Of a DNA stretch of 64,000 nt, positions 1 through 64,000 are shown in pieces. The stretch spans positions 124,001-188,000 of the forward strand of contig NZ_JACXAF010000006.1 in the NCBI RefSeq assembly GCF_014773395.1, in the 5' to 3' direction. Every line of letters starts with the position of its first letter. Within the stretch, counting starts at the first letter, position 1. The position numbers and the translations under genes are program-made. Origin of the DNA: Neiella litorisoli. GTDB lineage: Bacteria > Pseudomonadota > Gammaproteobacteria > Enterobacterales > Neiellaceae. Under the pieces are notes generated by a model. That model searched no databases and was not told the DNA's origin. It saw nothing but the letters and a program-made list of their open reading frames with translations.

Positions 1-777
1 CTTAGCGCTCATGGTGCCTATCGAACCATGCGCGATGCGCTTCGTCATGCCGGTCGACCGGTGGTCTTCAGCATGTGCGAATGGGGCGACAATCAGCCTT
101 GGTTGTGGGCACAAGACGTCGGCCATTTGTGGCGCACCACAGGCGATATTATCAATTGCTGGGATTGTGAAGTAGACCATGGCACTTGGTCGTCTTGGGG
201 GATCATGCGAATTCTCGACATGCAACAAGGTTTGCGCCAGTATGCCGGCCCAGGCCACTGGAACGACCCGGATATGATGGAAGTGGGCAACGGCATGAGC
301 GCCGATGAAGATCGCGCCCATTTCTCTTTGTGGGCGATGCTCGCATCACCATTAATTGCTGGCAATGACTTGCGGCAAATGTCGCCCGAAACGCTGGCTA
401 TTCTGACGAATGCCGAGGTCATTGCTGTCAATCAGGATGAGCTGGGGGTGCAGGCATTTAAGTATAAAACCGAGGGCGAAATTGAATATTGGTTCAAGCC
501 GTTGGCCAATAAATCCTGGGCATTTCTGATCCTTAACCGTGGCGATAAGGTTGCCGAAGCCGAATTTGATTTTCGTCAGGAAGTCGTTGTCGATCCGGAC
601 TTACCGCTAACGGGTAACAAGTATGCGGCCGGATTTGCTAATTCTCGCTACGCCATTCGCGACTTATGGCAACAACAAATGAAAGGCACTACCAAGACAC
701 CGCTAATTGTCACTGTACAGCCACATTCGGTTGCCATGTATCGATTAACCCGAATTGTTAACGATGAGCTTCACTAA
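1..777 (+). CDS. alpha-galactosidase, GH27, 5'-truncated by the window edge
   Basis: The reading frame is open from base 1 and the first ATG at 28 lies inside a conserved stretch (GAYRTMRDAL...), so the true start is upstream of the window. The remaining C-terminal part carries the GH27 landmarks FSMCEWG, RTTGDI (whose Asp is the expected acid/base) and GPGHWNDPDM, followed by the C-terminal beta domain. The nucleophile motif (YDxC type) would lie to the left of the window. The family hydrolyses alpha-linked galactose, and some members act on beta-L-arabinopyranosides. Next to pectin genes it may trim side chains of pectin or galactomannan. A bidirectional hairpin follows the stop. Family assignment is firm; exact substrate is not. 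Confidence 0.9.
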   Translation, partial: LSAHGAYRTMRDALRHAGRPVVFSMCEWGDNQPWLWAQDVGHLWRTTGDIINCWDCEVDHGTWSSWGIMRILDMQQGLRQYAGPGHWNDPDMMEVGNGMSADEDRAHFSLWAMLASPLIAGNDLRQMSPETLAILTNAEVIAVNQDELGVQAFKYKTEGEIEYWFKPLANKSWAFLILNRGDKVAEAEFDFRQEVVVDPDLPLTGNKYAAGFANSRYAIRDLWQQQMKGTTKTPLIVTVQPHSVAMYRLTRIVNDELH

Positions 778-791
778 CCGATAAAACGACG

Positions 792-813
792 AAAGCGGCC
801 ATTTGGCCGCTTT
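792..813. terminator. bidirectional terminator hairpin between convergent genes
   Basis: A 9-bp perfect stem, AAAGCGGCC / GGCCGCTTT, with a four-base loop lies 15 bases after the GH27 stop and about 30 bases after the stop of the opposing GH105 gene. The A-run and T-run flanks belong to the stem itself, so it can serve both directions. Confidence 0.75.
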
Positions 814-843
814 AATGGGGGGGCATGGTGTTACCAGAGGTAG

Positions 844-3384
844 TTAATGACTCATCATCTCGTGGACAGCGATGCCTGCGAGAATGAATGGGCCGTTTCC
901 TTTCGGATCGTTACGCCAAATCGGTTCGCTCATGTAATAGCCGTAGGAGCCATCACGGCCAAAGCCAAGGCCTGCGACATAGCACTGATTGATCATGCTA
1001 ATGGTGCCGTCTTGATGAACCAGCACAAACTCATCAATTAGCCCCTGATAGCCTTTCAAGGCAGCATCACGGTAACTGGCATCGATGTAGCCCTGATCAA
1101 CGGCTGTGGCGAGAAAATAAACAAACATGGCTGAAGCCGATGATTCGCGGTAGTTGCCGGTTTGGCCTGCTTTATCCATCACTTGCCACCAAGTGCCGGT
1201 GGCCTGATCTTGATAAGCCACTAAGGCTTGCGCCAACTCTTTGCTGATTTGCAATAGTGGTTCGCGCAACTCAGTTTCAGATTCAGGAATAATGGCTAAG
1301 ACATCAACCACCGCCATGGCGAACCAGCCAACGCCGCGGGCCCAGAATTCGGGCGATAATCCGGTTTGCGGATCGGCCCAAGACTGCTCTTTCTTTTCAT
1401 CCCAGCCATGGCGATACAAACCGGTTTTCGGATCGCGAAGGTATTTGCGGGTGAGTTTGAACTCTTTGACGACTTCTTCAAAGCTGGCGCCGCCTTCAAA
1501 CTGGTTACTGTAGGAGGCGAGAAATGGCATTCCCATGTAGACACCGTCCAACCAGAGTTGATTGGTGTACTTCTTCTTATGCCAAAAGGCACCTTCAGAA
1601 GTTTTGGGATGGTGCTCCAACTGCTGGCGCAGCACATCCGCAGCCAACTTGTATTTTTGCTCGCCAGTTTGCTTATACAAGGTCAACAACGCCATACCAG
1701 GGGCAACGTTGTCAATATTGAAGTTGGATTGCTTGTAACGACCAATAGTACCGTCATCTTGGATGAAGCTACCGGTGATTTTCTCGACCAACTGTTTGTG
1801 CGCGTCGTCGCCGGTGTAGTGACTCAGGCGGTTGAGCGACTCTGGATACAGGCCAATAATGTCGTATTCAAACTTTGGCAAGCGCTGACGGTGAACATCC
1901 CAGCCAGAATATTTGTAAATGTCACCTTTGCGCAGCAGTTCACTGTTGGCCAGCTTGGTACTCCAGCTCAGCGCTTGCTCTGCCGTCATTGGTGCTGACT
2001 TCGCGGCCTCAGAAAAGGCTGTGGTAATGCGGAGTCTGGCAGGTTGTGTTAAACGCTCTGCTTGCTGTTCCAAGTAGCTGATAAATGCTTGCTTGTCGCC
2101 AATGCCACTCTCTGGTTGCCACACGGCGCCAAAGTAATAGTGCAACTCTTTCGCTTTTGGCGCTTGCTCGGTAGGCTGACCTTTCGGGTTTACAATGGCC
2201 AGATAATTGTGCTCATAAGTGACAACTTCGCTCAAGTATTCCTTGCGGAATAAGGTCACCATTCCCAGCGGGCTGCCATCCAGGGCTTGCTTGCCCCAGC
2301 TGGCAATATAGGTATACGCCTTACCGGTTATGTCGACGTCACCGGTGATCAGTTCAGTGTTTTTGTGCTTCACCACGCCAATAGCCAGTTGCTCAACCGG
2401 TTGCGCCACGGTTAAGTCGACTTTTGCCAAATGACTGCCAGCTTGCATTGAGAACTTGGCGTTGACATCGAGTTCGCCAGCATCCGAGTTCCAGTTGTCG
2501 TAATCGATGGTGAAGCCTGAAAATAGCGGGCCATTGGCGACAATGGTTGCGGTCCGTTGGGCCACTTCGCTCGGCAATTGAATGTTGTCGCCTGTCCACA
2601 AGCCAAAGCCACCGGCGCCAACGGATTTACCAACTTTGAGAATGTCCATGCCCCAGTCTTGCAGGTGGTGGTAGGACTCGTAACCATCCTGACCGACTTT
2701 CTGCAAAATGGGTTGGTCGCTCAACTTGCCGAAGATATCGAAGCCATTGCGCCAATCGAGGTAAATTCGATAGCCAACTTTGTCCGATTCAATGCCTGGG
2801 CCTTCGTAACGAATCCAGTAGGAATGGTCGGTGTAATGGCTTGGTGGCGTTAATTCGGTGACATTGTTGAATTCGCCGCCGCTATATTCCTGATACTCGC
2901 TATCCGGGTAGCGGCTGTGCGGTTGCCACTGGCCACCGGTTTTAACCGAAATTTCGGCCTGAGTGCGAGCTGCAGGCGCGGGTTGTTGCTGGCCTGCTTC
3001 GGCTATGCTTAGGGTGACGACTTCGCTTGCGGCCAAGTCGACCATTGCCAACAGACCGTCGACGGTGCCGTCGAGGTTGTAATCAACCGGCTGTGAAGCG
3101 ATGACCTGTTCGCCAGCGGTGACCTGCAATGCGGTATCGCTGCTGACTGCCAGATCATGATAGCTAATGTAAATCGGCTCGTCAGAACGGGCAAAACTTG
3201 ATGGATTAGATACTTCAATGGTCGCTACCGCGACCGCTTTAGTCTCAACTGTGTCGATCGAGGCAGGGGCGTTGTCGGCTTGTTGCGGGTTGCCACAAGC
3301 CGTTAAACCAGCCACCGCGATGGCGCTTGCTGAGAAAATGGCAAAGCGAGCTTTGCCATTTAGTTTCATTGATTGTCGTTGCAT
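844..3384 (-). CDS. lipoprotein, DUF4861-like domain fused to GH105 unsaturated rhamnogalacturonyl/galacturonyl hydrolase
   Basis: The C-terminal ~370 residues are a GH105 (alpha/alpha)6 barrel: WLDGVYMG supplies the expected catalytic Asp, and WARGVGW is the family signature. This family removes the 4,5-unsaturated uronic acid from oligosaccharides made by pectate or rhamnogalacturonan lyases. The N-terminal ~430 residues resemble the DUF4861 family (beta-rich), giving a double-length protein. The frame is open to an ATG at 3423 that overlaps the uxaC stop (ATGA). I prefer the ATG at 3384, preceded by AAGG and giving a compact lipoprotein signal ending in a GLTAC lipobox. Residue +2 after the Cys is Gly, not Asp, which fits outer-membrane sorting. 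It is the last gene of GH28-uxaC-GH105. Domain names are from memory of the families. Confidence 0.85.
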   Translation of the reverse strand: MQRQSMKLNGKARFAIFSASAIAVAGLTACGNPQQADNAPASIDTVETKAVAVATIEVSNPSSFARSDEPIYISYHDLAVSSDTALQVTAGEQVIASQPVDYNLDGTVDGLLAMVDLAASEVVTLSIAEAGQQQPAPAARTQAEISVKTGGQWQPHSRYPDSEYQEYSGGEFNNVTELTPPSHYTDHSYWIRYEGPGIESDKVGYRIYLDWRNGFDIFGKLSDQPILQKVGQDGYESYHHLQDWGMDILKVGKSVGAGGFGLWTGDNIQLPSEVAQRTATIVANGPLFSGFTIDYDNWNSDAGELDVNAKFSMQAGSHLAKVDLTVAQPVEQLAIGVVKHKNTELITGDVDITGKAYTYIASWGKQALDGSPLGMVTLFRKEYLSEVVTYEHNYLAIVNPKGQPTEQAPKAKELHYYFGAVWQPESGIGDKQAFISYLEQQAERLTQPARLRITTAFSEAAKSAPMTAEQALSWSTKLANSELLRKGDIYKYSGWDVHRQRLPKFEYDIIGLYPESLNRLSHYTGDDAHKQLVEKITGSFIQDDGTIGRYKQSNFNIDNVAPGMALLTLYKQTGEQKYKLAADVLRQQLEHHPKTSEGAFWHKKKYTNQLWLDGVYMGMPFLASYSNQFEGGASFEEVVKEFKLTRKYLRDPKTGLYRHGWDEKKEQSWADPQTGLSPEFWARGVGWFAMAVVDVLAIIPESETELREPLLQISKELAQALVAYQDQATGTWWQVMDKAGQTGNYRESSASAMFVYFLATAVDQGYIDASYRDAALKGYQGLIDEFVLVHQDGTISMINQCYVAGLGFGRDGSYGYYMSEPIWRNDPKGNGPFILAGIAVHEMMSH

Positions 3385-3419
3385 GTGTTTGAACCTTAGT
3401 TCTACGCTATTCAAGACGC

Positions 3420-4865
3420 TCATTCGAAGTTATATGCTTTTTTCACTAAGCCGTAGGTTAGCTGGTAAGCGAGTTCTTTGGCGTCAGCAAGAGTAATTTG
3501 CTGATTCGTCACTAATTCTGCTAAGTAGCGACAATCGACGCGCCGAGCAACATCATGACGAGCCGGAATGGACAAGAATGCGCGGGTATCATCGTTAAAG
3601 CCAACGGTGTTATAAAAACCAGCAGTTTCAGTCGTTTGCTGACGGAATCGCAGCATACCTGCGGGGCTGTCATGGAACCACCAGGCCGGACCCAGCTTCA
3701 GACTTGGATAGTGACCTGCCAATGGCGCAAGCTCACGGCTATAGGTTGTTTCATCCAGCGTAAACAAGATGATCTTCAAGTCTGGGTTGTTGCCGTATTT
3801 TGACAACAGCGGCTTGAGCGCTGAGACATATTCGGTCGGCGATGGAATATCGGCACCTTTGTCGCGACCATAAACCTCAAACACTTTTTGGTTGTGGTTG
3901 CGGTATGCACCTGGGTGGATTTGCATCACTAAGCCATCTTCAATGCTCATTCCGGCTAATTCTGTCAGCATTTGACCGCGGAACAGTTCTTGCTCTTGCT
4001 CGGATGCCTGACCGGTGACGCATTTGGCGTACAGTGCCTGACATTCATCCAGTGGCAGATCGGCCGTTAGTGCGGTTGGGTGGCCGTGATCCGTCGCGGT
4101 CGCGCGACCATGCGTTTTGAAGTACAAACGACGCTGGCGAATTGCTTCGAGGTAGCCGTGCCAAGATGTCACGTCACAACCGGTCAACTCACCCAGCTTT
4201 TCAATGTTCTGAGTGAAGTCTTCGCGACTGGCGTCAACGACATCGTCGGGACGGAAGGTAGTGATCACGCGCTTTGCCCACGGCGTACCGGCTAGCTTCT
4301 TGTGCTCAGCCAAATCGTCAAGCGCACCTTCTGTTGTTGCGATGACTTCAATGTTAAAGCGGTCCATCAGGGCGTGGGTTGAAAACTCAGGCGAGGTCAG
4401 TTGACGGTTGATTTCATGGTAGTACTCTTCGGCGTTAGCTGGGCACAGACGCTCGGTGAAACCAAACACTTTCGAGAAGGTTGAATCAAGCCAATAGCCA
4501 GATGGCGTGCCGGCAAACAAGAAGTAGTTTTCGGCAAAAATTTTCCACACATCAAGCGGATCAACAGCATGTTCTGCTGCTGGGTCGGCTTGTTCGCCTT
4601 GTTGTGGAATACCGAGTGATTCCAATGGAATGCCTTGGCTATAGAGCATCCGGAATACGTAGTGATCCGGTTTGATCAGCAGATCAGTAGCATTGTTAAA
4701 GTTCTTATTGTCGCCGAACCAGCTCGGATCGGTGTGGCCATGGGGACTGACAATCGGAAGATCTTTAATGCCGTCGTAAAGCTCTTTTGCTACGCGAACT
4801 ACATTGGAATCGCTGGAAAATAAGCGGTCTGGATGCATCGCAAGTTGAATCGGTGCGGCAGTCAT
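3420..4865 (-). CDS. uxaC: glucuronate/galacturonate isomerase
   Basis: A 481-residue protein colinear with UxaC throughout, including the N-terminal PIVSPHGHTDP motif whose two His are metal ligands in this amidohydrolase-fold enzyme, and the conserved GPAWWFHDSP and RHDVARR segments. It interconverts D-galacturonate with D-tagaturonate (and D-glucuronate with D-fructuronate) in the cytoplasm, the first step for the saturated monomer released by GH28 action. It starts with ATG at 4865 behind AGGAC. Only 51 bases separate it from the GH28 stop, and the downstream GH105 frame opens with an overlapping ATGA. The physically separate uxaB and uxaA at 31-34 kb complete the branch. Confidence 0.96.
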   Translation of the reverse strand: MTAAPIQLAMHPDRLFSSDSNVVRVAKELYDGIKDLPIVSPHGHTDPSWFGDNKNFNNATDLLIKPDHYVFRMLYSQGIPLESLGIPQQGEQADPAAEHAVDPLDVWKIFAENYFLFAGTPSGYWLDSTFSKVFGFTERLCPANAEEYYHEINRQLTSPEFSTHALMDRFNIEVIATTEGALDDLAEHKKLAGTPWAKRVITTFRPDDVVDASREDFTQNIEKLGELTGCDVTSWHGYLEAIRQRRLYFKTHGRATATDHGHPTALTADLPLDECQALYAKCVTGQASEQEQELFRGQMLTELAGMSIEDGLVMQIHPGAYRNHNQKVFEVYGRDKGADIPSPTEYVSALKPLLSKYGNNPDLKIILFTLDETTYSRELAPLAGHYPSLKLGPAWWFHDSPAGMLRFRQQTTETAGFYNTVGFNDDTRAFLSIPARHDVARRVDCRYLAELVTNQQITLADAKELAYQLTYGLVKKAYNFE

Positions 4866-4916
4866 GTTTTGTCCTATTTAAATTCTGCAAGTCACGTTGT
4901 CACTGTTGCCTTGGGG

Positions 4917-6356
4917 CTACAGTGATTGGGGATCAATCTTGATGCCGTTAACAGTGACGTTATTCATGGTTATATTTTTGATATTCTTGAAGATCGACGG
5001 GTTCTGAGCATTGCCAAAGTGGCAGTCGATAAAGTGAATATCTTCTATTGGTTTACGGGGGAAGCCTTGGAGATTGAAAGCGCGCAAGCTGATGTCGTTG
5101 CAGGTCATGTTTTCAATCACAATATCGCGTACGGTCGGATCGAATGAGCCGGCATCACCTTCTTCGTAGAAGAAATTAATGACCACGGCGGTTTTTACTG
5201 AACCAACGGTAATGTTTCGGTAACGCAGCCGCTCAATCAAGCCGCCACGAATGGAATTGGTTTTGATGCGAATGGCACGCTCAAGGTGAGGGCTGTCCAT
5301 CTGGCAATTCTCGACATAGACGTTATTGACGCCACCTGAAATTTCGCTGCCGATCACCACACCACCATGGCCTTCTTTCATCTGACAGTTGGCAATGATG
5401 ATGTTCTTACTTGGAATGCCGACGCGACGACCATCGGCGTTGCGGCCGGATTTAATGGCAATACAATCATCACCGGTATCGAACATACAGTCTTCAATTA
5501 GTACATGATCACAGCATTCAGGATCGCAGCCATCGCTGTTTGGGCCATGGCTAAGGAATTGAACGCCTTTCACCGAAACATGTTGGCAAAGTACCGGGTG
5601 AACCAACCAAAACGGCGAGTCTTTGAAGGTCACCCCTTCAACCAATACACGCTGGCATTCATAAGGCTGGAAGAAAGAAGGACGCAAGAACGAGCCTTCA
5701 GCATAAAGCCGCTGCTCTTGTGGCACATGGTTTTCAACGTCCTTCATCAGTTGCATTCGCGCTGGTGCTTGGTCCTGATCAGGAATGATGTCCCAGTGTG
5801 CTTCTTTGTGCGGGCCTTTCCACGGCCACCAGGTTTGGTTATCGCCGCTGCCATCAAATACACCGGAGCCGGTGACTGCAATGTTGTTTTGCTGATAGGC
5901 GTAAATCAGTGGCGAATAGCCCATGATTTCCATGCCTTCCCAGCGGGTATGAACGGCTGGCAAATAGCGTTTCGGTTCGGGAATGAATTTAACGCGGGCG
6001 CCTGCTTGCAGATGCAAGTTAACGTTTGATAACAGGTGGATCGGCCCAGTGTGGTAAAGTCCTGGCGCAACAACAACGCGGCCTCCGCCAGCCTGATGGC
6101 AGGCCTTAATCGCCTTGGCAAAGACTTCAGTGCAATCTTCGGGTTGTGGGCCTTGGAAGTAATCTGTCAGAGGAAAATCACGGTCAGGAAATTCTGGCAG
6201 TTGAATATTGGCGCGAATCTGCCTCGCGGTTTCCCAGTCGTCCACTAGCTTGCTCGGCGTCCGGTTGGTTGGAGAAGTAGAAAGACAGGCTGGAATACCG
6301 ACCATAGCAGCACTGGCAAAACAGCCTTTTAATAATTCGCGTCGACTAAATTTCAT
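4917..6356 (-). CDS. GH28 polygalacturonase, Tat-exported
   Basis: All GH28 catalytic motifs are intact: NSDGCD, TGDDCIAIKSG, EGHGGVVIGSE near residue 330, and RIK. The family hydrolyses alpha-1,4-galacturonosyl bonds; the length (about 479 residues) and the long N-terminal segment fit exo-acting bacterial members. The N-terminus has a twin-arginine signal, SRRELLKG, followed by a hydrophobic stretch ending in IPAC, so a Tat-exported lipoprotein is possible, although Pro at -2 is unusual for a lipobox. The longest frame begins at a TTG at 6392; the ATG at 6356 places the Tat motif normally. First gene of the GH28-uxaC-GH105 operon, with a promoter and operator just upstream. Confidence 0.93.
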   Translation of the reverse strand: MKFSRRELLKGCFASAAMVGIPACLSTSPTNRTPSKLVDDWETARQIRANIQLPEFPDRDFPLTDYFQGPQPEDCTEVFAKAIKACHQAGGGRVVVAPGLYHTGPIHLLSNVNLHLQAGARVKFIPEPKRYLPAVHTRWEGMEIMGYSPLIYAYQQNNIAVTGSGVFDGSGDNQTWWPWKGPHKEAHWDIIPDQDQAPARMQLMKDVENHVPQEQRLYAEGSFLRPSFFQPYECQRVLVEGVTFKDSPFWLVHPVLCQHVSVKGVQFLSHGPNSDGCDPECCDHVLIEDCMFDTGDDCIAIKSGRNADGRRVGIPSKNIIIANCQMKEGHGGVVIGSEISGGVNNVYVENCQMDSPHLERAIRIKTNSIRGGLIERLRYRNITVGSVKTAVVINFFYEEGDAGSFDPTVRDIVIENMTCNDISLRAFNLQGFPRKPIEDIHFIDCHFGNAQNPSIFKNIKNITMNNVTVNGIKIDPQSL

Positions 6357-6448
6357 AGTATTGGTCTTTGTTAGTTGATCTTCTGGCGCCAATTGTCGGT
6401 GTCAGTTGCTCCTTGCATACCCTTCTCGCTTAACCTTCGAAGTGATGT

Positions 6449-6462
6449 TGCCACCGGTGGCA
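6449..6462. promoter_or_regulatory. ACCGGT-type palindromic operator, copy 1 (GH28 operon)
   Basis: Perfect 14-bp palindrome TGCCACCGGTGGCA, 11 bases downstream of the leftward -10 box, so it would cover about +5 to +18 of the GH28 transcript. A CpG-centred palindrome is typical of LacI-family operators. The same word recurs at other pectin promoters in the window. Confidence 0.8.
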
Positions 6463-6473
6463 GTTGCCAACAA

Positions 6474-6502
6474 TATTTAGCCCTTATTAAAAATAGTGTC
6501 AA
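6474..6502 (-). promoter_or_regulatory. predicted sigma-70 promoter of GH28-uxaC-GH105
   Basis: Reading leftward, a perfect TTGACA (6502-6497) is followed after 17 bases by TAAATA (6479-6474) as -10. Transcription would start near 6467, immediately before operator copy 1, which suits repression by blocking clearance. Confidence 0.6.
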
Positions 6503-6750
6503 CAGAATTTACACATATCCGGTTACTTTATGGTGATAAGTTGACGTGAGTAAAAATTTCTAAGGCGGTGCTTGATTGTCCAGTCGATGGCAAATAATGC
6601 GGCACTCGGAGCGCCCACGCAGTTGGGCCACAGTCAATCTGGTTGGACCAATTTTTTATGACGATGGCGCAAATTGTGATCAAGCGAATAGGTTTTATCG
6701 CTTGGCTAACAAAATTTTTACACTAGGCCACATTTTACACAACATGGGTG

Positions 6751-6779
6751 TTGACTTTCGTTCTTCTCGGCTTTTAACT
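6751..6779 (+). promoter_or_regulatory. predicted promoter of the first TonB receptor gene
   Basis: TTGACT at 6751-6756 and TTAACT at 6774-6779 have a 17-base spacer. The -10 is weak (3 of 6). Operator copy 2 begins 9 bases later, at the expected start site, which is the main support for this call. Confidence 0.4.
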
Positions 6780-6788
6780 GGCATTAAC

Positions 6789-6802
6789 TGCTACCGGTGG
6801 CA
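6789..6802. promoter_or_regulatory. palindromic operator, copy 2 (TonB receptor)
   Basis: TGCTACCGGTGGCA, 13 of 14 positions identical to the perfect palindrome. It lies 33 bp (about three helical turns) before copy 3, so both would be on one face of the DNA. Confidence 0.78.
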
Positions 6803-6821
6803 ATCGGGGTGAAGGTAAAAG

Positions 6822-6835
6822 TGCTACCGGTGGCA
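6822..6835. promoter_or_regulatory. palindromic operator, copy 3 (TonB receptor)
   Basis: TGCTACCGGTGGCA, identical to copy 2 and 33 bp downstream of it, in the 5' leader of the TonB receptor gene. Confidence 0.78.
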
Positions 6836-6933
6836 GGTGTTTTTAGTTAGTACCAATAAATTTAAATTAAATAATAACTCTGTCGCTCACCTCACTTGAG
6901 CAGACGAACCAGAAAAGTTAAGAGGAACGCACT

Positions 6934-9648
6934 GTGAAATACCAAAGTTTCAAAGTGAATAAGCTACTAAAATCAATGATTATTGGGGGATGTGTTGCCG
7001 CCTCCATGCCTGTTTTGGCAGCTGAACCAGCTACTGCAGAGGATGCAGCCTCTGGCGATGTCGAAATCATCCATGTTAAAGGTTTCCGAGGCTCCTTGAA
7101 CAAAGCAATGTTCGAGAAGCGCGCATCAACCAACGTCAAAGACTCAATCATGAGTGAAGACATTGGTAAGTTTCCAGACCTGAACATTGCCGAATCACTC
7201 CAGCGTGTGCCTGGCGTGGCTATTTCTCGTGAAGGTGGTGAGGGTCGACAAATTACTCTCCGTGGTCTGAGCCCTTCATTTACTCGCTCAACCTTAAACG
7301 GTATGGAAGTCCCTTCTAGTACCGATGGTACCGACTCCGGTGGCGGTGTGAACAATGGTCGTGGTTTTGACTTCAACGTATTCGCATCGGAACTGTTCAA
7401 CCGCGTTGACATCAATAAGTCGCCAACGGCGTCAATGGAAGAAGGTGGTATTGCCGGTACGGTTGACCTCTATTCCGCCAAACCGTTTGATAGCATGGGC
7501 TTCCACTTGGCCGCTTCTGGTCAACTGGGTTACAACGACCTGTCCGAAGAAAAAGATCCTCGTGTTTCTGCGATGATCAGCAATACCTTTATGGACGACA
7601 CGGTTGGTGTTCTTCTTTCCGCGGCTTACTCTGAGCGTACTGTTCGTCAGGAAGGGTTTGGTACGGTTCGTTGGACCAACCCAGTTGCTGATGGTGGCGG
7701 TATCTACGCTGACACGTCAAACACGGTTGTTAACGGCACTCCTAATGTAGGTAACTGTGAGCATGACGGTGAAGCCGTTGATCCGGTCAACTGCTTGTGG
7801 ACGCCGCGTTTGCCACGCCCTGACTTTTTCGGCAATGATCAGGATCGTTTTGGTTTCACCGGCGCACTTCAATATGCGCCAAGCGATGACGTCAAAATTA
7901 CCTTCGATACTTTGTATTCGAAGCTTGAGAACAGCCGCACCATGTACAACATGTTCGAGATGTTCCGCAGCACCTTTGACGAGATCACGCCGGTTGAGCT
8001 GACCGTAGCTGATAACGGACGTCAGGTACTCGCGGGTACCTTTGATGGTGTTAAAAACCGTATTGAGAGCCGTAATCAGGAATCTAAAACTGATTTTAGT
8101 CAGTACGTGTTGTCGGGTGAGTTTGCCCTGACTGATACCCTTACCTTGAATGGTTTGCTCGGTACTGCAGAATCTGATGCCCGCTCTGAGCAATATCGTT
8201 ACAACATGACGAACCAAACGGCACATCGTTTTGGTTTTGATTTTAGTAAAGACAAAAATGCACCTGAGCTGATTTATGATTATGACTACAACGATGCTAG
8301 CTCGTACGACTTGAAAGATGGCCGTCTGCGTGCAACTGATGTGCTGCGTGAGAACGACACTGCGAAGCTGGATCTGGACTACGCCGGTGATGAAGTTAAC
8401 CTGAAAGTCGGTATTGCTTACAATGACCGTTCGGTTGACTACAAAGAAGAGCAAATCAACGGCTTCCCTGATCAAGCTTCTGCAGTCGGCTTCACTCGTG
8501 AATTCCCATACAGTGACTTTGGTACCGGTTTCGACGGTGGTAGCTTACCTAAATTCATCGTTGCGGACTTCGCTGCCATTAACGATCAATTGTTGGAAAA
8601 AGATTGGACTCAACGTACTGCGCAAAGCTGGAAAGTAAGTGAAGAGACTTATGCTGGTTATATCGAGTTAAATGGCGTCTTCACCTTTGCCGATATGGAT
8701 TTGCGTACAAACTTCGGTATGCGTGTGGTTCGCACTGAAACTGAATCAACCGGTTACCTAGGCGATGAAAAAGTCTCGATTGATGGTGATTACACCAACT
8801 TCCTACCAGCGTTAAACTTGGCGTTGGATTTAACCGACGACATCGTCATTCGTAGTGCTTTGTCGACAACAATGACTCGCCCATCGTTGAGCTCGCTTAA
8901 CCCGGGTAACCCACGCTTTGACTACATCAATGGTTCGGTCAACGTTGGCAACCCAGAACTTGAGCCGTTCGTGTCAAACAACTTTGATTTCGGCGTTGAG
9001 TGGTACTTTGATGAAGAATCAATGATTGCAGCGACCTTCTTCTACAAAGACATCCAAGACTACATCACCTCTGATAGTGTTGATAAGTTAGTGGATGAGG
9101 CATACCTGCCATTTATCTACGAAGATCCAAACTACGATCCACAAATCTCGTTGGATCCGGCTGAAGTACCATACACCCATAACACGCCAGTGAACTTGGA
9201 TGAGCAAGACATCAACGGTTATGAGTTGGTGTATCAGCAGCACTTCTCGTTCCTGCCTGCGCCGTTTGATAACTTGGGTGCGCTAGCCAACTACACCAAA
9301 GTGTCATCGGGTAAAATTGAAGGCCTGTCAGAAGACTCGTACAACGCCACCGTTTACTACGAGACTGATGACTACGGTATCCGCGTTTCGATGAACAAGC
9401 GTGACGATTACATCACCGACTACACCGGTAGTAATGGTAACGCCGAGCACGGTACCACTGGCCCGACTCACGTTGACCTGTCAGCGTTTTACAACTTCAA
9501 CGAGAACCTGACGTTCACCTTCGAAGGTATCAACCTGACTGATGAGCATGAGCGTCTGTTCACCACAGGTGAAGGTGACTTGAACCTGGTTCGTGAGTAC
9601 AACCACACCGGTCGTCAGTACTTCCTAGGTGTCCGTTACGTGATGTAA
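6934..9648 (+). CDS. TonB-dependent outer-membrane receptor, pectin-oligomer type
   Basis: A 904-residue TonB-dependent transporter. It has a signal peptide ending near PVLAAEP, a TonB-box-like EIIHVKG, a plug domain (SIMSEDIGKFPD, NIAESLQRVPGVAI, RQITLRGL) and a C-terminal beta-barrel ending in the usual aromatic-rich strand (QYFLGVRYVM). The plug motifs place it among the large Alteromonadales/Xanthomonadales carbohydrate receptors that work without SusD. The start is GTG at 6934 with AGAGGA seven bases upstream. Two operator copies precede it and a terminator hairpin follows. The probable substrate is galacturonate-containing oligomers, inferred from context only. Confidence 0.92.
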   Translation: MKYQSFKVNKLLKSMIIGGCVAASMPVLAAEPATAEDAASGDVEIIHVKGFRGSLNKAMFEKRASTNVKDSIMSEDIGKFPDLNIAESLQRVPGVAISREGGEGRQITLRGLSPSFTRSTLNGMEVPSSTDGTDSGGGVNNGRGFDFNVFASELFNRVDINKSPTASMEEGGIAGTVDLYSAKPFDSMGFHLAASGQLGYNDLSEEKDPRVSAMISNTFMDDTVGVLLSAAYSERTVRQEGFGTVRWTNPVADGGGIYADTSNTVVNGTPNVGNCEHDGEAVDPVNCLWTPRLPRPDFFGNDQDRFGFTGALQYAPSDDVKITFDTLYSKLENSRTMYNMFEMFRSTFDEITPVELTVADNGRQVLAGTFDGVKNRIESRNQESKTDFSQYVLSGEFALTDTLTLNGLLGTAESDARSEQYRYNMTNQTAHRFGFDFSKDKNAPELIYDYDYNDASSYDLKDGRLRATDVLRENDTAKLDLDYAGDEVNLKVGIAYNDRSVDYKEEQINGFPDQASAVGFTREFPYSDFGTGFDGGSLPKFIVADFAAINDQLLEKDWTQRTAQSWKVSEETYAGYIELNGVFTFADMDLRTNFGMRVVRTETESTGYLGDEKVSIDGDYTNFLPALNLALDLTDDIVIRSALSTTMTRPSLSSLNPGNPRFDYINGSVNVGNPELEPFVSNNFDFGVEWYFDEESMIAATFFYKDIQDYITSDSVDKLVDEAYLPFIYEDPNYDPQISLDPAEVPYTHNTPVNLDEQDINGYELVYQQHFSFLPAPFDNLGALANYTKVSSGKIEGLSEDSYNATVYYETDDYGIRVSMNKRDDYITDYTGSNGNAEHGTTGPTHVDLSAFYNFNENLTFTFEGINLTDEHERLFTTGEGDLNLVREYNHTGRQYFLGVRYVM

Positions 9649-9663
9649 CGAAACAGACTCACC

Positions 9664-9701
9664 GCACTGCGTCTTTATCAGTGGCGCAGTGCAGTGTTTT
9701 T
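9664..9701 (+). terminator. intrinsic terminator after the first TonB receptor
   Basis: Stem GCACTGCG (9664-9671) / CGCAGTGC (9685-9692) with a 13-base loop, followed four bases later by T5 (9697-9701). The delay before the T-run suggests a leaky terminator. Confidence 0.55.
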
Positions 9702-9766
9702 GGGGGCGGGCTTTGCTCGCCTTTCTTTCACTCAGTAATTTCGTTTAAGTATTCCGGAGTTATTTG

Positions 9767-10756
9767 ATGTCGACCTTACGGATGACCTTTGTTGTTGCTC
9801 TCTCAACGCTATTGTCTAATGTGGCTTGGGCAGCAAATCCACTCAATTTCGGTAGTGATATTTTGACCGCAGACCCGTCAGGCCATGTTTGGCAAGACGG
9901 TCGTATGTATCTCTACACCTCCCATGATGAAAACTGCCAACTCGATTTTTGGATGAAAGATTGGCATGTGTTCTCGTCCGATGACCTGATCAACTGGGTC
10001 GATCATGGTGCGGTGTTGTCGGTAGACCAACTGAGCTGGGCTGACAATTACGCTTGGGCGCCAGATGCCGGCTATAAAAACGGCAAATACTATTTTGTAT
10101 TCCCCGCTGGCACCGGTCATAAAGATCGGGCTAATCCAGAAAAAAGTACCAAATGGATGGGTATTGGCATTGCCGAAAGTGATTCGCCAACCGGTCCGTT
10201 TGTTGATGTGATTGGTGCTCCGCTATGGCGTGAGCCTTATGCCAATGATCCAAGTTTGTTCATCGATGATGATGGCCAAGCTTATTTGTATTTTCACGGC
10301 AAAGGATTTGATTATTACGTCATCAAAATGGCTGATGACATGAGAAGTACTGAAGGCGACTTTATTAAAATGGATATGGGCGGTTATGAGCCTAAAATGG
10401 AAGGTCCTTGGGTATTTAAAAGAAACGATATTTATTATTTCACCATGCCAGAAAATAATCGCGAACTGGCTTATTATACCGCTCCATCTCCTCTCGGCCC
10501 ATGGCAATACCAAGGTGTATTTATGGAGTCAGAACATGATTCAAATAATCATCACTCGATTGTTCAATTTAAAGATGACTGGATCTTATTTTATCACCGC
10601 TGGCTAGAAACACCCGATGCCAATTGTGATGCGAGAAAGCGACAGCGACACAGTGCAGCAGAATATATATATTTCAATGACGATGGAACGATCAAAAAAG
10701 TTAATCGAACAGAACATGGAGTTGGTCAGAATTTAACTAAAAAAATCAGCAATTAG
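9767..10756 (+). CDS. exported GH43 glycosidase
   Basis: Five-bladed-propeller GH43 enzyme of about 329 residues with a cleavable signal peptide (VAWAAN). The expected catalytic residues are visible: Asp base in TADPSGH, pKa-modulating Asp in NDPSLF and Glu acid in MEGPWVF. Family activities are alpha-L-arabinofuranosidase, beta-xylosidase, arabinanase and galactosidase, and the substrate cannot be fixed here; side-chain trimming of pectin fits the location. The track-style start at 9764 would be TTG; ATG at 9767 with CGGAG seven bases upstream is better. The 3' half is noticeably AT-rich. It sits between the TonB terminator and the binding-protein gene, 37 bases from the latter. Confidence 0.88.
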   Translation: MSTLRMTFVVALSTLLSNVAWAANPLNFGSDILTADPSGHVWQDGRMYLYTSHDENCQLDFWMKDWHVFSSDDLINWVDHGAVLSVDQLSWADNYAWAPDAGYKNGKYYFVFPAGTGHKDRANPEKSTKWMGIGIAESDSPTGPFVDVIGAPLWREPYANDPSLFIDDDGQAYLYFHGKGFDYYVIKMADDMRSTEGDFIKMDMGGYEPKMEGPWVFKRNDIYYFTMPENNRELAYYTAPSPLGPWQYQGVFMESEHDSNNHHSIVQFKDDWILFYHRWLETPDANCDARKRQRHSAAEYIYFNDDGTIKKVNRTEHGVGQNLTKKISN

Positions 10757-10793
10757 CTGAACTAATAATTATTATTAAATTAGGAGATGTAGC

Positions 10794-11732
10794 ATGTTCT
10801 CTAAATTAGTCCGTCAGAAAGCTCATTACTCACCCACTATCAAATCTCCGTTATTGCTGCTGATATTGATGCTCAGCAGCATGCTGTCGTCAGCGGCGCT
10901 AGCGGCTGATACCAACCAAGTCACAATTAACAAACCTAGGCAAGGCAGCACTTACATGTTTGAGCTGATGAAGCTTGCTTTGTCTTACAGCTCACAGCCC
11001 TATGAATTCGTCGCCAATGCTGAGACTTTGAGTCGCCGAGCACAAACCGAAGCCGTGCGTAACGGTGATCTGGATGTCATGTGGGGCGGCACCTCAACAC
11101 AAATGGAACAAGACTTCATCCCCGTGCGTATTGACGGGTACCGAGGGATGATGAGTTTGCGCTTTATGTTAATCCGCAAAGGTGACCAGCAACTATTTGA
11201 TCAGGTTGATGATTATAATGACTTAAAGCGTTTAACCTTTGGTCAGGGGCGGACTTGGGCAGACCGAGATATTCTCGAGTCCGCAGGTTTAGATGTGGTC
11301 ACGGCACCGAAAAAGGCCAGTTTATTTTTTATGTTAGATGGCGAACGGTTTGATGCCTTTCCCCGTGGTGCAACAGAAGCCTGGCGTGAAGCTGAACAAT
11401 ACTCTCATCTCGATATTACTGTTGAAAATGGTTTAATTATTTCCTACCCATTGCCTACTTACTTTTTTGTTAATAAGAAAAACTTAACATTGGCACGAGA
11501 TATTGAGTCGGGGCTCGAAAAAATGCTAGTAGATGGCCGATTTGATGAGTTTTTTTATAATAATGATCGTATTCGACAATTCCTCACTCAAGCTGATTTA
11601 AATAACCGCCGCGTTATTCAACTTGATAATCCTTTATTACCTAAAAATACACCACTTCACCGAAAAGAATTGTGGTTATCTATTGAAGATTTAAAACGCG
11701 GAATGCGCCAGTATGGCGGCTATTCTGGTTAG
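10794..11732 (+). CDS. solitary periplasmic solute-binding protein
   Basis: A 312-residue exported protein with a signal peptide ending in AALAAD, then a body resembling the type II periplasmic binding proteins (SBP_bac_3-like; segments INKPRQGSTYMFELM, NGDLDVMWGG, LTFGQGRTWADRDIL). Such proteins normally feed an ABC permease or a sensor, yet no permease, ATPase or sensor kinase is nearby. It is AT-rich. It follows the GH43 gene by 37 bases, with GGAG before the ATG, so the two are probably co-transcribed. Similar orphan binding proteins beside TonB receptors occur in this group of bacteria. Ligand unknown. Confidence 0.65.
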   Translation: MFSKLVRQKAHYSPTIKSPLLLLILMLSSMLSSAALAADTNQVTINKPRQGSTYMFELMKLALSYSSQPYEFVANAETLSRRAQTEAVRNGDLDVMWGGTSTQMEQDFIPVRIDGYRGMMSLRFMLIRKGDQQLFDQVDDYNDLKRLTFGQGRTWADRDILESAGLDVVTAPKKASLFFMLDGERFDAFPRGATEAWREAEQYSHLDITVENGLIISYPLPTYFFVNKKNLTLARDIESGLEKMLVDGRFDEFFYNNDRIRQFLTQADLNNRRVIQLDNPLLPKNTPLHRKELWLSIEDLKRGMRQYGGYSG

Positions 11733-11736
11733 CCTA

Positions 11737-11754
11737 AATATTGTTAACAATATT
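11737..11754. other. 18-bp perfect palindrome after the binding-protein gene
   Basis: AATATTGTTAACAATATT lies four bases after the stop codon at 11732. It could form a short hairpin in RNA or bind a dimeric protein. No T-run follows directly, so a terminator is not assured. Confidence 0.4.
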
Positions 11755-11875
11755 GATGGTGGGCAGTCTTAGGTTAAAAAATAGCCAATTTTATTCTTTG
11801 GTGATCACGATCGCATGATTAACATTCTTTTTTATTTATTTGATGTTGGTCATGCCGTTTTTAAGAAATTGTAAA

Positions 11876-11906
11876 TATAATTTTTTCCAAATTGCCACCG
11901 GTGGCA
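11876..11906 (+). promoter_or_regulatory. -10 box and palindromic operator, copy 4 (second TonB receptor)
   Basis: A perfect TATAAT (11876-11881) is followed after 11 bases by the perfect 14-mer TGCCACCGGTGGCA (11893-11906). This is the same -10-to-operator distance as at the GH28 promoter. No good -35 is visible. A half-site GGTGGCA follows at 11914-11920. Confidence 0.72.
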
Positions 11907-11970
11907 TTGTTCGGGTGGCAAATTTAATCAGATAATGACAATAAGCAGTAACGCAAAGGGGTCGATAAAT

Positions 11971-14900
11971 ATGAGGCGATGGAAGTTAAATGCCATCTCG
12001 GCTGCGCTTACCTTGGGATACGTAATGATCCCACATGCCATGGCGCAAGAAGAAGCTAAACAATCCGATGAGGAAGCCGTTGAGGTTATCCAGGTCAAAG
12101 GCATTCAGTACAGTGACCAACAAGCTCGTTTGATGGAACGAGAAAAAAGCCAGTTCAGCTCGGTGGTCTCGACCGATGATTTGGGTAACTTTGTTGATCA
12201 GAACGTTGCTGAGTCGCTGCGCCGCTTGCCTGGTGTGAGCCTACAACGCTCCGAGGGTGAGGGTAAATTCGTCAACGTCCGTGGTTTGGGGCCACAATTC
12301 GTTGCTGTCAATATGAACGGCGCCGAAATGGCTGGCGCGGGTGAAGATCGTAAAGTTGGGCTCGATGGTATCGCAGGCGATAGCTTGGGAGCGATTGAAG
12401 TATTTAAAACCCTAACGCCCGATATGAACTTGAACTCAATCGGTGGTGCGGTGAATGTGAAATCCATTTCCGCATACGACCGTGGCGGCAACAGCCTGAA
12501 GCTAAAAGTTCAGGATTCCTACAATGACTTGCGCGAAAAGCATTCGCCTAAGTTTACCTTAGATGGCACGCATTTATTTGCCGATGAAACCATTGGTATT
12601 GGTTTTGTTGCGTCGATGGAAGACCGCTATACCGCAGTCAACGAACAGCGCCATCACTCAACTAACACCTACCGCACCATTCGCCAATGGGATCCAAATG
12701 CCATTGATGAAGAGACCGGCGATCTCGGAGTTCAGGTTGGTGATGCCATCTTGGCTCCTTACCAGGTAGAGACTCGTCAGGAAGTGGCCGATCGTGAACG
12801 CGATACTGTTGGCTTAAACCTCGAGTTCCGCCCTAATGACGACAACTATTTCTACGTTAAAGGGAACTATGTTCGCTTTACTGACGAAGATGTTGCCTAC
12901 CGTGAATACTATCGTTTTGATAAGGCGGATAAAGACAACGAAATTATGTTCGTTGATGCGGCCACCAAAGAGTTTGTCGTCACTGATGCCGAGCTGCAGC
13001 ACCAGTACTTTATTCAGGAATCAGAGCAAAAGGTAAAAACCTTCAGCATTGGTGGTGAACACGTCTTTAATGATGTCTGGACCTTGGAATATGACTACTC
13101 CAAGTCGCGCTCCCGCGAAGACTCAGTCGATGATCGCCGTGTTCAATTCCGTGAACAAAACATCATTCTTTATGGCCAAGCCACCCAAGACGAAGTGTTC
13201 TATGAAGCACTGTCTCCAGAGGAAGTCATTGCTCAATATCCAACGGTTGATTTGGCAGGCTTCGGTAGCTACGACGGCGATGCTGCAAATCCGGATAACT
13301 GGGAATTCGACAACATGTTCCTCGAAGATTCGATTCGTCGTGATGAGATCGAAACCTTCAAAGCTGATTTAACTTACACCGTTGATAGTGATTGGTTGTA
13401 TTACATCAAAGCCGGTTTTGCCATCAGCGAGCGGATGAATGAGCTGGATAAGAACCGTTGGAGTTTTGTGCCAACCACAGATGGTTGTACAGACACCTAT
13501 GCTGCTGATTCAGCAGAACTAGCCGAGTGTTATAACGCCATTAAGATCTCACAGGATGAAGTGATCGCACCGGTTGCTGATGGCGGCCTTGGCTATTCCA
13601 CCGGTATTCCGAAAAACAGCAACTTCCAGTACCCATTTGTAGATAAGAAAACGCTGGAATATCTGACCGGTTTGATTGGTCCAACTAAGTATGCAGTGAC
13701 TGGCTATAGCGGTGACGATGATGTGGTGTCGTTCGAAAGCTCGGCGAACGATTACAAGCTGACCGAAGATGTCAACGAAGTGTACGTCATGGCAGAGTTT
13801 GAACTGCATGAAGACGTTACCTTGATCACTGGTGTTCGTTACGTTGATACCGAATTCTCCTCCAACGGTAACCTCGCGTTGAGCAACGATGAATTCGCAG
13901 TGGGTGAAGGCGAAGGTGCAGAGCTTGATGTGTTCGTACCAATGCCACAGGCCACTATCACCTACAGCGAGTACTTCCCAAGTGCTCACTTGCGTTGGGA
14001 AGCGGATGATGACTTGCTAGTGCGGGCGTCGATCTGGACTTCTTACACCCGTCCGACCTTTAAGCAAAACCGCGCTTATGCCCAGTTCAAGAATGACATT
14101 GAATTGTGTATGCCATCGACAGAAGAGGGCGTCGAGCCAGAGTGTTACACCGACAACGAGAACCTCGGTGCTTCTGCCATCGACTTGCAGGACTTTGTCC
14201 TCGGGCCGAACAACACGCTTGATTTAGGTAACCCGAACTTGGTGCCAATGACGGCCACCAACTTCGATGCCTCGATCAGCTGGTATGAGTCTGAAGATCT
14301 GTTTATCGAAGCGGCGATTTTCTACAAAGACATTGATGACTTCATTGTTGATGTTCAGGGTTATCCGGCCCGCCTTGATGAACTCCCAGTCACTCTGCCA
14401 GTTGGCCAGGTCACTGAATTCATTATTGCCGAAGACACTGAACTGCAAAACATCAACACCACCATTAACGGCGACTCTGCTTGGGTTTACGGTATGGAAT
14501 TGAGCTACAACCAGTTCTTTGACTGGGGTGGTTTTGTCCAGAGTAACTTGACAGTACAGGACAGTGAAGCCGACTTGGATTCCAGTATTCGTGATGACAG
14601 TGTGCCTCTGCCGGATCAGGCCGATGTCATGGGGAACCTGACCGTTGGTTGGGAAAATGATGACTGGTCGTTCCGTTTGATTGGTAACTACCGCTCTAAG
14701 GTACTTGAGGAAATTGGCTCGTGCCCAGCGGAAGAACATCAATCCGAAGGTCTGTCATCTTGGGAAGCCTGTAAGTCTTGGACCGATAAGTACCACGATG
14801 AAATTAAGACACTCGACTTCAAAGCGAAGTGGAATGTTATCGACGGTATGTCCATTTACTTCGATGCCATCAATATCACCGAACATGACGACATTCGCTA

Positions 14901-14997
14901 CTACAAGGGCAACGCCCTGACTGGCGGCAAAGTGCTCTCGCAACGCGAAGAGTACGGCCGTACTTATCAAGTAGGTGTGAACTACAAGTTCTACTAA
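11971..14997 (+). CDS. TonB-dependent outer-membrane receptor, second pectin-locus copy
   Basis: A receptor of about 1,008 residues: signal peptide ending in HAMAQEE, TonB-box-like EVIQVKGI, plug domain with NVAESLRRLPGVSL and FVNVRGLGPQF, and a beta-barrel ending YQVGVNYKFY. The longest frame starts at 11935, but AAAGGGG followed by ATG at 11971 gives a normal signal peptide and a good ribosome-binding site. It has its own -10/operator upstream. It is followed by a hairpin and the giant CE8-PL1 lipoprotein, so receptor and enzyme are probably one transcript. The sequence is clearly diverged from the receptor at 6934, suggesting a different oligomer. Confidence 0.92.
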   Translation: MRRWKLNAISAALTLGYVMIPHAMAQEEAKQSDEEAVEVIQVKGIQYSDQQARLMEREKSQFSSVVSTDDLGNFVDQNVAESLRRLPGVSLQRSEGEGKFVNVRGLGPQFVAVNMNGAEMAGAGEDRKVGLDGIAGDSLGAIEVFKTLTPDMNLNSIGGAVNVKSISAYDRGGNSLKLKVQDSYNDLREKHSPKFTLDGTHLFADETIGIGFVASMEDRYTAVNEQRHHSTNTYRTIRQWDPNAIDEETGDLGVQVGDAILAPYQVETRQEVADRERDTVGLNLEFRPNDDNYFYVKGNYVRFTDEDVAYREYYRFDKADKDNEIMFVDAATKEFVVTDAELQHQYFIQESEQKVKTFSIGGEHVFNDVWTLEYDYSKSRSREDSVDDRRVQFREQNIILYGQATQDEVFYEALSPEEVIAQYPTVDLAGFGSYDGDAANPDNWEFDNMFLEDSIRRDEIETFKADLTYTVDSDWLYYIKAGFAISERMNELDKNRWSFVPTTDGCTDTYAADSAELAECYNAIKISQDEVIAPVADGGLGYSTGIPKNSNFQYPFVDKKTLEYLTGLIGPTKYAVTGYSGDDDVVSFESSANDYKLTEDVNEVYVMAEFELHEDVTLITGVRYVDTEFSSNGNLALSNDEFAVGEGEGAELDVFVPMPQATITYSEYFPSAHLRWEADDDLLVRASIWTSYTRPTFKQNRAYAQFKNDIELCMPSTEEGVEPECYTDNENLGASAIDLQDFVLGPNNTLDLGNPNLVPMTATNFDASISWYESEDLFIEAAIFYKDIDDFIVDVQGYPARLDELPVTLPVGQVTEFIIAEDTELQNINTTINGDSAWVYGMELSYNQFFDWGGFVQSNLTVQDSEADLDSSIRDDSVPLPDQADVMGNLTVGWENDDWSFRLIGNYRSKVLEEIGSCPAEEHQSEGLSSWEACKSWTDKYHDEIKTLDFKAKWNVIDGMSIYFDAINITEHDDIRYYKGNALTGGKVLSQREEYGRTYQVGVNYKFY

Positions 14998-15020
14998 GTG
15001 GTTGATATTCAGGATTTTGA

Positions 15021-15049
15021 GCGCTGTTTTGCCACCGGTAGAACAGCGC
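15021..15049 (+). promoter_or_regulatory. intercistronic hairpin whose loop is an operator near-match
   Basis: GCGCTGTT (15021-15028) pairs with AACAGCGC (15042-15049). The interior contains TGCCACCGGTAGAA (15030-15043), 13 of 14 against the TGC(C/T)ACCGGT(A/G)GCA form. No T-run follows. It lies between the TonB receptor stop and the Shine-Dalgarno of the CE8-PL1 gene. Confidence 0.5.
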
Positions 15050-15064
15050 CTACAGGACAAACAA

Positions 15065-18000
15065 ATGAAATATAAATTATCAATACTCAGCAGTGTGATC
15101 AGCGCTGTATTAGTCTCCGGCTGTGGCTTTGAGTCGGATGAATATGTGTCAGAAAACACGGTGACAACACTGGAAGGCCAGTTGCTTGATAGTGCCGTTG
15201 CCGGTATCAAGTTCCGCCGCACCAACATTAATGGCGAAGTGACCGAAGGGGTGACCAACGCAGAAGGTAAGTTTGACTACGTTCGCGGTGAGTCCATTGA
15301 GTTCTACATTGGTGATGTGACACTGCCATCAGTGCCAGCAAAAACCATTGTGACGCCACTGAGCTTCTTCAACACCGACAACCCAAATGCCGAAAACGTT
15401 GCGAACGTGGCGCGGCTATTTCAATCGCTCGATAGCGACACCGATCCAAGCAATGGCATTGCCATTCACAGCAGTGCAGATGCCGTCGCTACAGTCAATA
15501 CCGATGCCGAAGGCAACCCGCTTACTCCTGAAGCATTTTTTGGCCAGCCAGGTGATGAATTTGCAGATGCGGTTGAAGTCTGGCTACCTGCCGCAACTGA
15601 CAATTTGCGCACCAGCATGGTGTCCTATGATGACGCCGTGAATCACTTTGTGGACACCCTCGCTGGATTGGGCGAATTCAAAGATCAGGCGTTTGCTGCC
15701 GACACCTTCGATGGTCCGTTGCACAATATTTTTGTTGAAAATGGTACTGTCGTTACCCAGTTGATGACCTTTACGCCGAATATGGAAGGTGAGACGGTAT
15801 TGCCGTCGGGCACTTACACCATCATTCAGGATGAAGTCGAAGTCGAAGTCGGCCAATACGAGTTAAGTACCAGCAAACAAGTACTGATCCTCAACAAGTT
15901 AGAAGCCGAGCAAGTAGTTTCTTCTGACTTCTTGATCTCGCTGGCGACTAGTTCTGAAGGCCAGATTTTCAGCGTCTGTTCGCGTGATTCTGACGATTTG
16001 TCTGAGTTAGTCGGCCTGCAAACCTTGGTGACAGACTGTGAAACCGTCAATAACCGTAAAGAAAACAAGCTGATCCTCAACGAAGAGCTGTTGGCTGATG
16101 AACAAGCAGCAATGCAGGAATATGCCGATTCGGTTGACCTGCCAGAGCCAGCATTGTTTGAAGACTTTGAAGTGGACAGTGTTAGCACTTTCTACTCGTC
16201 GAACTACAAGCGTTTAGCTGAATCAACCTCCAGCGGCGCGCTGTACTTTAAAACCGGCGGTACCATTGAGATTGAAAATGGCCAGCTTATCTTGGGCGGT
16301 GATCGCTTCTCGATTGGTAACACCACGCCGGATGTATCAACCACGTCTGCTGACACTAAAGGCACAGGTATTTACAACCTGAGCGAAGGCTTCACCATTA
16401 GTTTTGATGTCATCGACCACAACAGTGGCGGTAGCTTAAACATCTATGCCGATAACAACACCACGAGCTCGGGTAATTCCATGCATGGTGGCGATTCTAA
16501 GTTTATTGGCACATCAATCAATGATGAAAACTTCCCGAAAGGTCAGCGTTTTACCTTCAGCCACCCGGGCTTCCCTGCGACCACTAATTCGTTCTTACAG
16601 CTGCGTACTGACTCTGCCGGTAGTATCACCATTGATAACTTGCAGATCGAAACCGTTGCTGGTGCCGTCGTCAAAGAAGCTTATGAGCCGGTGACATTCA
16701 GCTGTACCGATGCCGCCGCTAGCACGTTGTACTTCTGTGATGACTTTGCCGCTGGCAATCTCGATAACTGGGATATCAATGCCGTTGCAGGCAATACCGA
16801 AGGGCCAGAAGGTGAGTTTGATGTCCTCGACTTGAGCGGCAACAACGTCATGCGTTACACCGCAGGTAGCTTAGGTGGTGTCATTGCAACCTTGAAAGAG
16901 TCGGTGATGGCTAACGTGCCTGACGCTGATTACTTCGTCGAAGCGAAAATTCGTCCGCGCCAGAATAGCACCACGGCGAGCAAGCACTTGTACCTGATGG
17001 GTCGCTATGTTGATGACCAAAACTGGTACGCCGGTGGTTTGAATATGCAAAACAGCCCGAGCTCGACTCGTGCTGAAGTGGCGACCTTGATCGCCGGTTC
17101 GTTGTCTCGTCCTGTCCAAGCCAAGCAACCATTTGTACTGGGTGAAAAAGGCGAAACTGAAGATGGTGTGTGGTACACGGTCCGTTTTGAAATGGTCGGT
17201 AGCGACCTGACGGTCTACGTCAATGGCGAAGAGAAGGGCACCTTTGCTGATACCAACTTCACCGCCAAGGGTTTAGCGGGTCTGTACACCTACAACCGTT
17301 CATTTGAGCTCGACAACTTACGAATTGGTTCGGCTGCCGATAAGCCGATTTATATTTCAACCGACCTTGCTGAAGATACTCTAACCGGTGGTGTTAATGG
17401 CGATCCGTTAACCTTTAGCATCAGTGCACTATTGGGCGATGGTTCAGCTGACACTGTCACCGTTCATTCTGGTGATGGCGATGTTGCTAAAGTCAGCATC
17501 GACGGTGATCTAGTCACTGTGCTGCCATTGGAAGAAGGGCAGACCATTATCTATATCGTGTCGTCGACTGATCCAAGCGTTTACAAAGAAATTCCAATCA
17601 ATGTAGCGCCGCAGTTTATTGACTCAGAAACTAATTATGGTGATTTGACAGGGAAGTTAACACCTGCCATCAACGAAGCTGACGGCTATGTTGATACCCT
17701 GCTGAGTGTTGAATTTGATTCAGCGCCAACGCTGGGTGAGTTGGGTATGGTGCGCATTTACAATGCCAATACCGACGAAATGGTCGATGAACTCAATGTC
17801 GCAGGTGATGTTGACACTATTACGTCTGAACTCACCGATAAGTTCCGTACCTTGCAGTACAAGCCTGTCTATGTTGAAGGCAACACCTTGATGATCAAAC
17901 CGCATCAGGGCGTGCTTGACTACAACACCAGTTACTACGTGGTGATCGGCAATGACGTGGTACTTGATACCAAGCTGAACGGTATCGACTTTGACGGCCT

Positions 18001-21000
18001 CGGCAGTGCTATGGGCTGGCAGTTCACCACCACTTCAGTGATGCCAACGGGCACCAATATTCTGGTTGATGACGATGGTGATGCCGACTTCCGTACCCTC
18101 CAGGGTGCGATGGCTTACGCCATGAAAGATAAAGACACGCCAATGACCATTTCCATTAAGGAAGGTGTCTACAACGAGCTGCTTTATCTGCGTGACAAAA
18201 ATAACCTCACCATTCAAGGTGAAAGCCGTGACAACACCATTGTTCAATACGAGAACTATGAAGGCTTGAATGGCGGTTCAGCAGGGCGCCCCGTGTTCTT
18301 AGTTGAAGGTTCTGACAATCTGGTGTTGAACAACTTCACTTTGAAGAACACTCACATGAGAACCGGTGCTGGTGATCAGGCCGAAGCCATTTACTTCAAT
18401 GGCCCAGGCAAGCGATTGACTGCGAATAACATGAACTTCCTCAGTGAGCAAGACACCTTGCAGCTGAAAGGTTACACCTGGATTTACAACAGTTTAGTTG
18501 CCGGTAACGTCGACTTCATCTGGGGTTATGCAGATGCAGTGTTGTTCGAAAACAGTGAAATTCGCAGCATCGGCCGCTCAGAGAAAGCACCTGATGATAG
18601 TGAAGGTGGTTACATTCTGCAGGCGCGTGTTCAGGATGCGAGCAAAGACAATGCTGGTTTCGTCTTCATGAACAACGAATTTACCAGTGGTCCAGGTCCA
18701 AAAGGCAACGGTGTACTGGATAATTCAACCTACTTTGCCCGTAGTGGTGGTAACTCTAGCTACTATGACAATGTCTTGTTGATTAACAACAAGTTGGGTC
18801 CACACATCAATACTGCAGGTTGGGCGACACAAGCCTCTACCGGCGGCGAGCAGCCTGATCCAAATCCTGCTGCACCAACTGAAACAATGGGTTGGCGTGA
18901 GTTCGGCAGTATGGATCTGCAAGGCAATCCGCTTGACTTGAGTGGTCGTGACCCTGCTTCGCTAGTACTTGGTGCTGCACCTTACAGCAACCGTGCTGAA
19001 GTGTTTGCCCAATTCAATAACGGCGAAGGCTGGGATCCACAACCATTGGATGCGCCAAACTTTGATGATGTTCCAGTTGACGATCCAATTGCTGAGCCAG
19101 CTGATGGCGACGGTGGCTTTGCGGGCGACGGCTACAGCATCACAGGTGGTGCTGGCGGCACCGTAGTAACGGTTGCAACAGGTAGTTCGCTAGTGAAAGC
19201 ACTGGACGATGCCAAAGATGCAGGCCAGCCAGTCACTATCTATGTTGATGGTACGATCACCGCTGCTAATACTGGCGATACCAACCGCAGCATTCCAATT
19301 AAAGACATTGATAATGTCTCGATCATTGGTGTAGCAGACCGTGGTGAGTTAAACGGCATCGGCTTCCAAATCGAACGGGCCCATAACGTCATTATCCGTA
19401 ACCTGAAAATCCATCAGGTTCCCGCTAGCTTCGGCGATGCCATCGGTATTGAAGGTGATGAAACTGTCGGCACTAGCCACATCTGGATTGATCACAATGA
19501 GCTGTATGGTTCACTGAATGTTGATAAAGACTTGTACGATGGTTTAGTCGATACCAAAGCCGGTGCGACCAACGTCACTGTGTCGTACAACTTCATTCAC
19601 GACCATTGGAAAACCATGCTCAATGGTTCGTCGGATGACGATGCTGGTGATCGCTTCATTACCTATCACCACAACTACTTCCTCAACCTGTACTCGCGAG
19701 TACCCTTGTTCCGCTATGGCTATGGCCACTTGTACAACAACTACTTCCGCAATATCACAGGCTCTGCGATTAACTCGCGGATGGGAGCGCAGCTACTGAT
19801 CGAAAACAACGTGTTCGAGAATGTGAAGAACCCGATTGTTTCGGTGTCATCTCGAGAAGTGGGCTACTGGGTTGCCAGTGGTAACAGCTTCACCGATGTC
19901 AGCTACTCCGATGATGATAGCTTTGGTGATAGTGAAGATAGCTACCAAATCTCGGGTCCGGTTACTGGTACTTACACCAGCGTGCCATACGACTACTCAG
20001 CGCACTTGCTAGACACTGACGATGTTAAAGCCCATGTCATGGCTCACGCTGGTGTTGGCAAAATCGACCAGTCAGGTGATGACATTCCAGCAATTGACGA
20101 TGGTGGCAACAATGGTGGCGGTGATAACGGCGGTGATGGCTCTGGCAACAGCGGTACACCTGACCTAGCCAGCGCTTACCTAGAAACCTTCTCGGCGGCT
20201 GATAGTGATGCGTTCTTCACATCTGCCTATCGCGACATCGATGGAGGCAACGATGGCTCGAAAGATCCAATGTATCGCGTTGCGACTGGTGGCAGCCGGA
20301 TCTTCGTAACTGACGGTGCGCTGGAGATGACTGGTGCTCGCTTTAGCATTGGTAACACCGTTGATACGGAAACGACTGCTGACGACGTGGCCACCACAGG
20401 TGTGCTGGATCTGAGCGAAGCCTATACCGTGAGCTTCACTGTTGTGAGCGTTGGCGGCACTACATCTAAGAAGTTCCAGTTGTATGCCGATAACAACACC
20501 TCAAGCAGCAGTAAGTCGATTCATGGTTCAGCCTCTAAGTTCTATGAAGTGGTATTGGAAGAGTTGGTCCCTGGTCAGACTTATGTTGTTGAGGGGTTAA
20601 TCGCGACGGATACCTCGTTCATTACCTTGCGTACTGAAACTGACGGCACCATTACCTTAGACGATATCAAAGTTGAGAAGACGGTTACTGGCCCTGCCAA
20701 CACCGGTACGCCAGATTTGGCAACGCCATACAGCGAAATCTTCAGTGCCGCTGATAGTGATGCGTTCTTCACATCTGCCTATCGTGACATTGATGGTGGC
20801 AGTGATGACAGCAAAGACCCGATGTATCGGGTCGCTACTGGCGGCAGCCGCATCTTCGTGACTGATGGTGCGTTAGAGATGACTGGTGCTCGCTTTAGCA
20901 TTGGTAACACCGTTGACACCGACACCACAGCAGATGATGTGGCCACCACAGGTGTGCTGGACTTGAGCGCCGAATATACGGTGAGCTTTACGGTTGTCAG

Positions 21001-21238
21001 CGTCGGTGGTGCAACGACCAAGAAGTTCCAGTTGTATGCTGATAACAACACCTCAAGCAGCAGTAAGTCGATTCATGGCTCTGCCTCTAAGTTCTACGAG
21101 GTGGTACTGGATGACTTAGTTGCTGGCGAAACTTATGTTGCTGAAGGCTTGGTTGCGACCTCAACATCCTTCATTACCTTGCGTACTGAAACGGATGCCA
21201 CAATCACTATTGATAACCTGGTGATTAGTAAGAAGTAA
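15065..21238 (+). CDS. giant multimodular lipoprotein: CE8 pectin methylesterase fused to PL1 pectate lyase
   Basis: About 2,057 residues from the ATG at 15065 (AGGA seven bases before); the longer frame from a TTG at 15002 would spoil the lipobox LVSGC. Approximate layout: N-terminal region to ~360; beta-sandwich module A ~361-534; concanavalin-like module ~545-756; Ig-like regions ~760-990; CE8 ~996-1310; PL1 ~1350-1665; Gly/Asn/Asp linker; modules B and C, near-identical and related to A. In CE8, GVYNE, QDTL (Q1129, D1130) and NVDFIWG (D1150) are present, but the usual LGRPW is replaced by FARSGG. In PL1, WIDH and SRVPLFR are intact. Predicted to demethylate and then cleave homogalacturonan at the cell surface. 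A marine Pseudoalteromonas pectate lyase with an added methylesterase domain is known, so the concept has precedent. Confidence 0.9.
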   Translation: MKYKLSILSSVISAVLVSGCGFESDEYVSENTVTTLEGQLLDSAVAGIKFRRTNINGEVTEGVTNAEGKFDYVRGESIEFYIGDVTLPSVPAKTIVTPLSFFNTDNPNAENVANVARLFQSLDSDTDPSNGIAIHSSADAVATVNTDAEGNPLTPEAFFGQPGDEFADAVEVWLPAATDNLRTSMVSYDDAVNHFVDTLAGLGEFKDQAFAADTFDGPLHNIFVENGTVVTQLMTFTPNMEGETVLPSGTYTIIQDEVEVEVGQYELSTSKQVLILNKLEAEQVVSSDFLISLATSSEGQIFSVCSRDSDDLSELVGLQTLVTDCETVNNRKENKLILNEELLADEQAAMQEYADSVDLPEPALFEDFEVDSVSTFYSSNYKRLAESTSSGALYFKTGGTIEIENGQLILGGDRFSIGNTTPDVSTTSADTKGTGIYNLSEGFTISFDVIDHNSGGSLNIYADNNTTSSGNSMHGGDSKFIGTSINDENFPKGQRFTFSHPGFPATTNSFLQLRTDSAGSITIDNLQIETVAGAVVKEAYEPVTFSCTDAAASTLYFCDDFAAGNLDNWDINAVAGNTEGPEGEFDVLDLSGNNVMRYTAGSLGGVIATLKESVMANVPDADYFVEAKIRPRQNSTTASKHLYLMGRYVDDQNWYAGGLNMQNSPSSTRAEVATLIAGSLSRPVQAKQPFVLGEKGETEDGVWYTVRFEMVGSDLTVYVNGEEKGTFADTNFTAKGLAGLYTYNRSFELDNLRIGSAADKPIYISTDLAEDTLTGGVNGDPLTFSISALLGDGSADTVTVHSGDGDVAKVSIDGDLVTVLPLEEGQTIIYIVSSTDPSVYKEIPINVAPQFIDSETNYGDLTGKLTPAINEADGYVDTLLSVEFDSAPTLGELGMVRIYNANTDEMVDELNVAGDVDTITSELTDKFRTLQYKPVYVEGNTLMIKPHQGVLDYNTSYYVVIGNDVVLDTKLNGIDFDGLGSAMGWQFTTTSVMPTGTNILVDDDGDADFRTLQGAMAYAMKDKDTPMTISIKEGVYNELLYLRDKNNLTIQGESRDNTIVQYENYEGLNGGSAGRPVFLVEGSDNLVLNNFTLKNTHMRTGAGDQAEAIYFNGPGKRLTANNMNFLSEQDTLQLKGYTWIYNSLVAGNVDFIWGYADAVLFENSEIRSIGRSEKAPDDSEGGYILQARVQDASKDNAGFVFMNNEFTSGPGPKGNGVLDNSTYFARSGGNSSYYDNVLLINNKLGPHINTAGWATQASTGGEQPDPNPAAPTETMGWREFGSMDLQGNPLDLSGRDPASLVLGAAPYSNRAEVFAQFNNGEGWDPQPLDAPNFDDVPVDDPIAEPADGDGGFAGDGYSITGGAGGTVVTVATGSSLVKALDDAKDAGQPVTIYVDGTITAANTGDTNRSIPIKDIDNVSIIGVADRGELNGIGFQIERAHNVIIRNLKIHQVPASFGDAIGIEGDETVGTSHIWIDHNELYGSLNVDKDLYDGLVDTKAGATNVTVSYNFIHDHWKTMLNGSSDDDAGDRFITYHHNYFLNLYSRVPLFRYGYGHLYNNYFRNITGSAINSRMGAQLLIENNVFENVKNPIVSVSSREVGYWVASGNSFTDVSYSDDDSFGDSEDSYQISGPVTGTYTSVPYDYSAHLLDTDDVKAHVMAHAGVGKIDQSGDDIPAIDDGGNNGGGDNGGDGSGNSGTPDLASAYLETFSAADSDAFFTSAYRDIDGGNDGSKDPMYRVATGGSRIFVTDGALEMTGARFSIGNTVDTETTADDVATTGVLDLSEAYTVSFTVVSVGGTTSKKFQLYADNNTSSSSKSIHGSASKFYEVVLEELVPGQTYVVEGLIATDTSFITLRTETDGTITLDDIKVEKTVTGPANTGTPDLATPYSEIFSAADSDAFFTSAYRDIDGGSDDSKDPMYRVATGGSRIFVTDGALEMTGARFSIGNTVDTDTTADDVATTGVLDLSAEYTVSFTVVSVGGATTKKFQLYADNNTSSSSKSIHGSASKFYEVVLDDLVAGETYVAEGLVATSTSFITLRTETDATITIDNLVISKK
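20155..21235 (+). repeat. tandem in-gene duplication of a ~170-residue module
   Basis: The segments at about 20155-20690 and 20702-21235 encode near-identical modules (shared words include FSAADSDAFFTSAYRDIDGG, ALEMTGARFSIGNTVDT and LYADNNTSSSSKSIHG) and are also highly similar at the DNA level, pointing to a recent duplication. A diverged third copy lies at about 16147-16665 in the same gene. The fold looks like a beta-sandwich carbohydrate-binding module, but I do not recognise the family. Confidence 0.85.
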
Positions 21239-21268
21239 CAAGTAACAATTAGTTAATTTCCCCCTTGG

Positions 21269-21312
21269 CCAACCTCCTTCTGTAAATGTTACAGATTGAG
21301 GTTGGTTTTTTT
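21269..21312 (+). terminator. intrinsic terminator after CE8-PL1
   Basis: CCAACCTC (21269-21276) pairs with GAGGTTGG (21298-21305), extended inside by CTGTAA/TTACAG, and is followed directly by T7 (21306-21312). Confidence 0.85.
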
Positions 21313-21471
21313 ATTTTAGCCTCCGTAAAAAAATGAAATTTTATTACAATTTGCATTTTGTGAGGCCGAAATCACAGAAATAAACAGCCTGATTTTGTAC
21401 TCTATATTCAGCGATACGGAATTGTGTAACTCCTCCCAAGAATGACGTTTCGCTATTTTTTTAATTGTGGG

Positions 21472-21485
21472 TGCCACCGGTGGCA
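21472..21485. promoter_or_regulatory. palindromic operator, copy 5 (PL1 gene)
   Basis: Perfect TGCCACCGGTGGCA, 12 bases after a possible -10, TATTTT (21454-21459). A degenerate relative, TCTCACCGGTGGTT, follows at 21507-21520, centre-to-centre 35 bp away, recalling the paired operators at 6789/6822. Confidence 0.75.
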
Positions 21486-21596
21486 ATTGTTTTGTGTGAT
21501 TTGAATTCTCACCGGTGGTTTTTTTTGCAATTAATATCTTTCCTAAATAGTCATAATCCAGCGTAGAAATATTTTCTGTCATTACGAGGTAGTAGT

Positions 21597-22670
21597 ATGT
21601 CTTTATTATTAAAAAGAGTGCTTGGTGGTTCGGTATTGTTATTGTCGCTATCTAACCTAGCGTTTGCTTCGGGATTTCATTCACTCAATGGCGGAACAAC
21701 TGGTGGCGAAGGCGGGGCAGTCGTTCGTGCCACCACAGGCACTGAAATTCATCAGGCGATTTGTCAACGCGAGGCCAACGACACACCACTGATCATTCAC
21801 GTTGAAGGTGTGATTAATCATCAGAACACCAGTAAAGTTTCAGGCAGTTGCAGCACCGCAAATGACAAGATTGAATTGAAAAATATTAGTAATATTTCTT
21901 TGATTGGCGTTGGCGAGGGGGCCTTGTTTGATGAATTAGGCATTCATATCAAGAATTCATCAAACATCATTATTCAGAATGTTCATGTTCGTAACGTCAA
22001 GAAATCAGGATTTCCGCTGTCCAACGGCGGTGACGCCATTGGCATGGAGACTAACGTTTCCAATGTTTGGGTTGATCATGTCACCCTAGAAGCATCGGGT
22101 GGTGAAGATGATGGCTTTGACGCGCTGTTCGATATGAAGCGAAATACTAAATACGTGACCTTGTCATATAGTATTTTACGCAACTCAGGTCGTGGCGGCT
22201 TAGTCGGTAATAGCGCCAAAGATAACCAAAATGGTCCGGTTACTTTCCATCATAATCTATATGAAAATATCGATTCGAGAACACCACTTTTCCGTGGTCG
22301 CTTAGCACATGTTTATAATAACTATTATAAGAGCCTTAATAAGTCCGGTATTAATGCCCGCGTTGAAAGCAAAATAAAAGTTGAACATAACTATTTCGGT
22401 AAAACCAAAAATCCGCTAGGCACGTTTTACGCCGATCAAATTGGCTATTGGCAAGTGAATGGTAATATTTTCTCGGACCAGGTGACTTGGTCTGAGCCTT
22501 CTGAAAAATTCAAGCCTGCCGGCTCTAACCCTGTTTCTACTGCCGACATTACCATTCCATACGAGTATCAGTTAGATGACGCATCTTGTATTCGCGATAT
22601 CGTCGCCAAAATGGCTGGCGCTAATCGTGGCTTGCTGGTGTCTGATGGTCAATGTCCCAATCGCAACTAA
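21597..22670 (+). CDS. exported pectate lyase, PL1
   Basis: A 357-residue protein with a signal peptide ending NLAFASG. PL1 hallmarks are clear: WVDHVTLE, DALFDMKRNTKYVTLSYS (calcium-site Asp region), and SRTPLFRGRLAHVYNNYY with the catalytic Arg. It cleaves polygalacturonate by calcium-dependent beta-elimination, yielding unsaturated oligomers for GH105 and KduI/KduD. It is soluble and single-domain, in contrast to the lipoprotein-linked PL1 upstream. It has its own operator and ribosome-binding site (GAGGT). The gene is AT-richer than its neighbours. The GH28 gene follows after 93 bases and may be co-transcribed. Confidence 0.93.
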   Translation: MSLLLKRVLGGSVLLLSLSNLAFASGFHSLNGGTTGGEGGAVVRATTGTEIHQAICQREANDTPLIIHVEGVINHQNTSKVSGSCSTANDKIELKNISNISLIGVGEGALFDELGIHIKNSSNIIIQNVHVRNVKKSGFPLSNGGDAIGMETNVSNVWVDHVTLEASGGEDDGFDALFDMKRNTKYVTLSYSILRNSGRGGLVGNSAKDNQNGPVTFHHNLYENIDSRTPLFRGRLAHVYNNYYKSLNKSGINARVESKIKVEHNYFGKTKNPLGTFYADQIGYWQVNGNIFSDQVTWSEPSEKFKPAGSNPVSTADITIPYEYQLDDASCIRDIVAKMAGANRGLLVSDGQCPNRN

Positions 22671-22763
22671 CAAATAAAAAATAACAACAATGAACTCAGG
22701 TCGGTGAATCAATAACGAGATTCGAAAAATCCTGAAGGGTCTGAAAGATAGGAGAGTAATTAG

Positions 22764-24122
22764 ATGGTCAGTATCGTTCGTCGATTATTTATCATGGTGG
22801 CTTTGTTTGGCGCCGCACAATGTTATGCAGCGACGGACTGGCTCACGCCAGAGCAGATCGTCGCCAAGATTAAGCTGCCACAAATACCCGAACAACAATT
22901 TAATATTGTTGATTTTGGCGCGCAGTCAGGCAGCGATGCGCGACCTGCGATCATGGCCGCGATTGCTGCCGCAAGTAAAGAAGGCGGCGGTAAGGTCATC
23001 ATTCCGAAAGGAAAATGGCTTTCCAATGGCCCTGTTCATTTGCAAAGCAGGATTAATCTGCACCTAGCAGAAGGTGCGCACCTGCTATTTTCTGCCAACC
23101 CCGCCCACTATTTACCCGTGGTAAAAGTGCGTTGGGAAGGTACTGAAGTGTTCACTTACTCGCCACTAATCTATGCCGCAGATGTTGAAGATGTGGCGAT
23201 TACTGGTACCGGAATCGTTGATGGCAATGCCAATAGCCAATTTAAATCTTGGCATGAGCATCAATGGCCAGATATTCGCAAGCTGAGAAAAATGGGCTTT
23301 ACCGGTGTGCCGGCAGAGCAACGGGTGTTTGGCGATGGTACCTATCTTCGTCCGGACTTGATTCAGTTCTTTAATGCCGAACGAGTCTTGCTTGAGGGTT
23401 ATACCAGCACCAACTCGCCATTCTGGGTCAACCACTTGGTCAATACGCGCCATGCGACATTGCGCCAATTAAAAGTGGATAGTCATTTCCATAACAACGA
23501 TGGCGTTGATATTGAGTCCTCGCAATTGGTGTTAGTGGAAGATTGTTTGTTCCGCACTGGCGATGATTCGGTGGTGGTTAAATCTGGCCGCGATCTGGAC
23601 GGCCGCACCATCGGTATTCCAAGCACAGATATTGTCGTGCGTAACAATGACATGGGTGGAGAAGATGGCATCGGTCTTGGCAGTGAAATGTCAGGCGGCA
23701 TTGCCAATGTTTATTTTCTCGATAATGTGCTGCGCCAAGGCGATTCGGCATTTCGTTTTAAGTCTAATTTAGACCGCGGTGGCTTGGTTGAACATGTGGT
23801 GATCCGCAACACTAAGGTTGAGAGTTTTACCAACTTGTTCTGGTTCCAGATGAACTATCCGAGTGAGCTTGGTGGCAACTTCCCATCAACCTATAAAGAT
23901 ATTTTGTTTGAGGACATGACAGTGGCCAACGTCACTAATTTTCTCGAGATCCATGCACCAGAAGCGGCGCCTCTGCAAGACGTGACGTTTCGCAATATCT
24001 CGGTGACCAAGACTGAGAATAACTTCAACATCGAAAATGCGGTGGGTCTGAAATTTGACAATGTTCAGCTTGGTGAGCAAGTGTTTGATGGCACCATGAA
24101 TTGGCGCCGCGTGAAACCGTGA
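22764..24122 (+). CDS. exported GH28 family protein with a non-canonical active site
   Basis: A 452-residue protein with a signal peptide (QCYAATD). The GH28 right-handed helix is clear: YSPLIYA, NNDGVDIE and TGDDSVVVKSG keep the three catalytic Asp. However, the GHGG motif reads GEDG (Glu at residue 300 in place of His), and RIK reads RFK. Canonical polygalacturonases need the His for full activity; some GH28 rhamnogalacturonases lack it, so a different substrate (rhamnogalacturonan, xylogalacturonan) or an altered mechanism is possible. The start at 22764 has TAGGAGAG seven bases upstream. The following esterase frame begins inside or just after its stop, implying an operon. Confidence 0.88.
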   Translation: MVSIVRRLFIMVALFGAAQCYAATDWLTPEQIVAKIKLPQIPEQQFNIVDFGAQSGSDARPAIMAAIAAASKEGGGKVIIPKGKWLSNGPVHLQSRINLHLAEGAHLLFSANPAHYLPVVKVRWEGTEVFTYSPLIYAADVEDVAITGTGIVDGNANSQFKSWHEHQWPDIRKLRKMGFTGVPAEQRVFGDGTYLRPDLIQFFNAERVLLEGYTSTNSPFWVNHLVNTRHATLRQLKVDSHFHNNDGVDIESSQLVLVEDCLFRTGDDSVVVKSGRDLDGRTIGIPSTDIVVRNNDMGGEDGIGLGSEMSGGIANVYFLDNVLRQGDSAFRFKSNLDRGGLVEHVVIRNTKVESFTNLFWFQMNYPSELGGNFPSTYKDILFEDMTVANVTNFLEIHAPEAAPLQDVTFRNISVTKTENNFNIENAVGLKFDNVQLGEQVFDGTMNWRRVKP

Positions 24123-24175
24123 CAATCAAGCGCTGGCCATTGCCACTGAGTATGAAAAGGGGGGTGGAAAGGGGC

Positions 24176-25177
24176 ATGGCAAGGGGTGTTGTACTCAGTA
24201 TCGCCGTGGCCCTAGTGCTGACTCACGTCATCGGCGTTGCTCAGTATGCTAGCGCCAGTGCGCTGGTCATTGATGATAGCTACACACCCACGTCTCGGTT
24301 ACAGCGCTATATCAAGAAAAGCCCGCAGTTGCGTCAGCCTGAGTTGTTGATGCAACAAGGTCAGCGCTTGTTGTTCGATCAAAAATACAAACAAGTCGAA
24401 CAACGCGAATTGCATCTAGATATGTTTTTGCCAACGCCAGAGCGTCACAATCAGCAGAGTATTGTAATGATCCATGGGGGTGGTTGGCGAGCCGGCCATC
24501 GCTCCCACTTCTATCCATTGGCTAACTTACTGGCACAACGTGGCTACACCGTGGTTGTGCCAGAATACCGTTTGACCCCAGAAGCGCGTTATCCAGCTGC
24601 TATTGAAGATTTGTTTGATGCTTTGATATGGCTTCAACAGCAGTCTCAGCGATTCAGTCTTAAGGCTGATGGTATCACCGTACTGGGTGGTTCATCTGGT
24701 GGCCATCTGGCGGCGTTATTGGGCTATTCAGCAGCAAGTGGCGCGTTTGCTAGAGACCAGCAGTTAACTGCTGCCATCAAGGCGGTGGTGGATTTAGATG
24801 GGGTATTAGATTTAACGGAGCCGGCTTTGCTTGAGACCGAGCGAGCAAACGATCCTCAGGCGCCGTTGCCAGCTTGGCTGGGAGGGACGTATCAACAGGC
24901 CCCAGCGATCTGGCGGCAGGCATCGCCACTTCACTATTTAAGTGACAAGGCGCCCGCCTCCATGGTGATCAGTAGTGGCGCGGAGCGCTTCACTATTGGG
25001 CGTATCAAGCTTGCCGCGCACTATCAGAAAATGGGCATTAATTTTCGCTATCAGCAATTGCCCAATGTCATACACACTTTTTGGCTATTCGACCCCTATG
25101 TCACGCAATTGGCGCCGATGATCGGGCAATTCCTCGAATCGTTAGGGCCGGTTGAACGCTTGCCAGTCAGTAAATAG
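24176..25177 (+). CDS. exported alpha/beta-hydrolase esterase (HSL-like)
   Basis: An alpha/beta-hydrolase of the hormone-sensitive-lipase-like group: oxyanion motif MIHGGGW, nucleophile elbow GGSSGG, and a C-terminal His in NVIHTFW. Preceded by PL1 and GH28, it is likely to remove acetyl (or feruloyl/methyl) esters from pectin fragments; the exact ester is unknown. Start choice is open: the frame runs back to a TTG at 24101 overlapping GH28, an ATG at 24152 and an ATG at 24176. The last has GGTGGA eight bases upstream and gives a standard signal peptide (MARGVVLSIAVALVL...). Its 3' end overlaps the opposing CE8 gene by 36 bp. Confidence 0.8.
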   Translation: MARGVVLSIAVALVLTHVIGVAQYASASALVIDDSYTPTSRLQRYIKKSPQLRQPELLMQQGQRLLFDQKYKQVEQRELHLDMFLPTPERHNQQSIVMIHGGGWRAGHRSHFYPLANLLAQRGYTVVVPEYRLTPEARYPAAIEDLFDALIWLQQQSQRFSLKADGITVLGGSSGGHLAALLGYSAASGAFARDQQLTAAIKAVVDLDGVLDLTEPALLETERANDPQAPLPAWLGGTYQQAPAIWRQASPLHYLSDKAPASMVISSGAERFTIGRIKLAAHYQKMGINFRYQQLPNVIHTFWLFDPYVTQLAPMIGQFLESLGPVERLPVSK

Positions 25178-26269
25178 GTAGTCGTGTATTTGCTCGATGG
25201 ACAAACTCGGCTGCCAGCTCAAGCCAATGTCATCACGAGTTGCGCCAGGGCCGTAGCTGCCTTGTTCATAAAACCGTGATTGTTGAGGAGTGAATACGGC
25301 CGTTTTAGTGCCGTCTCGGGCGGTTCCCTTCATTGACGACCAATGACTTGGATGAATGTGGCTATCCATAAAGCAATCAATGAATGATACCTGACCAACG
25401 GCATTGGGATCGGCGTAGCGGCCATCGGCAAAGTTGGTGGTTGGGTGCCATGGTCGGCCAAGGGTCACCGAATGATCCGGCAAGCCAGCTTCGCGGGTCA
25501 GTTGCGAACGATGCACCACAATGCCAATGGGATTAGCCAGCTGAGTTGATGGCGCGCTGATGTACGACTGAATGACACCTGCGTCAAAGGTTTTACCGCG
25601 ACGGCGCGATTCGATGATGCTGTCTTCGATCAATAGTTGGCCATTGCCAAAGATAAAATCAACATTGCCGGCAATTTTGCTATGACGAAAATAGGCCCGT
25701 TTGCCATTGGCGAACAGGGTATCTTGATAGGCTTCAAGACTGACGTTACTGAATTCGACGCGATCACTGGCAATATCAAGTAGAACCGCGGCAGCTTGCA
25801 TATGACGGACGCGCTGGGGTGAATCTTTCGGTAGCGCGTCATTGCTCAGATAATCGAAATCATTGGCAATGGTTAGCCCTTCGATGGCGACTAAATCAGC
25901 ATTAATCGTCAGCGTTGCAGAACCGGCAGTACCCCAATTGTCGCGATGGTACTTACCAGCGGTTTCGGCCACTTCATCAAAATGCAGACGAGTCAGCTGC
26001 GGGCCTTGGCCGACTAAGCGGATCTGGCTACCGGCAATAGTCACCTTCTCATAGTAGTGGCCAGCAGCCACTTCAATGGTACGCCAGCCCGAAGCAGTGG
26101 CTTGCTGGGCCGCATCGAAGGCGGCTTGAATGGTATTAAAGCAATGCTGTTGAGTACCACATTGCTTACTCACCAGATAACTGCCAGATTGCTCAGCAGG
26201 GGTTGCGCCAACTAGCGGCGATGACATGATCATCGCCGTGAGGGCTAATTGTGAGACCAACTTGGCCAT
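25142..26269 (-). CDS. exported pectin methylesterase, CE8
   Basis: A 375-residue pectinesterase with a signal peptide (LVGATPAE). All CE8 catalytic motifs are intact: GHYYEKV, YQDTLF, GNVDFIFG (nucleophile Asp) and TLGRPW (Arg/Trp). It removes methyl esters from homogalacturonan, opening it for PL1 and GH28. It is the third gene of the LacI-CE12-CE8 unit (21-base gap after CE12). Its last 36 bases overlap, tail to tail, the esterase on the other strand, so antisense transcription across the junction is unavoidable unless termination occurs within a coding region. It is intact where the CE8 module of the giant lipoprotein is not. Confidence 0.94.
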   Translation of the reverse strand: MAKLVSQLALTAMIMSSPLVGATPAEQSGSYLVSKQCGTQQHCFNTIQAAFDAAQQATASGWRTIEVAAGHYYEKVTIAGSQIRLVGQGPQLTRLHFDEVAETAGKYHRDNWGTAGSATLTINADLVAIEGLTIANDFDYLSNDALPKDSPQRVRHMQAAAVLLDIASDRVEFSNVSLEAYQDTLFANGKRAYFRHSKIAGNVDFIFGNGQLLIEDSIIESRRRGKTFDAGVIQSYISAPSTQLANPIGIVVHRSQLTREAGLPDHSVTLGRPWHPTTNFADGRYADPNAVGQVSFIDCFMDSHIHPSHWSSMKGTARDGTKTAVFTPQQSRFYEQGSYGPGATRDDIGLSWQPSLSIEQIHDYLFTDWQAFNRP

Positions 26270-26290
26270 GGTTTACTCCCAATACTCTGC

Positions 26291-27070
26291 TTATGGCTTG
26301 TAGCGTAGTTTTAAGTGTTTGGGATCGACCGAGCGCAACTGTTTGGTCAACGGGTGCTGACGCTTTTTCAGTTCAGTCAACACCAGTTGGGCCACTTCTC
26401 GGGCACCTAACTCATTGAAGTGCGTGTTGTCGCTGACACCATTTGGATAATTGGGGTGAAGATCTGGTTGAATGTGCATAAAGCGCAGTTTTGATAGCGA
26501 ATCGCCCATTGCCGAGAAATAATCCCGAGTGATGGCATCCATGTCAATGAAGGTGACGCCAGTGGCTTCGGCGACTTCAAGCACCAACGGGTAGTACGGG
26601 TGGGTTTTCTTGATATTGCCGTTGTCATCAAAGTTACGGCGCGTGACCGAAGACAGCAAAATGGGCGTGGCTCCGCGGGCTTGGCTCTGCCGGATCATCT
26701 CTGTCAGGTTGCTTTTGTACTGCTCCGGCGTGGTGTATCGATCGTGTTTTTTCTCGGATTCATCATTGTGGCCAAATTGAATAAAGACCCAATCGCCGGT
26801 TTTGGCTTGGGACTCAATCTGTTGCCAAAGGCCCTCTGTTTTGAATGTGCGGGTACTACGACCATTTTTGGCTAAATTGACAACCTTAACGTCGTCAGCA
26901 AAGAAAGTAGCGAATGGCACGCCCCAGCCGGTTTCTGGGTAATCCTTGGGATCTTTAATCGCCATGGTCGAATCACCCGCCATAAAAATGGTAGTGCCAG
27001 CGGTGGCAATTTGACTGATAAAAATACCGCTGATGATCACAGCGGTCTTGCATAGATTAATTAGTTTCAT
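26291..27070 (-). CDS. rhamnogalacturonan acetylesterase, CE12 (SGNH hydrolase)
   Basis: A 259-residue exported GDSL/SGNH esterase with blocks MAGDST (Ser), KNGRSTRTF (Gly/oxyanion), FGHND (Asn) and SDNTHFNELGA (Asp/His). The overall layout is that of the YesT/RhgT rhamnogalacturonan acetylesterases (CE12), which remove O-acetyl groups from rhamnogalacturonan I. The signal peptide ends near IATAG. Its ATG overlaps the LacI stop (ATGA), indicating translational coupling to the regulator. An operator-like 14-mer with one mismatch lies in its signal-peptide codons. Confidence 0.9.
   Translation of the reverse strand: MKLINLCKTAVIISGIFISQIATAGTTIFMAGDSTMAIKDPKDYPETGWGVPFATFFADDVKVVNLAKNGRSTRTFKTEGLWQQIESQAKTGDWVFIQFGHNDESEKKHDRYTTPEQYKSNLTEMIRQSQARGATPILLSSVTRRNFDDNGNIKKTHPYYPLVLEVAEATGVTFIDMDAITRDYFSAMGDSLSKLRFMHIQPDLHPNYPNGVSDNTHFNELGAREVAQLVLTELKKRQHPLTKQLRSVDPKHLKLRYKP
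26995..27008. promoter_or_regulatory. intragenic operator-like sequence in CE12
   Basis: TGCCAGCGGTGGCA differs from the perfect operator at one central position. It falls in codons ~21-25 of CE12, directly downstream of the LacI gene. It could act as a roadblock or auxiliary site, or be chance codon usage (Ile-Ala-Thr-Ala-Gly). Confidence 0.3.
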
Positions 27071-28101
27071 GTTGTTCTCTTACATTGGGCGCTGGATTCC
27101 CGCTCGATTAGGTAGGGTTTCACAACGGTTTCAATGCCAGTTGAGGATGCTTCACTTTGGATCGCACGGATGAGTTTTTGGGTCGCTAGGGTCGCCAACT
27201 TATCTACGGGTCGTCTCATAGTGGTCAACGACGGGATCACTCGAGAGGCAAATAAGTTGTCATCGAATCCGACAACCGACAGCTGCTCAGGGATCTTGAT
27301 ATTCAGGTCATTGGCGACACGCAAGATACCTGCGGCCATCTCATCGTTATTGGCAAAAATAGCGCTCGGTAGCTGTTCGCCACTGAGCAACTGTTTGGCA
27401 CACTCAATACCGCTCTCGTAGCTGTTACCGCCTTCCAGCAGCCACTGCTCCGGTATGTTGAGGCCTTTATTGCGGGCCGATTCGGTAAAGCCTTCCAGAC
27501 GCTCTCTTGAGGAGAAGAACTCTTGCGGGCCGGTGATCATAGCAACGTCGCGATGACCGAGTTTGAGCAAGTGATCGACAATATCAGCCATTGCCTCACG
27601 TTCGTTGGAGATGACAATGTTTTGCGGATCATCAAGATCGGCCGAAGCAATTCGCACGTAAGGGTGCTCGGCTTCTCGCAGTGCTTGGGCAAGGGTTTTG
27701 CTTTCCGAAACTGGCGGCAGGATCAATACGCCATCAACATTCGAACGGGAGATAAACGTCAGGCAATCATCAATGAAGTTGTCTTCGCTCCAATGACATG
27801 GGTGGACGACCAACTCGAAGCCGAGGTTGGCACACACATCCAGTACCGCACGCTGGACTTGATCGATATATAAGGCATCGGGGTTGTCATACACCAAACC
27901 CAGCAGATAGGAGCGCTTGGAAGCTAATCCTCTGGCTTGTTTATCTGGCTGGAAGTTGTGTTCAGCAATGGCCTGCTCAATGCGTGCTCGCGTGCTTTCG
28001 CCAACCAAGGGAGAACCATTAATGACGCGTGAAACGGTGCGTTTGGAGACGCCAGCAATCCTGGCTATGTCGTTGATCGTTACCTTGGTTTTTGTTGCCA
28101 T
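27067..28101 (-). CDS. LacI-family transcriptional regulator, probable pectin/hexuronate regulon repressor
   Basis: A 344-residue LacI/GalR regulator: N-terminal helix-turn-helix TINDIARIAGVSKRTVSRVI, a hinge segment near QARGLASKRS, and a periplasmic-binding-protein-like effector domain (IFANNDEMAAGILRV, LSVVGFDD). LacI-type proteins bind CpG-centred palindromes, exactly the form of the TGCCACCGGTGGCA repeats in this window, and it is the only LacI gene here. I infer it is the repressor of those promoters, with a galacturonate or KDG-type effector. No copy of the operator is seen in its own upstream region, so autoregulation by that motif is not evident. It heads the unit with CE12 and CE8. 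Confidence 0.92.
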   Translation of the reverse strand: MATKTKVTINDIARIAGVSKRTVSRVINGSPLVGESTRARIEQAIAEHNFQPDKQARGLASKRSYLLGLVYDNPDALYIDQVQRAVLDVCANLGFELVVHPCHWSEDNFIDDCLTFISRSNVDGVLILPPVSESKTLAQALREAEHPYVRIASADLDDPQNIVISNEREAMADIVDHLLKLGHRDVAMITGPQEFFSSRERLEGFTESARNKGLNIPEQWLLEGGNSYESGIECAKQLLSGEQLPSAIFANNDEMAAGILRVANDLNIKIPEQLSVVGFDDNLFASRVIPSLTTMRRPVDKLATLATQKLIRAIQSEASSTGIETVVKPYLIERESSAQCKRTT

Positions 28102-28304
28102 ACGGTCTTGTCCCTAAGCGAACGTGATTTGGGCGTCATCGTACCACAAAATACAAGGTTTCTAGTTTTGTTAAATGAGTACAAAGTCGCCTGCGATATT
28201 GGTCGCTTGATCAGTGAGTTGGCGCCTGTGCTGAGCCGATGTTAGCGGTGGTTCGATGCGGTCGGGCAGTTGCGCCAATATACACATGTGAAATTAACAC
28301 ATGT

Positions 28305-28332
28305 AAAAATGGGGCTCATTATGCTGAGCCCC
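28305..28332 (-). terminator. intrinsic terminator of the kduI-hexuronate transporter unit
   Basis: Read leftward: GGGGCTCA / TGAGCCCC with a six-base loop, followed by ATTTTT. It lies eight bases after the transporter stop. The rest of the 238-base gap to the LacI start carries two ACACATGT words (near 28281 and 28297), which may be part of the LacI promoter region; I see no clear -35/-10. Confidence 0.85.
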
Positions 28333-28339
28333 GTTTCAT

Positions 28340-29674
28340 TTAGCTATTTGCTGAATTTTTAATTGGCTTGAGATCGTCATCAAGCGGCGTCATGTTCGGC
28401 ATCATCAAGTGGACAATACCTAAAATCACCAGATAACAAGAACCCGCAATCAAAAAGGCGTAGAAGTAACCAGAGTTACCGGCCTGATCCAATACGGAAC
28501 CGAGCAGTTTGTCGGCGACCATACCAGCTACCGCACCGACCATACCGCCAATGCCGACGACCGACGCAGTGGCTTTTTTCGGCATGACATCAGAAACCAG
28601 CGTAAAGATGTTAGCCGACCAAGCTTGGTGACCAGCAGCACCGAGACCGATAAGGCAGATGGCGACCCATTTGCTTTCGGTAATGGCAACGTAACAGACC
28701 GGCAAAATAATCAGGGCACAGAACAGCAAGGTCATTTTCCTCGCTTTGTTCACGGTCCAACCTTGACGCATGAAGTAACCCGAAATGTAGCCGCCAAAAA
28801 TACTACCGGCATCGGCCAGGGCGTAAATGATGAAAAACGGAATGGCGATGTTTTTGATGTCGACGCCGAAGGAGTCGGCGAGGAATTTAGCACCCCAGAA
28901 CAGGTAGAACCACCATACCGCGTCAGTGATTTTGGCGACACCAAATGCCCAAGCTTCACGTGTTTTGGCAACGCGGCGCCATGGCAGTTTTTCTTCCGAT
29001 TCTTCGATAATTTCAGAATCACTTTGGATATAGGCCAGCTCTTCTTTTGAAACCTTTGGATGATCTTCAGGCTTGGCATAGGTGCGCCACCATAAGAATA
29101 CCCAGATGCTACTTAATGCACCGGTGATGAGGAAGGGGATTTGCCAGTTGTCACCATCAACCGAAACGATGGCGCCAACCACAAACGGCGCGGCAATCGC
29201 ACCAAAGCTGGTTGCCGCATTAAAGATACCGGTGGCAAACGCGCGGTCTTTTTTTGGGAACCATTCGCCAACGGTTTTCACCGCAGCAGGGAAGTTACCG
29301 GCTTCACCAAAGCCCAAGCCAAAGCGCGCCGCAGCAAAGCCGACAACACTAAACGATGGCCGCACGAAGGCATGCAGCATGCCAAAGATACTCCAAATGG
29401 CAATCGACAGGGTGTAGCCCTTCTTGGTGCCCAGACGGTCAATAATACCACCCATGTAGAGCATCCCGATGGCGTATGCCACTTTAAAAGAAATCATAAT
29501 ATTGGCGTAATCGTTGTTACTCCAATTGAATAACTTCTCTAAGGTTGGTGCCATCACGCCGATAATACTTCGGTCAAAGTAGTTGATGGTTGTAGCAAAC
29601 ATCAATAGCGCGAGGATCCTGAATCGGTAATTACCGACTTTTACTTTTTCATTGTTCATCGTTGTTGTAGTCAT
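28340..29674 (-). CDS. exuT: hexuronate:proton symporter, MFS (ExuT-like)
   Basis: A 12-helix major facilitator of the anion:cation symporter branch, strongly resembling ExuT: TTINYFDRSIIGVMAP in the first helix, FGLGFGEAGNFPAAVKTVGEWFPKKDR in loop 2-3/helix 4 (quoted as a region, residues ~105-135), and GHQAWSANIFTLVSDVMP late. It imports D-galacturonate and D-glucuronate across the inner membrane. The frame begins with GTG at 29686; ATG at 29674 or 29659 are alternatives and no start has a strong ribosome-binding site. It follows kduI by about 60 bases and is probably co-transcribed from the promoter at 30863-30891. Confidence 0.92.
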   Translation of the reverse strand: MTTTTMNNEKVKVGNYRFRILALLMFATTINYFDRSIIGVMAPTLEKLFNWSNNDYANIMISFKVAYAIGMLYMGGIIDRLGTKKGYTLSIAIWSIFGMLHAFVRPSFSVVGFAAARFGLGFGEAGNFPAAVKTVGEWFPKKDRAFATGIFNAATSFGAIAAPFVVGAIVSVDGDNWQIPFLITGALSSIWVFLWWRTYAKPEDHPKVSKEELAYIQSDSEIIEESEEKLPWRRVAKTREAWAFGVAKITDAVWWFYLFWGAKFLADSFGVDIKNIAIPFFIIYALADAGSIFGGYISGYFMRQGWTVNKARKMTLLFCALIILPVCYVAITESKWVAICLIGLGAAGHQAWSANIFTLVSDVMPKKATASVVGIGGMVGAVAGMVADKLLGSVLDQAGNSGYFYAFLIAGSCYLVILGIVHLMMPNMTPLDDDLKPIKNSANS

Positions 29675-29745
29675 GTTGTGAACCACTTAATTCTTAATGA
29701 TTATTAATATGAAGTAAGCCGAGTTAGCTAACGCTTGGGAGGCCC

Positions 29746-30591
29746 TTACCTCAATTCTGATGGTGCGTATTTGTCCATGTCGTCATAGTCGAGGTTTTCC
29801 CCGGCCATGCCCCAAATAAAGCTGTAGTTTTGTGTGCCGCAACCGGAATGAATGGACCAAGGCGGCGAGATAACGGCCTGCTCGTTTTGGACCCAAATAT
29901 GTCGAGTTTCGGTTGGCTCGCCCATGAAGTGACAAACGGCTTGTTGCTCGGGTACTTCAAAGTAGAAGTAGACTTCATTGCGGCGATCATGTTGGTGGGC
30001 AGGCATGGTGTTCCAGACGCTGCCGGTATTCAGGCAGGTAATGCCCATTTGTAACTGACACGTTTTCACCACCGAATTGATCATGGTCTGATTGATATCA
30101 CGCTGGTTCGACGTTGTTAAATCGCCCATATGCAGCACATTCGCTTTTGCTACCGGGATCTTGGTGTTCGGATAAGATTTGTGAGCTGGGGCGGAGTTTA
30201 GGTAGAAGTGAGCCGGTTGTTCGCTACTGCTTGAGCCAAACACGACATCCTTTGTACCTTTGCCCAAATACAGGGTGTCTTTGTATTGCATCTCAAAACG
30301 CTCACCGTCAGCAATCACGTAGCCATCGCCGCCAACATTAATGATGCCGATCTCGCGGCTGAACAGAAAATATTCTGCTTTCAGCGCATCGAGGGTTTCC
30401 AGCGCCAATTCGGCATTGACCGGCACTGCACCGCCGACCATAAAGCGCTCGTAATGGGTGTAGATCCAACTGACCTGATCCGCTTGCATCAGTTTCGGCG
30501 CTAAAAACGCGTCACGCAACTGTGCGGTATCCATCTGTTTGACCTCATTGGGACCGATTGCATATCGGTTCTCAAAGTTTGTTGTTGTCAC
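29746..30591 (-). CDS. kduI: 5-dehydro-4-deoxy-D-glucuronate isomerase
   Basis: Colinear with E. coli KduI (278 residues): FLFSREIGIINVGG, YLGKGTKDVVFGSS, APAHKSYP, the metal-ligand block MPAHQHDRRNEVYFYF and SIHSGCGT. It converts DKI (from unsaturated galacturonate) into DKII for KduD. I place the start at the GTG at 30591, with GAGGA (30603-30599) seven bases upstream. That ribosome-binding site overlaps the stop codon of the kduD relic, showing the two were translationally coupled. The frame extends upstream to an ATG at 30618 inside the relic. No KdgF, which speeds formation of DKI, is in the window. Confidence 0.95.
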   Translation of the reverse strand: MTTTNFENRYAIGPNEVKQMDTAQLRDAFLAPKLMQADQVSWIYTHYERFMVGGAVPVNAELALETLDALKAEYFLFSREIGIINVGGDGYVIADGERFEMQYKDTLYLGKGTKDVVFGSSSSEQPAHFYLNSAPAHKSYPNTKIPVAKANVLHMGDLTTSNQRDINQTMINSVVKTCQLQMGITCLNTGSVWNTMPAHQHDRRNEVYFYFEVPEQQAVCHFMGEPTETRHIWVQNEQAVISPPWSIHSGCGTQNYSFIWGMAGENLDYDDMDKYAPSELR

Positions 30592-30602
30592 TCGTCTATC
30601 CT

Positions 30603-30788
30603 CTATCTGGCAAGCCATCCGCCGTTTGCGGCTAAGACATGGCCGTTAACATAATTACTTGCGTCTGATGCGAGATAAATTGCCGCGCCGATCAAATCTT
30701 CTGCTTCATCCAACGGCTTGCCGGGATCCTGGCCAAGCCCTTTGCTGGCGCCGGTGACTCGTGCTGTTTTACCTGTCAAATTGAACAT
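30603..30788 (-). pseudogene. kduD: kduD relic with large in-frame internal deletion
   Basis: The first ~20 residues, MFNLTGKTARVTGASKGLG, are the Rossmann start of a short-chain dehydrogenase, and the last ~40 (AAIYLASDASNYVNGHVLA then ANGGWLAR) are its C-terminus, joined in frame. About 190 central residues, including the NAG and Ser-YxxxK catalytic elements, are missing. The C-terminus closely matches KduD. It stands directly before kduI, the classical kduI-kduD pairing. A full-length kduD exists at 36688-37449. The reading frame is undamaged and its stop overlaps the kduI ribosome-binding site, so the remnant may survive as a leader peptide for coupling. ATG at 30788 is the native-looking start; ATG 30800 and TTG 30803 are also in frame. 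Confidence 0.85.
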
Positions 30789-30862
30789 CGAAAGCACCAT
30801 CAAACCCCGTTGTTTGTAGCCGCTGTGTTAACTGCTGCACATTCTCGAAACAGTGTGTTGTC

Positions 30863-30891
30863 ATTTTTTGCTACCGGTGGCAACATGTCAA
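30863..30891 (-). promoter_or_regulatory. promoter of relic-kduI-exuT with operator copy 6 inside the spacer
   Basis: Leftward TTGACA (30891-30886), a 17-base spacer, then AAAAAT (30868-30863) as -10. The spacer ends with the whole operator TGCCACCGGTAGCA (30882-30869), so bound repressor and RNA polymerase would be mutually exclusive. Confidence 0.65.
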
Positions 30892-30928
30892 ACGAAAAGT
30901 GTCCCGAGGCAACATTTGGGTTAAAAAA

Positions 30929-30964
30929 TGCTACCGGTGGCACAGTTTAGGCAGAAATTATAAT
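30929..30964 (+). promoter_or_regulatory. operator copy 7 and -10 box of uxaB operon
   Basis: TGCTACCGGTGGCA (30929-30942) lies where the -35 of the rightward promoter should be; a perfect TATAAT follows at 30959-30964 and the uxaB ATG is at 30983, giving a very short leader. It is 60 bp from copy 6, allowing joint occupation of both divergent promoters. Confidence 0.68.
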
Positions 30965-30982
30965 TTTGTGACGGGATTGCCA

Positions 30983-32449
30983 ATGAAGCAGCTAAACCGA
31001 AAAAACTACCTGGCCACCTCTTATCCAACTCGCATCATGCAGTTCGGAGAAGGGAATTTTCTACGTGCTTTTGTTGATTGGCAAATTGATAGCCTCAACA
31101 AGAATTGTCAGCTTAATGCTGGTATCGCCATTATTCGTCCGATTGACTACGACGCCCTGCCGTTGCTCAATACTCAGGACGGTTTATATACCGCCATCGT
31201 TCGCGGTGTTGACGAGCAAGGTCAAGCGGTACAAAACAGCACTGTCATTGAGTGCGTGAATGAGGAAATTCCTGTTTATAAAGACTTTGACCGCTACATG
31301 GCATTGGCGGAAAGTCCCGATATCGAACTGATCGTATCGAATACCACTGAAGCAGGTATTGAATTCATTGACAGCGATCGCTTGTCTGACCGTCCTTGTA
31401 AAGCCTTTCCGGGCAAGTTGACCCAGTGGCTTTATCACCGTTATCTGACCTTTAAAGGTGCCGCTGATGCAGGGGTGATGATCCTGCCTTGCGAACTGAT
31501 TGACTACAACGGCGAAAAGCTTAAAGAAATTGTCCTGCGTTATTGCCAGTTGTGGGATCTCGAAGCGGGCTTTGTCAGCTGGCTAAACGATGCCAATGAC
31601 TTCTGCTCGACCTTGGTTGACCGCATTGTCACCGGCTTCCCTCGCGATGAGCATGCAGCCTTACAACAGCAATTTGGCTATGAAGATAACTTCATGGTCA
31701 CCTGCGAATACTTCCACCTGTTTGTGATCCAAGGCCCAGACAAGCTTAAGGAATTTCTCAACCTGGATCAAAGCGATCTGAACATTCTGGTAGTGGATGA
31801 CATTTACCCTTACAAGCAACGTAAGGTGGCGATCTTAAATGGCGCTCATACCGCTATGGTGCCGGTGGCTTATCTGGCTGGCCTCGATGCCGTGAAGGAA
31901 GTGGTTGATGATGAGTTGTTCTCGAAATTTGTTGAGCAACTGATCTTCAATGAAGTGATCCCAACATTGGATCTGCCACAGCAAGAATTGCAAGAGTTTG
32001 CCAATGCCGTGATCAGCCGATTCCAGAACCCCTATATTCATCACTTGCTGATGTCGATTGCACTAAACAGCATGACCAAGTTCAAGACTCGCTTGCTGCC
32101 ACAGCTGTGCAAGTACGTTGAGCTCAAAGGTGAGCTGCCGCCAAGCATTGTTGCTGCCATGGCTGGTCAGATTTTGCTGTACCGAGGCAAGCGCGGCGAT
32201 CAGAGCGTTGAGCTGGTTGATGATGCGGTCTGGCTGACCAAGTTCAGTGCTCTTTGGCAGCAATTTGACGATGGTGCGATTCAACTGACCGATCTGGTGG
32301 CATCAGTGTTGTCGTTCAGTGAGCACTGGGAGCAGGATCTAACTGCCATTCCGGGCTTGGTTGCAGCGGTGACCGAGCGATTAAGCGGCTATATGGAGCA
32401 TGGCGTGCGCGAAGAGCTGGAAGCACTACTAGGGGCTTATCAGTCATGA
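30983..32449 (+). CDS. uxaB: tagaturonate reductase (altronate oxidoreductase)
   Basis: A mannitol-dehydrogenase-family polyol/aldonate oxidoreductase of 488 residues matching UxaB: N-terminal RIMQFGEGNFLRAFVDW nucleotide-binding segment, IVSNTTEAGI, FCSTLVDRIVTGFPRDE, and AILNGAHTAMVPVAYLAG with the Lys/Asn-containing active-site region. It reduces D-tagaturonate to D-altronate with NADH. The frame extends to a GTG at 30899, but that would run coding sequence through the operator; ATG at 30983 with GGGA upstream starts at the conserved N-terminus (MKQLNRKNYL). First gene of uxaB-uxaA-kdgK-eda-fbp-kduD; its stop overlaps the uxaA start (ATGA). Confidence 0.95.
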   Translation: MKQLNRKNYLATSYPTRIMQFGEGNFLRAFVDWQIDSLNKNCQLNAGIAIIRPIDYDALPLLNTQDGLYTAIVRGVDEQGQAVQNSTVIECVNEEIPVYKDFDRYMALAESPDIELIVSNTTEAGIEFIDSDRLSDRPCKAFPGKLTQWLYHRYLTFKGAADAGVMILPCELIDYNGEKLKEIVLRYCQLWDLEAGFVSWLNDANDFCSTLVDRIVTGFPRDEHAALQQQFGYEDNFMVTCEYFHLFVIQGPDKLKEFLNLDQSDLNILVVDDIYPYKQRKVAILNGAHTAMVPVAYLAGLDAVKEVVDDELFSKFVEQLIFNEVIPTLDLPQQELQEFANAVISRFQNPYIHHLLMSIALNSMTKFKTRLLPQLCKYVELKGELPPSIVAAMAGQILLYRGKRGDQSVELVDDAVWLTKFSALWQQFDDGAIQLTDLVASVLSFSEHWEQDLTAIPGLVAAVTERLSGYMEHGVREELEALLGAYQS

Positions 32450-33936
32450 AACAGCTGATTCAATTGCATCCAACAGATAATGTTGCGATTGCCTTAGCGC
32501 CACTGCAAGCAGACCAACAGTATGAGTTTGATGGCCTCAGTGTGACGCCCAAACAAGACATTGAAAAAGGTCATAAAGTCGCCCTGTCTAGCATCGATGA
32601 GGGGCAATTCATCATCAAATACGGGGCTCCCATCGGTGCTAGCCAGGTTGCTTTGACAGCCGGTGACTGGGTTCATACTGATCAGGTGAAAACCAACCTC
32701 AGCGATGAGTTGGAATACAGCTATGATCCGGTGTCACCAACGGTGGCTGCGGTCGCTGACGACTCGCCAGAAGTGCAAATTTATCGTCGCGCCAATGGCC
32801 AGGTCGCCATTCGTAACGAACTCTGGGTGATCCCAACGGTGGGCTGTGTCAACGGCATGGCAACTCACATGGTCAAAGAGTTTCTTGCTCAGCATCCGGA
32901 TCTTGAGATTGACGGTGTCCATGTATTCCCCCATCAATTCGGCTGCTCTCAGCTGGGCGATGACTTAGAAGACACCAAGACCTTGCTGCAAAACATGGCA
33001 TCGCACCCCAATGCGGGTGGTGTTTTGGTGGTTGGTCTGGGTTGTGAAAACAATCAGGTGTCGGCGTTCATGCGTGGGGTTGAAGATGTGCCCGAGGACC
33101 GCATCCGTTTCCTTATTTCTCAGCAAGTCGAAGATGAAGTGGAAGCTGGTCTGGAGTTGCTTGAGCAGCTGTATCAGGTGATGCGTCATGATCAGCGTGA
33201 GCCGGGTAAGCTAACTGAAATTAAATTTGGCCTCGAATGTGGCGGTAGTGATGGCCTGTCGGGCATTACGGCCAACCCGCTGTTGGGCCAATTGTCCGAT
33301 TATCTGATTGCGCGCGGCGGCACCACGGTACTCACCGAAGTGCCGGAGATGTTCGGCGCAGAAACCATTCTGATGTCGCGCTGTAAAGATGAGCAAACCT
33401 TTACTGACTTGGTCGATATGGTGAACGGCTTCAAGCGTTACTACAAAGATCACAATCAGCCTATCTATGAGAACCCGTCACCGGGTAACAAAAAGGGCGG
33501 TATTACTACGCTCGAAGACAAGTCCTTGGGTTGTACTCAAAAGGCTGGTCAGAGTGTTGTCGAAGCGGTTCTCGATTACGGTGAAAAGCTGGTGAACCCC
33601 GGCCTTCATCTGCTCAATGCGCCGGGTAACGATGCCATTGCGACCAGTGCGCTAGGCTCCTGTGGTTGCCACATGGTGCTCTTTACCACGGGCCGCGGCA
33701 CCCCATACGGTGGTTTTGTGCCGACCATGAAGATTGCTACCAACTCGGAAATGGCGACGCGTAAAAAGCATTGGATTGACTTTGATGCGGGGCGTTTGAT
33801 TGGCGACATGTCGATGCCGGAAATGCTCGATGAGTTTATTGATTTACTGGTCCGAACCTGTAGTGGCGAACCAGTGAAAAATGAAATCAACGAGATCCGC
33901 GAAGTAGCAATCTGGAAAAAAGGGGTGACGCTGTGA
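32446..33936 (+). CDS. uxaA: altronate dehydratase
   Basis: A 496-residue UxaA: N-terminal SAF-type domain, then the large catalytic domain with VGCVNGMA, HQFGCSQLGDD, GLGCENNQ, GLECGGSDGLSGITANP and CGCHMVLFTTGRGTPYG, whose Cys residues fit the iron-dependent dehydratase. It converts D-altronate to 2-keto-3-deoxygluconate. It overlaps uxaB by four bases at its start and kdgK by four at its end (GTGA), a tightly coupled trio. Length is standard and no motif is missing. Confidence 0.96.
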   Translation: MKQLIQLHPTDNVAIALAPLQADQQYEFDGLSVTPKQDIEKGHKVALSSIDEGQFIIKYGAPIGASQVALTAGDWVHTDQVKTNLSDELEYSYDPVSPTVAAVADDSPEVQIYRRANGQVAIRNELWVIPTVGCVNGMATHMVKEFLAQHPDLEIDGVHVFPHQFGCSQLGDDLEDTKTLLQNMASHPNAGGVLVVGLGCENNQVSAFMRGVEDVPEDRIRFLISQQVEDEVEAGLELLEQLYQVMRHDQREPGKLTEIKFGLECGGSDGLSGITANPLLGQLSDYLIARGGTTVLTEVPEMFGAETILMSRCKDEQTFTDLVDMVNGFKRYYKDHNQPIYENPSPGNKKGGITTLEDKSLGCTQKAGQSVVEAVLDYGEKLVNPGLHLLNAPGNDAIATSALGSCGCHMVLFTTGRGTPYGGFVPTMKIATNSEMATRKKHWIDFDAGRLIGDMSMPEMLDEFIDLLVRTCSGEPVKNEINEIREVAIWKKGVTL

Positions 33937-34862
33937 GTAAGCTGATCAAAGTTGCTGTTATCGGCGAGTGCATGGCGGAGTTGTCTGGCCAAGTGCTCGG
34001 TAATATGAAGCAAGGCTATGGCGGCGATACCCTCAATACGGCCTTGTACCTCAAGCGGCTGCTCGATGGGCAAGCGGTGGTGTCTTATGTCACCGCGATG
34101 GGTGACGACAGCTTGAGTTCGGCCATTGTTGAACAATGGCAAGCGGCGGGTATTGATACCCAATATGTGCTGCGTGATAGTCAGCGTAATGTTGGCCTGT
34201 ACATGATTGAGAATGACGATCAGGGCGAGCGTACTTTCCACTACTGGCGCGATAGTGCCGCTGCCCGCTTTATCGTGCAGCACCTAGAGTTTAAACGCGT
34301 CACCGAAGCGCTGTTCGACTATGACGTGATTTATGTGTCGGGCATTTCCTTTGCCATTTTGCCCGATAACGATCGGGCACAGCTGTTAACCATGCTGGAT
34401 GAAGCCCGCTTCCGTGGCGTCAAGTTGGTATTTGATGGCAACTATCGACCTCGGCTGTGGCAAAGCGTTGCTCAAACCAAAGAAAACTACGAGCAGTTCT
34501 ACGAACAAGCCGATCTGGCGTTATTGACCTTTGATGATGAAGCCGACCTGTGGGGCGATGCGTCGATCGCAGCTGCAGCTGAGCGATTGGCGATGTACAC
34601 CATTCCTCGGCTAGTGCTCAAAGATGGCGCCAATGGTTGTTATCTGGTCGCCGCTGGCAACATGAATCATGTCGCTACCACGCCGGTTGCCAATGTGGTT
34701 GATACCACTGCCGCAGGCGACTCCTTTAATGCTGGTTTCTTAGCCGCTTGGCTACTCGGTAAAACTGATGAGCAAGCGGCAGATTGGGGCAATCAGCTGG
34801 CCGGGCAGGTGATTCAGCAAGCGGGTGCAATCGTGCCAACGCAACCTTTGATCGAACGCTAA
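33933..34862 (+). CDS. kdgK: 2-keto-3-deoxygluconate kinase
   Basis: A PfkB-family sugar kinase of 309 residues: N-terminal GECMAEL, the substrate region GGDTLNTALYLKRL, and the ATP/catalytic signature DTTAAGDSFNAGFLAAWL with the catalytic Asp. It phosphorylates KDG to KDPG, the point where the saturated (UxaCBA) and unsaturated (KduID) branches have merged. The start is GTG at 33933, overlapping the uxaA stop. A hairpin without T-run separates it from the aldolase gene. Confidence 0.94.
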   Translation: MSKLIKVAVIGECMAELSGQVLGNMKQGYGGDTLNTALYLKRLLDGQAVVSYVTAMGDDSLSSAIVEQWQAAGIDTQYVLRDSQRNVGLYMIENDDQGERTFHYWRDSAAARFIVQHLEFKRVTEALFDYDVIYVSGISFAILPDNDRAQLLTMLDEARFRGVKLVFDGNYRPRLWQSVAQTKENYEQFYEQADLALLTFDDEADLWGDASIAAAAERLAMYTIPRLVLKDGANGCYLVAAGNMNHVATTPVANVVDTTAAGDSFNAGFLAAWLLGKTDEQAADWGNQLAGQVIQQAGAIVPTQPLIER

Positions 34863-34874
34863 TTTTTACTTTCT

Positions 34875-34913
34875 GAGCAGCCGTAGGCCACTACTAAAAC
34901 AGCTCGGCTGCTC
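34875..34913 (+). other. intercistronic hairpin between kdgK and eda
   Basis: GAGCAGCCG (34875-34883) pairs perfectly with CGGCTGCTC (34905-34913) around a 21-base loop. The following sequence AATCTATGTTTT lacks an immediate T-run, so partial termination or mRNA processing/stability is more likely than a full stop. Confidence 0.55.
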
Positions 34914-34943
34914 AATCTATGTTTTATTCCCATGAGGTTAACA

Positions 34944-35561
34944 ATGAACTCTTTTAAGAGCTTAATGAAGGATCAACAACTGCTGCCCATCATTCAGGCT
35001 AACTCTGCTGAAGAAGGTGTCCAAATCGCCGGAGCGATGCGTGCTGGTGGTATTCATTTGGTTGAAGTGGTGCTTCGTACCGAGGCGTCGATTGAAGCCC
35101 TTGAAGCGATTAAGGCCGCTTACCCTGATATGTGTGTTGGTGCAGGTACTGTGATCAGCGTCGATACCTTGGATAAAGCATTGGCAGCCGGTGCCGATTT
35201 TATCGTCACACCAGCGATCTCAAACTCCTTGCTACAAGCTCTAAAAGCCTGTCCGGTGCCTGTGCTACCGGGCGTGTCGAATACCGGCGACATTCTGCTG
35301 GCCAGCGAATACGGGTTTACCGAGCTGAAGTTATTCCCTGCCTCATTGGCCGGCGGCGCCGCCTTTATCAAGGCGATGAGCTCGGTATTTCAGCAGATTA
35401 GTTTCTGCCCAACCGGCGGCGTTAGTGCCGATAACCGAAACGACTTTTTGAGTTTGCCGAACTGTTTTGCCGTTGGTGGTACTTGGGTGGCGGCTAAAGC
35501 TTGGGTTGAAGCTGGCGATTGGCAAGCAATCACTGACGCTTGCGCGCAGGCCAACGCTTAA
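34944..35561 (+). CDS. eda: KDPG aldolase (2-keto-4-hydroxyglutarate aldolase family)
   Basis: About 205 residues, class I aldolase of the Eda family: [24 protein letters not shown] (catalytic Glu), CVGAGTVIS, the Schiff-base Lys in ELKLFPAS, and [11 protein letters not shown]. It splits KDPG into pyruvate and glyceraldehyde-3-phosphate. The frame opens with ATG at 34932, but the second ATG at 34944 has TGAGGT six to seven bases upstream and aligns with the family start. Followed by fbp, 38 bases from stop to GTG. Confidence 0.94.
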
Positions 35562-35599
35562 ACAGAGTCAGGCAGCGACCATCAAAGGAGATTTCGGCC

Positions 35600-36625
35600 G
35601 TGGCTAGTATGACCACTCTCGGTGAATTTATTGTTCAGCAGCAACATGCATTTCCCCACGCAACGGGCGAATTGTCATCGCTGATTAGCGCGATTCGATT
35701 GGCGGCAAAGATTGTCAATCGAGAGATCAATCGGGCAGGTTTGTCGCCCGACATTATTGGCGCAGTGGGTGTTGAAAACGTTCAAGGTGAAGTGCAGCAA
35801 AAGCTTGATGTGTTTGCCAATGATAAATTCAAGGCGGCATTGGAAGCACGCGGCGAGGTCTGTGGGCTGGCCTCCGAAGAGGAAGAAGACTTTGTTGTGT
35901 TTGATGGCGAGCGGGGCAAAAACGCCAGTTATGTGGTGCTGATTGATCCTCTCGACGGCTCGTCAAACATCGATGTGAATGTCTCCGTCGGTACCATCTT
36001 TTCGATTTATCGACGGATCACGCCGGTTGGCGAGCCGGTCAGCGGCAAAGATTTTCTCCAGCCGGGCTGCAATCAGGTTGCTGCTGGGTATGTGATTTAT
36101 GGCTCTTCCACCATGTTGGTGTACACCACTGGGGTTGGTGTCAATGGCTTCACCTATGACCCGACTCTTGGCGCATTCGCGCTGTCTCACCCCAATATGC
36201 GGCTACCGGACAACGGCACTATTTACTCCATTAACGAAGGCAACTACATCAAGTTTCCGGCGGGAGTGAAGCAGTACATTAAGTACTGTCAGGAGCGAGA
36301 TGAGGCCACTAACCGGCCTTATACCTCGCGCTATATCGGCTCGCTGGTATCTGATTTCCATCGCAATTTACTCAAAGGTGGCATTTACATTTATCCGACC
36401 ACGGAAAGTGCGCCAGATGGCAAATTGCGGCTGCTCTATGAATGTAATCCCATTGCATTTTTGGCTGAACAAGCCGGAGGGATCGCTTCCGATGGCCGTC
36501 AGCGGATCCTTGATATCGAGCCGACTAGTTTACATCAGCGGGTGCCGTTTTTTGCTGGCTCACGGCTGATGGTTGAGCAAGCACAGCAGTTTTTGAACCA
36601 GAGCGCTGAGGTGGTCGCTAGTTAA
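35600..36625 (+). CDS. fbp: fructose-1,6-bisphosphatase, class 1
   Basis: About 342 residues with class-1 FBPase motifs: the metal-binding Glu-rich [10 protein letters not shown], the signature [20 protein letters not shown], and [14 protein letters not shown] with the substrate-binding Lys. It makes fructose-6-phosphate, allowing growth on uronates, whose only products are pyruvate and triose phosphate. The frame is open from 35540 inside eda; GTG at 35600 has AAGGAG nine bases upstream, whereas ATG at 35609 is too far from it. Its place inside a hexuronate operon is unusual and suggests co-induction of gluconeogenesis. It may be a second copy; the rest of the genome would tell. Confidence 0.94.
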
Positions 36626-36687
36626 GCGGGACTTTGGCAAAACAAACAACAATCTATATCTAACAAAACAATAGCGGAGTAGGGATC

Positions 36688-37449
36688 ATGATTCTCGATT
36701 CATTCGATTTGAACGGCAAAGTTGCCATTGTCACTGGTTGTGATACTGGCTTGGGACAAGGCATGGCGTTGGGTTTAGCCAGTGCGGGTTGTGACATTGT
36801 CGGGGTGAATATTGTTGAGCCAACCGAAACCATCGAAAAGATGGCGGCCACTGGCAAAAAATTTCTCGATATTCGTGCTGACTTGATGAAGCTGGATGAC
36901 ATTCCATCGATCATCGAACGTGCAGTGAGTGAGTTTGGTCGCATTGATATTTTGGTCAATAACGCCGGTATTATTCGCCGCAACGACGCCATCGAATTCT
37001 CTGAGAAAGACTGGGATGACGTCATGAATATTAACGTTAAATCAGTGTTCTTTATGTCCCAAGCTGCCGCCAAGCAATTTATTGCGCAGGGCGAAGGCGG
37101 CAAGATCGTCAACATTGCCTCAATGTTGTCATTCCAAGGTGGTATTCGAGTGCCGTCTTACACCGCATCGAAAAGTGGTGTCATGGGTGTGACTCGCCTG
37201 ATGGCCAATGAGTGGGCCGCTCATGGAATTAACGTCAACGCCATTGCTCCGGGTTACATGGCGACCAACAACACCGCAGCGTTGCGCGCCGATGAAGCAC
37301 GCAATCAAGCTATTTTGGAGCGTATTCCTGCTGGCCGCTGGGGTGATCCGAGTGACTTGGCTGGTCCATGCGTGTTCTTGGCATCACCTGCCTCGGATTA
37401 CATCAATGGTTACACCATTGCTGTGGATGGTGGTTGGCTGGCGCGCTAA
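36688..37449 (+). CDS. kduD: 2-dehydro-3-deoxy-D-gluconate 5-dehydrogenase
   Basis: A complete classical short-chain dehydrogenase of 253 residues: VTGCDTGLGQG (NAD site), NNAGII, IASMLS with catalytic Ser, YTASK with Tyr/Lys, and the KduD-type ending NGYTIAVDGGWLAR. It reduces DKII to 2-keto-3-deoxygluconate, joining the unsaturated branch to kdgK. It stands at the end of the uxaB operon rather than beside kduI, where only a deleted relic remains. The start ATG at 36688 follows a GGAG-containing leader. It ends 20 bases before the convergent LysR stop. Confidence 0.94.
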   Translation: MILDSFDLNGKVAIVTGCDTGLGQGMALGLASAGCDIVGVNIVEPTETIEKMAATGKKFLDIRADLMKLDDIPSIIERAVSEFGRIDILVNNAGIIRRNDAIEFSEKDWDDVMNINVKSVFFMSQAAAKQFIAQGEGGKIVNIASMLSFQGGIRVPSYTASKSGVMGVTRLMANEWAAHGINVNAIAPGYMATNNTAALRADEARNQAILERIPAGRWGDPSDLAGPCVFLASPASDYINGYTIAVDGGWLAR

Positions 37450-37469
37450 GCCCCATTTGACTTAGCTGG

Positions 37470-38399
37470 TCAGCGAACATGATGAGCGTCGTGACTAAGA
37501 ATCAATGGCAAAAGGGTTTGTCGAAACCATTGATGAGCAGGGTCTTTATGGAGGCGCTCATGCCAAAACACCGAATAGCTCAGTGGTTCTAGATCGAACG
37601 GCAGCGGCTGATAACAAAGCTGATATTGTGGTGCCATGGTTTGCGCCTGATGAAGCGGCACGATTGCCAACAGATCGGAATGACTTAGCGTTGCATACAT
37701 GGGCGAATAGCCCTGGCAATGAAGCTGAATCTGGCGCTCAAGACCCATGGTCTTGAGCGCTTTTTCTATTGGCCGATCGGCGCCGCCGCCGGTTTTGGTT
37801 GATGCATGGGGGTAGCGCAGCAGGGTGTCGATGGTCAATGTGTGTTGGGCTAGTGGATGGCCTTGGCGCATCAAACAAACCCAATGATCACGAGCAACTT
37901 GCTGACGATAGAAATTGGCGGCAAAGGCATCATCAATACTAATGGCAAAGTCGATTTTGCCATCAACAAATAATGCTCGCGATTGGCTATCCCAATTGTG
38001 CAGCGCTACCGATAAGTTGCTATGGGGTACCACCCCTTTGGCGATGACATCAGGCAACACATAAGTACTGACGTAGTCAGGCGCACAAATTGAAAACTGG
38101 CGACGATCAGCCTTGGGATCAAAGCGGTTGTGAAGCAGCCGGTACAAATCCGTTCGGACATCCTCCAGTGACGCCGCAATCTCCTCTGCCCTCGGCGTAA
38201 GCTGATACTGAGTACCCACTCGCACCAACAATTCATCATTGAGTAAATCACGTAGCTGCGCTAACTGCCGGCTCAAGGTTGGCTGGGTCATGGCCAGTTG
38301 CTCAGCGGCGAGCGACACGCTGCGCGTTTCCAACAAGGTTTTGAGAGGGATCAGCAAGTTCAGGTTCATTCGGTGTAAGGCGTGATCCTGATAATGCAT
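37470..38399 (-). CDS. LysR-family regulator, probably of the divergent UbiD decarboxylase gene
   Basis: A 309-residue LysR-type regulator: winged helix with SLAAEQLAMTQPTLSRQLAQL, and a substrate-binding domain like that of aromatic-compound LysR proteins (the PDYVSTYVLP, MRQGHPLA words recall the NodD/NahR/LinR group). It is transcribed away from the ubiD-type gene with a 186-base gap, the classic arrangement for a LysR activator and its target. The ATG at 38399 has AAGGG six bases upstream; a second ATG at 38369 is possible. It is likely to sense an aromatic acid rather than a pectin monomer. Confidence 0.87.
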   Translation of the reverse strand: MHYQDHALHRMNLNLLIPLKTLLETRSVSLAAEQLAMTQPTLSRQLAQLRDLLNDELLVRVGTQYQLTPRAEEIAASLEDVRTDLYRLLHNRFDPKADRRQFSICAPDYVSTYVLPDVIAKGVVPHSNLSVALHNWDSQSRALFVDGKIDFAISIDDAFAANFYRQQVARDHWVCLMRQGHPLAQHTLTIDTLLRYPHASTKTGGGADRPIEKALKTMGLERQIQLHCQGYSPMYATLSHSDLLAIVPLHQAQTMAPQYQLCYQPLPFDLEPLSYSVFWHERLHKDPAHQWFRQTLLPLILSHDAHHVR

Positions 38400-38585
38400 G
38401 TAAAACCCTTGTTCAGTGATTCAGTTAGCTGATTGCCAAAGTCCATCGCGACAGTTAAGAGCGCATCACGATAGCTAAAATGAATAATGACTATGCAAAT
38501 TATGTGCTGCTCGGTGCAAGTGCCAGCGGGGTAATCTTACCGGAACTGTGGGCATTATCGTCCAAAACTAGTTTCAGGAGTTGGA

Positions 38586-40091
38586 ATGACCCGCGAATTA
38601 CATCGAGACTTTGATTATCAGCAGGCCCATCAAGCGGTCTACGATCTGCGTTCGGCCATTGCTTACCTCAAGCAGTTTCCCGACCAAGTCCTAGAAACCT
38701 CGGAACCAGTTGACCCAGTGGCGGAATTATCGGGAGTTTACCGCCACATCGGTGCCGGTGGCACCACAGCAAGGCCGACTAAGACCGGCCCGATGATGGT
38801 ATTTAATGAGGTTATTGGCCATCCCGATGCGCGGGTCGCAATTGGCGTGGTGGGATCGCGCCAGCGTCTGGGTTACTTACTGGGCGCAGCGCCAGATCAA
38901 CTCGGCCAGCAAATGTGCCGAGCGTTACAGAATCCGTTACCACCGGTGATGGTGCCGAAAGGTTCTGCGGTTTGCCAGCAAGTGGTCCATTTAGCCACCG
39001 ATCCGGGATTTGATCTTGGCAAACTGCTGCCAGCACCAACCAATACCAGTGAAGATGCAGGGCCGTTTATCACGATGGGACTGGTGTATGCCGCTGATCC
39101 GGAAACGGGCGCAGAGAACGTCACCATCCACCGGCAGTGCATCCAATCGCGAGATGAGTTATCCATTTTCTTTGCGCCAGGCCGACACATTGATGCGTTT
39201 CGGGCGAAATCTGAAGCAAGGGGCAAGCCACTGCCTGTGTCGGTCAGCATTGGTGTCGATCCGGCGATTTATTGCGCCTCTTGTTTTGAACCACCGGCGA
39301 CACCGATTGGTTTTAATGAATTGGAAATTGCGGGCTCATTACGTTCCAGGCCGGTCGAATTAACTCAATGTGTCACTAGCAGCGCCAAAGCGGTGGCTGA
39401 TGCCGAAATTGTAATCGAAGGGGAAATCGTCCCAGACGCCAGAGTGGTGGAAGATCAGAACTCCGGTACTGGTAAAGCGATGCCGGAGTTTCCGGGCTAC
39501 ACCGGAGAAGCCAATCCGAGTTTGCCGGTCATCAAAGTGAAGGCGGTAACCCATCGCTTTCAACCCATTTGCCAAACGACGATCGGCTCGAGTGAAGAGC
39601 ATGTGTCACTTGCTGGAATACCGACAGAGGCCAGTATTTTAGCGGCATTGGAAGCGGCCATGCCGGGGCGGGTCAACAATGTGTATGCGCACTCCGCAGG
39701 TGGCGGTAAGTTACTGGCGGTAATTCAGTTTCATAAGCGAGTACAGGGTGACCAAGGCTTGGAGCGACAAGCTGCGTTATGTGCTTTTGCCGCCTTCAGA
39801 GAACTCAAAACAGTTATTTTGGTCGATCACGATGTTGATATTTTTGATAGCAATGATGTGCTCTGGGAGCTGACAACTCGGCATCAGTCAGACGTCGATA
39901 CCATCGTCATTCCAGGGGTTAAATGCCATGTGTTAGACCCGTCACAATCACCGGCGATAAGCCCCTCTATTTTGCACCATGGACTATCCTGTAAAACCAT
40001 CTACGACTGTACCGTTCCTTTTTCTCAACAGCATAAATTTCAACGCTCCGACTTTATGGAGGTTGACTACGAACGATTTCTCCGGGGATAG
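38586..40091 (+). CDS. UbiD-family (prenylated-FMN) aromatic acid decarboxylase
   Basis: A 501-residue UbiD-fold decarboxylase: NVTIHRQCIQSRDE is the prFMN/metal-binding segment, IGVDPAIYCASCF and the C-terminal LVDHDVDIFDSNDVLWEL are family blocks. The best fit is the non-oxidative decarboxylase branch for hydroxybenzoates such as gallate or protocatechuate. These enzymes need prFMN made by UbiX, which is absent from the window. ATG at 38586 has CAGGAG five bases upstream. With its divergent LysR neighbour it forms a small module of its own between the pectin and arabinan halves; plant-wall phenolics would be a natural substrate, but this is inference. Confidence 0.87.
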   Translation: MTRELHRDFDYQQAHQAVYDLRSAIAYLKQFPDQVLETSEPVDPVAELSGVYRHIGAGGTTARPTKTGPMMVFNEVIGHPDARVAIGVVGSRQRLGYLLGAAPDQLGQQMCRALQNPLPPVMVPKGSAVCQQVVHLATDPGFDLGKLLPAPTNTSEDAGPFITMGLVYAADPETGAENVTIHRQCIQSRDELSIFFAPGRHIDAFRAKSEARGKPLPVSVSIGVDPAIYCASCFEPPATPIGFNELEIAGSLRSRPVELTQCVTSSAKAVADAEIVIEGEIVPDARVVEDQNSGTGKAMPEFPGYTGEANPSLPVIKVKAVTHRFQPICQTTIGSSEEHVSLAGIPTEASILAALEAAMPGRVNNVYAHSAGGGKLLAVIQFHKRVQGDQGLERQAALCAFAAFRELKTVILVDHDVDIFDSNDVLWELTTRHQSDVDTIVIPGVKCHVLDPSQSPAISPSILHHGLSCKTIYDCTVPFSQQHKFQRSDFMEVDYERFLRG

Positions 40092-40247
40092 ATGGCGCTT
40101 CAATACTGGCGCTGCCGAACCGGAAATAAGGGCGCATTAGTGCTCACTTAAATAACCTAGATCAAAGCAATTAGAGACACGATCTGTAGGTTGCCGAAGT
40201 GCTAGCTCAAAATAATATTATATTACTAATTATATGCAACATACTGA

Positions 40248-42428
<2,181 letters not shown>

Positions 42429-42462
42429 TCACGATTTGTCAGCAGCACCGAGTTAACAGTAA

Positions 42463-42487
42463 AAGGGCGAACCAGTGGTTCGCCCTT
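42463..42487. terminator. terminator hairpin after katG, shared with the opposing gene
   Basis: 11-bp perfect stem AAGGGCGAACC / GGTTCGCCCTT with a three-base loop, T-rich on the right (GTTTGT) and A-rich on the left, between convergent genes. Confidence 0.85.
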
Positions 42488-42503
42488 GTTTGTATCGGTG
42501 GCG

Positions 42504-43313
42504 TTACTTACATTCAGGTAATTCTGACGGTAGTGTTTCACCGGGACGGCGACATTCGACAATGCGGACACTGCCTTGAGGGCTTTGGTAGAAGGTATAA
42601 CCTATTCGCCACAAATAAGGCGCGGCCTTTTGGTAGTAGTCATCCATCTTGCCCTGCACGATCAGACCTGCCAGCTTGCTGTGGCTGAGTGGCACTGAGT
42701 TATTTCGAGCATCAATCACCTCCATGACATCCAACGAAATATCCTGACTATGATAAATCAGCTGTAACTGAACGATGAGCTCGCCGCCGGTCTCCAGCGT
42801 CAAAGTATAGGTTTGCTTCAGGCCGCCAATAACTGGTTGCAATTGGTCAAGTAATTGGTAGAGACGCTGCAGTATCTGCGCTGCCCATGGTTGCTGCTTG
42901 AGCCAGTCCTTGATTTGCGGCTGACAATAGGCACAGTGAGGCAGTTGCCAAGCGTTGGCTACAGTGCTCTGAGGAATAGTGTGTTGCGCCAGTGCGGTTG
43001 CTAGTTGATCGAACTGGGCAAACAGCTGCGCCACCTTTGTTTCAACGTCAGCTGGCGTCGCTATGGCTTGAACCGCTGGTGTTGAATTACTCGTTAGTGA
43101 GTAGGAACTAACCTGCTGTTGATTGAAATCAATTAGGTGTAGCGTGGTGGGGAGTTGTGCCGCGACGTCGGCAGGCAATGCTTGAGCCGGTAACTGATTG
43201 CTCGCCAACAACTGTTGTTGCAGTAGCTTGCAATCGTCGCAGACTATGGTCAATTGCGCTTGTGCTTGCCATGACAGCAGCACACAAACTAAGCCAAGAG
43301 TTAATTTTTTCAT
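42504..43313 (-). CDS. exported protein of unknown function with two CxxC motifs
   Basis: About 269 residues from the ATG at 43313 (AAGGATG eight bases upstream gives a clean signal peptide, MKKLTLGLVCVLLSWQAQAQ); the frame extends to 43352. I do not recognise a family. The mature protein begins with CDDCKLL and has a second pair, CAYC, near residue ~140 of the precursor, embedded in a Gln/Leu-rich helical stretch, and a C-terminal beta-rich part (TYTLTLETGGELIVQLQLIY). Two CxxC pairs in the periplasm suggest metal binding or thiol redox, but no thioredoxin fold is evident. It follows the acetylesterase gene on the same strand, separated by a hairpin. Confidence 0.7.
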   Translation of the reverse strand: MKKLTLGLVCVLLSWQAQAQLTIVCDDCKLLQQQLLASNQLPAQALPADVAAQLPTTLHLIDFNQQQVSSYSLTSNSTPAVQAIATPADVETKVAQLFAQFDQLATALAQHTIPQSTVANAWQLPHCAYCQPQIKDWLKQQPWAAQILQRLYQLLDQLQPVIGGLKQTYTLTLETGGELIVQLQLIYHSQDISLDVMEVIDARNNSVPLSHSKLAGLIVQGKMDDYYQKAAPYLWRIGYTFYQSPQGSVRIVECRRPGETLPSELPECK

Positions 43314-43341
43314 AAACAGCATCCTTGTGTTGATGTTAATG

Positions 43342-43366
43342 CTCAGCCGCAACCCTTGCGGCTGAG
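43342..43366 (-). other. hairpin between acetylesterase and the unknown exported protein
   Basis: CTCAGCCGC / GCGGCTGAG, a 9-bp stem with a seven-base loop just after the esterase stop. No T-run follows leftward, so it is probably an attenuating or stabilising element. Confidence 0.5.
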
Positions 43367-43372
43367 TTGTTG

Positions 43373-45298
43373 CTACCGATCAAACTGCCATTGAAACGGC
43401 GTGACAGGCAGATTGGCAGAATTCACCAGATTAACCTTGGGATTATCGGCCCAAGCGTAACGAAGCGCCTGCGGCTGATTAACCGTCGCTGGCAGTTGCA
43501 GTATCACTTTGTCGCCTTCAACTCGCCCAGATATCCATTGCCAGCCAAGGTGTTTGTCTTTAACGGCAAACCCCGCTAACGGTTGCTCGTTAGTCAACTT
43601 TAAGCCCGCGGCGGTTTGGTTGAATCGGACCAAGATTTCGCCAGCCTGAATTTCAGCGCTCACAGGTTGTGGGCTATCAAGGATGGGTTGGTGCTGATAA
43701 ACCACACGATTCGCAGCCAGCCACAGACGGTAACCAACATCTTGCTTATTGCGCGGATGAATATCATCAGCATCACCAATATCAATGGTCACCGCCATGC
43801 CGGTTTTAGCGATCTGTAAAGTGTGACGCTGGGCTTCGCGCAGCGTTGCCCAGTCACTTTCAGAGGGGAGCGTCACTGGCGTCATGAAATTGGCCAGCTG
43901 GGTAAAAATAAACGGTAGCTGGGCGTTGCCCCATGCGTCGCGCCAACTGCCAATGAGCTGGGCAAACAAGTCTTGGTAATGTTCCGCTTGATCGGCATTA
44001 CTTTCACCCTGATACCAAATGACGCCTTTAATTGGCATTGTGGTCAGTGGTTCAATCATGCTGTTGTAGAGCATTGATGGCCGCCAGTGAATGTACTCCG
44101 GCATTGGCAGAGGTGGTGCAATGCGGTTATTGAACGCCCAGCCCTGACCAAACTCTGAGGCGTGATCATTGATGTGTAGCTGAACGCGGCCGGGGAGGCC
44201 GACAAACACTTTGTTGTCCCAGTCGTTGGTGATCCGCAAAGCGAGCAGGTTATCGCCAGCACGCAGCAGATCGTTATCCAGCGGCAGGCGATCGAGGGTG
44301 GATGACCAGTCTTTTTGATGGATCAATTGACCATTGAGATAAACGTGGGCGTTTTGAATGACAGTGCCGAACTCAATGACGACATCGTCGTTGGCGTTGG
44401 CTAACTCAAAACGTTTGCGCAACCAGACCACATCTGCCAGAGGCTCCGGCGTTGGCAGATCAATTCGTTGCCAAGCTTGATCATCGTAGTCGCTGCGGTG
44501 AACGCCGTAGGCTTCATCGGCACTGGTGTTGTTGATGATTTGCCACTTGTGTTGATGGGCGGCCTCATTTTGCTCAATCCGCTGGCGCCATTGTTGTGGC
44601 TGGCTGATGATATCGCTGGCTTGAGCTTGGTAGGCTGGCAAAGGAAGTAATGCCGGTGCTGGCGCCCACGCTTCGGCTGGGGTGCCACCCCAAGTACTAT
44701 CGACAATGCCAACGGCAACCTGTTCATTGTGTTGCAGGTGTTTGGCGAAGAACCAAGCCACGGCTGAGAAGTTTGCGACCTTAGAGGGCGACGCAACCTG
44801 CCAAGACAACCGGCGCTTGAGCTCGGATTGTGGCACTTCGCTGTAGCTATTTTCTACTTCGGCGTAGCGGATCAGCGGGTAGTTCGAATCGGCTATTTCT
44901 GCCGCCATGTTATTAATGTCATTGGCCACCTTCCATTCCATGTTGGATTGGCCTGATGCCAACCAGACATCACCAAGGTAAATATCTTTAAGGCTGATGC
45001 GCCGATCGGCGACGATGGTCAGCTGATACGGACCACCTGCCGGCATTGCTGGCAGCTGGGCGTGCCAGTGACCATTATCATCAGCTACTGTGAGGGCGCT
45101 GTGACCGGCCAAGGAGATATTAATTTCGCTCGCAGGATCAGCGGTACCCGATAGCGGAATGGGTTGTAGCCGTTGCAACACCATATGGTCGGCAAAGCGG
45201 TTATCGAGGGTAACCGGTGAGATTGAATCTGATTTGTTTGAGCAAGATATCATGACGTTAACCATTAGTATGGCCAATGCCCAGTTGCGAAAACGCAT
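43373..45298 (-). CDS. lipoprotein acetylesterase of the sialate O-acetylesterase type
   Basis: About 641 residues. SGNH-type blocks are WLASGQSNMEW (nucleophile Ser) and IWYQGESNAD; a GH2-like jelly-roll insert (WLRKRFELA ... YLNGQLIHQKDW) lies between them, as is usual for this family. Members in plant-wall loci remove acetyl groups from xylan or pectin side chains rather than sialic acid. The frame begins at 45355, but ATG at 45298 with AAGGAG upstream gives a lipoprotein signal with lipobox MISC; Ser at +2 favours the outer membrane. A terminator hairpin lies between this start and the upstream GH43 gene. Confidence 0.85.
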   Translation of the reverse strand: MRFRNWALAILMVNVMISCSNKSDSISPVTLDNRFADHMVLQRLQPIPLSGTADPASEINISLAGHSALTVADDNGHWHAQLPAMPAGGPYQLTIVADRRISLKDIYLGDVWLASGQSNMEWKVANDINNMAAEIADSNYPLIRYAEVENSYSEVPQSELKRRLSWQVASPSKVANFSAVAWFFAKHLQHNEQVAVGIVDSTWGGTPAEAWAPAPALLPLPAYQAQASDIISQPQQWRQRIEQNEAAHQHKWQIINNTSADEAYGVHRSDYDDQAWQRIDLPTPEPLADVVWLRKRFELANANDDVVIEFGTVIQNAHVYLNGQLIHQKDWSSTLDRLPLDNDLLRAGDNLLALRITNDWDNKVFVGLPGRVQLHINDHASEFGQGWAFNNRIAPPLPMPEYIHWRPSMLYNSMIEPLTTMPIKGVIWYQGESNADQAEHYQDLFAQLIGSWRDAWGNAQLPFIFTQLANFMTPVTLPSESDWATLREAQRHTLQIAKTGMAVTIDIGDADDIHPRNKQDVGYRLWLAANRVVYQHQPILDSPQPVSAEIQAGEILVRFNQTAAGLKLTNEQPLAGFAVKDKHLGWQWISGRVEGDKVILQLPATVNQPQALRYAWADNPKVNLVNSANLPVTPFQWQFDR

Positions 45299-45314
45299 GG
45301 CGTCTCCTTGATTG

Positions 45315-45346
45315 AAAAAGGCGACATGGCTGGTCGCCGTGTCGCC
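45315..45346 (-). terminator. terminator/attenuator between GH43 and acetylesterase
   Basis: Leftward GGCGACA (45346-45340) pairs with TGTCGCC (45326-45320), followed by TTTTT (45319-45315). It is immediately before the esterase ribosome-binding site, so the esterase may depend on read-through. Confidence 0.6.
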
Positions 45347-45371
45347 TGTCGACAATGGTTAGGGCGAGAGA

Positions 45372-46325
45372 TTATTTGCTAAGCCCTTCTGTTGTCATGA
45401 TGATGCGCTGCAGTGAGCCATCGTCGTTGTAATACAAAGGATCGATTGAAACCGAACGACGGAAGCGACCACCACTTGGCTGACCTTCTTTCGGTGGCAT
45501 GGCGCCGGTGTGGTAGATGAAATAATCTTTGCCTTTGAATTCAATGACCGACTGGTGATTGGTTTCAGAGTTACCGGCAATCTCATTCAAAATGCCCTTA
45601 TATTGCCAAGGTCCGTGAATGCTCTTACTCATTGAGTAACAGATTTTCTCAGGGAATTCACAGGCATAAGTGACATAGTAATAGTCGTTCTTTTTATGGA
45701 CCCAAAGCGCTTCGGTAAAGTTAGGGAGATCCATTACTTTGTAATCGCCATCAAGCTCAATCATGTTGTCTTTGAGTTTGGCGTATTTAGGAACCAAGTT
45801 ACCCCAGAAGATATAGCTGTCGCCGTTCTCTTCAATAAAGATGGCTGGATCAATATCGTCCCAGTCATTTGGCGTTTCGGTGGTCATGTCATTGGTGATC
45901 AAGGCCTTGCCAATGGCATCTTTAAACGGACCGTAAGGAGAATCAGATACGGCAACGCCAACGGCAAAGCCAGGCTTGCTATCGTCGTGACGGACGGTGG
46001 TGTAGAAGTAGAACTTGCCGTCTTTTTCCACCATGTGAGAAGCCCAAGCCTGACCGGTGGCCCATTTGAAATCGGTGGCTTTCATGAATGCACCATGAGA
46101 CTCCCAATTGATCATGTCTTTTGAGGTGTAAAGCAACCAGTCGTGCATTTCAAAAAACACATCATTATTCGGAGCAACATCATGGCCGGTGTACAGGTAA
46201 ACGGTGTCACCGTGAACCAGCGCCGCCGGATCGGCGGTAAAGGCGTCGGTAATAATTGGGTTGGCAGCAAGTGCGGGTAATGTTGCTGCACTAAGCAGTG
46301 CGGCTACAGTCAGAGATTTAAACAT
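45372..46325 (-). CDS. exported GH43 glycosidase
   Basis: About 317 residues with signal peptide (LPALAAN). GH43 catalytic residues are in TADPAAL (Asp), DIDPAIF (Asp) and TEALWVH (Glu). It resembles the exported GH43 at 9767 in its opening blade (both have TADP, YLYTxHD and DWxxxxSxDxINW). Probable activities are arabinofuranosidase or beta-xylosidase; context favours arabinan/arabinoxylan. The frame starts at a TTG at 46340, but ATG at 46325 with GAAGG upstream is better. It is bracketed by hairpins on both sides. Confidence 0.88.
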   Translation of the reverse strand: MFKSLTVAALLSAATLPALAANPIITDAFTADPAALVHGDTVYLYTGHDVAPNNDVFFEMHDWLLYTSKDMINWESHGAFMKATDFKWATGQAWASHMVEKDGKFYFYTTVRHDDSKPGFAVGVAVSDSPYGPFKDAIGKALITNDMTTETPNDWDDIDPAIFIEENGDSYIFWGNLVPKYAKLKDNMIELDGDYKVMDLPNFTEALWVHKKNDYYYVTYACEFPEKICYSMSKSIHGPWQYKGILNEIAGNSETNHQSVIEFKGKDYFIYHTGAMPPKEGQPSGGRFRRSVSIDPLYYNDDGSLQRIIMTTEGLSK

Positions 46326-46362
46326 AGAAAAAACCTTCAAAAACTAAATCAAGCCAATTAAC

Positions 46363-46391
46363 AAAGCACCGGCCGATTAAGCCGGTGCTTT
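46363..46391 (-). terminator. intrinsic terminator of the GH43-LamG gene
   Basis: 11-bp perfect stem AAAGCACCGGC / GCCGGTGCTTT with a seven-base loop, 16 bases after the stop of the gene at 46407; the leftward product ends in TTTG. Confidence 0.8.
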
Positions 46392-46406
46392 TCAGGGAAG
46401 CAACAA

Positions 46407-49400
46407 TTACTGCTGTTGCAGGTAGAACTGAGCTGCATCAGAGGCCGAAATCACCTCATCAAAAATCATCAACTCATCAACCTGACCATTAAATGGTGTA
46501 TCCCAGAAGTTGACGCCGATGGCAAAGCCGGTCGCAGCCGCTGCACCAAAGACATCTGGGAAGCCAGTACCGCTAAATGCTTCTTCACCATTGATGTAGA
46601 TGGTGAGGGCATCACCGTTCAGCGTCACCACTAAGTGGCTCCAGCTGCCCGTCGGGATTTGCTGACCTGCACCCGCGTCATACCAGCTGGTACCAGACCA
46701 AACCATGGTGTTGTTGCTCACCGCATCGGTACCCATAGGAACAACACTGACCCAGCTGTCGCTGTTAGCATAACCAAAGAACGCTGGGGTGAACTGGTTA
46801 AGTTCTGTTGGGTTTAACCAGAGCGCAAAGCTATAGGTATTGTCGGTGATCAGGTTGTTCGGTAATTCAACACCTGATGCGCCATCTAACACCAGAGCAC
46901 GACCTTCAGCGCGATCCGCGTATTGAATGTTGCCACCTTCGCTACCAATCAGGCCAGCTGTTGGCGTGCCTGCAGCAAAGTAGCCTTGGGCATCGCTTAG
47001 ATCATCACCATCGAAGCTGTACCAAGCCAGTGGCGTTGGCAAGCCATTGGAGCGAACAACTGCAGTGAATTGCTTGGTCGCGGTTTCGCCGTCAAGGGTA
47101 ATGGTTGCAGTCAGCGTCACGGTGGCGTCAGGCTCACCAGCAGCTGGACGAGTCACTTCACCCAGCGTCGAGATGACGGCTGGATTTGATGATTCCCAAC
47201 TAACCGCAGCGGCATAGGCGCCAGTGGTTGGCAGGTAAATATCTTCACGTAATGAGCTGGTGTCGCCAATGTCCAATAGCTCTGCAGCAGAGACCACCAA
47301 ATCAGCAGCTGGCAGTGGCACGATATCCAAGTTTTGGATCTCAGCCGCACTCAGCGCACCTTCATAAATCTTCAACTCATCGATCAGACCATTGAATGGC
47401 AGATCCCAGTAGTTGACGCCCAGAGTGAACACGCCTGCGCCACCGCTGAACAGATCTTGGAAGTTACCACCGCTGAAGCGCTCTTCACCATCCACGTAGA
47501 CTTTAACCACGCCTTGTTTCACCGAGAACGCAAGGTGAGACCAAGCATTTTCAGGAATACGCAGGCCAGTTGATGCGTCGTACCAACGTTGGCTACCGCT
47601 CCACAGCATGGTGTTGCCATCCCAGCTTTGTGGCAACAGGCTGAGCCAGTTGTCATTTGCTTGGGCGCCAAAGAAGGCTGGAGTGAAGCCGGTGATCACT
47701 GTTGGGTTGACCCACATCGATACCGTGTATTCGTAGTTGTTGATCAAACCATCTGGTAGACGGACACCACTGGTGCCATCGAGCCACACTGCTTGCTGGC
47801 TTTGGCCTGCTGCATACAACACGGCACCATCAGTTGAATCAGGTGTGGTACCTGTTTCGGTGGCAGTGGCGTTGTAGCCGAGCTGATCATCAAGGTTACC
47901 TTCAAACGAGTACTGAGCGACTCGGTTGTATGGCTTGCGAGCAGGAACAATAACGACGTATTGCTCAGTCGTGGTGACGCCATTGAGTGTCACTGTCGCA
48001 GTTAAGGTGACTTGTGCATCGGCTTCGCCCGCGTTTGGACGGCTGACAATACCGCTGGTATTGATGTACTCAGGTTTGTCGGTTTGCCATTCAATGGTTG
48101 CACCGAGTGCGCCAGTGGTTGGCAATTCGATATTGGACTGGCTAGAAGACGGCATGCCGGCTGCTAATTCCGCCACGATCCGACCGACCGTTTCTTCATC
48201 GCTTGGATTATCTAATTGACTACCCCAAATGGTCACACCATCAGAAGACAATGCGGTGAAAGTCGGCGTCAGGCGTTCAGAGTTGTCATTGTATTGCCAA
48301 GACAGCTTGCCTGAAAACGAACCCAAACCATCAATGTCGAGCGTGATGTTGTTGTCATCATCAAAACGATAAGAGCCGGCATAATCACCACTGATCACGC
48401 CCCAAGGCTCCAGTGTTAGATAGCTTGAAACTTTCGCTTCACGGTTAATGTCATGCTCATGATTAATGAATTGGTAGGTGCCGCGCAGATCAATACCATC
48501 GACAATGTTTTCGCCGACTAGCGGTACATAGCGATGTGGCGCAGTGACCAGCCAGCCATCTTCGTTAATGAACATTTCGTGAACGCGAACCGAGTGGCCT
48601 TCGCCCAAATGTGGATAACGAGTGTGGAAAATCAGGAAGTGTTTGCCTGTTTCTTCGTCGTAGTAAGCAGAGTTGTGGCCCGGAGCCATGTAACCATGGT
48701 CAGTGCCAGCTTCGCCAACGTTGTTGACGAACATGTGGCCGCCCATCATTTTTACGCCATACGGCTCAATGCTATTCCAGTTACCTGCTGCGCCGATCAT
48801 ATCGGTACCAGAAGCATCTAAGAATGGACCGGTTGGGCTGGTGGAGCGAGCAACGCGCATGTTGTAGCCATCGTTCTGCTCATAGCCACCGAAGGATGTG
48901 ATCAGATAGTAGTACTCTGATTCAGGGCTATAGAACATGTATGGCCCTTCAATGGCGCTGTAATAGCCACCCATGATCTTGGTGCCGTAACCTTGATCGG
49001 GTAGTGGGAAGCCAGTCGTAGCGTCCATTTCCATTACCCAGATGCCGCCTGAGTACGAGCCGTACACCATCCATAATTTGCCGTCGGCATCGAAAAATAC
49101 GTCAGGATCAATGGCATTCGGGTGGATGTTGCCGTCGTAGTCGTTGCCGTCGATGCCAGGATTTTCGGCGCCAACGTGACCAGAACGTAAGAATAAGCCT
49201 AAGTTCGAATAAGGCCCTTCAATATTGTCGGATACAGCAACACCCATGTATGAGCGAGATACACAGGCGCCGGTCTCTGGCAGCGCGCAGTGATCATAGT
49301 AGAAATAGTACTTGCCATCTTCGAGTTGAATGACGTCTGCAGCCCAAGAGCCGACATGACCGCCTACCCAAGCAATACCTTCTGCTGCTTCTTCTGCGTA

Positions 49401-49715
49401 GGTATCAAATAGTGGATTGTCGTCATTAACGCCATCGGCAACCATGGTCCAGTTCATTAAGTCTGTGGACTTGGCCGCAGCTAAGTGGGAACCAAAGATA
49501 TAATATGTGCCGTCGTTGGTGCGAATTACTGACGGGTCATGGACTGTGACGTCAGTGAAGTTAACCTCTTCGGGTAATGAAGGGTCTGGAGATTCTGGTG
49601 GCTGCTCCCGTGGTGGAGCGGGTACAGTTTCGTTTCCGAGCTTTTGGCTGCCGCCGTCACCACAGGCTCCCAAGCCTAGTGCCACAGCAAGCGCCAGCGT
49701 GGCGCGATGTTTCAT
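46407..49715 (-). CDS. lipoprotein GH43 arabinanase with two Ig-LamG tandems
   Basis: 1,102 residues. Lipobox GLGAC (Gly at +2), a Pro/Glu-rich tether, then a GH43 propeller at ~50-360 with VHDPSVI, IDPDVF and IEGPYMF carrying the catalytic Asp/Asp/Glu, and an arabinanase-type C-terminal beta-domain to ~505. Then two repeats of a small bacterial-Ig-like domain (IVSRPNAGEADAQVTLTAT and VTRPAAGEPDATVTLTAT) plus a LamG/concanavalin module (~600-770 and ~875-1100; NYEYTVSMWVNPT and NTYSFALWLNPT). Likely an endo-1,5-alpha-L-arabinanase anchored to the surface. Start ATG at 49715 with GGGAG upstream. An AGTAATACAATA element is 29 bases upstream of the start. Confidence 0.88.
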   Translation of the reverse strand: MKHRATLALAVALGLGACGDGGSQKLGNETVPAPPREQPPESPDPSLPEEVNFTDVTVHDPSVIRTNDGTYYIFGSHLAAAKSTDLMNWTMVADGVNDDNPLFDTYAEEAAEGIAWVGGHVGSWAADVIQLEDGKYYFYYDHCALPETGACVSRSYMGVAVSDNIEGPYSNLGLFLRSGHVGAENPGIDGNDYDGNIHPNAIDPDVFFDADGKLWMVYGSYSGGIWVMEMDATTGFPLPDQGYGTKIMGGYYSAIEGPYMFYSPESEYYYLITSFGGYEQNDGYNMRVARSTSPTGPFLDASGTDMIGAAGNWNSIEPYGVKMMGGHMFVNNVGEAGTDHGYMAPGHNSAYYDEETGKHFLIFHTRYPHLGEGHSVRVHEMFINEDGWLVTAPHRYVPLVGENIVDGIDLRGTYQFINHEHDINREAKVSSYLTLEPWGVISGDYAGSYRFDDDNNITLDIDGLGSFSGKLSWQYNDNSERLTPTFTALSSDGVTIWGSQLDNPSDEETVGRIVAELAAGMPSSSQSNIELPTTGALGATIEWQTDKPEYINTSGIVSRPNAGEADAQVTLTATVTLNGVTTTEQYVVIVPARKPYNRVAQYSFEGNLDDQLGYNATATETGTTPDSTDGAVLYAAGQSQQAVWLDGTSGVRLPDGLINNYEYTVSMWVNPTVITGFTPAFFGAQANDNWLSLLPQSWDGNTMLWSGSQRWYDASTGLRIPENAWSHLAFSVKQGVVKVYVDGEERFSGGNFQDLFSGGAGVFTLGVNYWDLPFNGLIDELKIYEGALSAAEIQNLDIVPLPAADLVVSAAELLDIGDTSSLREDIYLPTTGAYAAAVSWESSNPAVISTLGEVTRPAAGEPDATVTLTATITLDGETATKQFTAVVRSNGLPTPLAWYSFDGDDLSDAQGYFAAGTPTAGLIGSEGGNIQYADRAEGRALVLDGASGVELPNNLITDNTYSFALWLNPTELNQFTPAFFGYANSDSWVSVVPMGTDAVSNNTMVWSGTSWYDAGAGQQIPTGSWSHLVVTLNGDALTIYINGEEAFSGTGFPDVFGAAAATGFAIGVNFWDTPFNGQVDELMIFDEVISASDAAQFYLQQQ

Positions 49716-49744
49716 AAGGAACTCCCTACGTTGTCATAAGGTAT

Positions 49745-49756
49745 TATTGTATTACT
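49745..49756 (-). promoter_or_regulatory. AGTAATACAATA element, copy A
   Basis: Exact 12-mer in sense orientation for the GH43-LamG gene, 29 bases before its ATG. Shared with two other arabinan-locus promoters; candidate operator or activator site. Confidence 0.5.
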
Positions 49757-49994
49757 AAATGTAGCGTTCAGAGATTAACAGTTTTGTAAAATGTTTAAAC
49801 AGGCTCTTTGTGATTTTGTGCGGCCAAACTCACATTTAATTTTACTTTTAAAGTCGAAGAAACCTTATTTCTAAAGGTCTAGCTGAATATAAGGCACAAT
49901 GGCGCACACTCGAATCGAGTCGTTGTTCTAGGGGAGCGTGTGAGAAAGATCACCAATTCACAAATATGAGCGAAAGGTTAATTGCACGTCAAAA

Positions 49995-50012
49995 AGTAAT
50001 ACAATAGTATTA
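49995..50012 (+). promoter_or_regulatory. AGTAATACAATA element, copy B, with inverted repeat
   Basis: Exact 12-mer at 49995-50006 within TAATACAATAGTATTA, an inverted repeat with a four-base spacer, 57-63 bases before the TonB receptor ATG. Confidence 0.52.
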
Positions 50013-50069
50013 ATGTTGTTCGATCAGCGAATTAATTAAACATATTAAAAACAACTGGGGTTCACACTG

Positions 50070-52868
50070 ATGCTCAAACGCACTTTGATTGCCAATGCTG
50101 TTGTCGCGGCGCTGGCATGTTCTGTACCTACCCTGTATGCAGCTGAAAATGACCAAACTGAAGCAGCAGCAGATGAGACTGAAGTTATTCAGGTTACCGG
50201 TATTCGCGGTAGTCTGAGTAAAGCCATCAATATTAAACGTGAATCGTATCAACTGGTTGATGCGATTGTTGCCGAAGATATCGGTAAATTTCCTGATAAC
50301 AACGTGGTTGAAGCTCTGCAGCGTGTGTCTGGTGTGCAGGTAACTGACCGCGGTGCCGGTGAAGTCAACACCGTGACGATTCGTGGTTTGACCGATGTCA
50401 CCACCACGGTGAATGGTCGCCAAATCTTTACTGCATCTGGCCGTTCGGTTGCCTTGGCCGATATGCCAGCCGCTTTGCTCGAAACGGTTGAAGTGTACAA
50501 AACGCGTTCTGCTTCTCAGGTTGGTAGTGGTATTGCCGGTCAAATCGATATTTCGACTCAGCGCCCATTCAACTTTGAAGGCAGTAAAGTCGTATTTGCC
50601 GGCCGCGCAATCTATCAGGATCAGGCTGATGAAGTCGATCCAAACTTGAGCTTATTGCTCAGTAATCGCTGGGAAACTAGTCACGGTGATTTTGGTGCTT
50701 TAGTCAACGTTTCTTATGCTGAAACAAGCTATCGCGATCAGGGCGTGGCTCCGGGTGCATTTGTACCTTTCATGACAATGAATCCAGCCGATGGCTTTGG
50801 TCAGTTGGAGCGTATTTTCCCAACAGATCCACGAGTGACTGAATCGCCAATCTGGGAGCCAGGCCTTGAGCAAGGTTTGCCATGGAATGCTGGTGCAACG
50901 CTGGATATCAACGGCGTACCAACTGAGTACTACTTGTCGCGCGATGCGGTATTTGCCAACGATTTTACTGGTGAGCGTGAGCGTCCAGCTGCCAACATTT
51001 CGTTGCAATGGGCACCAAATGATAGCTCAGAGTATGTCTTTGAAGCGTTTTACAACGGCTACCGCAACGAGTCATTCAACTCACTGATGTTTACCTTTGT
51101 TGACTGGTGGGGGGGTGTTGATGACAGCAATCCACCGATTTTGTACAAAGATACCAACATCATCAAAGAGCGTTATGTTAGCTCGCCATATGGCTTTAAC
51201 AGTGGTGACTTAACCAAAGAAAGCACTGACAGCTACGTCTTTGCATTGGGCGGTAAGTGGGATCTGACAGACGATTTCTTCTTGTCTTCTGACCTTTACT
51301 ATCAGGATTCAACCTTTGAATCTGACTTCATCGCCATGCGGACCGACCGTGTTGCCCATGGTTTGTATGTTGATTTCAATGATAAGAATGGTTTGCCTGC
51401 TCTGGAATTTTTCGATAATCCAGACACTGATGTCAACGAAGCTGACTTGACCGATCCATCACTGTGGAACGTGGCGCAGCTGTATGACAACGGCGGCAAG
51501 CGTAAAGGTGACGCGGTTACTCTCCACTTGGATGCAGAATACTTTGCCGAGTGGAATGGTATTGAGCGCATCGCATTTGGTGGTATGTATGATGTCCGTA
51601 ATTCTAGCGAATACACCCGTGGCGTTGATGGCTTCTTAGGTCAACCGCTCTCTGATTTGGATGAAGGCTTGGTTCACATCACCAAGGGCTTTTACGATGG
51701 CAAGGCGGATATTCCAACAGCATGGGCGGTGGCCGACGGTCACTATATTCATAAGCACCGCGATCAGTTCCGTGAGCTTTATGGCTTCCCAGAAGACCAG
51801 TTGGTGTTAGAGCAAACCTTCGATATCGAAGAAACCACCACCTCGTTGTACTTCGAAATGGACTATGTCAACGAACTGTTTGGTAGAGAGTTTGATGCTC
51901 AGATCGGCTTGCGTTACGAGCACGTTGATCGCGACATGGACTTCTTCAATGTTGATGCCGATCCAATCACTAAGAGCAGTGCCAGCAATAGCAATGAATC
52001 GTGGTTGCCGAGCTTGGTCATGCGTTATCACCTAACCGACGACATTATTGCTCGTTTTGCTTACACCGAAACCATTCGCCAACCTGATTTTGTGCAGCTT
52101 AATGCTTACATCGATTATCAGGAAGACGTGACCAACATTGGTTATGGTCAAGCATTTGGTGGTAACCCAGATTTGGCTCCGGTGGAGTCGAAAAACTACG
52201 ATATCTCTTTGGAGTATTACTTCAATGAAGGTAGCTCGGTTTACGCCACTTGGTTTAAGCGTGACATCGAAGGCTTTGTCTATGATTCACTGCGCGTTGT
52301 TGATTATCAGGCGCCAGGTGAAGATGAGCCTTACCCATACATCCTGAGCCAGCCAGATAACGCATCTGATGGTACGCTGAAAGGTTGGGAGTTGGGTGCT
52401 ATCTACATCCCTGAAGGTCTGCCAGATATGCTTGAAGGTATTGGTGCGCAAGCAAGTGCAACCATCCTCGACTCTGAGCAAGATCTACCAGTGTACGATG
52501 AAGAGGGTGAGCTGAAAGGCTACAACACTCGCGATATGTTTGGTGTATCCGACAAGTCATACAGTACCGTGTTGTTCATGGAAAAAGAGAAGTTTGACAT
52601 GCGCCTTTCATACGTTTGGCGTGATGACTTCTTGGCAAACTATGAAGCGGCACTGTTTGCTAACCCACGTGGCGTCTATCGTCGTCCAGAAGAAAGCATG
52701 GACTTCCAGTTCAGCTACTTCGTCAATGATGATCTGACGGTTACGTTTGATGCAACCAACATCACTGAAGAAATTTACAAGTCGTACTATGAGTATCCAA
52801 AAACTCATAACTTGGGTAACTCGCTCTACAGCCGCACATTTGCTGTAGGTATCCGTTACTCCATCTAA
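50070..52868 (+). CDS. TonB-dependent outer-membrane receptor, arabinan-locus copy
   Basis: A 932-residue receptor: signal peptide ending TLYAAEN, TonB-box-like EVIQVTGIRG, plug with IVAEDIGKFPD, NVVEALQRVSGVQV and TVTIRGL, and a beta-barrel ending SRTFAVGIRYSI. It belongs to the same large SusD-independent class as the two pectin-locus receptors but is diverged from both. Placed between a surface arabinanase and a GPH symporter, it most likely imports arabino-oligosaccharides. The ribosome-binding site is weak (TGGGG well upstream). A terminator hairpin follows the stop. Confidence 0.92.
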   Translation: MLKRTLIANAVVAALACSVPTLYAAENDQTEAAADETEVIQVTGIRGSLSKAINIKRESYQLVDAIVAEDIGKFPDNNVVEALQRVSGVQVTDRGAGEVNTVTIRGLTDVTTTVNGRQIFTASGRSVALADMPAALLETVEVYKTRSASQVGSGIAGQIDISTQRPFNFEGSKVVFAGRAIYQDQADEVDPNLSLLLSNRWETSHGDFGALVNVSYAETSYRDQGVAPGAFVPFMTMNPADGFGQLERIFPTDPRVTESPIWEPGLEQGLPWNAGATLDINGVPTEYYLSRDAVFANDFTGERERPAANISLQWAPNDSSEYVFEAFYNGYRNESFNSLMFTFVDWWGGVDDSNPPILYKDTNIIKERYVSSPYGFNSGDLTKESTDSYVFALGGKWDLTDDFFLSSDLYYQDSTFESDFIAMRTDRVAHGLYVDFNDKNGLPALEFFDNPDTDVNEADLTDPSLWNVAQLYDNGGKRKGDAVTLHLDAEYFAEWNGIERIAFGGMYDVRNSSEYTRGVDGFLGQPLSDLDEGLVHITKGFYDGKADIPTAWAVADGHYIHKHRDQFRELYGFPEDQLVLEQTFDIEETTTSLYFEMDYVNELFGREFDAQIGLRYEHVDRDMDFFNVDADPITKSSASNSNESWLPSLVMRYHLTDDIIARFAYTETIRQPDFVQLNAYIDYQEDVTNIGYGQAFGGNPDLAPVESKNYDISLEYYFNEGSSVYATWFKRDIEGFVYDSLRVVDYQAPGEDEPYPYILSQPDNASDGTLKGWELGAIYIPEGLPDMLEGIGAQASATILDSEQDLPVYDEEGELKGYNTRDMFGVSDKSYSTVLFMEKEKFDMRLSYVWRDDFLANYEAALFANPRGVYRRPEESMDFQFSYFVNDDLTVTFDATNITEEIYKSYYEYPKTHNLGNSLYSRTFAVGIRYSI

Positions 52869-52890
52869 TTGTAAGTTTGTTGCTACTACG

Positions 52891-52914
52891 AAAGGCCTCG
52901 CTTCAGAGGCCTTT
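52891..52914 (+). terminator. terminator after the third TonB receptor
   Basis: 9-bp stem AAAGGCCTC / GAGGCCTTT with a six-base loop, 22 bases after the stop. The T-run is short, being part of the stem. Confidence 0.65.
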
Positions 52915-52968
52915 CGATTACTTACACAATACGCGCCAGTGTGGCGCATAGCGATTAAGTGAACCTGA

Positions 52969-54375
52969 ATGATGAAAGAAAGTAAGCTGTCTGTCTTTGA
53001 GAAAGTCGGGTTTGGCGCAGGAGACATGTCGATTAACGTCATGATCGCTGCGCTGTTTTATTTCATGTCGTACTTCTATACCGACGTGTTTGGTCTCAAG
53101 CCAATCGACATGGGCATTATGTTCCTTGTGGCGCGGATGACCGATGCAATCAGTGATCCGCTGATGGGCATGATCACCGACCGGTTTAAATACAAGCGTG
53201 GCCGTTTTCGTCCTTATTTCTTATATCTGGCCATTCCGTACGGCGTTTCGATGGTGCTGTTATTCACCACGCCAGATCTTGATTATGCCGGCAAGTTAAT
53301 CTGGGCCTACGCCACCTATTTGTTTGCAACTCTGATGTTTACCGGTGTTGCGATTCCTTATATTTCCTACATTGGTGTGCTGACCTCCGATCCGAAAGAG
53401 CGTTTGTCGGCCAATGGTTATCGGATGTTTTTTGCCAAGCTGGCTAATGTTGCGATTGTTTCGTCGGTTCCGGTTCTTGCCGGAATGTGGGGCAAGGGCG
53501 ACTCTGGCTTGGGTTACCAGCTGGCGATGGCCTTTATGTCAGGTGTCGGCATTTTACTATTGCTGTTTTGCTACTTCTCAACCCATGAGCGGGTCGAGCA
53601 TCAAGTCACCAAGTTATCGGTTGGTGCTCAATTCCGCGGTTTGTTGCGCAATGATCAATGGTTGATCCTTGCTGCTGCCTGTATTTTGGGCACCTTGGCC
53701 TATTCGATTCGAGGCAGTGTGGCGCTGTATTACGCCAAATATTACCTCGGCGTCAGCGATGCCGTTGCCGGCTCGTTCCTCAGTGCCGGTATTGCCGCGT
53801 CGATTTTCTCTATGGTGGCGTCCACTTGGTTTACCAAGCGCTGGTGCAAGCTGAAGTTATTCCGCTGGTCACAAGTGGCGGTTGGCTTTATTAGCGTGCT
53901 GATGTTCTTTGTGGTTAAGCCGGGTGATGTGTGGATGGCATTTGGCCTCTACATCATCTTGTCATTTGTGGTTGATTTACATGCGCCAATTTTCTGGTCA
54001 GCCATTGCCGAAGCCGTTGACTACGGCCATGTCAAAGATGGCAGCCGAGTGTCTGGTTTGTCATTCGGCGGTATCTCGTTTGCCCAAAAAGCAGGTGCTG
54101 GCTTAGCCGGTTTTGCTGGCGGCATGCTACTCGACTTGTTCCAATACCAACCCAACCAAGAGCAAACTAGTTTTACCTTGACTGGGTTGGCGCTCATGTT
54201 GACGGTGATCCCCGGTGTCATTCACAGCCTGATGGGCTGGCTGATGTTCAAATACCGCATCACCAATTCTTTTTATCGAACCATGATAGATAGCAAGACC
54301 GTTGATATTGATCAGGCAGGACAACCCCTGTCGAGCAATCAGCCGCAGCCATCTGTCGATGTAAAGGTGAGTTAA
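52969..54375 (+). CDS. GPH-family sugar:cation symporter
   Basis: A 12-helix transporter of the glycoside-pentoside-hexuronide family (468 residues): ARMTDAISDPLMGMITDR is the diagnostic helix 2/loop 2-3 block, and RFRPYF, GVAIPYISYIG and WSAIAEAVDYG follow. It probably brings arabinose or short arabino-oligosaccharides across the inner membrane, feeding the cytoplasmic GH43 encoded two bases after its stop. Two consecutive Met codons (52969, 52972) can serve as start; the ribosome-binding site is weak. It heads the unit symporter-GH43-GH127/146. Confidence 0.9.
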   Translation: MMKESKLSVFEKVGFGAGDMSINVMIAALFYFMSYFYTDVFGLKPIDMGIMFLVARMTDAISDPLMGMITDRFKYKRGRFRPYFLYLAIPYGVSMVLLFTTPDLDYAGKLIWAYATYLFATLMFTGVAIPYISYIGVLTSDPKERLSANGYRMFFAKLANVAIVSSVPVLAGMWGKGDSGLGYQLAMAFMSGVGILLLLFCYFSTHERVEHQVTKLSVGAQFRGLLRNDQWLILAAACILGTLAYSIRGSVALYYAKYYLGVSDAVAGSFLSAGIAASIFSMVASTWFTKRWCKLKLFRWSQVAVGFISVLMFFVVKPGDVWMAFGLYIILSFVVDLHAPIFWSAIAEAVDYGHVKDGSRVSGLSFGGISFAQKAGAGLAGFAGGMLLDLFQYQPNQEQTSFTLTGLALMLTVIPGVIHSLMGWLMFKYRITNSFYRTMIDSKTVDIDQAGQPLSSNQPQPSVDVKVS

Positions 54376-54377
54376 CC

Positions 54378-55334
54378 ATGTTACAAAATCTCGACTTATC
54401 GAAACCATTGATTGAGCAACGTGCCGATCCGTTTATCTACAAGCACACCGATGGCTATTACTATTTCACCGCCTCGGTGCCCGCTTACGACGGCATTGAA
54501 CTGCGCCGCGCCAAAACCCTCGAAGGATTGGCCCAAGCGGAAACTGTAATGGTCTGGCACAAGCCAGATGAAGGCCCGTATAGCGACTTGATTTGGGCGC
54601 CTGAAATTCACTTTAACCAAGGCGCTTGGTACGTCTATTTCGCTGCTGCACCGTCGCGCGAAATTAAGTTCGACTTGTTCCAGCATCGGATGTACGCCAT
54701 TAGCACCAAAGCGGATAACCCACTGACTGGTGAGTGGACCTTTGAAGGTCAAGTTGATTCCGGCATTGACGCGTTTTGCTTGGATGCCACCACGTTCACT
54801 CACAATGATGTGCTGTATTACGTGTGGGCGCAGAAAGAGCCAGAGATCAAAGGTAATTCCAATATTTTGATTGCGCCGATGGCCACCCCAACTCGCCTTG
54901 CCGGTGAGCCAGTGCGGCTGACTATTCCTGAGTTTGATTGGGAGATCCGTGGTTTTTGGGTCAATGAAGGGCCTGCCGTGCTCAAGCATGGCAATCGTAT
55001 CTTCATCACTTATTCTGCCAGTGCCACCGATGAAAACTATTGCATGGGTTTGCTGAGCGCCAATATTGATGATGATTTGCTGGATCCTAAATCTTGGACC
55101 AAAGCGCCCCAGCCAGTGTTCCAGACCCACGATGAGTTAAGCATTTTTGGCCCTGGCCACAATAGCTTTACCAAAGACGATGAGGGCAATGATGTGTTGG
55201 TTTACCACGCTCGAACCTACACCGAAATCGTTGGCGATCCGCTATGGGATCCAAACCGTCACACCTACGTTAAGCTGGTCAAATGGGATGACAACGGCTT
55301 CCCAGTATTCGGCAAGCCCGGTCAGGCCGACTAG
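54378..55334 (+). CDS. cytoplasmic GH43 exo-alpha-L-arabinofuranosidase-like enzyme
   Basis: 318 residues and no signal peptide. GH43 catalytic residues: RADPFIY (Asp), LDATTF (Asp) and NEGPAVL (Glu). The pattern IEQRADP ... LIWAPEIHF ... ITYSASATDENY ... GPGHNSF fits the subfamily of exo-1,5-alpha-L-arabinofuranosidases. It should split imported arabino-oligosaccharides to arabinose. AAGGTGAG precedes the ATG, which lies two bases after the symporter stop. A clear paralogue with a signal peptide is at 59825, so the same reaction seems to be placed in two compartments. Confidence 0.9.
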   Translation: MLQNLDLSKPLIEQRADPFIYKHTDGYYYFTASVPAYDGIELRRAKTLEGLAQAETVMVWHKPDEGPYSDLIWAPEIHFNQGAWYVYFAAAPSREIKFDLFQHRMYAISTKADNPLTGEWTFEGQVDSGIDAFCLDATTFTHNDVLYYVWAQKEPEIKGNSNILIAPMATPTRLAGEPVRLTIPEFDWEIRGFWVNEGPAVLKHGNRIFITYSASATDENYCMGLLSANIDDDLLDPKSWTKAPQPVFQTHDELSIFGPGHNSFTKDDEGNDVLVYHARTYTEIVGDPLWDPNRHTYVKLVKWDDNGFPVFGKPGQAD

Positions 55335-55349
55335 CAGTGGAGAGACTAA

Positions 55350-57737
55350 ATGAAGCTTAAACCCTTATTTAGTCTCATTGCCATATCAGCAGCGGCGTTT
55401 ACGCCGCTGCATGCTATCAGCTCTGAGACTTTTCCTGCCGGTCAAATCCAACTACTCGACAGTCCTTTTTCCCACGCCCAAACCGTTAACCTGACTTATC
55501 TCCGTGCGCTCAACCCCGATCGCTTGCTGGCGCCTTATTTACGCGAAGCAGGCCTAAAAGCCAAAGCGCAGCCTTATGGCAACTGGGAAAGCACGGGTCT
55601 TGATGGTCACATTGGTGGCCACTATTTATCAGCCTTGAGCCTGGCGTATCAGTCCACTGGTGAGGAGTGGTTGCTACACCGTTTAAGTTACATGGTGGAT
55701 GAACTACAACGTGCGCAGCAGGCCAATGGCAATGGTTATCTCGGTGGTATTCCCCAAGGTCAACAAGCTTGGCAGCGTGTCCAGCAGGGCGATATTGAGG
55801 TGGATTTGTTTTCCCTTAATCAGCGCTGGGTGCCTTGGTACAACATTCACAAAATGTATGCAGGCCTGCGCGATGCCTATGACATTGGGAAATTGCCAAA
55901 AGCCAAACAAATGCTCATCGATCTGAGTGACTGGGCTTACCGGTTAACCGAGCAACTATCGGATGAGCAACTTGAACAAATGCTGGTGGCTGAGCACGGC
56001 GGCATGAACGAAACCTTTGCCGATGTCTACGAGCTAACCGGCGATGCCAAGTATTTGCGTCTGGCAGAAAAATTCACCCACAAACTGATTCTCGATCCAC
56101 TGGTTGCCGAGCAGGACAAACTGACCGGATTACACGCTAATACCCAGATCCCCAAAGTTGTTGGTGCGCTGCGGGTGGCGCAACTAAATGGCGATCAAAG
56201 CTGGCATGATGCGGCCGACTACTTTTGGCATAACGTCACCGGCCATCGAACGGTTGCCATTGGTGGCAATAGCGTGCGCGAGCATTTTCATGATGCCGAT
56301 TCGTTTGCTGAGATGCGTCAGTCAGTCGAAGGACCGGAAACCTGCAATACCTACAACATGCTCAAACTCAGCAAAATGTTGTTTTTGGAGCAGCAGGAAG
56401 GCAAATACCTCGACTATTACGAGCGCGCCACTTACAACCATATTCTGTCCTCGCAGCATCCCGAGACCGGCGGCTTGGTTTACTTTACGCCGATTAAATC
56501 CGGCCACTATCGCAAGTACTCTCAGGTTGATACCTCGATGTGGTGCTGCGTTGGCTCAGGTATTGAAAATCACAGTAAATACGGTGAGTTGATTTACACC
56601 CATGACAATGAGCAATTGTACGTCAACCTGCTGATCCCATCGCGGCTCGACTGGCCAGAGCAACAACTCAAGCTTCGCTTGCAAAGTCGTTTCCCGGATC
56701 AAAATCAAGCGACCTTGGTGGTTGAACAAGCTCCTGACAACTCGCCGGTGCAACTCAATCTGCGGCTGCCATCATGGTTGCAGGCAGGTTCTGCCAAGTT
56801 GCAACTTAATGGCAAACCGCTTAGCAAAGGGCAAGTGGACAATGGCTATATCCAGTTGCCTTCGGGCCTGCAAAGTGGTGACACCATCACCTTGGACTTT
56901 GCTGTGACGCCAAGCCTGGAGCCGTTGCCTGATGGTAGTCAGCATTATGCGGTACTTTACGGCCCAGTGGTGATGGCGCAGCAACTGACGCCGTTTGCCA
57001 ACGAGAAGTTAAACTTCTTTGCCGGTGATGCGCGCATGGGCCATATTGCCGACGGCCCGAGTTGTCCGCCGTCAGCCGAAGGGGTGATCACTGGTAATGC
57101 AGAAGCCTTTGCCCACTCGTTAAAGCGATTACCGCAAACGGAGCTGGCGCTAACGGCTAGCGAGCCGGAGTTGATTCATGCCACGGCCAGCAACGGGACC
57201 TTTATTCCGTTTTTCCGGCTGCATGAAAGTCGCTATCAGATCTACATGGAGCAAGTGCAACCTGCTGAGCTAGAGGCACGAATGGCCCAAGCCGAGGCGC
57301 AAGCAAAACAGTTGGCGGTGCTCAAATCGAAAACCCTGGATCAGATCGCTCCGGGTGAGCAGCAGCCCGAAGCTGAACATGGTTTTGCCGGAGAGAGCAC
57401 TAACACCGGAATTAATGACGGCCAGCGCTGGCGAGATAGTACTAACTGGTTTGGCTACCGCCTATCGGACCCTGAATTGAAAGCCAAATTCTTGCGGATC
57501 CGTTATTTCGCCGGCGATGTAAACCGCACCTTTAAGATCATGCTCAATGGCCAGCTTTTGGCACATGTTTCGTTGCCAGAAAAGCATAGTGACAGCCGCT
57601 TTTATGAAGTGGATTATCCAATCCCAGAAGCGATTTTGAACCAAGCTAAAGATGGCTTGCATGCCTTGAAGTTTGTTGCCGAGCCGAATTCGGTGGCGGG
57701 GGGAATTTACGGTATTCGACTGCTTCACAGTCAATAA
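55350..57737 (+). CDS. exported GH127/GH146-type beta-L-arabinofuranosidase
   Basis: 795 residues with signal peptide (LHAISSE). An (alpha/alpha)6 barrel of the former DUF1680 type: HIGGHYLSALSLAYQSTG, WYNIHKMYAGLRDAY, GMNETFADVY. ETC (E330, C332) and WCC (C399, C400) match the glutamate/cysteine set that in HypBA1-type enzymes binds zinc and provides the Cys nucleophile. C-terminal beta domains follow. It removes beta-L-arabinofuranose, known from pectin side chains and plant glycoproteins. It starts behind GGAGAG, 15 bases after the GH43 stop, and a strong hairpin follows. GH146 is my preferred family by length and domain layout. Confidence 0.87.
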   Translation: MKLKPLFSLIAISAAAFTPLHAISSETFPAGQIQLLDSPFSHAQTVNLTYLRALNPDRLLAPYLREAGLKAKAQPYGNWESTGLDGHIGGHYLSALSLAYQSTGEEWLLHRLSYMVDELQRAQQANGNGYLGGIPQGQQAWQRVQQGDIEVDLFSLNQRWVPWYNIHKMYAGLRDAYDIGKLPKAKQMLIDLSDWAYRLTEQLSDEQLEQMLVAEHGGMNETFADVYELTGDAKYLRLAEKFTHKLILDPLVAEQDKLTGLHANTQIPKVVGALRVAQLNGDQSWHDAADYFWHNVTGHRTVAIGGNSVREHFHDADSFAEMRQSVEGPETCNTYNMLKLSKMLFLEQQEGKYLDYYERATYNHILSSQHPETGGLVYFTPIKSGHYRKYSQVDTSMWCCVGSGIENHSKYGELIYTHDNEQLYVNLLIPSRLDWPEQQLKLRLQSRFPDQNQATLVVEQAPDNSPVQLNLRLPSWLQAGSAKLQLNGKPLSKGQVDNGYIQLPSGLQSGDTITLDFAVTPSLEPLPDGSQHYAVLYGPVVMAQQLTPFANEKLNFFAGDARMGHIADGPSCPPSAEGVITGNAEAFAHSLKRLPQTELALTASEPELIHATASNGTFIPFFRLHESRYQIYMEQVQPAELEARMAQAEAQAKQLAVLKSKTLDQIAPGEQQPEAEHGFAGESTNTGINDGQRWRDSTNWFGYRLSDPELKAKFLRIRYFAGDVNRTFKIMLNGQLLAHVSLPEKHSDSRFYEVDYPIPEAILNQAKDGLHALKFVAEPNSVAGGIYGIRLLHSQ

Positions 57738-57753
57738 TTACAGAGCTAAACAG

Positions 57754-57772
57754 ACGGGGGCGCAGCCCCCGT
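57754..57772. terminator. terminator between GH127/146 and ygjV-like genes
   Basis: 8-bp GC-rich stem ACGGGGGC / GCCCCCGT with a three-base loop, followed on the right by TTCTTGTCTTT. It sits between convergent genes. Confidence 0.8.
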
Positions 57773-57780
57773 TCTTGTCT

Positions 57781-58290
57781 TTAGGTGGCCAGGTTAGTCG
57801 GTGTCCGCTTCATCCGATAAATATTCATCAGATTGACACAGATAACAACCGTTTCTAGCATCACGCCGCCAATTGAGCCAATGATGAAGTTGTTGATTAA
57901 CCAGCAAATCGAACCTGCCAAAAATGCCAGCCGCATGCGCGTACCTGTGAGCATAAAGATGGCGTAAGTGCCGATCATCGAACCGGCTATCGCAAACAAA
58001 TCAAACCACGATGTGGCAAGCCAAGAGCCGATGGCAAGATTGATGGCGAGAAAAAACGACGCGACGTAAAACGATGAGAAGTAAATCGATGCGCCAGTTC
58101 GTAGCACCGAGATTAAACTGCCAAAAGCAGCAACCGGAGCACCCATCAATAGAAAATGGGTCAGGTGATTCAAATTAAAAACTAACATCATGACCTTAAA
58201 ACGCCGGGTATCAACCTGACAAAAGGTAATGATGCCCAGCGCAAAGCTAAGCAGGCCGACGCACTGGGCGAGACTGAGTTCTATGTTCAT
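57781..58290 (-). CDS. YgjV-family inner-membrane protein
   Basis: 169 residues with about six predicted membrane segments and the YgjV-type architecture (GLLSFALGIITFCQ; RFKVMMLVFNLNHLTHF; LAGSICWLINN). The family is widespread and its function is not established. In E. coli ygjV lies beside uxaAC/exuT-like genes, so an association with hexuronate loci may not be accidental. ATG at 58290 has GAAGG five bases upstream. Opposite in direction to the arabinan operon; a perfect CRP-like site lies about 275 bases upstream. Confidence 0.8.
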   Translation of the reverse strand: MNIELSLAQCVGLLSFALGIITFCQVDTRRFKVMMLVFNLNHLTHFLLMGAPVAAFGSLISVLRTGASIYFSSFYVASFFLAINLAIGSWLATSWFDLFAIAGSMIGTYAIFMLTGTRMRLAFLAGSICWLINNFIIGSIGGVMLETVVICVNLMNIYRMKRTPTNLAT

Positions 58291-58564
58291 TTAGCCTTCT
58301 ATCGATGTATCGAATAAAAATATGTGTGGTTGCGAATATGGCGAAGCCATGCTCTAAAACTGTGTTGGAATCCTTTGGTTTTATCTCGCCGAATCAGGAG
58401 TGGTGGCGTTGTTCCAACGAGGTAACTAAAAGCACTTGAGCGTCGATATACTGTGTGGGACAGCCGCCGTCCTGCTTAAATCTGTCGTTATTGTTACTGT
58501 TATGCTGTACCGATCTTGCTGTGTGTTACCTGTGCTTCCATTCGAGCGAGTGATTCTAACATTA

Positions 58565-58580
58565 TGTGACTTGCGTCACA
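58565..58580. promoter_or_regulatory. CRP-like binding site
   Basis: TGTGACTTGCGTCACA is a perfect TGTGA-N6-TCACA palindrome with A/T flanks. The only gene it could readily serve is the ygjV-like gene to the left, at a long distance, unless an unannotated RNA starts here. Confidence 0.5.
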
Positions 58581-58611
58581 ATTTATTTGTGTGAATTTTA
58601 GTCAATTAAAA

Positions 58612-58637
58612 GGGCAAATGGTGCTGACCAAATGCCC
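58612..58637 (-). terminator. intrinsic terminator of the GH43 gene at 58679
   Basis: Leftward GGGCA-TT-TGGT / ACCA-TT-TGCCC with a symmetric internal loop, followed by TTTTAATT. Confidence 0.75.
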
Positions 58638-58678
58638 GTTTAGATTGCTACTGCTAGAGCCTGTTGCTGCCGATTCGA

Positions 58679-59698
58679 TTACTTCATTAGCACGCTTTGG
58701 TAGCGGTTTAGGTCGTCAGGATTGACCGTTGGCCAGCCATCGACCCATTTGATTGGTAAGATCTTGAGCTTTTGCTGGGCGTTGTCGGCTGTTTCATAGG
58801 CGTGAAATACCAGATAATCTTGACCATCAAAGTGGTAGGCCGAATTATGACCGAGTGCGACATAGTCTTTGTTGCCTTGCAGCACCAGCGTGCCGCCGCC
58901 ATCCAGTAGGCTGTTACCTTGCTTGTCCAAATATGGGCCAGTAACCGTCTTCGAGCGGCCCACCATAATTTTGTAATCACTGTCCATGCCACGGCAGCAT
59001 TTATCAAATGACAAGAACTGGTAGTAAAAACCTTGATGCTTGAAAATAAATGGTGCCTCGATGGCGCCGCCTGAAGGGTTGTGCTCATGCAATGGCCGGC
59101 GAGCAATGTGATGCCATTCTTGTGGTTGGGCAATAGCCGTCAGACTTGGGTCCATTTTAACCAGTTTTAAGCCACTCCAGAAGGAACCAAAGCTCATCCA
59201 GTAATTACCATGCTCATCGGCAATTAGAGCCGGATCAATAGCATTCCAATCATCCCGCTCCGGCACCGACTCAATAACTGCGCCATGATCAACCCAGCCA
59301 AAGTCGGCGGAATTTGGGTCTAGCGACTTAGTTGTCGCAACGCCGATGGCCGAGGTATTGCGGCCAAAAGCAGACACCGAGTAATACAGGTAGAACACGC
59401 CATCTTTTTCGATCACATCCGGAGCCCACAGGTGACCATCGAAGCTTGGTGCAACCGACTTAGCCCATTTCGGCTCGGTAGCGAATACCCGCCCAGCAAG
59501 TTGCCAGTGGATCATGTCATCAGACTGATAGTAGGTAATGCCCGGGCCGGTGCTGAATACATAGTATGTGTCGTTGCTTTTGATCATCACTGGATCATGA
59601 ACACTGACTTGTTGTGAGCCGGCTTGGGTTGAGCAGCCGACAATGGCTAAACATGCACATAGCAGAGAGGTCTTGGCGTGACTAAAAAGAGATTTCAT
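58679..59698 (-). CDS. lipoprotein GH43 endo-arabinanase-like enzyme
   Basis: About 339 residues. GH43 with VHDPVMI (Asp), AIDPALI (Asp) and IEAPFIF (Glu), plus the WAPDVI and ALGHNSAYHF blocks typical of arabinan endo-1,5-alpha-L-arabinosidases. The frame starts at 59728; ATG at 59698 gives a standard lipoprotein signal with lipobox IVGC and Ser at +2. It would cut arabinan chains at the cell surface, complementing the large multimodular arabinanase at 46407. It diverges from the GH43 at 59825 across a 126-base promoter region. Confidence 0.9.
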   Translation of the reverse strand: MKSLFSHAKTSLLCACLAIVGCSTQAGSQQVSVHDPVMIKSNDTYYVFSTGPGITYYQSDDMIHWQLAGRVFATEPKWAKSVAPSFDGHLWAPDVIEKDGVFYLYYSVSAFGRNTSAIGVATTKSLDPNSADFGWVDHGAVIESVPERDDWNAIDPALIADEHGNYWMSFGSFWSGLKLVKMDPSLTAIAQPQEWHHIARRPLHEHNPSGGAIEAPFIFKHQGFYYQFLSFDKCCRGMDSDYKIMVGRSKTVTGPYLDKQGNSLLDGGGTLVLQGNKDYVALGHNSAYHFDGQDYLVFHAYETADNAQQKLKILPIKWVDGWPTVNPDDLNRYQSVLMK

Positions 59699-59767
59699 GG
59701 CGTTAAAAAAGCTCCAAGTACAAAACATCGGTACAGATCGCTAGTCTAGCAAATTTCACTTGTTAAA

Positions 59768-59779
59768 AGTAATACAATA
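59768..59779 (+). promoter_or_regulatory. AGTAATACAATA element, copy C
   Basis: Exact 12-mer in sense orientation for the GH43 gene at 59825, 45 bases before its ATG, in the divergent region shared with the gene ending at 58679. Confidence 0.5.
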
Positions 59780-59824
59780 TTAATAATGTGATTCAGTACC
59801 CACGCAACTTCAGATATTACTGCC

Positions 59825-60847
59825 ATGCACCGACTGATTTACTGTTCCACTCTTTCTTTGCTGAGCCTTGCCGCCATCGCATCGGCTTTCGCCGCAAGCA
59901 AATCAAGCCACTCCCATCATTTTGATAATCCCATTGTAGAGCAGCGCGCCGATCCTTGGTTGGTACGCCATGACTCCGGTTGCTACACCTTTATTGGCAC
60001 ATCTCCTCAGTTTGACCAAATTGAACTGCGCCAGTCTTGCGATCTCAATCAGCTCGATAGCGCTACCCCAAAAGTGATTTGGCAAAAGCATGATAGCGGC
60101 CCGATGAGCTTAAACATCTGGGCGCCGGAGCTGCACCAAATCGATGACCATTGGTACATCTACTTTGCCGCTAGCTCTGTTGAGCAACCGTTTAATATCC
60201 GCATGTATGTGCTGGCTAACGAGCATGAGAATCCGCTCGAAGGCGAATGGCAGGAACGCGGCCAGCTGACCACCCATATCGATAGCTTTTCCCTTGATGC
60301 AACGGTATTTGAGCATCATGGTCAGCATTATCTAGCTTGGGCTCAACAAGATGCCGAAGCCAGCTACAATTCAGCGATTTGGTTGGCCAAGATGAAGTCG
60401 CCAACTGAAATTGAATTGCCGCCAACCTTGCTCACCGAGCCGACTCTAGACTGGGAAATTCAGGGCTATAAGGTCAATGAAGGGCCTGCGGTGATCGCCA
60501 AGCATGGCCGAATTTTCATGACCTATTCCGCGAGTGCGACGGATCATCGCTATGCCATGGGATTGTTGCACGTGCCAGAAGATGCTGATTTGCTCGATGC
60601 TAGCGTATGGCAAAAATCGCCCCAGCCAGTATTTGCCACTAATGCGGAGTTAAGCCGCTTTGGTCCAGGCCACAATGGTTTCGTCAAATGTCCGCAAGGC
60701 GACCATGATTTGATGATTTACCACGCTCGTGACTATCAACAGCTACAAGGCGGCCCGCTGGGTGATCCTAATCGTCACGCGCGTCTCCGTGTTGTTGATT
60801 GGGATGAACACGGAATGCCTGATTTTAGGCCAGCTGAAGCGGATTGA
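59825..60847 (+). CDS. exported GH43 exo-alpha-L-arabinofuranosidase-like enzyme
   Basis: 340 residues with a signal peptide (SAFAASKS), then a propeller paralogous to the cytoplasmic enzyme at 54378: VEQRADPWLV, LDATVF, NEGPAVI (Asp/Asp/Glu), MTYSASATDHRY and FGPGHNGF. A His/Ser-rich stretch, SSHSHHF, follows the cleavage site. Likely releases arabinose from oligosaccharides in the periplasm. Its last 23 bases overlap the 3' end of the oxyR-type gene on the other strand. Confidence 0.9.
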   Translation: MHRLIYCSTLSLLSLAAIASAFAASKSSHSHHFDNPIVEQRADPWLVRHDSGCYTFIGTSPQFDQIELRQSCDLNQLDSATPKVIWQKHDSGPMSLNIWAPELHQIDDHWYIYFAASSVEQPFNIRMYVLANEHENPLEGEWQERGQLTTHIDSFSLDATVFEHHGQHYLAWAQQDAEASYNSAIWLAKMKSPTEIELPPTLLTEPTLDWEIQGYKVNEGPAVIAKHGRIFMTYSASATDHRYAMGLLHVPEDADLLDASVWQKSPQPVFATNAELSRFGPGHNGFVKCPQGDHDLMIYHARDYQQLQGGPLGDPNRHARLRVVDWDEHGMPDFRPAEAD

Positions 60848-61766
60848 TGGCTTTGGCTTTGCGGCTGGCTGAATGCTGCTGTAGCGAGTCGGCAAACATC
60901 TTTTTTAATACTTCGATGTCAGTGACTCGGACATAATTCGGCCGAATGATGATGGCAATGCGACGATGGGGCCCCGGCTCATTAAGGTGAATTGCTCGAA
61001 GTTCAGAGTGACCTTTTAGCAGCTGCTCCAACGCCATTTCCGGCACTAGCGTAGAGCCGACTTTACCGGCAACCATTTGAATTAGAGTATTCAAGCTGGT
61101 TGCCGAAAATTCCTGACCTTGCTCTTCTTGTTGCATCTGACATGCGGCCAATGCTTGCTCTTTTAGGCAGTGACCATCTTTTAATAGCATTAACCGATCT
61201 AATTCCAATTCATTGCTGGCAATTTCTTTGGGGTACCCCGGATATTCATCGCGATGGCTGATGAGGTAGAAATCTTCAGCCCAAAAATCAAATGCCATCA
61301 GCCCTTCTATTGGGAATGGAAGCGCCAAAATGGCGGCGTCTAAATCGCCATGGCGAACCATATCAACCAGTACGTGGGACTGATCTTCAACTAGATGCAG
61401 TTTGAATAGTGGGTAATTCGCGCGAACCTGAGGTAGCACTTTCGGCAGTAAATACGGTCCAATGGTTGGAATGACGCCGAGCTTCATCGGCGCGCTCAGG
61501 GCCGTCGTGGTCAATTCTGAAATTTGGTGCAACTCGTCGAGCGCCAACTTCACGGCTTGGGCTTTGGTGATAAATAGTTCGCCCTGATAAGTCAGCAGCA
61601 CTTGTTTGTTATTTCGCTCGAAAACCTGAAATCCAAGCTGCTTTTCCATTTCATGAATGGCGGTGCTCATCGCCGATTGCGAGACGTTGCTGGCCTCCGC
61701 TGCTTTCTTAAAATGAAGGTACTTTGCGACGGCAAGGGCGTAGTTTATTTGTTTGATAGAAATCAC
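60825..61766 (-). CDS. oxyR: OxyR-type LysR regulator (peroxide sensor)
   Basis: LysR protein of about 314 residues. The peroxide-sensing pair is conserved as DGHCLKEQALAAC: two Cys nine residues apart, as C199/C208 in E. coli OxyR, with IPTIGPYLLPKVLP also matching. The start is uncertain: the frame opens at TTG 61781, but alignment to OxyR favours the GTG at 61766 (VISIKQINYALAV); neither has a good ribosome-binding site. It is transcribed away from the exported katG, its likely target. The C-terminus overlaps the convergent GH43 by 23 bp. Confidence 0.88.
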   Translation of the reverse strand: MISIKQINYALAVAKYLHFKKAAEASNVSQSAMSTAIHEMEKQLGFQVFERNNKQVLLTYQGELFITKAQAVKLALDELHQISELTTTALSAPMKLGVIPTIGPYLLPKVLPQVRANYPLFKLHLVEDQSHVLVDMVRHGDLDAAILALPFPIEGLMAFDFWAEDFYLISHRDEYPGYPKEIASNELELDRLMLLKDGHCLKEQALAACQMQQEEQGQEFSATSLNTLIQMVAGKVGSTLVPEMALEQLLKGHSELRAIHLNEPGPHRRIAIIIRPNYVRVTDIEVLKKMFADSLQQHSASRKAKAINPLQLA

Positions 61767-62043
61767 TTTTTTATCGACCAAGGGTGAATGCCATGGGGTT
61801 ATTCAAACAGGTCGAGCATGGTTATTCCATATGGCCAGCTGTGGGACCTTGGCCGATTTTCATGAATACGCCTAAATCGTCACGTAACATATTGTTTGTT
61901 AATGTTTTGTTGGCGTGATTGTTTTTAACGATTGAATTAATAGAAGACTATCTTCCGTTTTATCAAATTGTATGATGAATCAAGCTCCCTAGACTGATCA
62001 ATTGAAGTTGTTTGCTCTTAAAGACAAGCTCTAGGTGAATAAA
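61767..62043. other. divergent oxyR-katG promoter region
   Basis: 277 bases, AT-rich. ATAGAAGACTAT at 61940-61951 recalls part of an OxyR box, but the spacing (four rather than seven bases between ATAG and CTAT) does not fit the known consensus. No clear -35/-10 pair seen. Confidence 0.4.
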
Positions 62044-64000
62044 ATGAACGTACAAAAAAGTTATAAACTATCCACGTTGGCCGGCGTGATTGCCATGGTA
62101 TTTGCGAGTCACTCCCTGGCCGCTGACAACCAAATCAGCAAACCCAAAGGTGCAGTGGGGCAGGGAACTGTCGCTAGCAACCAAGCTAAACCCAACCTGT
62201 TTTGGTGGCCCGATCAAATCGATTTGTCGAGCCTCCGCGACCACGATAGCCGCTCTAACCCACTGGGCGAGGATTTCGACTACAAGGAAGCGTTTGCTCA
62301 GCTTGATATGGCGGCTTTGAAGAAGGACATCAACACGGTACTGACCGATTCGAAAGATTGGTGGCCAGCCGACTGGGGACATTATGGCCCTTTATTTATC
62401 CGCATGACCTGGCACGCAGCTGGCACTTATCGGACGCTTGACGGACGTGGTGGTGCCGGCGGAGGCCAGCAGCGATTTGATCCACTCAATAGCTGGCCTG
62501 ACAACGGTAACCTCGACAAAGCGCGGCGCTTACTGTGGCCGATTAAGAAAAAATATGGTGAGCACATCTCATGGGGCGACTTGATTGTTCTGGCAGGGAA
62601 CGTTGCGCTGGAAAACATGCGGTTCAAAACCTATGGCTTTGCTGCCGGTCGTGATGATGATTGGGAGCCAGACATGGTGTACTGGGGCCCTGAAGTTGAA
62701 ATGCTGGCCAGTGACCGTCGCGATGCGGATGGCAAATTGAAAAAGCCGCTGGCTGCTGTTCATATGGGCCTGATCTACGTCAACCCAGAAGGTCCGGGCG
62801 GCGTGCCTGATCCCCTAGCTTCAGCTAAGAATGTGCGCGAAGCCTTTGCTCGCATGGCGATGAATGATGAAGAGACCTTAGCGCTGATCGCCGGTGGCCA
62901 CACCTTTGGTAAGATGCACGGTGCCCACAAAGCCAATAAATGTCTTGAAGCCGAGCCGGGTGCTGCAGGGCTTGAAGAGCAAGGTCTAGGCTGGAAAAAC
63001 AACTGTGGTAAAGGCCATTCAGAAGACACAGTCACCAGTGGCCTGGAAGGTGCGTGGACCCAAGCGCCAACCCGCTGGACGTCGCTGTATTTATCCAACT
63101 TACTGACCTTTGAATGGAAGCAAGCGCGCAGCCCTGCTGGTGCTATTATTTGGGTACCAACTGATGAGTCGCTGCATAAAGTTGTGCCAGATGCTCACGT
63201 CAAAGGTAAGTTCAATCCGCCTGTGATGAACACTGCTGATTTGGCGCTGAAGTTCGACCCAGAGTACCGTAAAATTGCTGAACGATTCCTCGCCGATCCA
63301 GAAGAGTATCGACTTGCCTTTGCTAAGGCATGGTTCAAGCTGACCCACCGTGATATGGGGCCGCGCGATAACTATCTGGGCAACGCATTCCCCACAGAAG
63401 AATTGATTTGGCAAGATCCGATTAGCAAACCTGATCATCCGCTGGTTAATGACAAACAGGTGGCGCAAATAAAGGCTCAGATCCTCAAGTCCGGCTTGAG
63501 TGTGTCAGAGTTGGTGAAAGTTGCTTGGGGTGCTGCAGCCTCTTATCGTGATTCTGATATGCGTGGCGGCGCCAATGGTGCGCGCATTGCGTTGGCCCCA
63601 CAAAAAGATTGGGCGGTCAATAATCCGGCAGAGACTGCGCGGGTGGTAGCTCAGCTTAAGAAAATCCAAAAACGCTTCAACCAGTCATCTGGCTCGGCGA
63701 AAATTTCGCTAGCCGATACCATTGTGCTGGGCGGAGCGGCTGCGATTGAAAAAGCCGCGAGCGATGCCGGTGTTTCGATTACTGTGCCGTTTGTTGCTGG
63801 TCGTGGCGATGCCACTCAGGCGCAGACCGATGTCAATTCGTTCTCGCTGCTTGAACCTCAAGCTGATGGCTTCCGCAACTACTATGCTGAAGGCTATTAC
63901 AAGTCGCCGACTCAAGCCTTGGTTGATAAAGCGGATCAACTGGCCTTAACTGTGCCCGAAATGACGGTGCTGGTTGGTGGTATGCGCGTTCTGGGAGCCA
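62044..64000 (+). CDS. katG: periplasmic catalase-peroxidase, 3'-truncated by the window edge
   Basis: 652 codons are present with no stop before the edge. Unlike the KatG at 40260, it begins with a signal peptide ([20 protein letters not shown] ... SLAADN). Crosslink residues are in [11 protein letters not shown] (Trp), [10 protein letters not shown] (Tyr) and [10 protein letters not shown] (Met); the proximal His is in [11 protein letters not shown]. It carries an insert relative to the cytoplasmic enzyme with NKCLEAEP and NNCGKGHS; the paired Cys may form a disulfide in the periplasm. About 70-90 C-terminal residues are expected beyond the window. Divergent from oxyR. Confidence 0.93.

What the first reader, a model, noticed from the sequence alone, without database searches (positions are those of the whole stretch)
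15065..21238. Surface-anchored CE8-PL1 fusion with three copies of an unassigned binding-like module
One lipoprotein of ~2,057 residues joins methylesterase and pectate lyase, so demethylation and cleavage could occur in sequence at the membrane. A module with the words RFSIGNT, LYADNNTSS and HGxxSKF occurs once before and twice after the catalytic domains. I cannot place it in a known carbohydrate-binding family. A Pseudoalteromonas enzyme combining these two activities is known; the full architecture here may differ.
Basis: partly seen in the sequence, partly recalled or inferred. Interest (0 to 1): 0.6.

Follow-up and report, generated by a model that had tools for sequence, protein, structure and literature searches.

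The report
Pectin-cutting surface protein with transporter partner
A marine-type bacterium carries a giant predicted cell-surface protein that strips and cuts plant pectin and has three copies of an unnamed sugar-binding-like module, and in related genomes it is this module, more than the cutting parts, that stays paired with a neighbouring outer-membrane uptake channel.

Summary
One ORF (15065-21238, 2057 aa) is a predicted lipoprotein with a CE8 methylesterase, a PL1 pectate lyase and three copies of a ~170-residue module. None of 142 module copies matches a Pfam or NCBIfam family consistently. A confident AlphaFold2 model is a CBM-like beta-jelly-roll. The CE8-PL1 architecture is not new: 36 of 63 loci have it, and Saccharobesus litoralis, with the same module layout, is listed in print as 'PL1, CE8, lipobox'. 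In 246 sampled genomes of one related family, an ortholog of the TonB-dependent receptor just upstream (11935-14997) occurs in 22, the module occurs in the same 22 and no other, and in 22 of 22 the gene after the receptor is a lipoprotein with the same N-terminal domain and modules. CE8 is present in 18 of these, PL1 in 20, neither in 2. None of 14 module-free PL1 genes has a recognisable receptor nearby. I propose that the constant unit is a surface pectin-capture lipoprotein working with that receptor, analogous to Bacteroidetes surface glycan-binding proteins but without SusD, onto which CE8 and PL1 were fused. Binding and receptor contact are inferred, not shown.

The parts
15065..21238 (+). 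2057-aa predicted lipoprotein: N-terminal domain, module M1, LamG-like region, spacer, CE8, PL1, modules M2 and M3
   Evidence: ORF and translation; Pfam
15134..16129 (+). N-terminal domain (residues 24-355); present in 22 of 22 receptor-linked lipoproteins
   Evidence: no Pfam match at E<=0.01 in 36 members; short match of its first part to AcfD/SslE structure 23px, E 4.1e-4; AF2 pLDDT 91.4
16151..16657 (+). Module M1 (residues 363-531), position-specific N1 subtype
   Evidence: A1 alignment; the 27 N1 rows form one group, 100/100
16706..17359 (+). LamG-like region (residues 548-765); label is mine
   Evidence: Pfam below cut-off: 3keto-disac_hyd 23.7 (cut-off 26.8), Laminin_G_3 17.3 (27.6) bits
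17360..18019 (+). Two-part spacer (residues 766-985), called Big and Ig5 in scripts; labels by eye, no family match
   Evidence: no Pfam match; travels with LamG and CE8 in relatives
18056..18829 (+). CE8 pectin methylesterase (Pfam match, residues 998-1255); Q1105, Q1129-D1130 and D1150 align with the motifs of the enzyme in 1gq8
19115..20065 (+). PL1 pectate lyase (residues 1351-1667); R1545 and R1550 of SRVPLFR conserved
20174..20683 (+). Module M2 (residues 1704-1873)
   Evidence: AF2 pLDDT 95.8, pTM 0.91
20726..21235 (+). Module M3 (residues 1888-2057), recent duplicate of M2
   Evidence: 85% identity; sister rows 100/99
11935..14997 (+). TonB-dependent receptor, 67 nt upstream of the lipoprotein start, same strand; proposed partner
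   Evidence: Pfam PF00593 and PF07715; orthologs directly before the lipoprotein in 22 of 22
15021..15049 (+). RNA hairpin in the receptor-lipoprotein gap
   Evidence: whole gap -22.5 kcal/mol, z -3.1, 3 of 200 shuffles fold as well; same apical sequence with different but complementary arms in L005
21597..22670 (+). Free-standing PL1 gene
22764..24122 (+). GH28 family gene
24101..25177 (+). Esterase-like alpha/beta hydrolase (BD-FAE)
25142..26269 (-). Second, free-standing CE8 gene

Best explanation
The protein is an outer-membrane lipoprotein that captures and pre-digests homogalacturonan for the TonB-dependent receptor encoded directly upstream. The N-terminal domain and first module (N1) are the constant, receptor-linked part. 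The other modules are CBM-like jelly-rolls that hold the pectin chain. CE8 removes methyl esters and PL1 then cuts the de-esterified chain next to the receptor, which imports the unsaturated oligogalacturonides. Other enzymes of the same cluster (GH88, GH28, KduI, UxaC, altronate dehydratase, KDPG aldolase families) finish the job inside the cell. Shown here: gene order, domain content, catalytic motifs, predicted fold, conservation of the pairing. Inferred: surface exposure, pectin binding by the module, contact with the receptor, import of the products.
For: (1) Receptor-led search, blind to the module: orthologs at E<=1e-100 in 22 of 246 sampled genomes of one family; 22 of 22 have the N-terminal-domain-plus-module lipoprotein as next gene. 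(2) Module-led search of the same 246 genomes: the same 22 and no other at E<=1e-6. (3) Only that part is constant: CE8 in cis 18/22, PL1 20/22, neither 2/22, where a PL1 gene follows separately. (4) Control: of 24 PL1 ORFs found in 118 genomes of that family, 10 carry modules and follow the receptor; the other 14 show no module and no recognisable receptor in the 9-13 kb stretches fetched. (5) Over the wider set, 55 of 62 module loci have such a receptor adjacent on the same strand, including a Gilvimarinus lipoprotein (L055) with two modules and no Pfam enzyme domain. (6) In Microbulbifer L019-L021 the same parts are neighbouring separate genes: LamG-CE8, PL1-module, module-module, receptor. 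(7) Elsewhere modules accompany PL1, Pel9A-like and CBM77 domains. (8) Jelly-roll model close to CBM29, CBM6, CBM61 and a porphyran CBM, VIA Z 9.4-10.1. (9) Nearly invariant R56, R153, K/R122 and polar D106, N107, N108, S115, S121, S148 fit an acidic ligand (inference). (10) The surrounding genes form a pectin and galacturonate pathway.
Against: No binding or localisation data exist. Jelly-rolls also serve protein-protein roles: the top VIA rows are reelin, meprin and gingipain adhesin domains; Foldseek's best E is only 9.5e-4 with TM about 0.3-0.5, and Eph receptor domains fill many of its top rows. Adjacency may reflect one inherited operon: the 22 genomes are related, and 19 of their 22 contigs have the lengths of contigs already among the module loci, so the two searches largely see the same loci. 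Seven of 62 module loci lack such an adjacent receptor: L050, L059, L063 (Bacillota or Acholeplasmatales records), two Cellvibrio, one Marinimicrobium, and L039, cut by a contig end. Conserved aromatics typical of CBM platforms are few.
Confidence: 0.6

Rival explanations
1. An ordinary multimodular pectinase: the modules are CBMs that keep the enzymes on insoluble cell wall, and the receptor is merely the next gene of one inherited operon with no physical link.
For: CBM-like fold; modules also occur with PL1 and Pel9A-like enzymes with no such receptor adjacent in Cellvibrio, Marinimicrobium and Evansella.
Against: Lipoproteins filled by six modules with no catalytic domain keep the receptor neighbour (L035, L044); 14 of 14 module-free PL1 genes lack one; the N1 module is one position-specific group.
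Confidence: 0.3
2. The modules are structural or protein-protein adhesion domains (MAM or cleaved-adhesin-like) that space the enzymes from the membrane or join protein copies, not glycan binders.
For: Top VIA rows are reelin, meprin and gingipain adhesin domains, Z 9.8-10.8; copy number varies from 2 (L098) to 6 (L047) in CE8-PL1 proteins.
Against: Those rows are tied with CBM29 and the porphyran CBM (Z 9.8-10.1); modules recur beside pectin-active domains of several families and phyla; weak below-cut-off CBM_6 and CBM_4_9 matches fall on some copies; nearly invariant Arg/Lys and polar residues.
Confidence: 0.15
3. The target is not plant homogalacturonan but another galacturonate-bearing glycan, for example of algae or diatoms.
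For: Many of the named bacteria are marine-type Alteromonadales (habitat recalled), where algal glycans abound; fine specificity of CE8 and PL1 cannot be read from sequence.
Against: CE8, PL1, GH28, GH88 and KduI/UxaC families in one cluster are the classical homogalacturonan set (recalled); S. litoralis CCB-QB4 uses pectin for growth (PMC7953866, passage read).
Confidence: 0.1

Closest known systems
Saccharobesus litoralis (Catenovulum sp. CCB-QB4) Pd5_PL1, WP_108605272.1
   Same: 64.6% identity over 100%; same order with one module before and two after; receptor upstream; listed as PL1, CE8, lipobox (PMC7953866, passages read)
   Different: the passages read name no binding module and no receptor link for this protein; its C-terminal modules belong to another branch of the module tree
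Pseudoalteromonas CE8-PL1 proteins (HL-AS1; P. haloplanktis ATCC 14393)
   Same: all domains, lipobox and receptor neighbour
   Different: two modules before and one after the enzymes; the ANT/505 enzyme paper could not be read
Bacteroidetes SusCD, SGBP and utilisome systems (PMC7618045, abstract and passages)
   Same: works alike if the proposal holds: TonB-dependent channel paired with a surface lipoprotein that binds glycan, with a surface enzyme in the complex
   Different: no SusD match; the enzymes are fused to the lipoprotein; Gammaproteobacteria, whereas an ISME J paper says only Bacteroidetes are known to have the SusD-like partner (PMC8319329, introduction passage)
CBM29, CBM6, CBM61, CBM4 and the porphyran-binding CBM (8xmz)
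   Same: beta-jelly-roll fold, VIA Z 9.2-10.1 over 114-129 residues
   Different: 10-20% identity; no sequence match over a family cut-off
CBM77 (pectin-binding CBM)
   Same: pectin context; CBM77 and the module sit in one protein in L063
   Different: CBM77 is not among the families that any of 142 module copies match at E<=0.01

Membership tests
CE8 pectin methylesterase | Pfam PF01095 over cut-off and catalytic Asp pair with Gln | tested here: met
   71.7 bits against 27; QDTL and GNVDFIWG motifs, D1130 and D1150, aligned with 1gq8
CE8 pectin methylesterase | late Arg-Trp motif of plant and Erwinia-type enzymes (recalled) | tested here: inconclusive
   the 1gq8 alignment ends before it; YFARSGG at 1223 has the Arg but no Trp, by eye
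PL1 pectate lyase | PF00544 over cut-off and catalytic Arg motif | tested here: met
   116.6 bits against 24; RVPxxR aligned with 7xks, 3vmv and 2qxz
Outer-membrane surface lipoprotein | lipobox Cys, no Asp at +2 (rule recalled) | tested here: met
   LVSGCG, residues 16-21; lipobox-like stretches in relatives
Outer-membrane surface lipoprotein | exposed on the outer face | not testable with these tools
   needs proteinase shaving or labelling
Known CBM family (Pfam-held) | match over the curated cut-off | tested here: not met
   no CBM over cut-off among 142 copies; below cut-off only: CBM_4_9 17.3 bits against 25.9 and CBM_6 13.5 against 28.9, CBM_6 16.6 on the module stretch of L048
Known CBM family in CAZy outside Pfam | match to a CAZy or dbCAN family | not testable with these tools
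   no dbCAN library at hand
CBM-like fold | beta-jelly-roll model aligned with CBM structures | tested here: met
   VIA Z 9.4-10.1 with CBM29, CBM6, CBM61, tied with non-CBM jelly-rolls
Glycan-binding module | measured binding of a carbohydrate | not testable with these tools
   inference only
SusD family | SusD sequence domain | tested here: not met
   no SusD model among Pfam matches of the whole protein at E<=1, the modules or the N-terminal domain
TonB-receptor partner lipoprotein (functional class) | constant gene pairing with one receptor ortholog group | tested here: met
   22 of 22 next to the receptor; same 22 of 246 genomes from the module side; 0 of 14 for module-free PL1
TonB-receptor partner lipoprotein (functional class) | physical complex | not testable with these tools
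SslE/AcfD lipoproteins | SslE/AcfD zinc-protease lipoprotein model NF037974 | tested here: not met
   16.7 bits against 800, residues 24-118 only; a short shared N-terminal segment remains possible

The most novel reading that the evidence does not exclude
Marine Gammaproteobacteria have a non-homologous counterpart of the Bacteroidetes SusCD/SGBP machine: a TonB-dependent receptor obligately partnered by a multi-module glycan-binding lipoprotein of an unnamed family (N-terminal domain plus N1 module as receptor dock or lid), on which enzymes are optional fused cargo, giving a one-polypeptide pectin utilisome.
Probability: 0.35. Interest if true: 0.75.

Novelty: new variant of a known kind. 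Interest (0 to 1): 0.55.

Why it matters
It separates an ordinary fact (CE8-PL1 fusions exist) from an untested one: a defined, unnamed module family and N-terminal domain that follow one TonB-dependent receptor whether or not enzymes are attached. [quoted passage not shown] How Gammaproteobacteria capture polysaccharide for import could be tested directly with this pair. The enzyme-free lipoproteins (L035, L044) are natural test pieces for binding alone.

Tried and rejected
Module as a Pfam or NCBIfam family: at E<=0.01 six Pfam and four NCBIfam models were matched by one member each of 142, mostly unrelated to one another; rejected as noise. Module profiles against PDB sequences gave only chance-level matches (best E 0.21 and 0.59). 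The viral collection gave 69 pattern matches, none a relative. N-terminal domain fold: no Foldseek match at E<=0.001; VIA Z below 8 to lipocalin-like barrels over about residues 182-333 of the model, so not assigned. SusD does not appear in the structure rows shown, which excludes nothing. The promoter scan found fewer sites than shuffles (10 against a mean of 23.2), of no use. Literature: ten searches, lists capped at 12-20 rows; no title or abstract opening shown names this module or such a receptor-lipoprotein pair in Gammaproteobacteria. Subscription papers are mostly not held, Truong 2001 among them.

At order level 5 of 295 genomes had the receptor at E<=1e-120, one being the window's own; the other four recur. 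The first module scan used one sequence pattern, so divergent copies are missed; of 85 confirmed stretches the best 80 were kept, 61 loci. L038 gave no module ORF and is left out of the 62. Of the 36 CE8-PL1 loci, 34 have all parts in one ORF; L029 and L031 read as two ORFs; L034 is cut by a contig end. Eleven partial module copies and then near-duplicates were dropped before alignment A2 (180 copies to 139, plus 3 from the window). Only L055 among the Gilvimarinus-type proteins was scanned with Pfam; the others were checked only against the window's own domains. In one search the receptor profile was built from 42 receptors related to the window's, so very distant receptors, or ones outside the stretches, could be missed. 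Two Cellvibrio rows (L048) were labelled as C-terminal modules in the tree through a partial N-terminal match. One receptor match (G481) has an in-frame stop. In the window's own genus 1 of 3 genomes, its own, has the protein.
Full report
What is there. The ORF 15065-21238 encodes 2057 residues with a lipobox (LVSG|C20). Pfam places CE8 at 998-1255 and PL1 at 1407-1584; two LamG-type hits around 619-754 are below cut-off. PDB sequences match PL1 over 1351-1667 (7xks, E 7e-83) and CE8 from 995 (1gq8, E 1.4e-11). Catalytic motifs are present: QDTL (D1130) and GNVDFIWG (D1150) in CE8, SRVPLFR (R1545, R1550) in PL1. The repeated module spans 363-531, 1704-1873 and 1888-2057. M2 and M3 are 85% identical and sister rows in the tree (100/99), a recent duplication; M1 is 39% identical to M2 and closest to the first module of S. 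litoralis (86%).

Is the module a known family? Five copies scanned at E up to 10 gave only below-cut-off matches, CBM_6 13.5 bits and CBM_4_9 17.3 bits among them. Of 142 copies none matched a CBM over cut-off, and Pfam and NCBIfam matches at E<=0.01 were single and scattered. In the Cellvibrio protein L048 a CBM_6 match of 16.6 bits (cut-off 28.9) falls on a module. Profiles found no PDB sequence relative. AlphaFold2 with 136 sequences gave pLDDT 95.8 and pTM 0.91. Foldseek against PDB gave weak matches (best E 9.5e-4, a rhamnogalacturonan lyase; many Eph receptor domains; CBM35, CBM6, CBM4 and a porphyran CBM within the top 50). VIA-align gave Z 9.2-10.8 to a mixed group of beta-jelly-rolls: reelin, meprin, gingipain adhesin, CBM29, porphyran CBM 8xmz, CBM61, CBM6, CBM4. 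The fold is thus CBM-like, while membership in a Pfam CBM family was tested and not met. CAZy families outside Pfam could not be tested. Nearly invariant residues include R56, Y104, D106, N107, N108, S115, S121, K/R122, S148 and R153; a basic, polar site would suit a uronate polymer (inference).

How widespread is the architecture? A scan of genome contigs with the nine-copy module alignment found 61 loci; with the two plasmid loci L005 and L006 that makes 63, of which 62 gave 67 module ORFs and 191 module copies. The order N-terminal domain, modules, LamG-spacer-CE8-PL1, modules is seen in 36 of 63 loci, with 1-5 modules before and 0-2 after the enzymes (L029 and L031 read as two ORFs, L034 cut). 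S. litoralis matches the window's layout and was listed in 2021 as PL1, CE8, lipobox without a named binding module in the passages read (PMC7953866). So the fusion itself is not new. Two loci have N-terminal domain, modules and PL1 without CE8 (L026, L052); two have N-terminal domain and six modules filling the protein, with no enzyme (L035, L044). In Microbulbifer L019-L021 the same parts are separate neighbouring genes: LamG-CE8, PL1-module, module-module, then the receptor. Gilvimarinus-type proteins (L055, L060-L062, L064, L065, L069, L070) have two modules and none of the window's enzyme domains, again beside the receptor; L055, the one scanned, has no Pfam enzyme domain. Other contexts are PL1, Pel9A-like and CBM77 proteins, including records labelled Bacillota, Evansella and Acholeplasmatales.

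The partner. The gene ending 67 nt before the lipoprotein start is a TonB-dependent receptor. Over the module loci, 55 of 62 have a related receptor adjacent on the same strand, 48 upstream and 7 downstream. This is biased by the module query, so I searched with the receptor instead: 22 of 246 sampled genomes of one family (taken to be GTDB Alteromonadaceae) have an ortholog at E<=1e-100; 21 are 51-59% identical and the one in G329 came in two pieces of 68 and 76%. I fetched the DNA downstream of all 22. In 22 of 22 the next gene has the N-terminal domain and at least one module; CE8 is in 18, PL1 in 20, neither in 2, and in those two a separate PL1 gene follows. One lipoprotein has two LamG-CE8 units (L098). 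Searching the same 246 genomes with the module alignment gave the same 22 genomes and no other at E<=1e-6. As control, the PL1 family was searched in 118 genomes of that family: 27 matches in 24 ORFs of 14 genomes. Ten are the module-bearing proteins already seen beside the receptor. For the other 14, stretches of 9-13 kb around the gene contain neither module nor recognisable receptor. The pairing therefore follows the module lipoprotein, not pectate lyase as such. The genomes are related, so these are not independent events.

Evolution of the array. In a tree of 142 modules the 27 first modules after the N-terminal domain form one group (100/100), including those of the enzyme-free L035 and L044 and the PL1-only L052; later N modules and C-terminal modules fall in other groups and have been duplicated and exchanged. 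The window's first module is nearest to that of S. litoralis, but its C-terminal modules group with those of BrNp21-10, Paraglaciecola algarum, Colwellia and Pseudoalteromonas instead. A fixed, position-specific first module fits a docking or lid role better than generic adhesion; this is inference.

The N-terminal domain (24-355) has no Pfam family at E<=0.01 in 36 members. Its first part resembles a short segment of the AcfD homolog structure 23px (E 4.1e-4) and of NCBIfam SslE/AcfD. The model (pLDDT 91.4) has a C-terminal half aligned with lipocalin-like barrels at Z below 8, which is not an assignment.

Proposed working. Lipid anchor at the outer membrane; first module and N-terminal domain near the receptor; further modules hold homogalacturonan; CE8 de-esterifies; PL1 cuts; the receptor imports the products; the surrounding cluster (free PL1, GH28, second CE8, DUF4861-GH88, KduI family, UxaC, mannitol-dehydrogenase family, altronate dehydratase family, PfkB kinase, KDPG aldolase, LacI regulator) completes catabolism. 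Shown: sequence, order, conservation, predicted fold. Inferred: surface exposure, binding, contact, import. The Bacteroidetes utilisome (PMC7618045, abstract and passages) is the nearest functional analogy; SusD itself is absent from the Pfam matches.

Verdict.

Noticed in passing
window 15021-15049; L005 receptor-lipoprotein gap: A 13-pair RNA hairpin lies between receptor and lipoprotein genes (gap -22.5 kcal/mol, z -3.1). In L005 the apical TTGCCACCGGTA is kept while the stem arms differ yet still pair.
   Followed up: partly
25 loci, last ~20 nt before the lipoprotein start, e.g. L012:2314, L028:2325: CATCC-loop-GGGATG/GGGTGA hairpin that encloses the Shine-Dalgarno with GGA in the loop, like a CsrA site (recalled); 25 of the 40 loci with this lipoprotein (L048, a marginal match, not counted), 5 matches elsewhere (pattern made). 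Not found in the window's gap.
   Followed up: partly
L019-L021: Microbulbifer has the CE8, PL1 and module parts as separate adjacent genes with the receptor downstream: natural unfused counterpart.
   Followed up: partly
L098: 2660-aa relative with two LamG-CE8 units before PL1.
   Followed up: no
L029, L031: The lipoprotein reads as two ORFs in Alteromonas oceani and a Paraglaciecola MAG; inactivation or assembly error.
   Followed up: no
window 10794-11732: 312-aa ORF between GH43 and the receptor with no Pfam match at E<=0.001.
   Followed up: no
window 6934-9648: A second TonB-dependent receptor in the same pectin cluster, with a GH43 gene, not a module protein, as next gene on its strand.
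   Followed up: no
window 844-3423 (-): DUF4861 fused to GH88.
   Followed up: no
L005, L006: Both full-length relatives of the plasmid collection lie on replicons of 208 and 806 kb, and 1 of 3 genomes of the window's genus has the protein, suggesting a movable pectin cluster.
   Followed up: partly
L063: A contig labelled Acholeplasmatales carries a protein with both CBM77 and the module.
   Followed up: no
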